From positions 1 to 28,942 of IMG/VR virus record IMGVR_UViG_3300003873_000422: a DNA stretch of 28,942 nt; one strand, 5' to 3'. Of the stretch, positions 1 through 28,942 are shown piece by piece. Position numbers and translations under genes: made by a program. How positions within the stretch are numbered: position 1 is the stretch's first letter; each line of letters starts with the position of its first letter. Source of the DNA: a virus. The notes below the pieces were generated by a model that had not been told where the DNA came from, ran no database searches, and saw nothing but the letters and a program-made list of their open reading frames with translations.

Positions 1-29
1 TATTGAAGTAGAAAAAATAACTAAATAAC

Positions 30-80
30 TTTATATTTAGTTATATAGATTTATATTTGTTATATAGATTTATATTTATT
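30..80. repeat. AT-rich imperfect tandem repeat upstream of groEL
   Basis: About two and a half copies of a 19-20 nt unit reading TTTATATTT(A)GTTATATAGA lie at 30-49, 50-68 and 69-80. No gene of its own is visible. A short open stretch ending at the TAA at 26-28 may be the tail of an upstream gene but is too short to assign. The repeat directly precedes the groEL promoter, so a role in promoter curvature or regulation is possible but unproven. Confidence 0.6.
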
Positions 81-86
81 TAGTAT

Positions 87-94
87 TATAAATA
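87..94 (+). promoter_or_regulatory. T4-type late promoter motif (TATAAATA) of groEL
   Basis: A perfect TATAAATA lies 18 nt upstream of the groEL start. The same octamer recurs upstream of at least seven other genes or leaders in this window, on both strands. That makes a T4-like late promoter more likely than chance in AT-rich DNA, although each single match is weak evidence. Confidence 0.5.
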
Positions 95-112
95 AAACAA
101 GAAAGGAATCAT

Positions 113-1666
113 TTGGATAAAGATCTAATTTTTGCTGATATTGCAAGAAAGAAATTATTAAGTGGAGCTGAAAAATTAGCTAATGCTGTAAAGACGACAA
201 TGGGTCCAAAGGGACGAAATGTCTTAATTCAAGAAAAATATAAAAACTTTATAACCAAAGACGGTGTAACCGTAGCTAAGCACGTAAAACTCAGGGATAA
301 TGTAGAGAATATAGCGGCGCGTACAATTAAAGAAGTAGCATCTAAAACAGCTGACGAGGCGGGTGATGGGACTACCACAGCGACTGTATTAGCTTATGAA
401 CTTTTAAAAAACGGGAACAAGCTTATTGCATCAGGTGCTAACCCATTAGAACTTAAAAAGGGTATGGACATTGCTCTTAAAGATGTCTTACAAGAGCTAA
501 AAACATTCTCTAAAGATGTAAAGACTAAGAAAGAGATTCAGCAAGTAGCTACAATATCAGCTAATGGTGATACAGCTATAGGTAATATGGTAGCAGATGC
601 GTATACTGAAGTCGGTAAAGATGGCTTGATCACCGTAGAAGAAGGGAAGGGTCTTTCAGATGAGCTCAAGATATCGAAAGGACTGCAGTACAACAACGGT
701 TATCTAAGTCCGTACTTCGTGAACAACCCTTCTAAGATGATTGTTCAGTATGAATCTCCGTATGTATTGCTTTATAACGGGAGAATCCAAGCACTTACAG
801 ACATCATCAAAGTCCTAGAAGTGACACAGAAGAGTAAGAAACCTCTTCTTATCATATGTCAGCAAATGGATGATGAAGCACTTAACACGCTTGTTGTTAA
901 TAAGATGAGAGGTATCATTGATGCGTGTGTTGTAAAATGCCCGGGTTTTGGGAACACGTACGATTATCTAGAAGACATATCCGTTATGACTGGTGCTAAG
1001 ATTATTGATCCCTCTAAAGGAGTAGAATACACCGACAGAACCGACTTAGGTCAAGCAAGCTCTGTTCAAGTATCCAACAAAGATTTCAGCATCGTGTGTA
1101 AAGAAGCAGATGAATCTCTAGTACAAAAAAGAGTACAAGAGCTAAAAGAAAGAGAAGATGATCTATCAGATACAAAGTCAAGAATCGCTAAGTTATCAGG
1201 TGGTATCGCTATCATAAGAGTACAAGCTCCTTCTGAAGTAGAAGTCAAAGAGAAGAAAGATCGTGTAGATGATGCTCTTGGAGCTGTTAAGGCTGCACAA
1301 GCTGAAGGTATCATTATAGGAGCAGGAACACCTCTCTTTAAAATATCTGACATCATAAGCAAAGACTTAGAAGGTGATGTTAAGCTTGGTTATAAGATTG
1401 TCAAAGAAGCGATCCAAGCACCTTTTAGACAGATCTTAAAGAATGCAGGGATAAGCTCAGATAAAGTACAGATCAACATAGAATCTAAGGATGGTAACTA
1501 CGGCTTTAACGTACTTACAGAGACTTACGGAGATCTTTTCGAGCTTGGTGTTATAGACTCTACGAAGGTTCAAAGAGTAGCGCTTACGAATGCTGTTTCT
1601 GTAAGCTCAACTTTACTCACTACAGAATGTATTATCGAGTACTTTGACGAATCGCTAAAAAATTAA
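113..1666 (+). CDS. groEL: Phage-encoded GroEL chaperonin (HSP60)
   Basis: ATP-dependent chaperonin subunit that folds proteins inside a double-ring cavity. T4-like phages need a chaperonin to fold the major capsid protein. The 517-residue product keeps the nucleotide-binding signature TMGPKGRNV (29-37), the ATPase-region aspartates D50 and D85 (in GDGTTTAT), the hinge/apical block KPLLII...LVVNKMRG and the VDDAL motif. It is about 30 residues shorter than bacterial GroEL and lacks the C-terminal Gly-Gly-Met tail. The start is TTG, preceded by AAAGGAAT; no in-frame ATG gives as complete an N-terminus. A late-promoter octamer lies upstream and a hairpin terminator downstream, so the gene looks monocistronic. 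No GroES is in the window, so it may use the host co-chaperonin. Most phages of this type carry only a GroES-like cofactor (gp31), so a full GroEL is uncommon. Confidence 0.97.
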
Positions 1667-1716
1667 TCAAAATTTCAATATAATATAGGATAAACAACAA
1701 AAGTTTATTCTCTCTA

Positions 1717-1751
1717 GGCTAGAGTATTTCTCCAATGCTCTAGCCGATTTT
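1717..1751 (+). terminator. Hairpin terminator downstream of groEL
   Basis: An 8-bp perfect stem GGCTAGAG (1717-1724) / CTCTAGCC (1738-1745) is followed by GATTTT. It sits between groEL and the next promoter. A second small stem, ATAAAC/GTTTAT, lies just upstream (about 1692-1708). Confidence 0.75.
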
Positions 1752-1759
1752 AATGTCTT

Positions 1760-1783
1760 TTTAAACATCTTTATTATATAATA
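1760..1783 (+). promoter_or_regulatory. TTTAAAC-N10-TATAATA promoter
   Basis: A TATAATA -10 element at 1777-1783 is preceded by TTTAAAC at exactly 10 nt spacing. The same two-part arrangement (TTTAAGC-N10-TATAATA) occurs at 11255-11278 and 28757-28780, each ahead of a gene. The upstream box may be a phage-specific activator site analogous to a T4 Mot box; that analogy is inference. Confidence 0.5.
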
Positions 1784-1802
1784 TATCTATAAAGGATATA
1801 TT

Positions 1803-2199
1803 ATGGATAAGAAGACAGTTATACAACTTAGAAAAGATTTACAAGATGTTTTAGATAAATTCAACGAAACTTCTGATATTAAAGCAGAACTTAAAGATTG
1901 TACTTATGGTACTGAGGCTATATTCAAATTACACTGTACGTATTTAGATAATGGTAACAAACAAACAAAAGAATCTAATAATTTTTTAGAATATAATTTT
2001 AGACACAATTTACCAAAAAAAAGCGCTATTTTACGAGTTCTGTGATAATTCTAGCTCTTATAAAATTATTGGATATAATACACGTTCTAAAAAATATCCT
2101 ATAATGTACAAGAAAGACGATAAATCATATAAATGCTCGGTGGATTATATGAGAAATTTACTAAAAATTAACGCACCCGAATTATTATTTGATTCGTAA
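1803..2199 (+). CDS. Hypothetical protein, reading frame broken at an A8 run
   Basis: The first frame runs from the ATG at 1803 (preceded by AAAGGATATATT) and stops at 2045. Immediately after the eight-A run at 2015-2022, a coherent protein-like frame (ALFYEFCDNSS...) continues from 2023 to the TAA at 2199, ending just before gp44. The offset is +1, equal to one extra A in the run. With one A removed, the gene encodes one protein of about 131 residues that fills the otherwise empty 2045-2214 gap. I do not recognise the family. Either this is a homopolymer error in the sequence, a real mutation, or an unusual +1 shift. A standard -1 slip would not reach the open frame. Confidence 0.6.
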
Positions 2200-2213
2200 C
2201 GAAAAGGACAAAA

Positions 2214-3386
2214 ATGAATATAAATGAAGGTCAATCAATCTGGATAGAAAAATACAGACCTACTTGCACAGATGACTTAGTTCTCCCTGATTACATAAAA
2301 GACAAGTTTAGAAAGTACGCAGAGAAGGAGGATATTCCAAACCTGGGACTATTTTCAGCAAATCCTGGCTGTATCTTACCCGGTACTAAGATCCAGGTAA
2401 AATCACCTAGAAATTGGCTAAATAAAAAACAAATAGTCTCAAAGTATAATTTAACCAATAAAGAATATACTTTCTTAAAAGGGTATGTAGATGTTAAGAA
2501 AACACCAAGATATGATTATATAGATGATAATTCTGTATCTGGTGTTTTATTAAAAGCTACTAAATCTTCATATAAGTATAGAAAATTTTATCATTTAGAC
2601 GAAATGTTTTCAAACAAGTTTTTAAAATTTAGATACTGGTTAACTAAATATAGTGTGAGAGATGCATACAAAAAGGTTATAAGGTTAAGAAAATACAAAT
2701 CATATTTCGAGTTTGATGAAAATAATCTACCCAAAAATTTTAAAAATATTGATGCTTTGTTAAAAACCCAGCTTGAAATTATATATAATGAAGATTTTAA
2801 AATTCCAGAATCATGTAGAAAGGTGGAATTTTGGGTGTTCAGGGGGTATACTGAAGAAGAGGCCATACAAAAGGTAAAAGAAATTCAGAATAATTCTGAT
2901 AAGATAGATTATAAAAAAACAATAACTACTACAAATATAGCGTATTATCTAAATAAAGGTTATACATTAGAAGAATCTAAACAAATGTTGTCAGAGAGAC
3001 AACGCACATTTTCTTTAAAAAAATGTATAGAAAAATACGGTGAAGAGATTGGTCTCGATGTGTTTAACGCGAGACAGGAAAAGTGGCAAAATACACTTAA
3101 ATCTAAATCTCAGAAAGAAATAGATAGAATAAATATGTCTAAAGGTTCTAAACCCAAAACGAAGGGTAAATGTATTCTATACTATATAAGAATATATAAT
3201 GATGATATCAGCTTTTACAAAGTGGGTATCACTACAAGAACCGTACAAAAAAGGTGGTCAGAGTTAGAGAGGTCTGGTTTAGATTACGAAATTTTACTCG
3301 AAGTAGAATTTAACACCGTTTCTGCTGCATACAACGTTGAGCAAATTATTCTAAAAAACCCAAAAAAGAATAATCAAAAAGCATAA
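2214..3386 (+). CDS. 44: Clamp loader large subunit gp44, N-terminal fragment + N-intein + GIY-YIG-like endonuclease
   Basis: The gp44 AAA+ subunits drive loading of the sliding clamp. Residues 1-52 are the N-extein (WIEKYRPTCTDDLVLP is the classic clamp-loader start) and end in ...SANPG, the first half of the Walker A loop. Residue 53 is the intein nucleophile Cys in CILPGTKIQV (block A). The rest is endonuclease-like: GY(T/S)xEE repeats, a block FSLKKCIEKYGEEIG typical of phage homing enzymes, then a GIY-YIG-like domain (LYYIRIYNDD...YKVGITTRTVQKRW). The annotated end after ...NPKKNNQKA looks wrong. A +1 shift around the A/C runs at 3353-3367 opens a frame ending ...FFKSTECFEEDIRNEI at 3438, a natural end for this domain, which overlaps the next start by 11 nt as in the other split genes here. 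The start has AAAAGGACAAAA upstream. Confidence 0.88.
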   Translation: MNINEGQSIWIEKYRPTCTDDLVLPDYIKDKFRKYAEKEDIPNLGLFSANPGCILPGTKIQVKSPRNWLNKKQIVSKYNLTNKEYTFLKGYVDVKKTPRYDYIDDNSVSGVLLKATKSSYKYRKFYHLDEMFSNKFLKFRYWLTKYSVRDAYKKVIRLRKYKSYFEFDENNLPKNFKNIDALLKTQLEIIYNEDFKIPESCRKVEFWVFRGYTEEEAIQKVKEIQNNSDKIDYKKTITTTNIAYYLNKGYTLEESKQMLSERQRTFSLKKCIEKYGEEIGLDVFNARQEKWQNTLKSKSQKEIDRINMSKGSKPKTKGKCILYYIRIYNDDISFYKVGITTRTVQKRWSELERSGLDYEILLEVEFNTVSAAYNVEQIILKNPKKNNQKA

Positions 3387-3778
3387 TTTTTTTAAAAGTA
3401 CTGAATGCTTTGAAGAGGATATAAGAAATGAAATATAATGTAGATATAACAGATTTATGGTTACACGATTTTACCAAAATCGATACACCGGATGATTTTC
3501 AGAAAATAAAAGCGCTTGTTAAAAAACCTAAAAAAAGATGCTATGCTGTTATTTTCGATAATAATTGTGTCATAGAGTGCTCTGAAGATCATATGTTCCA
3601 GGATATTTATGATAATTGGGTAAAAGTAAAAGATCTTGAACCTAATACAATTATTTCTCATAAAAGAGGTAGTGTGAGAGTTGTTCATAAAAAATATATA
3701 GGTTTACAAGATACATATGATTTAGAAGTAGATCACTTTAACCATAGATACTATTCAGAAGATATAGTATCACATAAT
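2370..3778 (+). mobile_element. Split intein in the gp44 Walker A loop, with endonuclease
   Basis: The N-part begins at Cys53 of the upstream frame (2370) and the C-part ends at Asn117 of the downstream frame (3776-3778), followed by Thr. Joining the flanks rebuilds ANPG-TGKTS, an intact P-loop. Block B (ECSEDHMF) and blocks F/G (TYDLEVDHFNHRYY...VSHN) are both in the second gene, so the split lies between blocks A and B. The recognisable N-intein piece may be as short as about 11-15 residues. This is the atypical split pattern known from AceL-TerL-type inteins. Unlike a free short N-intein, this one is fused in frame to the endonuclease. Confidence 0.85.
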
Positions 3779-4540
3779 ACAGGTAAAACGAGCAGCGCCG
3801 TAGCCTTAGTAAAAGAAATAAATGGTGAAGCACTATTCATTAATGCATCTTTAGATAGAGGTATTGATGTACTACGTAATCAAATATCAAATTTTGCTAG
3901 TACAGAATCATTTGATGGTAAATTAAAAATTGTAATAATGGATGAAATAGATGCGCTCTCACCTGATGCCATGTTTGCCTTCAGAGCATTAATAGAATCA
4001 TTTGCAAATAACTGTAGATTCATCTTTACTGCTAATTACAAAGAAAAATTGATTGAACCATTATTAGATAGATTAGAGTGTTATGACTTCAATTCTTTTG
4101 ATAAAAAACAAATGGTAAAACCAATCTTTGAACATCTTAAAAATATACTCGATAATGAAAAGGTACTGTACGATCCAAAAGACTTGGTACCAGTCATCAA
4201 TACTTTCTATCCTAGCATAAGAGGCATGGTAGGTGCTCTTCAAAAGTTTTCTGTATCTGGTACTTTAGTTGTAAATGAGACAGAATTGGACAATCAAGAT
4301 GAATATACTAAAATTATGGATCTTGTATTTCAAAAAAACTTCAACGCAGTAATCAATGCAGTAAATGATCTTAATAGCCCTGATAACATGTATACTTATA
4401 TGTACAAAAAATTATCAAGTTTTAAAAATTTAGCAGGATCTGTTATAATTATTGCTAAATATCAATTCCAATCTAGTTCTGTACGTGATAAAAACTTAAA
4501 CCTATCTGCGTGTTTAACAGAGCTTATGAACACTAATTAA
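3428..4540 (+). CDS. 44: Clamp loader gp44: C-intein + C-terminal AAA+ part
   Basis: Residues 1-117 form the C-terminal intein piece (TxxH-type block B as CSEDH, terminal SHN). From Thr118 the clamp-loader ATPase resumes with TGKTSSAVALVKE, Walker B IVIMDEID, sensor-1 FIFTAN and an arginine-finger region LLDRLECYDF. The extein total is 52 + 253 = 305 residues, close to T4 gp44 (319). An own ribosome site (GAGGATATAAGAAATG) indicates independent translation; an in-frame stop just upstream (3422) excludes simple read-through. Trans-splicing with the upstream product is needed to make a functional ATPase, since the P-loop is divided between the two. Confidence 0.93.
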   Translation: MKYNVDITDLWLHDFTKIDTPDDFQKIKALVKKPKKRCYAVIFDNNCVIECSEDHMFQDIYDNWVKVKDLEPNTIISHKRGSVRVVHKKYIGLQDTYDLEVDHFNHRYYSEDIVSHNTGKTSSAVALVKEINGEALFINASLDRGIDVLRNQISNFASTESFDGKLKIVIMDEIDALSPDAMFAFRALIESFANNCRFIFTANYKEKLIEPLLDRLECYDFNSFDKKQMVKPIFEHLKNILDNEKVLYDPKDLVPVINTFYPSIRGMVGALQKFSVSGTLVVNETELDNQDEYTKIMDLVFQKNFNAVINAVNDLNSPDNMYTYMYKKLSSFKNLAGSVIIIAKYQFQSSSVRDKNLNLSACLTELMNTN

Positions 4541-4567
4541 AAATAAACAAATTAATAAAGGACAAGA

Positions 4568-5701
4568 ATGAATAAGAACATACTCTTACAGCAAAATGCT
4601 GACGAGGTTACATTCGAAGAGGTACTAATAAAACAAAATTATATAGATAACGGTTATATATATCCTTTAGCAGAAATGAAAATACTAGTAAAATTAGAAA
4701 ATCTTCTTAGTATTTTAGAAAAAAATTTTGGTGTTATAGAAATATATGATTATAGCAATAGAAAGCTAAAATTTCAAAACTGGGTTTGTGATGACTTTAT
4801 TTTAGAAATTATTCAAGATAGCGAAGATGTATTTATATTATCTTACTGTAAATCTAAAAAAATATCAGCAGATCTGTTTAAAATTATTAAGAGTTACATA
4901 CAACCGTCTTCAGACATTTATATAGCTGTGCTATCATATTATCTAGAAGAGGGTCATCTTCAGAATGGTTATAAAGAATATGAGTATAAAGAATATAATA
5001 ATATATCTAGCGATTATTATCCTTATATAGATACTGATAGAATGTTTGGACAGTTTTATACTAATAAAGAAAGCATTCTTATAGTTTGCGGTAAACCAGG
5101 AACAGGTAAAACATCACTAAGCTCATCTCTTCTAAAATTTTCACTAGATAACTACGATTTAGTACCGTATAAAAAAGAAGATGGTGATTACCTAAAAGTT
5201 GCTTATGTAAAATCAGTAGATGTTATATCTCAAGATAATTTTTGGGTTACTTTAGCGAATAACAATTTTGACTTAGTTATCTTAGATGATTTAGATTTTT
5301 TCTTGACCTCTAGATCAGAGGAGGTACAAACAGGTGATGATGTAAATAAAAATAGATTTTTAAGTAATTTTTTATCATATACAGACGGTATAGAGCAAAA
5401 TAAAACTAAATTTATCATAACTACAAACCAGTCATATGGTAATATAGATTCTGCTTTACTCAGAAAGGGTAGATTATTTGATATTTTAGAATTGAGAGAA
5501 TTATCAAACCAAGAAGCAAAGAATATTTGGATAAAAAACGACTTAGATCTTAAAGACTTTAATTTTAAGGGTAATGTACTCCAAGCTGAACTAGGATCTA
5601 AAATAACTAAATTTAAGAATAAAAAAATTAAAATGAGACCTTATTTACTAGAAGACAATATTTCAAAAGCATCTAAAAAACACAAAAAACTAGGATTTTA
5701 A
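4568..5701 (+). CDS. AAA+ ATPase with C-terminal LGF, next to clpP
   Basis: A single AAA+ module follows a 165-residue N-terminal region of unknown fold. Walker A is GKPGTGKTS (175-183), Walker B LVILDDLD (236-243), sensor-1 FIITTNQ (Asn287) and an LLRKGRLFD block (Arg299, Arg302) supplies arginine-finger candidates. The layout resembles BCS1/spastin-like AAA proteins rather than a clamp loader. The protein ends in ...KKLGF, a [LIV]-G-F tripeptide like the ClpP-docking loops of ClpX/ClpC/ClpE, and clpP starts only 9 nt downstream. I infer that it may be a dedicated unfoldase for the phage ClpP; no zinc-binding or typical ClpX N-domain is present. Alternatively it may be a replication-associated ATPase, as its other neighbour is gp44. 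Confidence 0.8.
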   Translation: MNKNILLQQNADEVTFEEVLIKQNYIDNGYIYPLAEMKILVKLENLLSILEKNFGVIEIYDYSNRKLKFQNWVCDDFILEIIQDSEDVFILSYCKSKKISADLFKIIKSYIQPSSDIYIAVLSYYLEEGHLQNGYKEYEYKEYNNISSDYYPYIDTDRMFGQFYTNKESILIVCGKPGTGKTSLSSSLLKFSLDNYDLVPYKKEDGDYLKVAYVKSVDVISQDNFWVTLANNNFDLVILDDLDFFLTSRSEEVQTGDDVNKNRFLSNFLSYTDGIEQNKTKFIITTNQSYGNIDSALLRKGRLFDILELRELSNQEAKNIWIKNDLDLKDFNFKGNVLQAELGSKITKFKNKKIKMRPYLLEDNISKASKKHKKLGF

Positions 5702-5710
5702 AGGAAAATA

Positions 5711-6277
5711 ATGAACACACCACTAATTATAGAAACTATTGGGCGAAATAAAAAGACCTTCGATCTACCGACTAAACTATTTGAACAGAGTATAATAATG
5801 CTAACAGGTGAGATTGATGATGATCTAGCATCTTCTATAATCTCCCAATTATTATATTTAGATACTATAGAGTCAGAAGATGATATTAAACTATACATAA
5901 ACTCACCAGGGGGTGTAGTTACAGCAGGGTTAGCTATATATGATACTATTAAAAACATGAAGAGAAAAGTACACACTTTAGGAATGGGTAGCGTAGCGAG
6001 TATGGCTGCATTACTGCTTTTCATAGGTACAGGACAAAGAAAAGTCTTGAAGAATACAAGAATTATGATACACTCTGTAATAGGTGGTACATATGGGTCT
6101 ATACACGACCAGATAATTGACTTAGAAGAAACTAAATATCTTCAAGATAGAATGATAGAGATATTATCAGAAGTATCAAATCTAGATATGAGTACTATAA
6201 AGGAGCTTACCTTAAGAGATAAGTATTTATCAGGACAAGAAGCGTGTACTTACGGTCTTATAGATAGTGTTGTATAA
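5711..6277 (+). CDS. clpP: ClpP-type serine protease
   Basis: A 188-residue ClpP peptidase, near full bacterial length. The catalytic triad is visible: Ser97 in GSVASMAA, His121 in RIMIHSV and Asp170 in LTLRDKYLS. The oxyanion/strand motif YINSPGGVVTAG (62-73) is intact. ClpP forms barrel-shaped tetradecamers that degrade proteins fed by an AAA+ partner. In phages ClpP-like enzymes are sometimes prohead proteases, but this one is a canonical ClpP by sequence and lies among replication genes. It is translated right after the AAA+ ATPase (9-nt gap, AAAGGAAAATAATG). No ClpX/ClpA-type gene other than that ATPase is in the window. It could also mix with host ClpP subunits. Confidence 0.95.
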   Translation: MNTPLIIETIGRNKKTFDLPTKLFEQSIIMLTGEIDDDLASSIISQLLYLDTIESEDDIKLYINSPGGVVTAGLAIYDTIKNMKRKVHTLGMGSVASMAALLLFIGTGQRKVLKNTRIMIHSVIGGTYGSIHDQIIDLEETKYLQDRMIEILSEVSNLDMSTIKELTLRDKYLSGQEACTYGLIDSVV

Positions 6278-6315
6278 ATTAATAAAAATTACAATATTAT
6301 ATATAAAGGAGATAG

Positions 6316-8124
6316 ATGAAATTATTCGAAACAGCATATCAACATAAATTTAGATATTACGAAAGATACTATGATACAGATCTTAAAAAATCAGTAGTAA
6401 AACCAATATTTACACCTGCAGAATGGTACACAGAACATCCTCAAGGACCGTACTCTTACATACTTGATGACAATATAAAATTGAAAAGGCAAGAGGGGCA
6501 TGCTAAAGATGGTAGAGGTCATTACGGTTTTACTAATCCGTTGTACAGGCACATAAGAGATCAGTATTGGAGTGAAACGGAGGGTAAATATAATAAAGAA
6601 CCAAGGACTTGGTATATTGATATAGAAACTAGGGTTGGTAAAAGTTACAAAAACCCTAATAAGTCAAATACATTAATGGTTATTAGGAGTAAAAAAGATA
6701 AATCAGAAATAACTAGTTCAATCCGAGAATTACAAGATAGATTTTATGAAAATGGTTCTGAAAATTATGAGTATTTCGATAATATATCACAATCATACGA
6801 ACCTTTAGATAAATCTATTTACTTCGAAAGGAATGTAGGTTTTCCAAAGCCGGATAAAGCACTAGAAGAAATATGCTTAATGCAGGTGTTTGATAGCAAA
6901 CTAAATACAGTATTTGTCTTCGGTTCTAGACCGTGGTATTATCAAGATTCCTATGATTTCGAATACGATGTAAAATATATACACTGTAAAGACGAGATAG
7001 ACATCATAGAAAAATACCTGACTGTGTTTAAAAAGGTAGATCCTTTATTGATATATGCGTGGAATGGATCAGGATTTGACTTTCCTTATATTTTCAATAG
7101 ACTTAAGAATAATAACATAGATACTAACAGGTTGAGCAATCATGGTAGTACAAATCTTAGATATATTGAGCACATAGATAGCTTTGATCTTCAAGCAGAC
7201 GGTCATATTTACTATGATTTACTTGATGTTTACAAGAAGTTTACTTATGGTGATCAAGCATCTTACTCACTAGATTATACAGCTGAACTTTTACTAGGTA
7301 AGCACAAAGTACAACATACTGAGTATAAAGTATTTGATGATTTTTACTCAGGGAATTATACAATACCTGAATATCCAACAGAAGAACAAAAAAATTCTAA
7401 AATATATAAGGCAGCGCTAAAAGGTGATATAGAAGAAGTAAAAAAATTAGCTTATTCTGATTTTGTATATTATGGTGTTATAGATACACATCTTATAAAA
7501 GAGATAGATAACCTCAAAAACTTCAGCGTACTACTAACAATGATCGCCGAAAAAATGGGTGTTCTTTTACAAGATAGTATGGGTACTGTTAGACCATGGG
7601 CTAGATATATATCAAACAAAGCACTACAAAGCAACAGAATAATGCCAAAGGATCAATATTCAGATGGTGATACTAGTATTAAAGGTGGGTATGTAGCAGA
7701 ACCTGTAAAAGGTAAACATAATTGGGTTCTTTCATCAGATGTTAACAGTATGTATCCATTATTAGGAATGGTTGGTTTTAACATGAGCCCTGAAACGTTT
7801 ATACCTCTTAGTAAAACACCAAACGATCTAAAAGAAATTATTCTAAGATATTACAATAATGAAAATGAAGCGGAACGATTTGATATACCCGTACAGGTAA
7901 AAGAAAGAGTTACGGAGCTTTTACAAAAATACAATTATTCTATGGGTATGAATGGTGCATTATTTACTAGAGAAAAAACTGGAATGATACCAGAAATGAT
8001 ACAAGATATTTACAAGTCTAGAAAGATAGCAAAGAAGACAATGTTTGCTTATGAACAAAAATCAGTTGATATAAAGGAAATATTACACCAACGTAGACTT
8101 AAATTAAGTAAAAATACAATATAA
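6316..8124 (+). CDS. 43A: DNA polymerase gp43A: exonuclease and N-terminal polymerase part
   Basis: Family-B (T4 type) replicative polymerase, first polypeptide. The 3'-5' exonuclease motifs are Exo I WYIDIET (D102, E104), Exo II YAWNGSGFDFPYI (D255) and the Exo III-like YYGVID (Y386, D390). Polymerase motif A is SSDVNSMYP (474-481). The frame stops at 8124 in the fingers region, before motif B, and the remainder is a separate gene 20 nt downstream with its own ribosome site. Polymerase genes divided at a similar place (43A/43B) are known in some T4-like Aeromonas phages. No intein signature is present at this break, so the two chains probably associate non-covalently. Upstream is AAAGGAGATAG plus a TATTATATATAA promoter-like stretch. 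Confidence 0.95.
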   Translation: MKLFETAYQHKFRYYERYYDTDLKKSVVKPIFTPAEWYTEHPQGPYSYILDDNIKLKRQEGHAKDGRGHYGFTNPLYRHIRDQYWSETEGKYNKEPRTWYIDIETRVGKSYKNPNKSNTLMVIRSKKDKSEITSSIRELQDRFYENGSENYEYFDNISQSYEPLDKSIYFERNVGFPKPDKALEEICLMQVFDSKLNTVFVFGSRPWYYQDSYDFEYDVKYIHCKDEIDIIEKYLTVFKKVDPLLIYAWNGSGFDFPYIFNRLKNNNIDTNRLSNHGSTNLRYIEHIDSFDLQADGHIYYDLLDVYKKFTYGDQASYSLDYTAELLLGKHKVQHTEYKVFDDFYSGNYTIPEYPTEEQKNSKIYKAALKGDIEEVKKLAYSDFVYYGVIDTHLIKEIDNLKNFSVLLTMIAEKMGVLLQDSMGTVRPWARYISNKALQSNRIMPKDQYSDGDTSIKGGYVAEPVKGKHNWVLSSDVNSMYPLLGMVGFNMSPETFIPLSKTPNDLKEIILRYYNNENEAERFDIPVQVKERVTELLQKYNYSMGMNGALFTREKTGMIPEMIQDIYKSRKIAKKTMFAYEQKSVDIKEILHQRRLKLSKNTI

Positions 8125-8144
8125 TATATAAAGAAAGGATGACA

Positions 8145-8293
8145 ATGATAGAAAGAGACCCACTAGAATATAGCAACGAAGAATTAAATTCTCTATCAAC
8201 TGAAGAATTGGAAAAAATAGCTAAAAGATGTGATGATTTACAGTCATTACATAATACAAGCCAGCTTGTACAAAAAGTTCTCATAAACTCGCT
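8145..8293 (+). CDS. 43B: DNA polymerase gp43B, exon 1
   Basis: Starts at ATG 8145 after AAGAAAGGATGACA (an alternative in-frame ATG is at 8139). The 49 full codons end ...TSQLVQKVLINS plus the two bases CT of a leucine codon. This matches the T4 polymerase fingers helix ending in LINSLYG. Unspliced, the frame runs two codons into the intron and stops at 8300. Splicing to 8590 completes CT-G TAT GGC GCC, giving NSLYGA, the conserved motif B. Confidence 0.9.
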
Positions 8294-8589
8294 AAACTAA
8301 ATATGGTGAGTATAAATTGGTTAAACTGCGGGGAACTACTTAGAGCTCTGTGTAACTAAACTATGTTAGAGATAACATATGTGGCTCTATTAATGATTAG
8401 AGGTATAGTAACATCACACAGAGATTGGATAATCCGCATCCAATCATCTTAACTTTACAATTAAGGATGTACTAGCAATAGTACTTAAAAGATGAAGGTT
8501 CAGAGACTATAATACCAACGCATTTTGCGAATGTATAGTCCAGACCACAAACATTCGAGAGAATGGTGTTCGAAAGACATGGTGGTACG
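8294..8589 (+). ncRNA. Group I intron (296 nt, no ORF) in the polymerase gene
   Basis: All core helices can be drawn. P1: exon ACUCGCU pairs with the guide GGUGAGU, with the diagnostic U-G at the 5' splice site. P10: intron AUAU just before the guide pairs with exon-2 GUAU. P3: UUGGU (8317-8321)/ACCAA (8514-8518). P4: GCGG (8328-8331)/CCGC (8434-8437). P5: CUCUGUGU (8346-8353)/ACACAGAG (8416-8423). P6: CAUCC/GGAUG. P7: GACUAUA (8505-8511)/UAUAGUC (8534-8540). P8: CGCA/UGCG. P9: CAUUC-GAGA-GAAUG (8552-8565). The intron ends in G (8589). The precise removal restores NSLYGA. It carries no endonuclease gene, so it is either immobile or depends on an enzyme in trans. Confidence 0.96.
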
Positions 8590-10549
8590 GTATGGCGCCC
8601 AAGCTAACAAGTATTTTATGCTGTTCAATATAGACTTAGCAAGAGCAATAACCTCTAACGGTAGATATTTCATTAGAACCTTAGGTAAATACATAGAAGA
8701 GGGGCTTCAAAATCTTCAAAAAATGGATAGACCATATGTCATTTATCATGACACCGACAGTGTTATCGGTAGTACAAATATAAATACTTCAAAGGGTTTA
8801 TCACAGATACAAGATCTATATGATAATGTACCAGGTACTATAGAGACTATAGGTAAAGATGATTACGTTAAGCATGTAGATGATGGCATAAAATGCTTAA
8901 GTTTCAATACCGCAACTGAAAAGACAGAACATAAAAACATAAAGTACATAATGAAACATAAAGTACAAAAAAGAATGTACAAGATTGAAACCAAGTTAGA
9001 TAATGTAGTTGTTACAGAAGACCATTCTGTTATAATAAAGAGAAATAACAAATATATTGATATAGCTGCAAAGAATATAAAAAATAATGATATTATAATA
9101 TTACAAAACGAGCAAACAAAAAACTTTAAAATAACAGACTTAGGAGTTCAAGAACAATATGTATATGACATAGAAGTAGAAGATAATCATAACTTTTTCG
9201 GTAACAATATACTTGTACACAACTCTTGCTATTTTAAGATTGACAACTTTGTAAATAAAGCATTTAAAGATAAACTGGGTTCAAATATTCAAGAAAAAAC
9301 AGATTTTTGCGATAACTTTTACAAGAATATTGTAGATAAATTTGTTCAAAAAACTATCGACGATGTTGGTGCTGAGCTAAATGTTTTTAACAAAGATGTG
9401 GTGGGGTCGGAAAGGGAAATAATTGCATCATGTTTATCACCAAAAACACCTATTAGAGTACTTAAAGATGATAAGGTTCAAACACTCTCTATCTCAAGTT
9501 TTGCTAAAAGCTGTGGTATAGATATTCGTACAAAATCAGAAGAAATTATTGATATATCTGATAAAAATATTTTTATACCAAGTTATAGTAATAACATAGA
9601 ACCTCAGAAAATACTAAATATACAGAAGAAAGTAACAACTAAAAATATGGTAGAATTAATATCACCTACAGGAAAAAGCATAGTAGTTACTGAAGATCAT
9701 AAAATTGCTGTAAAACTAGAAAATCAAATAATATATAAAGAAGCTAAGAATATAGCAGAAGATGATGATGTTGTTTATCATGATTTTGGTACTACAACTA
9801 AATTTAATAGCGAGATATTCGGTAAAGAATATATAAACCCATCCTCTAAAAGAAACAACAATGACAGGATATCTGCTGGTAAAAAAATAAGTAGAGCAAG
9901 ACTCAATGGTAGTCGAAAGAGAGAGAATGAACTAGTCAATAGAATCACTAATATTATAAAAAAAGGAAAATATTTTTATAAACTATATCTTTTTTTATAT
10001 ATAACAAAGAAGTATAGTAAAAGTGTAATAATAAATTTTTTAAAATGTAATAATTTAGAAAAATACTTTGATATATCAATAATACATCATATGGTTGTGA
10101 ATAGAGATAAAGTATCTAAGCGGTTAAAATATATCAAGAAGAAAGACTGGTCTCTACGACCTAGATCTACTCGCGAGCGTATAAAAACTCGATTTAGAAT
10201 ATTTTGTGATAGGTGTAAGGTACATTATGATAAAAATAGAAGAGCGACTAAATCGACTAAATTACATACTGACAAACACCGATATAGGAAAGAAGTAAAA
10301 AAATATACAGAGAATAGCGTAAAAAACTACAATATCAAAAATATAGAAAAAAGAGATAAATATAACTGGAACTTAGATCACATAGTACCTATTATGTATG
10401 GTTTTGAGCATAATATACCACCTGAAATTATAGGGAATCATAAGAATTTACAAGTTATTTCAAAATGTGATAACATAAAAAAAGGTAAAAAATTACCATT
10501 AAATTATAATAAAGAATTATTTAAGGATTATATAAATGAAAGGTTTTAA
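8590..10549 (+). CDS. 43B: DNA polymerase gp43B exon 2: extein + mini-intein + extein + N-intein fused to HNH endonuclease
   Basis: Reads on from the intron with YGAQANKYFMLFN. The palm motif C is YHDTD-S, interrupted by a 155-residue cis intein (8759-9223), after which SCYFKIDNF resumes the polymerase. A second extein stretch ends ...VVGSEREIIAS, the equivalent of T4 FMDREAIAG. At Cys (9431) the N-half of a split intein starts (CLSPKTPIRV; block B VVTEDHKIAV) and continues into an HNH nuclease region with a CDRC knuckle and WNLDHIVPIMYGFEHN...NLQVISKCDNIKKGKK. The ATG at 8525 lies inside the intron and is not the start; translation begins at 8145. The stop at 10549 lies 14 nt into the next gene, which suggests translational coupling. 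Confidence 0.93.
8759..9223 (+). mobile_element. Mini-intein in polymerase motif C (DTD|S)
   Basis: A contiguous 155-residue Hint domain without an endonuclease. It begins with Ser (SVIGSTNIN, block A-like), has block B VVTEDHSVI, and ends with YVYDIEVEDNHNFFGNN...VHN followed by Ser. Removal joins VIYHDTD to SCYFK, the catalytic YxDTD(S) motif of family-B polymerases. This site is a known intein hot spot in archaeal and viral polymerases. The nucleophile is Ser rather than Cys. Confidence 0.92.
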
Positions 10550-10649
10550 GGTACAACCATATAGATATAAAAATGAAAGGAAGATAGTATATGATATAGA
10601 AGTAGAAGGTAACCATAACTTTTTTGCAAATAATATACTTGTTCATAAC
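9431..10649 (+). mobile_element. Split intein in polymerase with fused HNH endonuclease
   Basis: The N-intein (blocks A and B, about 118 residues from 9431) is followed in frame by an HNH endonuclease up to 10549. The 38-residue C-intein (IVYDIEVEGNHNFFANN...VHN) is encoded from 10536 to 10649 and is followed by Cys. Removal joins EREIIAS to CAIWVAKKKYA, matching T4 DREAIAG...GFWTGKKRYA. The two frames overlap by 14 nt in different phases, so the halves are separate chains. This is the canonical split position, just before the C-terminal blocks F/G. Confidence 0.9.
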
Positions 10650-11243
10650 TGTGCTATATGGGTAGCAAAGAAAAAATACGCAGCGCGCGTTCTTGATTCA
10701 GAAGGTGTTAGATACAAAGAACCAAAATTAAAAATTATGGGTCTTGAGATAGTGCGATCTAGTACACCTAAATTTGTACAAAAGAAGCTAAAAAATGCTG
10801 TAGATACAATTCTTGACAGTACAGAAGATGAAATCATTAAGTACAAAGATAAAGTACTATTGGAATTTATGAAAGAACCGTTGCCAAATATTGCAAAAGT
10901 ACAAGGTGTTTCGAATATAGATTATGATTTATTGACAAGTAAGAGCATACCCATTGGTGCTAGATCTGTCTTGGTATTTAATGAGTACATCAAGAAAAAT
11001 AATCTTGTAGATGAATATCAGCTTATAGACCCCGGTACTAAAATTAAGCAAATGTACTTAAAAGAACCGAATAAGTTTAATTCTAATATCATTGCATGGA
11101 ATGATGACAAATTTACTAAAAATATAGATTGTGTAGATTATCAAAAGTGTTTTGAGAAGTACTTTTTATCACCTTTAGAAATAATGACAAAACCTCTAGG
11201 TTGGAATATTCACAGAACAACAGAAGCTCTAGATGAGTGGTAA
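10536..11243 (+). CDS. 43B: DNA polymerase gp43B: C-intein + C-terminal thumb
   Basis: Residues 1-38 are the C-intein ending VHN. From Cys39 the polymerase continues with WVAKKKYAARVLDSEGV and PKLKIMGLEIVRSSTPKFVQK, near-identical in pattern to T4 EPKLKIMGLETQKSSTPKAVQ. The C-terminus ends ...TTEALDEW; a PCNA-like clamp-binding tail is not obvious. The ATG is 14 nt inside the preceding endonuclease frame, with AAGGA 8-9 nt upstream. The mature 43B extein is about 372 residues (50 + 56 + 69 + 197); with 43A (602) this gives about 974 residues, against 898 in T4. Confidence 0.94.
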   Translation: MKGFKVQPYRYKNERKIVYDIEVEGNHNFFANNILVHNCAIWVAKKKYAARVLDSEGVRYKEPKLKIMGLEIVRSSTPKFVQKKLKNAVDTILDSTEDEIIKYKDKVLLEFMKEPLPNIAKVQGVSNIDYDLLTSKSIPIGARSVLVFNEYIKKNNLVDEYQLIDPGTKIKQMYLKEPNKFNSNIIAWNDDKFTKNIDCVDYQKCFEKYFLSPLEIMTKPLGWNIHRTTEALDEW

Positions 11244-11254
11244 ATTAATATGTT

Positions 11255-11278
11255 TTTAAGCTATATTACTATATAATA
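11255..11278 (+). promoter_or_regulatory. TTTAAGC-N10-TATAATA promoter
   Basis: TTTAAGC at 11255-11261, then a 10-nt spacer and TATAATA at 11272-11278, 27 nt before the start of the small gene at 11305. The surrounding sequence (TACTATATAATAATGTTATA) closely matches that ahead of the gene at 28800. Confidence 0.6.
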
Positions 11279-11304
11279 ATGTTATAAAAAGAAAAAGGAC
11301 GTAC

Positions 11305-11517
11305 ATGAAAAAGTTAAACAAGGTATTCGCTAAATCAAGACCAAACACATACAGAGCATCATTTACAATAGATGGTGAGTTTTTAAGTACATCTTATCAT
11401 GGTAAAGATTACATATATAAGATAGTATCTGTTGAACCAAATGGTATCAATATTTTAGACGAGTCTGATAATGGTACCGAGATAAAACATCTTATAAATT
11501 GGTCTCAAATCAAATAA
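11305..11517 (+). CDS. Hypothetical 70-aa protein
   Basis: Not recognised. A small basic protein (KKLNKVFAKSRPNTYRASF) with several predicted beta strands and no membrane segment or signal peptide. It has its own promoter (11255-11278) and AAAAAGGACGTAC ribosome site and lies directly ahead of gp62. Length and position recall small T4 replication-cluster proteins, but no function can be assigned. Confidence 0.8.
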   Translation: MKKLNKVFAKSRPNTYRASFTIDGEFLSTSYHGKDYIYKIVSVEPNGINILDESDNGTEIKHLINWSQIK

Positions 11518-11527
11518 AGGATATATC

Positions 11528-11896
11528 ATAGCATTTAAACAAATTTTTAATGTTCTTAAGAAAACACCATTACCAAATGATGAAGTTCTAGAAAAAATAC
11601 CAAGTTATATGTTTTGTAGATATTTAGGTGGTCATCCTATGACCATTTTAGCTAGTAACGAGCTAAACAAGTACTACAAGCAGATGCCTGTATCTGTACA
11701 ATACAAACTTATTAAGAAATCATTCTCAGGTAAAAATATATATCCTGTGATGCTTAAAAAAACGCCAGCTGAAGACTCTCTAGATTCGTTGTGTAAGTAC
11801 TTTAAGATATCTAGAGAAAAAGCTAAAATGTACAGAACCTTTTTATCAGATGATGAGTACAATAAAATTAATGAAATGTACAACATAAAGGGATAG
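11528..11896 (+). CDS. 62: Clamp loader small subunit gp62, AUA start
   Basis: Partner of gp44 in the 4:1 clamp loader. The pattern SYMFCRYLGGHP...ASNELNKYYKQMPVSVQY...KYFKISREKAKMY...LSDDEYNKI follows gp62 of marine T4-like phages (Lxx NRC(L)S, NEMN, MQYDF, KEYxGYSxEKAKQ, LxxEQ). The first in-frame ATG (11609) would remove conserved N-terminal residues. The frame is open back to 11528, where ATA follows AAAGGATATATC at normal spacing and would give MAFKQIFNVLKK, a typical gp62 beginning. I therefore choose ATA 11528 as the start. The full product is 122 residues. It follows the 70-aa gene by 10 nt. Confidence 0.82.
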   Translation: MAFKQIFNVLKKTPLPNDEVLEKIPSYMFCRYLGGHPMTILASNELNKYYKQMPVSVQYKLIKKSFSGKNIYPVMLKKTPAEDSLDSLCKYFKISREKAKMYRTFLSDDEYNKINEMYNIKG

Positions 11897-11897
11897 G

Positions 11898-11905
11898 TAT
11901 AAATA
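11898..11905 (+). promoter_or_regulatory. T4-type late promoter (TATAAATACTATA)
   Basis: TATAAATA followed by CTATAAAA, closely matching the T4 late consensus including its downstream bases, 23 nt before the DHH phosphoesterase start. Confidence 0.6.
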
Positions 11906-11927
11906 CTATAAAATTTGAAAGGCTACA

Positions 11928-12890
11928 ATGACTACAAACTTAACTCCTGAAATAATACACTTGACTCACATAGATCTCGACGCTATGGGTTGTATATTAT
12001 CTGTATGTACATTAGATTATAGTCAAAAGATATTTAGTACAAATTACGTTAATATGTCAGAAGTTGTCGATAATTTAACAGATACTTGCTATAGAACACA
12101 TGTTAAAATGATACTAATAACAGACTTATCATTTTCTGGAAATAAAAAAACTTTAGAATACCTAGAGGCTCTAGCTAAAAAACTAAATGTACCCATAATC
12201 TTAATTGATCACCACGAATATAAAGATAATTTCTTTGATAGTTTCAAATATCTTAAGATAATACATGATATAAAACATAGTGCTTCTTACTTAACTCAAT
12301 CATTCTTAAAAACTAAGGGTAAAAGCGAGCATTTAGATCGTATCATAGATCTTTGTGATACATTTGATATATGGCAAAGTAATAAACCTAATTTTGTTCT
12401 AAGCTTAGGTTTAAATAGCTACTTCTGGGAGAATGTACTTAGAACATCTCTACAAGATTTTGCATACAAAATATGTAATAATGGGTTTAGATTACCCGTA
12501 GATTTTAAAAATTTTTACAAGCATTATATTATTGATAGTAAGTCAAAAATTGAATCTTACAGAAAAAGAAAGCTTATAACATCAGACGGTTTTTTTAGTG
12601 TAGCCTTTATAGATGAATATTTTACAGAGGTTCTCTATGAGGAATTTCAGAAAAATGTACAATTTGTCATGATAGCCAACTCTTATGGTATTACGAGATT
12701 TAGATTTAAAGATGCTTCTGTACTATCTAGAGAAACAAAAGAAAAAATAAAGCTTCAGCTAATGGGTACTTTAGAAATTGGTCATCTGAACGCATTTTCA
12801 GATAAGATTAAAAACTCAGACTTTGATAAAATTATGAATAGAGTTAAAGAAGTTCATGATATAGTAGAATCTTATAAACCCAAAAATTAA
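11928..12890 (+). CDS. DHH-family phosphoesterase (NrnA/RecJ superfamily)
   Basis: Metal-dependent phosphodiesterase fold. Motif I is HIDLDAMG (H14, D16, D18), motif II ITDLS (D66), motif III LIDHHEY (D94-H95-H96) and a later DLCDTFD block. The C-terminal part has VMIANSYGITRFRFKD and LEIGHLNAFSDKI, resembling the DHHA1 substrate-binding motif, though the usual GGGH is reduced to IGH. Known relatives degrade nano-RNA/pAp or c-di-AMP-type dinucleotides, or act as 5' exonucleases. A role in nucleotide salvage or cleavage of cyclic dinucleotide signals would fit a phage, but the substrate cannot be read from sequence. It has its own late-type promoter. Confidence 0.88.
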   Translation: MTTNLTPEIIHLTHIDLDAMGCILSVCTLDYSQKIFSTNYVNMSEVVDNLTDTCYRTHVKMILITDLSFSGNKKTLEYLEALAKKLNVPIILIDHHEYKDNFFDSFKYLKIIHDIKHSASYLTQSFLKTKGKSEHLDRIIDLCDTFDIWQSNKPNFVLSLGLNSYFWENVLRTSLQDFAYKICNNGFRLPVDFKNFYKHYIIDSKSKIESYRKRKLITSDGFFSVAFIDEYFTEVLYEEFQKNVQFVMIANSYGITRFRFKDASVLSRETKEKIKLQLMGTLEIGHLNAFSDKIKNSDFDKIMNRVKEVHDIVESYKPKN

Positions 12891-12901
12891 GTTACGAAAA
12901 A

Positions 12902-12909
12902 TATAAATA
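12902..12909 (+). promoter_or_regulatory. Late promoter motif of HNH endonuclease A leader
   Basis: TATAAATA in a 32-nt block (12891-12922) repeated identically before the second HNH gene. By T4 spacing, transcription would begin close to 12915, the start of the TATAAGAG arm of the structured leader. Confidence 0.6.
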
Positions 12910-12914
12910 AAGTA

Positions 12915-13009
12915 TATAAGAGGTTTCGAATGTGTATATGCTCTTGAACGGCTCATATACACATTCGAAACAGCCGTTCAGCAACTCTTATAAATTAATT
13001 TATAGGAGT
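12915..13009 (+). promoter_or_regulatory. Structured leader A: interlocked inverted repeats and RBS-hiding hairpin
   Basis: Arm X (12923-12940) is perfectly complementary to X' (12954-12971), 18 bp. Nine bases of its loop (Y, TGAACGGCT, 12945-12953) are complementary to Y' (AGCCGTTCA, 12972-12980) directly after X'. Full X/X' and Y/Y' pairing cannot coexist because no linker spans the 18-bp stem, so they are alternative or partial pseudoknot states. Next, ACTCTTATAAATT (12984-12996) pairs with AATTTATAGGAGT (12997-13009), burying the TAGGAG ribosome site. TATAAGAG at the 5' end (12915-12922) is complementary to CTCTTATA (12985-12992) and could open that hairpin. The leader is homologous to 16193-16297. 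Confidence 0.85.
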
Positions 13010-13014
13010 CTTCA

Positions 13015-14208
13015 ATGACTACATATATTAAAATACTAAACGAGTTCAAGAACTCAAATATCAAAATTACATCTATAGACAGGTTAAAAGAATACATTCA
13101 TTATTGCATAGATAGAGATCAAGGTTCTAAAATAAAATATCAAACATCTCAACATCATATCTTACCGAAAGCTAAAACTTGCTTTCCTGAATACAAAAAT
13201 TTGAAAGAAAATCCATGGAATAGTACTCATTTATTCTATTACGATCACTATTATGCTCATTGGTTATTAACTGAATCAATAGACAATCATGGTCAGTTAT
13301 TTGCTTTTTGTGCTATGCATAACCAAGATATAAAATTAGGTAGAATTAATGAATCTGATCTTATACCACCTGAGGAAATTCAGAGAAAGACGGAATCAAG
13401 GAGTGAAAAATACTTACAATGGTGTAAAGAAAATGGTGAAAAAATTTCTAAATGGCGTAAAAATAACCCGAAAAAAGTTAAAGAAGCTATAAAAAAAGCT
13501 AAAATAACATGCTATAAAATAAAAGAAAATGGTAAAACAATATATCAAGAAGTTGGTGAACATATATCTAAATGGTATAAAGATAATCCAGATAAAGTCA
13601 AAGAAGTTAGAAAAAGACAAATAGAAACTTGTTCCAAAATAAAAGATAATGGTAAATCAATTTATCAAGAAAATGCTGAAAAATATTCACAATGGTGTAG
13701 AGAAAATTTAGATAAAGTTAGAGAAAAGTCAAATAAACAAAGCAAACTTAAAAACTCTAAAGAATGGAAAGAAACAATTGGTAAAGAAAAAATAGAAAAA
13801 TATAAAGAAACCATATCATCAAAAGAATGGAAAGAAACAATTGGTAAAGAAAAAAGAAGAAAAAGAAAAGACACTACTTCATCAAAAGAATGGCAAAAAA
13901 CTACTGGTAAAGATGCATCTAAAAAACAGAGTAAAACAAAAAGTTCTAAAGAATGGCAGGAAACAAAAGGTAAACGACAAGCAGAAAAAATAAGTTTAGC
14001 TAACTCGCGTAAAGATACTTACAATATATATAGAGAAGAGAAGTTGCTTATGAAAAATGTAATTTTTAAAGATGTGGTAAAAATAGCACAAACACTTATC
14101 AGAACAACTAAAGAGAGACCTTTAGGGTGTACAAGACAAGGAAAAGTAAGGTTGAACACTTTTAAGAAATTACATCTAATTGGAATGTACGTTATAAAAA
14201 TTAAGTAA
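13015..14208 (+). CDS. Free-standing HNH homing endonuclease A with SKEW repeats
   Basis: The N-terminal domain holds a phage-type HNH motif: HHILP (H47, H48), NLKENPWN, then DHYYAHWLL (H78, H82). The remainder is a lysine-rich array of DNA-binding-like repeats: ISKWxKxNPxKVKE units followed by four SSKEWKET-GKE units, recalling NUMOD3-like modules. A conserved C-terminal domain (YNIYREEKLL...RPLGCTRQGK) is shared with the paralogue at 16303. It sits between the DHH gene and gp41 rather than inside an intein, so it is likely an intergenic mobile endonuclease. Expression is governed by the structured leader at 12915-13009. Confidence 0.88.
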   Translation: MTTYIKILNEFKNSNIKITSIDRLKEYIHYCIDRDQGSKIKYQTSQHHILPKAKTCFPEYKNLKENPWNSTHLFYYDHYYAHWLLTESIDNHGQLFAFCAMHNQDIKLGRINESDLIPPEEIQRKTESRSEKYLQWCKENGEKISKWRKNNPKKVKEAIKKAKITCYKIKENGKTIYQEVGEHISKWYKDNPDKVKEVRKRQIETCSKIKDNGKSIYQENAEKYSQWCRENLDKVREKSNKQSKLKNSKEWKETIGKEKIEKYKETISSKEWKETIGKEKRRKRKDTTSSKEWQKTTGKDASKKQSKTKSSKEWQETKGKRQAEKISLANSRKDTYNIYREEKLLMKNVIFKDVVKIAQTLIRTTKERPLGCTRQGKVRLNTFKKLHLIGMYVIKIK

Positions 14209-14213
14209 AGTTA

Positions 14214-14223
14214 TGATATAATA
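14214..14223 (+). promoter_or_regulatory. Extended -10 promoter of gp41
   Basis: TGATATAATA (TGn + TATAATA, -10 at 14217-14223), 19 nt before the gp41 start, with no -35 match. AAAGGATATAA is the ribosome site. Confidence 0.45.
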
Positions 14224-14241
14224 TAAAAATAAAGGATATAA

Positions 14242-15957
14242 ATGTTTGAACATATTTTACTTCAAAAACTACTAAATGATAAAAAATTCTTTTCTATGGT
14301 AATACCAATATTAAAAGATAATCAATTTACAAGTATTGGTAATTCTAAAATCTTTGATATAATGTTTAAATACTATCAAGAATATCAAAATGTACCTACT
14401 ATGACAGAAGTGATCGCTACTGTTAAAGATATACCAAACCAGGAGACACGTAAAAGTATAGTACAAGAATTACAGACTATATCAAAAACTGAAATTGTAC
14501 AAAATTCAGAATTTATGATTAAAGAGACTATTGATTTTGTAAAAAATTCTATATTTACAGAAGCTTTAATTATTGGATCTGATGCTTTAACTGAAAAGAA
14601 CGAAGAAAAAATTCTAAAATCAAAGCAACTAATGGAAGAAATGTCAAAAATTTCAATAAGTTCTGACTTGGGATTATCTTTCAATGATGATCTGGAAAAA
14701 ATGATTGAATACTACCAGAAGAAAGACATTGGTGTAAGAACCATACACGACTCTATTAATAAGAGAATAGGAACAGGTTTTCTACCAGGAACATTAAGTG
14801 TAATTTTAGCAGCTGCAGGAATTGGAAAATGTTCTCACAAAGATGATCCAATAGAGGTTTATATAGATAACAAAAAAGTTAGATTAACATATAAAGAATT
14901 GTTTGAATTACAAGGATGGGATTCTAAAAATTATTATAGTACTCAAAATTCAACTAAAGAAATATATGTCATTACACCAAATGGATTAAAAATAATAAAA
15001 GCAGGTGTTGTAAAACCGGATTTAGATATGTTAGAAATAGAATTTAAGAATGGTTCTAAATGTAGAGTAGCGGATACACACATTTTTTCATATTGTAATA
15101 ATATGGTATATGCAAAAGATGCTAAATATATTGATACTAAAGACGGTTTTACAACCATATTAGAAAAAGAATATATCGGAAAACATGATGGTTATGATAT
15201 AAACATAGACGAACCACATTGGTATTATAATCCAGATGGAGTAATTTATCATAATACATTGTTGATGACTGACATATTATCCGGTCAACTAAAAATGGGT
15301 AAAAATATTTTACTAGTATCTATGGAGATGCAAGATAAGGAAATGATGAAAAGAGTACACGCAAATGCTCTAGATTTACCAATTAACGGAATAAAAGATA
15401 TGTCACCAGATGCTATAAGAATGGCGAAGGAGAGATTTAAGACTACTGGTAATCTTTTCATTAAGGATTATCCATCTGGTTCATTTTCTGCATTAATGTT
15501 AGATTCTTTATTAGATAGCTACGAAAACGAGAAAGGGATAGTTTTTGATATTGTGTATCTAGATTATATAGGAATTATGAAATCTGACCTATTATCTCCA
15601 AGCGCAGGACTTTATAGTTACGTTAAAAGTATTACAGAAGAAGTTAGAGCTATAGCAACAAAACGGCAGATACCAATAATATCAGCTAGTCAGTTGAATC
15701 GATGTTTAGATAAAGATACTAATATAAAAACTAAAGATAATAATAAACCTATAAAAGACATTAATGTAAATGATGAGCTACCAGATAACAAAAAAGTTGT
15801 AGAACATTTAGACACTGGATATCAAGAGTGCTATGAAATAAAAACAAAATCAGGAAAGACCTTAATATGTGCAGAGAATCACAAGATACCAACTAATGAA
15901 GGTACAATGTCTATTAAGATTGGTTTAAAAGAGGGTCTAAAAGTAAATACAATCTGA
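14242..15957 (+). CDS. 41: Replicative helicase gp41: N-part, mini-intein, motor domain, split N-intein
   Basis: DnaB-family hexameric helicase that unwinds the fork ahead of the polymerase. Residues 1-196 carry the N-terminal domain and Walker A start ILAAAGIGK, interrupted by a 142-residue intein (197-338), then TLLMTDILSG resumes. Walker B is DIVYLDYIG (436-444) and the QLNR motif (484-487) ends this extein. Cys488 begins the N-half of a split intein (CLDKDTNIKTK, block B LICAENHKIP, ending GLKEGLKVNTI), closely like the gp41-1 split intein found at the same QLNR|S position. The rest of the helicase is encoded from 17924. The assembled extein is 477 residues, essentially T4 gp41 length (475). 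Confidence 0.95.
   Translation: MFEHILLQKLLNDKKFFSMVIPILKDNQFTSIGNSKIFDIMFKYYQEYQNVPTMTEVIATVKDIPNQETRKSIVQELQTISKTEIVQNSEFMIKETIDFVKNSIFTEALIIGSDALTEKNEEKILKSKQLMEEMSKISISSDLGLSFNDDLEKMIEYYQKKDIGVRTIHDSINKRIGTGFLPGTLSVILAAAGIGKCSHKDDPIEVYIDNKKVRLTYKELFELQGWDSKNYYSTQNSTKEIYVITPNGLKIIKAGVVKPDLDMLEIEFKNGSKCRVADTHIFSYCNNMVYAKDAKYIDTKDGFTTILEKEYIGKHDGYDINIDEPHWYYNPDGVIYHNTLLMTDILSGQLKMGKNILLVSMEMQDKEMMKRVHANALDLPINGIKDMSPDAIRMAKERFKTTGNLFIKDYPSGSFSALMLDSLLDSYENEKGIVFDIVYLDYIGIMKSDLLSPSAGLYSYVKSITEEVRAIATKRQIPIISASQLNRCLDKDTNIKTKDNNKPIKDINVNDELPDNKKVVEHLDTGYQECYEIKTKSGKTLICAENHKIPTNEGTMSIKIGLKEGLKVNTI
14830..15255 (+). mobile_element. Mini-intein in gp41 Walker A (K|T)
   Basis: A contiguous 142-residue intein without endonuclease: Cys1 (CSHKDDPIEV), block B CRVADTHIFS, C-terminal blocks DGYDINIDEPHWYYN...IYHN followed by Thr. 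Splicing rebuilds AAAGIGK-TLLM, i.e. GxGKT. The helicase cannot bind ATP before splicing. Confidence 0.92.
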
Positions 15958-16005
15958 GATTAGTGTAAGATAGCAAAGATCTACGATTGAATTAAAAGGA
16001 TAAAA

Positions 16006-16188
16006 ATGAATAAAATAATTGTAGATATCTCAGATTTAGACTTACCGTATCAGATAGAGGTAAGAAAGTTATTGATTGAGTACAAACCGAAATTCATATC
16101 CAGTACAACATTTATAGTAGATAAAAGTGATAATTTAGTTAAAATACTTGACAATTACAATATTTTTAGTTACGAAAAATATAAATAA
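16006..16188 (+). CDS. Hypothetical 60-aa protein between gp41 halves
   Basis: Not recognised. AAAAGGATAAAA gives a good ribosome site. The gene ends ...SYEKYK within the conserved block before leader B, so its last codons overlap the TATAAATA motif. A small gene also occupies the analogous place in the TerL split (22098-22298), but the two proteins show no clear similarity. Confidence 0.65.
   Translation: MNKIIVDISDLDLPYQIEVRKLLIEYKPKFISSTTFIVDKSDNLVKILDNYNIFSYEKYK
16180..16187 (+). promoter_or_regulatory. Late promoter motif of HNH endonuclease B leader
   Basis: TATAAATA inside the block that is identical to that before endonuclease A. The expected transcription start is near 16193, at the TATAAGAG arm. 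Confidence 0.6.
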
Positions 16189-16192
16189 AGTA

Positions 16193-16297
16193 TATAAGAG
16201 AATCTATATATACATCTTGGCTCTTTGCGGTTTCCCAAGATGTATATATAGTTTGAAACCGCAGATTTCAACTCTTATAAATTCAATTTATAGGAGT
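16193..16297 (+). promoter_or_regulatory. Structured leader B: same architecture as leader A, different arm sequences
   Basis: X 16204-16220 pairs with X' 16235-16251 (17 bp). The loop starts CTCTT, then Y TGCGGTTTC (16226-16234) pairs with Y' GAAACCGCA (16255-16263). ACTCTTATAAATT (16271-16283) pairs with AATTTATAGGAGT (16285-16297), hiding TAGGAG. TATAAGAG (16193-16200) can pair with CTCTTATA (16272-16279). The flanks match leader A nearly base for base, while X and Y share no sequence with it. Only the pairing is conserved. Confidence 0.85.
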
Positions 16298-16302
16298 CTT
16301 CA

Positions 16303-17937
16303 ATGACTACTTTCAATAAAATACTTAGTGAATTTAAAAATTCAAATGTTAAAATTATATCTATAGATAGATTAAAAGAATACATCCATTTTTGCCTTGA
16401 TAAAGATCAAGGTTATAGAGTTAAAAATTCAGAAGGATATAGTCTAATATCTTATCATCATATTTTACCTAGAGCATTATTTGAACAATATAAAAATTTG
16501 AAAGAAAATCCATGGAATGGTACATATCTTTTATATGCAGATCATTATTATGTTCATTGGTTATTGACTGAAGCAATAAATGATTATGGACAATTATCAG
16601 CTTTTTGTGCTATGCATAATAGAGATTTAAAATCAGGTAGAATAAATGAATCTGATTTAATACCTTTAGATGAATTCCAGAAAAAGATGAAATTAAGGAA
16701 TGAAAAAATATCTAAATGGTATAAAGAAAACCCTTATAAAGTCAAAGAAGCTAAAAAAAGACAAATAAAAACTTGTTCTAAAATAAAAGATAATGGAAAA
16801 ACTATATATCAAGAGAATGGTGAAAAATATTCTCGATGGTATAAAGAAAATCCGGATAAAGTTAAAGAAATTGTTAAAAAGCATAAAGAAACAAAAAGAT
16901 CTAAAGAATGGAAAGAAACAATTGGTAAAGAGGCTATTGAAAAACATAAGCAATGGTTTAAAAATAATCCAGATAAAGTCAAAGAGAATGGTGAAAAAAT
17001 TTCTAGATGGTTTAAAAATAACCCAGATAAAGTCAAAGAAAGATCAATAAAGCATAAAAAAACTATATCATCTAAAGAATGGCAAGAAACAGTTGGTAAA
17101 GAAGCTGTTAGAAAACAGAAAGAAACTACATCATCTAAAGAATGGAAAGAAACAAAGGGTAAAGAAGCTGTTAGAAAACAGAAAGAAACTAAAAATTCAA
17201 AAGAATGGAAAGAAACAAAAGGTATAGAATCCACTAAAAAACGTCTAAAAACCATAAAAACAATTCAAGAAAATGGTAAAACAATAGCACAAAATATATC
17301 TATAAAATCTGCTGAAACAATGTCAAAAATTCAAGAAGATGGTTTAACAATAAGACAAAAAGCAGAACTAAAAAGACAAAAAGTGTTACAAACTGTACAA
17401 GAAAATGGTTTAACCATTCAAGAAAATGCTGGTATAAAAATAAGTAAAATAAGAAATTCTAAAGAATGGAAAGAAACAAAAGGTATAGAAGCTAAGAGAA
17501 AAGAAAAAGAAACAAAAAATTCTAAAGAATGGCAAGAAAATGTTTTAAAACCTGTTATAGAAAAAAGAAAAAAATTAATGAGTTCTAAGGAGTGGAAAGA
17601 AAAAGTTGGTAAGAAAGCTAATCTTAAAGGTACATTAAAAAATATGAACTACTATGTTTATAACATATATAGAAACAATGAACTTATAATGGAGTATCTT
17701 ATTGTGAGGGATCTTAATAAAATTGCAATTCCTTTAAAAAGAGCAACAAGAAGTAATCCACTTGGAGTTACAAGACGTTCAAAATTAGGATTAAACAAAA
17801 GTAAAAAATTATTTCTTACTGGTATGTATTGTGAGAAAGTTAAGCTATATGATGTAGATAAGATAAACGAAATAGAAGATATTAATGAATTTTATGATAT
17901 AATAAAGGATATAAAGGATAAAAATGAGAATAGTTGA
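16303..17937 (+). CDS. HNH homing endonuclease B inside the gp41 split intein
   Basis: Paralogue of the 13015 gene: the same start (MTT..KIL.EFKNSN.KI.SIDRLKEYIH), the same HNH core (HHILP, NLKENPWNG, DHYYVHWLL) and the same C-terminal domain (YNIYRNNELI...NPLGVTRRSK). It has seven SKEW-type repeats against four in A, plus extra IQENG(L/K)TI units, making it 147 residues longer. The endonuclease probably cuts intein-less gp41 alleles to spread the fractured intein locus. Its last 14 nt overlap the gp41 C-half gene, coupling endonuclease and helicase translation. Confidence 0.88.
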   Translation: MTTFNKILSEFKNSNVKIISIDRLKEYIHFCLDKDQGYRVKNSEGYSLISYHHILPRALFEQYKNLKENPWNGTYLLYADHYYVHWLLTEAINDYGQLSAFCAMHNRDLKSGRINESDLIPLDEFQKKMKLRNEKISKWYKENPYKVKEAKKRQIKTCSKIKDNGKTIYQENGEKYSRWYKENPDKVKEIVKKHKETKRSKEWKETIGKEAIEKHKQWFKNNPDKVKENGEKISRWFKNNPDKVKERSIKHKKTISSKEWQETVGKEAVRKQKETTSSKEWKETKGKEAVRKQKETKNSKEWKETKGIESTKKRLKTIKTIQENGKTIAQNISIKSAETMSKIQEDGLTIRQKAELKRQKVLQTVQENGLTIQENAGIKISKIRNSKEWKETKGIEAKRKEKETKNSKEWQENVLKPVIEKRKKLMSSKEWKEKVGKKANLKGTLKNMNYYVYNIYRNNELIMEYLIVRDLNKIAIPLKRATRSNPLGVTRRSKLGLNKSKKLFLTGMYCEKVKLYDVDKINEIEDINEFYDIIKDIKDKNENS

Positions 17938-18511
17938 TAGTTCCGAATTTATAAAAACTCTAGATGATGGTATAAGAGAAGATCAATGTGTTGATATTGA
18001 TTACAATGATGAGATTGTATCCATTAAACCAGTTGGTAAACGTAAGACATATGATATCAATATAGAAGGCTCTGATCATTTTTTCTACGCAAATAACATC
18101 TTAACTCATAATTCAGCTACTGGGTCTAATCTTGATATATCGAGCACAGGAAATGCCCAAATTTCAGACAGTATTGGTACAGCCCAGACGTCAGATTTCA
18201 TGATTTTTCTCCTACAAACTCCAGAGATGAAGGAAGAAGGTCTTATGACGTGTAAAGTTACTAAGAATAGATTTACAGGTCGTACAGATTACTGGGATAT
18301 GAACATAGATTACGAACATATGCGTTTTAGTGATGTAATTGTTCAACCAGGTGACTTAAATACTAAAGCTCCTATTGGTATGACCGAAAAACAGATAAAA
18401 ACAGAACTAGGTAATATAAATGCAAATGATGTCAAAATTATTAAAAAACACGACAATGAGACTAAACTAGAAGATGATTTCGATGTTCTATCAGAGCTTG
18501 GGTTGAGTTAA
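17924..18511 (+). CDS. 41: Helicase gp41: C-intein + C-terminal part
   Basis: Residues 1-63 form the C-intein (last residues LTHN). From Ser64 the helicase continues with SATGSNLDISS, AQTSDFMIFLLQTPE and KNRFTGRTDYWDMNIDYEHMRFSDV, matching the T4 gp41 C-terminal core. AAAGGATAAAAATG supplies the ribosome site inside the preceding frame. The C-terminal tail (KLEDDFDVLSELGLS) is acidic. Confidence 0.94.
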   Translation: MRIVDSSEFIKTLDDGIREDQCVDIDYNDEIVSIKPVGKRKTYDINIEGSDHFFYANNILTHNSATGSNLDISSTGNAQISDSIGTAQTSDFMIFLLQTPEMKEEGLMTCKVTKNRFTGRTDYWDMNIDYEHMRFSDVIVQPGDLNTKAPIGMTEKQIKTELGNINANDVKIIKKHDNETKLEDDFDVLSELGLS

Positions 18512-18529
18512 AAAATAAATTTTAAAAAA

Positions 18530-18537
18530 TATAAATA
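18530..18537 (+). promoter_or_regulatory. T4-type late promoter (TATAAATACTT)
   Basis: TATAAATAC, 23 nt before the gene at 18561, matching the T4 late consensus through position 9. Confidence 0.6.
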
Positions 18538-18560
18538 CTTAAAAATATCGGAGATGATAA

Positions 18561-19205
18561 ATGAAGTTTAAAATGTACTTGATGGAAATTGAGGATAATT
18601 CAAATGTAGATATTAATGATAGTATGTCAAAAATTAAAATTATACTATCTAGTATGTCAAGCGATGAACTCAATAGTTTTGGTGATTGGTTAGAAGATAA
18701 TATAGAAGCTGAAGAAAAAGATATGGATATAGATAGTCTAGATCTTGATGACGACCCCGATGATATTGATGATATTGATGATCCAGAGGAATTTTCTCTT
18801 GATGATGTCATTGCAATGATCCAATCTTTATCAAGTAATGATTTAGATTATGTGTTGTTTATGCTACAGGATGATGTAGATCAAGTTGATGTAGATAATG
18901 CTGTACCTGATACAACAATCAATAATGAATCTTTAGAAAGATTAGAAAATTCTCTACACAGCATATTAGACGAGAAAGTAACAGCTAGATTCAAAGCCGC
19001 TAACAGGAATCACGCTAAAAAAAGATTTCAGTTAACAAGATCACAGCTTAAAGCTGGTAAAGCTAAGAGAAAACTAAATAATATTAAAAATAGAGCTAAG
19101 AAAAAAGCATATTACAGAAAAAATAAAGCTAAAATTAAAAAATATATAAAAAGTTATAATAATGCTGTAAGCCATGGACAACATATTAAAAAAATTCGAA
19201 GATAA
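18561..19205 (+). CDS. Acidic/basic two-part protein, possible prohead core or DNA-binding protein
   Basis: Not firmly recognised. Residues about 1-120 are strongly acidic (runs of D/E such as DLDDDPDDIDDIDD). Residues about 140-214 are strongly basic (KAKRKLNNIKNRAKKKAYYRK) and rich in K/R/N. No signal peptide, membrane segment or enzyme motif is visible. The late-type promoter and position between the replication genes and terminase suggest a virion or scaffold role, as in T4 prohead core proteins gp67/gp68, but no specific motif proves that. A nucleic-acid-binding tail is likely. Confidence 0.75.
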   Translation: MKFKMYLMEIEDNSNVDINDSMSKIKIILSSMSSDELNSFGDWLEDNIEAEEKDMDIDSLDLDDDPDDIDDIDDPEEFSLDDVIAMIQSLSSNDLDYVLFMLQDDVDQVDVDNAVPDTTINNESLERLENSLHSILDEKVTARFKAANRNHAKKRFQLTRSQLKAGKAKRKLNNIKNRAKKKAYYRKNKAKIKKYIKSYNNAVSHGQHIKKIRR

Positions 19206-19212
19206 TATGTGA

Positions 19213-19599
19213 ATGGATTTAGAATCATTAAATGTACTAGTTGTCGATGATTCTAAAACTATGGTTAGAATCATATCAAATACTTTGTCACGTCTTGGTA
19301 TAAAAAATATAGAAAAAGCTTATGATGGTTTAGAAGGATTAGAAAAGTTTAAAAGTAGTAACTTAGATATAGTACTCACAGATTGGAATATGCCAAATAT
19401 GAATGGTTTAGAACTTGTTAAGCGCATAAGAAAATCAGATCAAGATATACCAATAGTTATGGTAACAACAGAGGGTGGTAAGCGAGAAGTCATAACAGCA
19501 ATAAAGGCAGGAGTTGACAACTACATAATAAAACCATTTACACCAGCGGTACTTAAAGAGAAGTTATCTGATATTTTAGATATAACCTATAAAGGATAA
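19213..19599 (+). CDS. cheY: CheY-like response regulator
   Basis: A stand-alone 128-residue receiver domain. The acidic pocket is D12/D13, the phosphoacceptor D57 (DIVLTDWNMPNMNG), the switch Thr85, the aromatic switch Y104 and the invariant K107 (NYIIKPFTPAVLKEKL). The sequence TTEGGKREVITAIKAGVDNYI is the hallmark of Campylobacterota chemotaxis CheY, so the gene was probably captured from such a host. All phosphorylation residues are intact. A plausible role is to bind the flagellar switch or drain phosphate from CheA and thus alter swimming of infected cells; this is inference. It lies 7 nt after the acidic/basic protein, in a late-type transcription unit. Confidence 0.95.
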   Translation: MDLESLNVLVVDDSKTMVRIISNTLSRLGIKNIEKAYDGLEGLEKFKSSNLDIVLTDWNMPNMNGLELVKRIRKSDQDIPIVMVTTEGGKREVITAIKAGVDNYIIKPFTPAVLKEKLSDILDITYKG

Positions 19600-19602
19600 A
19601 AA

Positions 19603-19893
19603 ATAGAATCATCTAAATATATAATTGATCAAATTAACGCGGATATATATAATATACAAACCTTAATAGATATATTACCGACGTGTAAAAAGACACGATA
19701 TAATCAAGTACAAAATGCTATAAAAACGTTAGTAAGAGAAATTAAAAAGCAAAAAGAATTAATACATAATAAAGTAAATCCAAAAATATCCAAGATTTCA
19801 ATTCCTCTATTTGAAGTGCAACCGTCTGAAGTTCAGCAAATTGATATAAGTGAATTGACATCTTTCTTTGGGTCTATTGATATTGAAGATTAA
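19603..19893 (+). CDS. Hypothetical 96-aa protein with AUA start
   Basis: The open frame contains no ATG or GTG, and only one TTG near its end. An ATA at 19603 lies 6 nt after AAAGGA, and the product (MESSKYIIDQINADIYNIQTL... if initiated with Met) is a plausible helical, lysine-rich protein with an acidic C-terminus. It follows CheY by 3 nt, so translational coupling could help initiation. Size and place directly before the terminase would allow a small-terminase-like role, but no similarity supports it. The 3' end lies in a 47-nt direct repeat. Confidence 0.6.
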   Translation: MESSKYIIDQINADIYNIQTLIDILPTCKKTRYNQVQNAIKTLVREIKKQKELIHNKVNPKISKISIPLFEVQPSEVQQIDISELTSFFGSIDIED

Positions 19894-19975
19894 CCAAACT
19901 CACTTATATCATTAGGATAACAACACTTGTCTATTGATATTGAAGATTAGCCAAACTCACTTATATCATTAGGAT
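19872..19975. repeat. 47-nt direct repeat at a convergent gene junction
   Basis: Copies at 19872-19918 and 19929-19975 differ at one base (A 19893 / G 19950) and are separated by 10 nt. Each contains the last codons of the rightward gene (SIDIED stop) and, on the other strand, of the leftward terminase (NDISEFG stop). Only copy 1 serves the rightward gene and only copy 2 the terminase. It looks like a local tandem duplication of the shared 3' ends. No hairpin terminator is visible. Confidence 0.9.
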
Positions 19976-21158
19976 CAAAATCTCCGAAATCATCTGGTAT
20001 ATTATAATCATTACTATATGACCCGAATTCGTCTGTATCAAAACCTTCATATGTTATTACATTATTAGGTTTTTCTTTTTCTGGTACTATATCAAAAGAA
20101 CCTATTGTTAGTATTTTACTAATATCAACTTCACTTTCTTCTTGACTTTTCATCGTATCTACTACAGTTTTCATATCTAGAAAATTGTCAGCATTGTTAA
20201 ATATCGTAAATGCTAGTGCTAAGCTCATCACACAATCATCTTTAGATGTACCATCCGCTTGGTACTTGTTATCTTTAAGAACAAATGAGAATAATTGTTT
20301 AATCGTATCCGCATCATTTATTTCTAGTTGATTATTTTCTGTAAACGTTTTTAGTGTTTTTAGTATAAGATTTCGTGATGTCTTCGTAGTTCTTGTTCCT
20401 GGATATTTTTTCTTAGCCTTTACTTTATTCTTCTGATTTTTGCTAGAGTCGAAGTGTAAATTTTCATACTCGTATGTTTTGTACATCTGATCAGCTACGC
20501 TTTGACCAGCACCTTCATTATTCTCTATTATAAGATAAGGATTACCATATAGCTTACACCAATCATTAAGTAACTCAGGCATCAATAAATAATCTATTTG
20601 TAAATTAGCTGTAGCTACTTGTTTAAAATCCAAGTTAGTAATATCTATAAAGTTTACTACAAAACCATCAATACCGTCTTTAGCAGGATCTACCGAACAT
20701 ATGTATTGGTGTTCTTTCTCATATTCGTAGTACACTTTTAACTTACCATCTATCGTAGCTATTACTTCTTTAGATGCTAACTGTCTTAAGGTGCTAGCTT
20801 CTATTAGAGTGTACGAAGAACCCGCAAAGGTATTATGTGATAATATGTTATTAGTGTAATATACTTTACCCTCAACGTTAGTTAAGTCAAATACTTCCTT
20901 TTTACCTATTGGTGTTATTTTTTGAACTACTGTATAACCATCTTTAGTTTGTAGTTTGTCACCTATTTTTAAATCCTTAGCAAATATTTCAGTATCATCT
21001 ATAACAAAAATATGCTTTTCTGCTGCTTCTATATAACCGGAGTATGTCTCAATTTTTAAAACTTCTTTGATATATCTAGCTATACCTGTAAAGGGTTTTT
21101 TACCATTCGGTGTATCTACGTACATAGGTTTTTTTAATCTTTTAAGAATTGCTTGCAT
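19947..21158 (-). CDS. 17: Large terminase gp17: C-intein + nuclease domain
   Basis: Residues 1-109 are the long C-half of an atypically split intein (TPNGKKPFTGI..., ...EKHIFVIDDTEIFAKDLKIGD, terminal LSHN), resembling the C-half of AceL-TerL. From Thr110 the terminase RNase-H-fold nuclease follows, with metal-binding acids in YICSVDPAKDG (T4 D401 equivalent), LIIENNEGAGQSVA (E458) and SKDDCVMSLALAF (D542). The start at 21158 follows AAAAGGTTATAGATAA and overlaps the endonuclease gene by 25 nt; Met12 is an alternative start. The C-terminal tail is acidic. Confidence 0.93.
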   Translation of the reverse strand: MQAILKRLKKPMYVDTPNGKKPFTGIARYIKEVLKIETYSGYIEAAEKHIFVIDDTEIFAKDLKIGDKLQTKDGYTVVQKITPIGKKEVFDLTNVEGKVYYTNNILSHNTFAGSSYTLIEASTLRQLASKEVIATIDGKLKVYYEYEKEHQYICSVDPAKDGIDGFVVNFIDITNLDFKQVATANLQIDYLLMPELLNDWCKLYGNPYLIIENNEGAGQSVADQMYKTYEYENLHFDSSKNQKNKVKAKKKYPGTRTTKTSRNLILKTLKTFTENNQLEINDADTIKQLFSFVLKDNKYQADGTSKDDCVMSLALAFTIFNNADNFLDMKTVVDTMKSQEESEVDISKILTIGSFDIVPEKEKPNNVITYEGFDTDEFGSYSNDYNIPDDFGDFDPNDISEFG

Positions 21159-22135
21159 TTATCTATAACCTTTTGGTGATGTTTTATATATTCTTCTTCG
21201 CCTATCCTTAAGATCTTATATCCTTTATTTCTCAATATTATGTCTCTTATTTCATCCTCATCTTTAGAAGTTTTATGCCAATAAGTACCATCGAGCTCTA
21301 TAATTTTATCTTTATATTTAAAATCTACAAACATTGTAATTCTATTATGTCCTATAAGTTTTTTATCTTCTTTGTTAAAATTAATTCTAAATTCACCATA
21401 TTTATTGAATGTAGCATATCTTATGTTATTTTGGTCTAATTCATCAATGATGCTATTAAAAAGGTGCTGACTTATTTTACTATAGGACGTGTTTTTTCTT
21501 TGTGAAAAATTATATCGCCAGTACTCATCATATTTTTGCTGCCCTTTATAATCACCATATTTAGCTTTAAACCATTTTAAGGATAGTTGTCCTTTTTTAT
21601 TTATTTTTGACTTTTCTCTTTTCTTATAATTTGTAATATAACCTTTTACAATACCATGTGTTATAATATCCTGTGCTAATGAATTTGGTGGTATTTTACA
21701 ACATCTACCTGTTTTTTGAAATCTACTATTATCGTAATCCCATTTTATTTGTGTATTACAATAACACGCACAGTTCGTCACACTTTCAGCTAGTATTAAA
21801 TGTATTTTAGCGTTCATACTTAAACGCACTAAATTATATTTTTCACCTATGTAATTTATATACGACTCTATAGACTTGTATAGTTTAGGATATACTCTTA
21901 TAAATGGTCGTATATTTTTGATGTAAAGGTACTCGGGTATATTTATGATTTCACTCTGCATTTCTGCTAATGTAAATAAAGTATCAAAATAGACTCTATC
22001 TATCTTCTTGTGGCTTTCTTTTATAGATTCTGACGATTTTTTACGTGATTTTAAACTTCTATTCTTATTAGCGCAACTATGACACCACGTAGCTTTATCA
22101 CTTATTGGTTTTTGACAATCTTTGCAAAAATTCAT
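21134..22135 (-). CDS. Vsr-like (EDxHD-type) homing endonuclease with zinc ribbon
   Basis: The N-terminal zinc ribbon is CKDCQKP...TWCHSCANKN (C4, C7, C18, C21), with further cysteines at 122-146 (CACYC, GRCC). The C-terminal nuclease has MFVDFKYKDKIIELDGTYWH (D271, E280, D282, H287), then EDEIRDIILRNKGYKILRIGEEEY, the very-short-patch-repair fold described as a homing endonuclease family associated with fractured phage genes. The WRYNF...RKNTSYSK block may be a DNA-binding linker. It is followed by the TerL C-half (25-nt overlap) and preceded by GAAGGAAATAAAA. Confidence 0.88.
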   Translation of the reverse strand: MNFCKDCQKPISDKATWCHSCANKNRSLKSRKKSSESIKESHKKIDRVYFDTLFTLAEMQSEIINIPEYLYIKNIRPFIRVYPKLYKSIESYINYIGEKYNLVRLSMNAKIHLILAESVTNCACYCNTQIKWDYDNSRFQKTGRCCKIPPNSLAQDIITHGIVKGYITNYKKREKSKINKKGQLSLKWFKAKYGDYKGQQKYDEYWRYNFSQRKNTSYSKISQHLFNSIIDELDQNNIRYATFNKYGEFRINFNKEDKKLIGHNRITMFVDFKYKDKIIELDGTYWHKTSKDEDEIRDIILRNKGYKILRIGEEEYIKHHQKVIDKCKQFLKD

Positions 22136-22298
22136 TTTTATTTCCTTCTTGGATATAAACTCTATGGTCTATATTTTTTTCTCTTAATATCTCTATCATA
22201 TGATTTAAAACTTTAGCATATGATAGATTGTGGTTTGTCATGTATTTTATGTTTTCTTTAGATACTAGTACCGGTATTTTTTTCATAACATTTCCCAT
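22098..22298 (-). CDS. Hypothetical 66-aa protein between TerL halves
   Basis: Not recognised. A small, mostly helical, basic protein (SYAKVLNHMIEILREKNID). Its start overlaps the end of the TerL N-half by 16 nt with GGAGAG as ribosome site, and its end overlaps the endonuclease by 38 nt. This tight overlap on both sides supports real translation. It could be an accessory of the endonuclease or a host-like regulator. Confidence 0.7.
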   Translation of the reverse strand: MGNVMKKIPVLVSKENIKYMTNHNLSYAKVLNHMIEILREKNIDHRVYIQEGNKNEFLQRLSKTNK

Positions 22299-24403
22299 AA
22301 CTCTCCAATTTTTATATTTATATTATTTATATTTATGAGAGTATCAAAACCTACACAGTTCCCGTAGGATTGCTGGAAGAATACTTCTCCTTTAGTAGCA
22401 AGAATCTCTTCATAAAACTCGTTTGGTGTTTTTACAGTACCATCTTGTTTAAATCTTGGTACCTTTTTCCAATCTGTGTGAAAAGCTATAGAATTATTTG
22501 ACCCATTTTTACGTTTTTGATATTGTACTTTGTAATTTTTGTCAGATTTTGTCAGGTTATTTACTTTTATATCTGATATTTTATTAGATGGTTCTATGCT
22601 AAGTATTTCAGAAGGTTTCACTAATGATTGGTAGTGGTTTTCTACCGTATCAGAATATATAATATAAGAACCGTTTAGAATTTCAGTAACAATATCATAA
22701 CCATCTTTCATTGCATTACTATACAGTATCTCAAACTCATTCATACCATTGGCTGTACTAATAAAAATATTTTTCTTTTTAGCTAGCGCAGATTGTGATG
22801 GTAACATAGAATCTAAATATGCTTCAAATCTAGTCATATTATTATCATTACCAGATATGTAAGCCGCTTCATCTGTGATTAGATATGAACAATTATGATG
22901 TGTTACACCGTCTACTAAATATGTATTATCACCTTGAACATTTATAGGGTCATAATAGTTATGCTCAGTGTCTTGAGTAATTTTCAATATTTTTTTAGAT
23001 TTTATCTTATGATTTACTTTAAGATTTTTAGCTTGTCTAAATATTTTACCACCTTTGTACTTTCCACACAATATTCGATGATCTTTGGTACAGTTAATTT
23101 GAGTATTATCTAAAATTATTGATACACCAATGTCTTGAACTTTTTTAAGACCATCAAAAGGTTTATATCCTTTTTTTGTAAGAATTTTTTGGTTTTTGTA
23201 TATGTTGTAAAGATTGTCAAAAGTTATAGTTTTTCTGACATTATTTTCTAATATATCTATTTTTGTATCACCTCTTAGACAGGTGTGACCCCTGAACGCT
23301 GAACTACCCGCTCTATCTGAAAGAATTCTAACGCCATTTTCTAGAGATATACTTTTCATATTCCATGCTTTGATACCAGGTGTTAACCAGATTGGAAGAT
23401 TTACGAATATATCCTTCACTTTCGTTAAGAACTCTGTAGCCATGCTATGTTTTTGTGCTGCGATTCCTACATTTACATCTTTTTCAAAAAGGCTCAAATG
23501 TACTAAGTATATACCGACAGTCACACTTTTACCACTATTATGACTTAAAATACCATTACTGTAATATACCTCATCTTTAGAATCGATAGATATGTCATAC
23601 ATATGCTCTTTTATTTTTAAGTCTTGTACAGAAATTACTTTACTGGGACCATTTACTGTATTTAGAATAATACCAAGACAATCTTTTACATATACTTCTT
23701 CATTATCTGATGCTATAACGACGTGATTGTGAGCTGCTTCTAAACTTAAACCATTTTCTAGTACTATTTTATATTTTGGTAGCTTTATCGTTTTATGTAT
23801 ACTGTGAACTTGTTTATAACCATCATTAGTAAGTACTCTGATATTTAGTACCCGTGTTTCAGTAAATAAAGAATCAGAAGACCTGTATTCTTGATATGGT
23901 TTACCTTGATTAAACAGATCACTTATTTTAATTGAACCCTTTGATGTAGTGATACTAGTATTAGATGAGCAACATTGCCTAGGTAAAAGACCCACTATAG
24001 ATTCATTCTCATCCTTGCTAATGCAATCTATAAACTCCAGCTGATAATATCGTAGATCTGGAAAATCTACACCTTTTGGAGTCTTGATTTTAACGTAATT
24101 CATCAAAAAGTAGAAAATATCCTCTTGACATTTCTTAATCTCTTGGATATGTATATCGTGTAATTGTAATTTAGTATTAATTCGTTTTAAGCTTGGTATA
24201 TTTTTATACGATATGATATTTCTAAAAGCATCTAAGTAGAATCCTTCTTCGTTCTGCTCTATATCTAAAATATCAAGAGCTATTTGCTTACCTCTTTTCG
24301 TTTCTCTAAGAGATCGTAGCAATTCCGGAGTAATCTCGTCTTTGTTATTTTTAAGGTGTTGAATTACTTCTTTTGTAAATATTTTAGCTAATTTTTTAGC
24401 CAT
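22283..24403 (-). CDS. 17: Large terminase gp17: ATPase part with two mini-inteins and short split N-intein
   Basis: DNA-packaging motor ATPase. I start at 24403 (MAKKLAKIF, after ACAAGGATTATT and a TATAAATAC late promoter) rather than the upstream in-frame ATG at 24475, whose first 24 residues are low-complexity Y/I/L/K overlapping the promoter. The extein contains YYQLEFIDCIS (adenine-binding region), the Walker A half LPRQ joined after splicing to SGKSVTVG, WNMKSISLENGVRI, Walker B SYLITDEAAYI (D511, E512) and motif III ISTANGMNEF. Inteins interrupt at residues 144-289, 375-504 and 683-706. The mature protein with the C-half is about 700 residues, longer than T4 gp17 (610). Confidence 0.95.
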   Translation of the reverse strand: MAKKLAKIFTKEVIQHLKNNKDEITPELLRSLRETKRGKQIALDILDIEQNEEGFYLDAFRNIISYKNIPSLKRINTKLQLHDIHIQEIKKCQEDIFYFLMNYVKIKTPKGVDFPDLRYYQLEFIDCISKDENESIVGLLPRQCCSSNTSITTSKGSIKISDLFNQGKPYQEYRSSDSLFTETRVLNIRVLTNDGYKQVHSIHKTIKLPKYKIVLENGLSLEAAHNHVVIASDNEEVYVKDCLGIILNTVNGPSKVISVQDLKIKEHMYDISIDSKDEVYYSNGILSHNSGKSVTVGIYLVHLSLFEKDVNVGIAAQKHSMATEFLTKVKDIFVNLPIWLTPGIKAWNMKSISLENGVRILSDRAGSSAFRGHTCLRGDTKIDILENNVRKTITFDNLYNIYKNQKILTKKGYKPFDGLKKVQDIGVSIILDNTQINCTKDHRILCGKYKGGKIFRQAKNLKVNHKIKSKKILKITQDTEHNYYDPINVQGDNTYLVDGVTHHNCSYLITDEAAYISGNDNNMTRFEAYLDSMLPSQSALAKKKNIFISTANGMNEFEILYSNAMKDGYDIVTEILNGSYIIYSDTVENHYQSLVKPSEILSIEPSNKISDIKVNNLTKSDKNYKVQYQKRKNGSNNSIAFHTDWKKVPRFKQDGTVKTPNEFYEEILATKGEVFFQQSYGNCVGFDTLININNINIKIGELWEML
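22892..23281 (-). mobile_element. Mini-intein in TerL before Walker B (GHT|C)
   Basis: 130 residues, starting CLRGDTKIDI, block B INCTKDHRILC, ending YYDPINVQGDNTYLVDG..THHN before Cys. Removal gives SSAFRGHT-CSYLITDEAAY, matching T4 AVRGNSFAMIYIDECAF. No endonuclease. It is one of the shortest contiguous inteins here. Confidence 0.92.
23537..23974 (-). mobile_element. Mini-intein in TerL Walker A (RQ|S)
   Basis: 146 residues, starting CCSSNTSITTSKG, with an AAHNHVVIA block B and ending MYDISIDSKDEVYYSNG...LSHN before Ser. Removal gives LLPRQ-SGKSV, the terminase Walker A (T4 LSRQLGKTT). No endonuclease. Confidence 0.92.
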
Positions 24404-24422
24404 AATAATCCTTGTTTTATTG

Positions 24423-24430
24423 TATTTATA
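24423..24430 (-). promoter_or_regulatory. Late promoter of terminase
   Basis: TATTTATA on the + strand (TATAAATAC read leftward), 19 nt upstream of the chosen TerL start. It overlaps the divergent rightward TATAAATA by two bases. Confidence 0.6.
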
Positions 24431-24459
24431 TAAATATAAATAAAAAATATTATATAATA
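24429..24459 (+). promoter_or_regulatory. Rightward promoter cluster (two TATAAATA, one TATAATA)
   Basis: Overlapping TATAAATA octamers at 24429-24436 and 24435-24442, then TATAATA at 24453-24459, ahead of the gene at 24487. Late-type and host-sigma70-type elements side by side may allow expression at several stages. Confidence 0.5.
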
Positions 24460-24486
24460 CTATATAAATTAACATAAAGGATACAC

Positions 24487-24756
24487 ATGTCAGAAAACGC
24501 TAAACAACCAGAGGATAATCTATTAACAATTGGTGGTAATCAATATAAAGAATCATCACTTTCACCCGAAATTATCGCTAGTATAAGACATATTTTGATT
24601 CTTCAAAATAAGAACAAAGAACTTAGTACAGACTTTGCCATAAATCAGAGCACCATTGTTATTCTTGAAGGTAATCTTAAAGAGTCTTTAAAAGATGTAC
24701 CTGTTGTACCAGTCGAGGAACCTGTACAAGAAGAAGCTGAAGTTAAAAAAGGATAG
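24487..24756 (+). CDS. Small helical protein, DUF6447-like
   Basis: The pattern LLTIGGNQYKESSLSPEIIASI...NKELSTDFAINQSTIVILEGNLKESL resembles the small phage/bacterial family annotated DUF6447 (a short 'dGxxY' beta unit, then a helix pair with a QT/QS turn). No function is established. The C-terminus is acidic and proline/valine-rich (VPVVPVEEPVQEEAEV). The family call is from memory of the pattern and is moderate in strength. It is translated with the next gene (2-nt gap). Confidence 0.75.
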   Translation: MSENAKQPEDNLLTIGGNQYKESSLSPEIIASIRHILILQNKNKELSTDFAINQSTIVILEGNLKESLKDVPVVPVEEPVQEEAEVKKG

Positions 24757-24758
24757 TA

Positions 24759-25028
24759 TTGAAAGTTATAAAACTTCTAAATAATGATATCTTGATAGGT
24801 ACTGCTTCTAAAGGTGAAACACCTGAAACAGTAGTAGTAGAAACACCCTATACAGTTAAAGATGTAGGCCAAGGACCTTGTGTGATGCCGTACGAATTTG
24901 ATTTATTATTAGAACCCATGAAAATTATAACATTTCAAAGTTATAACATACTATGGATAAAACACCTCTCAGATTTTCCAACTGTAGAACAACAATATAT
25001 CAAAGCTACAACCGGTTTAGAAATTTAA
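24759..25028 (+). CDS. Small LSm-like phage protein
   Basis: Starts at TTG, 6 nt after AAAAAAGGA. The MKVIKLLNNDILIGTAS start followed by VVVETPYTVKDVG...MPYEFDLL matches small beta-barrel (LSm/Hfq-like) proteins common in marine T4-like phages (MKxIKLxTGExIIA...ENPxxI). Those are of unknown function. 89 residues; a strong hairpin terminator follows 3 nt after the stop. Confidence 0.7.
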   Translation: MKVIKLLNNDILIGTASKGETPETVVVETPYTVKDVGQGPCVMPYEFDLLLEPMKIITFQSYNILWIKHLSDFPTVEQQYIKATTGLEI

Positions 25029-25030
25029 GT

Positions 25031-25068
25031 AAGCACTGCATTTTTTAAAGTTTTAAAATGCAGTGCTT
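25031..25068. terminator. Hairpin terminator, probably bidirectional
   Basis: A perfect 14-bp stem AAGCACTGCATTTT / AAAATGCAGTGCTT with a 10-nt loop lies between convergent genes (25028 rightward, 25119 leftward). The A/T ends of the stem can act as U-tract in both directions. Confidence 0.85.
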
Positions 25069-25118
25069 TATATGTTTTAAATTCTTTCAAATGTTAAAAA
25101 ATAGAGTAATATAAAATT

Positions 25119-26522
25119 TTAGTAAACTTTTATAAATGGTCCACCTTCAGTAGTTTTTTTCTCAGCAAAATATACCCATTTTGTTAAAAGCTCATCAAGT
25201 TTTTTTATTTTATAAAGTTCAGCAAAATAGTAAGCAATTATTAATCCTTGTAATTTTGTACATAATTCAGTTTCAATATAATTCTTATCTTTATTTGAAT
25301 AAATTAATTCTACATTATTTTTAAATTCACTAAAATTATTTACATTAAGTTCAATGTTTATTCCTGATGTTACTATAGTATTAAATCTTTTTTTCCATTC
25401 GTTCTCTTCTTTCTCAAAATCTTCAAAAGTAAAAGGTATATCTTTACCAAATGGAAAAATAAATTTTGAAGAATATTCTAAAAGAATTTTATCTCTTAAT
25501 TTTGCAGGAACTTTTCCTAATTCTGCTTTTGCTCCTTTTAATTTATATGATACTTGAACTCTTGCTTTATTTTTCTTTGGATACATTCTTATCTGAGGTA
25601 ATAATTTTGCTTTCCCGTTATAATCTTGAACATAATTAAATTCGTCATTAGCAAAAGCTCCATTAGATTTTAAGTTTAAAAGTAATTTTCCGCTTTCAAA
25701 TGGATAAACAATTTCTTTTTTCTTTTTTACTTGTCTTTCTTTTGATTTTGTTACATTTAAAATTTCATATTTACCTGTTTTTCCTGCTTTTTTCAGTGAT
25801 ATACCAACGAGTCTCCCACTAAAAAGCATTTCTATCATCTTATCATTAAGTTCCTGTAGTGTTTTACATTCTTTTAATTCTTTTTGAACATTATCATCTT
25901 TTATAAGCCAAATATCAGCAGGATTCCAAGTATCTTTTTTTGAAATTCCAAAGTCTCTAACTTTTGTTGTTATAAAGTGCATAAACTCACCATCTCTATT
26001 ATAATATTTCATTTTTTTAAGTTTAAATATTTGAGCAATTTTTTTAAATTGTTCATATTGACTTTCAAAAGATATTTGCCAACTTTTGTCATTTATAACA
26101 TCAGGATATATATCAACAAGATCTGATAAAGAATATTTTTTATTTTTATCTAAAAGTATCTCAAATATTTTTAATGATGCTTTTTCTTGCATTTGTGTTG
26201 TTTTTGCATCACCTTGTCTTGAAGATTTGTCTTTTAGTGAATCTTTAGATATTTCATTTAATTTATATTCAGGTTTTTTTGTTTTCATTGAAATAAAGAC
26301 TTTTTTAAACTTTTTACCATCTTTAAAAATAGGTTCCAATTCTTCAAGATTTTTTGCATTTTTTAATGAATTTAATGTTTCTTTAGGTAGAGTAATTTTA
26401 TCAGTAAATTTATTTTTATTTCTTTCTATTAAAACTTCTTCTTTATTTTCAATTTTTTTAATTAAATTTTTGAAATATAGCCAATTATGTTTGGGTAGTT
26501 CATCAAATCTAATTGTCGCCAT
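25119..26522 (-). CDS. Lysine-rich protein, possible PD-(D/E)XK nuclease
   Basis: 467 residues, very rich in lysine. A central block WNPADIWLI (D203) is followed about 40 residues later by LVGISLKKAGKTGKYEI (S242-K245), which resembles the D...(E/S)xK active-site spacing of PD-(D/E)XK nucleases where the acidic residue is replaced. An earlier TTQMQEKASLKIFE helix could supply an additional acid (E113). This reading is tentative; a structural role is also possible. The start follows AAAGGAAAAATA, with a late-type octamer further upstream. Its base composition (long T/A runs) looks somewhat different from the neighbours, as for a recently acquired gene. Confidence 0.8.
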   Translation of the reverse strand: MATIRFDELPKHNWLYFKNLIKKIENKEEVLIERNKNKFTDKITLPKETLNSLKNAKNLEELEPIFKDGKKFKKVFISMKTKKPEYKLNEISKDSLKDKSSRQGDAKTTQMQEKASLKIFEILLDKNKKYSLSDLVDIYPDVINDKSWQISFESQYEQFKKIAQIFKLKKMKYYNRDGEFMHFITTKVRDFGISKKDTWNPADIWLIKDDNVQKELKECKTLQELNDKMIEMLFSGRLVGISLKKAGKTGKYEILNVTKSKERQVKKKKEIVYPFESGKLLLNLKSNGAFANDEFNYVQDYNGKAKLLPQIRMYPKKNKARVQVSYKLKGAKAELGKVPAKLRDKILLEYSSKFIFPFGKDIPFTFEDFEKEENEWKKRFNTIVTSGINIELNVNNFSEFKNNVELIYSNKDKNYIETELCTKLQGLIIAYYFAELYKIKKLDELLTKWVYFAEKKTTEGGPFIKVY

Positions 26523-26554
26523 TATTTTTCCTTTATTTTTGTTGCATTTTTAAT

Positions 26555-26562
26555 TATTTATA
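26555..26562 (-). promoter_or_regulatory. Late promoter motif of the 25119-26522 gene
   Basis: TATAAATA read leftward, 32 nt upstream of the start at 26522, in the 69-nt gap after gp15. Confidence 0.45.
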
Positions 26563-26591
26563 AAATTATCTTATTAATTTTTCTTGACAAT

Positions 26592-27605
26592 TTAAATTAT
26601 AGTTATTTGTTTAGTCATTAAGTTTGAAGTGTTATTGTGAATATCAGTAATCATACACTGTACTTCTACAATTTCAGAAGCATCTCCTGTTAGATAAATG
26701 TAATATCCGTTATCCTCTATAGTAGTAGACCCTGTACAACTCCACGAAAATGTCAATTCATCTAGCTTATTATCATAATCATTAAAAATGCACGTAATTT
26801 TTAATTTATCATGCACTGTAATGCTATCTAATGAGCTTAAACTTTCTATGACAGGTACTATTTTACCAAACTCTCCATCTTTAGTTAAATCGTGTATTTT
26901 TAAATCAGTAGGTAATTCTTGCACTACATCATAATCAAATTGAACAGCTCTGTTAAAATCGTTTTGTTCTGATGTGTACCAAAGATTAAGAAACATTTTG
27001 AGATGTTTTATTTTATCTTGTTTATCTAGAGGGTTATAAAAGTTACCTTTAAGGCTGATAGATACGTGAATGTTTATAATATCCGTGCTAAGTTCATCAT
27101 AATCTTGTGGTTCTATTTCTATTGCTAGTAATTGTATTGGTACTGTTGTAGGAACATCTTGATTTGGTATCTCGTTGATTAATAGATTATATGTAGGATT
27201 AAATTTTGTGGTGACTTGTTCCGCTATCATTGATGCTTCATTCATTCCTCTACACATTATAACTATTTCATAGTTAAAATCATACGATACAGCATTAAAT
27301 AAAAATTCACCAAAATTATTAGTACCAAGCTTGACAAACTTTATAGTCTGTCTTTCTATGTTTCGGACAAGGTCAGTTAATGTTAGTTTTGATCTTGGTA
27401 AGAAGTTATAGTTACCTGATAATAAGTTTTGCTCATCTACTTCATCAAGTAGGTTAATCTTTTCTCTGTTACTGTACTTTATAGGTATTTTCTTATATAG
27501 TGTTTCTATATTATTGTTTGTATTTACTGTATATTCTACTTTAAGATTACCGAAAGTTTCTAAGAGTGCTAGTGTATATTTTCTAAGAGTATTATGAAAA
27601 AACAT
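26592..27605 (-). CDS. 15: Tail sheath stabiliser/completion protein gp15 with extra C-terminal domain
   Basis: gp15 caps the contractile tail and joins it to the head neck. The pattern FFHNTLRKYTLALLETFGNLKVEY, VPIKYS(N)REK-like IPIKYSNREK, LPRSKLTLTDL, FNYEIVIMCRGMNEASMIAEQV and FNPTYNLLINE follows gp15 of marine T4-like phages and, more distantly, T4 gp15 (FRRYATLMGDLF, ILPRINLHLVDF, YELSIFTRYEDDMFQIVEQI). Residues about 240-337 form a beta-rich extension (SITVHDKLKITCIFND...FSWSCTGSTTIEDNGYYIY) resembling an immunoglobulin/PKD fold. A late-type promoter lies 18 nt upstream. Confidence 0.85.
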   Translation of the reverse strand: MFFHNTLRKYTLALLETFGNLKVEYTVNTNNNIETLYKKIPIKYSNREKINLLDEVDEQNLLSGNYNFLPRSKLTLTDLVRNIERQTIKFVKLGTNNFGEFLFNAVSYDFNYEIVIMCRGMNEASMIAEQVTTKFNPTYNLLINEIPNQDVPTTVPIQLLAIEIEPQDYDELSTDIINIHVSISLKGNFYNPLDKQDKIKHLKMFLNLWYTSEQNDFNRAVQFDYDVVQELPTDLKIHDLTKDGEFGKIVPVIESLSSLDSITVHDKLKITCIFNDYDNKLDELTFSWSCTGSTTIEDNGYYIYLTGDASEIVEVQCMITDIHNNTSNLMTKQITII

Positions 27606-27622
27606 TGTACCTTCTTTTGTAG

Positions 27623-27630
27623 TATTTATA
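27623..27630 (-). promoter_or_regulatory. Late promoter of gp15
   Basis: TATAAATAC read leftward, 17 nt upstream of the gp15 start, with AGAAGG as ribosome site in between. Confidence 0.6.
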
Positions 27631-27687
27631 TTTTTTAGATGTTATGTAGAGTATATTGTTTTAAGGTGTTTTTAATATAAATTATTA

Positions 27688-27694
27688 TATAATA
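27688..27694 (+). promoter_or_regulatory. TATAATA promoter of the methyltransferase gene
   Basis: TATAATA 17 nt before the TTG start. A TTTAAGG element occurs further upstream but not at the 10-nt spacing seen elsewhere. Confidence 0.4.
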
Positions 27695-27711
27695 AATAAA
27701 AAGGTTATATC

Positions 27712-28737
27712 TTGAATCTATACATTTATTCAGATCGATATGCTAAAGACATTATATACGTGTTAAAGAATAATGATTATTTAGTACTTCAAGATAGCTT
27801 TAGTATTTGTACCTGGAAATGGTTACTTAAGTACAAGCAGATAAATACTAAGATAAATATAGTAACAGTAGATGAATTACTAGAAGGAGAATTAGATAAC
27901 GTGAAATTTGATTACATAGTAGGTAACCCTCCTTATCAAGACGGGTCTAAGAAATCAGATAAGGGTAGACAAGCTCAAAATAAAATATATCCTGCTATAT
28001 GTAAAAAAGCAATTTCTTTACTTAGTCCAAATGGTACAATAAATTTCATAACACCTACTTCAATTACAAGACTAAACAAAAAATTCTCACTATTATCACT
28101 ACCAATGAATGTAAAAGAAGTAGATTTTTCTATAAATTCTAAATTTAATGTAGGTGTAACTGTGTGTTCTTGGATTGTTCAGAATACCCCTAAAAAGAAA
28201 AACATAAAAATTATAGGAACGAATGGTTCAGAAAAACTATCAAGTACTATATATGATATTGATAGATTCAATGAAAAGTTTATATACATGTTCAATAAAA
28301 TGTATAGAACACCTGTAAAAGATAGAATGTTTACCAAAAATAATGTTGGAACCAACTTAAGTAAAGAAAAAACAGAATATTACAAGCACAAAATACTAAA
28401 ATTACAAAATGGTAAAGAAGTACTATCATATTATACGGGTAAAACACCTATACTCCATAATAGAGATAAACTATTTGTACCTAGTACTAAAATGTTTAGA
28501 CCTAGCTCATTGTTTACTTCGAAAAAAGATTTTGATATGAATTATTTATGTACATTAAACAAAAATAAAGAAAATATTGAATCATTTATATTTTCAAAGT
28601 ACTTTATTGAGCTAACTAATACTTGGAAACTATACAAAAATGTTGGATTTACGGAGAGTGTTATATATCTACCGAAATTTGATACATCTAAACATTGGGA
28701 TAACAAATCAGTAAAAGAATTCCTAGAAAATATTTAA
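27712..28737 (+). CDS. N6-adenine DNA methyltransferase-like protein (NPPY)
   Basis: The catalytic motif IV is clear: FDYIVGNPPYQDG (NPPY at 72-75), followed by KIYPAICKKAISLLSPNGTINFITPTSITR, as in Eco57I/type IIG-type adenine methyltransferases. The usual SAM-binding motif I (FxGxG) that precedes NPPY by about 50-70 residues is not recognisable in the short N-terminus, so the enzyme may use a divergent SAM site or be inactive. The C-terminal half should be target recognition. No restriction nuclease is adjacent. Phage orphan methyltransferases usually protect the genome from host restriction. The TTG start follows AAAAAGGTTATATC. Confidence 0.82.
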   Translation: MNLYIYSDRYAKDIIYVLKNNDYLVLQDSFSICTWKWLLKYKQINTKINIVTVDELLEGELDNVKFDYIVGNPPYQDGSKKSDKGRQAQNKIYPAICKKAISLLSPNGTINFITPTSITRLNKKFSLLSLPMNVKEVDFSINSKFNVGVTVCSWIVQNTPKKKNIKIIGTNGSEKLSSTIYDIDRFNEKFIYMFNKMYRTPVKDRMFTKNNVGTNLSKEKTEYYKHKILKLQNGKEVLSYYTGKTPILHNRDKLFVPSTKMFRPSSLFTSKKDFDMNYLCTLNKNKENIESFIFSKYFIELTNTWKLYKNVGFTESVIYLPKFDTSKHWDNKSVKEFLENI

Positions 28738-28756
28738 AAAACAACATTAATCAAGC

Positions 28757-28780
28757 TTTAAGCTAAAGTACTATATAATA
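28757..28780 (+). promoter_or_regulatory. TTTAAGC-N10-TATAATA promoter
   Basis: TTTAAGC (28757-28763), a 10-nt spacer, TATAATA (28774-28780), then TGTTATAGAAAGGATAAAT before the ATG at 28800. Near-copy of the 11255-11278 promoter. Confidence 0.6.
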
Positions 28781-28799
28781 TGTTATAGAAAGGATAAAT

Positions 28800-28942
28800 A
28801 TGATAGTATTATTTAAAAATAGAGATGAGAATGGTAAATTTTTCTTCGGTACTCTTATGAAGTCGTACCCCGTTTATTGTGATATAACAGATTACAGAGA
28901 TTTTGACAATAAATCAGACTGGAAACATACACACATAAAATC
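28800..28942 (+). CDS. Hypothetical protein, cut by window end
   Basis: ATG after GAAAGGATAAAT; 47 codons are visible (MIVLFKNRDENGKFFFGTL...) before the window ends. The product begins with beta-strand-like sequence rich in aromatic residues. Not recognised. Confidence 0.7.
   Translation, partial: MIVLFKNRDENGKFFFGTLMKSYPVYCDITDYRDFDNKSDWKHTHIK

Follow-up and report, generated by a model that had tools for sequence, protein, structure and literature searches.

A candidate bistable, pseudoknot-capable leader RNA upstream of late homing endonuclease genes in T4-like phages

Homing endonuclease genes of the T4 type, among them those of I-TevI, I-TevII and I-TevIII, segB and the mobE gene of Aeh1, have a late promoter of their own and a leader hairpin that buries the SD sequence (PMC2988022). 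In I-TevI the late start lies inside this hairpin, yielding a late RNA without one of the arms, and T4 offers a precedent for control of translation by leader structure (PMC2988022). A different leader structure, a pseudoknot upstream of the SD, is found in gene 32 of the T-even phages (PMC3014915). The leaders described here resemble the endonuclease leaders in having a late promoter sequence just upstream, a predicted SD hairpin and a homing endonuclease downstream, and differ from them in an additional X-CUCU-Y-X'-Y' element, common to unrelated endonuclease families, between promoter and hairpin. Unlike in I-TevI, both arms of the SD hairpin lie at least 70 nt downstream of the promoter motif TATAAATA, so that a late start removes neither. 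The gene 32 pseudoknot precedes the gene for a single-strand-binding protein, is bound by its own product and has helices that coexist, whereas the present leaders precede endonucleases and their complete helices are mutually exclusive. Competition between alternative pairings for the anti-SD strand would link the leaders to bistable translational riboswitches and to hok-type refolding messages, and the order of co-transcriptional folding is expected to matter; unlike these, our leaders have no conserved ligand-binding core, and nearly all of their inner letters vary freely except for CUCU. Late, structure-controlled translation of homing endonucleases is already established in T4. In the present leaders, two interlocking helices that are conserved although nearly all of their letters change point to an undescribed RNA switch that would set the time of translation. 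No Rfam 15 family matched the leaders at the gathering threshold, the best matches falling far below it and being mostly microRNA hairpin models, and our literature search found no described family with this layout, as the preliminary description of this DNA had also stated.

The window, a 28,942-nt stretch of viral DNA (IMG/VR record IMGVR_UViG_3300003873_000422), contains two such leaders, both on the plus strand. Leader 1 (12891-13014) has an exact match to the T4-type late promoter TATAAATA at 12902-12909, and T4 spacing would place the transcript start at about 12915. The sequence AUAAGAG follows at 12916-12922; it resembles the SD strand AUAGGAG and provides the 5' strand of a helix, P1, that pairs with 12985-12991 in the RNAalifold consensus. 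The 18-nt X arm (12923-12940) and a CUCU loop segment (12941-12944) lead to the Y arm (TGAACGGCT, 12945-12953), which is followed by X' (12954-12971), Y' (AGCCGTTCA, 12972-12980) and the strand CUCUUAU (12985-12991), whose partner may be either AUAAGAG or the SD strand. Complementarity is perfect in both inner helices, at 18/18 for X/X' and 9/9 for Y/Y'. A predicted SD-sequestering hairpin (12984-13009) pairs 12984-12994 with 12999-13009 and encloses GGAG at 13005-13008. Downstream, 13015-14208 encodes a MobE-like HNH homing endonuclease of 397 aa with repeated NUMOD3-like segments.

Leader 2 (16169-16302) repeats this arrangement, with the exact late promoter TATAAATA at 16180-16187, AUAAGAG at 16194-16200, a 17-nt X arm at 16204-16220, CUCU at 16221-16224, Y (TGCGGTTTC) at 16226-16234, X' at 16235-16251, Y' (GAAACCGCA) at 16255-16263 and CUCUUAU at 16272-16278. 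X/X' and Y/Y' are again fully complementary (17/17 and 9/9), and the predicted SD hairpin (16271-16297) pairs 16271-16282 with 16286-16297, with GGAG at 16293-16296. The gene behind it (16303-17937) encodes a second MobE-like HNH homing endonuclease of 544 aa, the N-terminal part of which is 69% identical to the first. The two leaders agree at 97% over 36 nt of their outer parts and at 19/19 positions around the SD and ATG. Both are far more stable than expected (folding z = -7.25 for leader 1 and -5.23 for leader 2), and in neither case were any of 200 shuffled sequences equally stable.

Searching viral contigs by protein pattern confirmed no relatives of the two endonucleases of the window, and relatives were therefore sought through the DNA flanks of the leader. 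Flank patterns yielded 48 further copies, nearly all in IMG/VR contigs, for a total of 50. Each has the order late promoter, AUAAGAG, X, CUCU, Y, X', Y', CUCUUAU, SD hairpin and ORF, with the promoter in the same position in nearly all; in the A3 set its AAATA and the sequence CTCTTATAA are invariant and TAAGAG is near-invariant. The X arm measures 14-21 nt and the GC-rich Y arm 6-13 nt, Y adjoins X' directly in most copies, and the X'-Y' linker spans 0-5 nt (0 nt in leader 1, 3 nt in leader 2). A sequence-free scan of 1.24 Mb for this layout, which required an arm of at least 14 pairs and, directly after it, the complement of at least 7 nt of the loop, recovered the leader family and one further copy of that orientation (L004:612). 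Flank-pattern matches in GTDB genomes were at chance, with one exception (L201); BLASTN with two leaders as queries found no full match among isolated phages, and the exact leader pattern was absent from the Vibrio phages phiKT1024 and Va1 and the Campylobacter phages IBB_35 and CC_R7.

GIY-YIG, HNH and related homing endonuclease families are represented among 32 downstream ORFs, with a few ORFs short or unmatched. Most of the leaders precede predicted homing endonucleases, which belong to several unrelated families. Two copies, L007 and L106, keep a good leader in front of short ORFs. Complementary inner arms, perfect in both window leaders as originally noted, are absent from two of the 50 copies: in L016 the loop between the X arms is inverted and Y is unable to pair with Y', with a seemingly intact ORF of 240 aa downstream, and at L153:4879 the leader has decayed and no ORF was found behind it. 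The near-identity of the outer parts likewise stands; the initial claim that the inner arms are entirely different is correct for the window's two copies but not for the family, in which a recognisable, AAATGTGTATATG-like relationship joins many of the X arms. Judged by comparison of the 50 sequences, the arms drift with compensation.

To assess selection on the pairing, we analysed covariation in a 39-sequence alignment. All 24 significant column pairs (E < 0.05) fall within X/X' (15) or Y/Y' (9), two-sided changes occur in 26 of the 27 named pairs, and the covariation score of 0.712 compares with 0.230 for shuffled and at most 0.151 for slid alignments. Each helix covaries over nearly its full length, including the lower part of X, 11-14 pairs away from the loop, where the signal is as strong as in the upper part. 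These data support X/X' and Y/Y' as RNA helices, each preserved by compensatory changes, in line with the earlier proposal that the pairing itself is selected. The switch strand shows almost no covariation, because the sequences that form P1 and the SD hairpin are close to invariant.

With its order of X, loop, Y, X' and Y' and its two interleaved, covarying helices, the element resembles an H-type pseudoknot. Unlike in such a pseudoknot, however, the strand crossing stem 1 has only 0-5 nt to span 14-21 bp, so that X/X' is only partly compatible with Y/Y', and the two complete helices cannot coexist in one molecule. A pseudoknot that includes Y/Y' is feasible only if stem 1 is shortened to about 10 bp; its rough energy, for which a stacking table was combined with an assumed penalty and a crude treatment of sterics, was lower than that of the complete X hairpin in 38 of 39 cases. 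The base composition is uneven, with a GC content of 0.53 in Y and 0.13 in lower X, against 0.29 for the genome. The predicted pseudoknot-free minimum-energy fold combines X/X' with a closed SD hairpin, and in both window leaders it leaves Y' free at the foot of X/X'. The RNAalifold consensus, in contrast to predictions for full single leaders, in which CUCUUAU is taken by the SD, consists of P1 and X/X' and leaves the SD outside and free. Before the SD is transcribed, P1 has a predicted probability of 0.98 (48/48 leaders), compared with 0.12 in the full leader, where the SD is unpaired with a probability of 0.13 versus 0.46 in shuffles (48 leaders). In 38 of 47 leaders P1 is cheaper to form alongside X/X' than alongside Y/Y' (2.2 versus 3.5 kcal/mol), a small difference of 1.3 kcal/mol.

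Our main reading, to which we assign a probability of roughly 0.55, is that these copies are structured 5' leader RNAs acting in cis to gate the translation of homing endonuclease genes, each of which has its own T4-type late promoter. Most likely the leader is bistable and pseudoknot-capable, the switching itself being what we infer; two helices that both covary and cannot both be complete make a bistable switch or partial pseudoknot, among the options first proposed, the best reading. In the nascent RNA, X/X' would zip first and place AUAAGAG, the look-alike of the SD strand, beside CUCUUAU; P1 would then form and the SD emerge free, giving an ON state. Later, the GC-rich Y' could capture loop Y and melt the AU-rich lower half of X/X'. 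The product would be a simple Y/Y' hairpin or, if about 10 bp of upper X stay paired beside Y/Y', an H-type pseudoknot. This capture would weaken P1, CUCUUAU would move to the SD, and the message would be silenced (OFF); the switch might be moved by time, by a ribosome or by a phage protein. Late in infection, such a leader would permit the endonuclease to be translated in a brief or conditional burst. Several findings speak against this reading: the near absence of covariation in the switch strand, the small energy difference for P1, the pairing of X/X' together with a closed SD hairpin in the minimum-energy fold, and the copies L016, L007 and L106. More tentatively, we speculate that these leaders represent an undescribed family of ligand-free RNA timers, a regulatory cassette common to unrelated selfish endonuclease families in T4-like phages, in which a knotted leader would expose the ribosome-binding site on newly made late messages only and refold once it has been transcribed. 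The job done in I-TevI by removal of a hairpin arm would seemingly fall here to a self-contained RNA element that keeps its fold as its sequence changes, and the leader may illustrate a way in which selfish genes restrain the burden that they place on the phage. The 50 natural variants with matching double changes are suited to testing how a putative bistable RNA folds during transcription.

Several other explanations deserve consideration. The abutting of Y and X' in most copies recalls coaxially stacked H-type pseudoknots, and T4-type phages do use such a leader structure in gene 32 (PMC3014915); a static pseudoknot could be an operator for a protein, for instance the endonuclease itself or a single-strand-binding protein, which on binding would close or expose the SD, as in gene 32 autoregulation. 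Yet the lower X pairs, which could not form in it, covary strongly, and the freely varying helix letters would leave only the shape to be recognised. Since the downstream proteins belong to unrelated families, a common binder would have to be another protein, and we regard this account as unlikely. Rather improbable is a role mainly in protecting the late message, in which X/X' and P1 would shield the 5' end from 5'-end-dependent decay and Y/Y' would contribute further stability. The predicted start and the beginning of X/X' are indeed no more than about 8 nt apart, and P1 would conceal the 5' end, but protection needs neither Y/Y' nor an SD strand competing for CUCUUAU. The near-full-length covariation of both helices, which no static intramolecular fold can satisfy, would be met by an RNA dimer: the X hairpin would stay intact within each of the two molecules, and Y in the loop of one would pair with the Y' tail of the other, a tail that the predicted fold leaves unpaired beneath X/X'; the high local RNA concentration that this requires makes it improbable.

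Effects at the DNA level, whether inverted repeats perfected by strand switching in replication or a DNA cruciform or operator, would fit the near absence of imperfect pairs from Y/Y', and the inverted loop of L016 indicates that strand switching does occur there. However, a DNA process should be strand-symmetric, whereas the imperfect pairs of X/X' comprise 24 G.U and 4 A.C on the sense strand, with G.U in 17 and A.C in 5 of 30 arm clusters. Because G.U outnumber A.C, X/X' pairing appears to be selected in RNA and not in a cruciform; a DNA-level effect would also fail to explain why the element keeps its position between the promoter and the SD hairpin, and we strongly doubt this origin. A guide or antisense region aimed at a phage or host target, suggested like the cruciform in the preliminary description, would account for the wide differences between arms but is hardly credible: the rest of the window contains near-matches to X1, Y1 and Y2 at or near the chance level, matches to X2 with two mismatches are above the usual number with none better than 10/12, nearly identical X arms precede different genes, and no Rfam guide-RNA family fits. 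A ribozyme was dropped as a candidate, there being no conserved unpaired core apart from CUCU.

The CUCU segment after X, which can pair with AAGAG, is found with small variants in nearly all copies. In a few related leaders the variants match (GAGG with CCUC, GAGA with UCUC), a hint of possible covariation between AAGAG and the proximal CUCU.

Both leaders lie at the coordinates given in the preliminary description, 12891-13014 and 16169-16302, with outer parts close to identical. A T4-type late promoter, TATAAATA, precedes each, and each is followed by a gene for a MobE-like HNH endonuclease (13015-14208 and 16303-17937); their predicted stability relative to shuffled sequences is far beyond chance (folding z = -7.25 and -5.23, respectively). 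In leader 1, arm X (12923-12940) is followed by CUCU (12941-12944), Y (12945-12953), X' (12954-12971) and Y' (12972-12980); in leader 2, the same elements occupy 16204-16220, 16221-16224, 16226-16234, 16235-16251 and 16255-16263. The interleaved helices X/X' and Y/Y' are flanked by AUAAGAG and CUCUUAU, which can pair as P1, and a predicted hairpin containing the ribosome-binding site (SD) follows. The DNA polymerase of this record, a virus contig of 28,942 bases, is closest to those of Vibrio Va1-type and Campylobacter CP220-type phages.

We sought relatives in IMG/VR with DNA patterns from the flanks only, then by whole-record searches. A layout parser yielded 41 copies, the two window leaders among them, with X used for recognition; flank-only matches added nine, for a total of 50. 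Both helices were present in seven of eight new loci from the flank-pattern search of IMG/VR, and in one of 32 matches to a similar pattern in GTDB genomes (L201, a short contig within a Cloacimonadota MAG); no copies were found in the isolated phages checked. Scanning 1.24 Mb for the layout, without regard to sequence, recovered the leader family, one other copy whose Y is complementary (L004:612) and a few direct-repeat loops. The X-Y-X'-Y' layout is thus specific.

Many of 32 downstream ORFs tested match PHROG homing or HNH endonuclease families, with Pfam matches including GIY-YIG, NUMOD3, DUF7487 and T5orf172; a few are short or unmatched (at L007, L013:8269 and L106). That several endonuclease families are represented indicates that the leader is a regulatory cassette common to unrelated selfish genes. 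One decayed leader, L153:4879, retains a perfect X/X', with Y pairing down to 6 bp and CUCUUAU absent; no ORF was found downstream, and it is possibly the remnant of a lost endonuclease.

Covariation was assessed in a 39-copy structural alignment by a G-test with average-product correction, against a null redistributing substitutions along a tree. All 24 pairs with E < 0.05 fell within X/X' (15) or Y/Y' (9), with the tree built from the same alignment and the Y columns positioned by best complement. The flank-only copies and a MAFFT alignment of 25 copies are less exposed to bias from X recognition and best-complement placement; in the latter, two-sided changes occurred at 26 of 27 pairs of the named structure, 198 cells were two-sided, against 70 in shuffles, and the covariation score was 0.712, versus 0.230 shuffled and at most 0.151 slid. 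Two copies with the same X, L142:1269 and L145:6823, differ by one Y pair, A-U versus C-G.

Only 0-5 nt lie between X' and Y', and in most copies Y adjoins X', so a single molecule cannot hold both helices in complete form, as had been proposed. Covariation is nevertheless as strong for lower X pairs, 11-14 pairs from the loop, as for upper ones; selection therefore appears to act on two or more states, or on an intermolecular one. Y is GC-rich and lower X very AU-rich (GC content 0.53 and 0.13, respectively), so Y' could invade lower X/X'. By a rough estimate, a pseudoknot of about 10 bp of upper X plus Y/Y', charged with a 7 kcal/mol penalty, was lower in energy than the complete X hairpin in 38 of 39 copies.

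The RNAalifold consensus comprises P1 and X/X', with the SD outside. In single-sequence ensembles, P1 has a probability of 0.98 as soon as CUCUUAU has been transcribed (48/48 leaders) and 0.12 in full leaders, where CUCUUAU is taken by the SD strand; the SD is unpaired with a probability of 0.13, versus 0.46 in shuffles. P1 costs 2.2 kcal/mol with X/X' and 3.5 kcal/mol with Y/Y', and, as expected, is cheaper with X/X' in 38 of 47 copies. The 5' UAUAAGAG resembles the SD strand, UAUAGGAG, in a decoy-like manner, and the proximal CUCU could pair with AAGAG in 33 of 47.

These features suggest a translational gate, in which X/X' with P1 would be the ON state and Y/Y', as pseudoknot or hairpin, with the SD hairpin the OFF state. 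Comparison supports the two helices, the SD hairpin and the strand CUCUUAU that it shares with P1; we infer the order and coupling of the states, late transcripts that begin at AUAAGAG, and any trigger. The rivals to such a gate are a protein operator, mRNA protection, an RNA dimer, a guide, as the variable arms had hinted, and a DNA effect. The last would include the cruciform first entertained, and is disfavoured by the imperfect X/X' pairs, which on the sense strand comprise 24 G.U versus 4 A.C under a symmetric scoring rule (p = 2e-4 assuming independence, which related copies violate); among 30 clusters of similar arms, G.U occurs in 17 and A.C in five. Since strand symmetry would be expected of a constraint on the DNA or of templated repair, sense RNA is most likely the molecule under selection. 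L016 (3360-3450) shares its X with L013 but carries the X-X' loop in the opposite orientation, which makes direct repeats of Y and Y'; this indicates that strand switching happens in these leaders. The L016 locus is a natural loss of Y pairing before an intact-looking 240-aa ORF.

SD-sequestering hairpins with late promoters are described for I-TevI, I-TevII, I-TevIII, segB and Aeh1 mobE (PMC2988022), and the leader would belong to this kind. Unlike in I-TevI, where the late start omits part of the hairpin (PMC2988022), the predicted late start of the window leaders leaves none of the SD hairpin out. In the gene 32 leader, gp32 binds a pseudoknot (PMC3014915). As in the preliminary description, no described family with this layout came to light: Rfam gave no fitting family, and none of the papers found, the original mobE reports not among them, describes the element, leaving the predicted RNA architecture unmatched here.

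At L004:520-720, tandem units precede a 435-aa ORF of unknown function. The first has TATAAATA, then a 23-bp hairpin whose tail is partly complementary; the second has a 22-bp hairpin, with Y' within the loop of another hairpin adjoining the SD. The locus may represent a divergent form of the leader, of kissing-loop type.

In the window, a DnaB-type helicase gene looks split within an intein (14242-15957 and 17924-18511), with the second endonuclease (16303-17937) between the parts; fractured genes with split inteins are known in other phages, and the arrangement is similar. Intein-like segments with endonuclease-like ORFs also seem to interrupt the genes for clamp loader, DNA polymerase and terminase (2214-4540, 6316-11243 and 19947-24475); these embedded ORFs lack the leader. 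Genes at 113-1666 and 5711-6277 encode a GroEL-like chaperonin and a ClpP-like protease.
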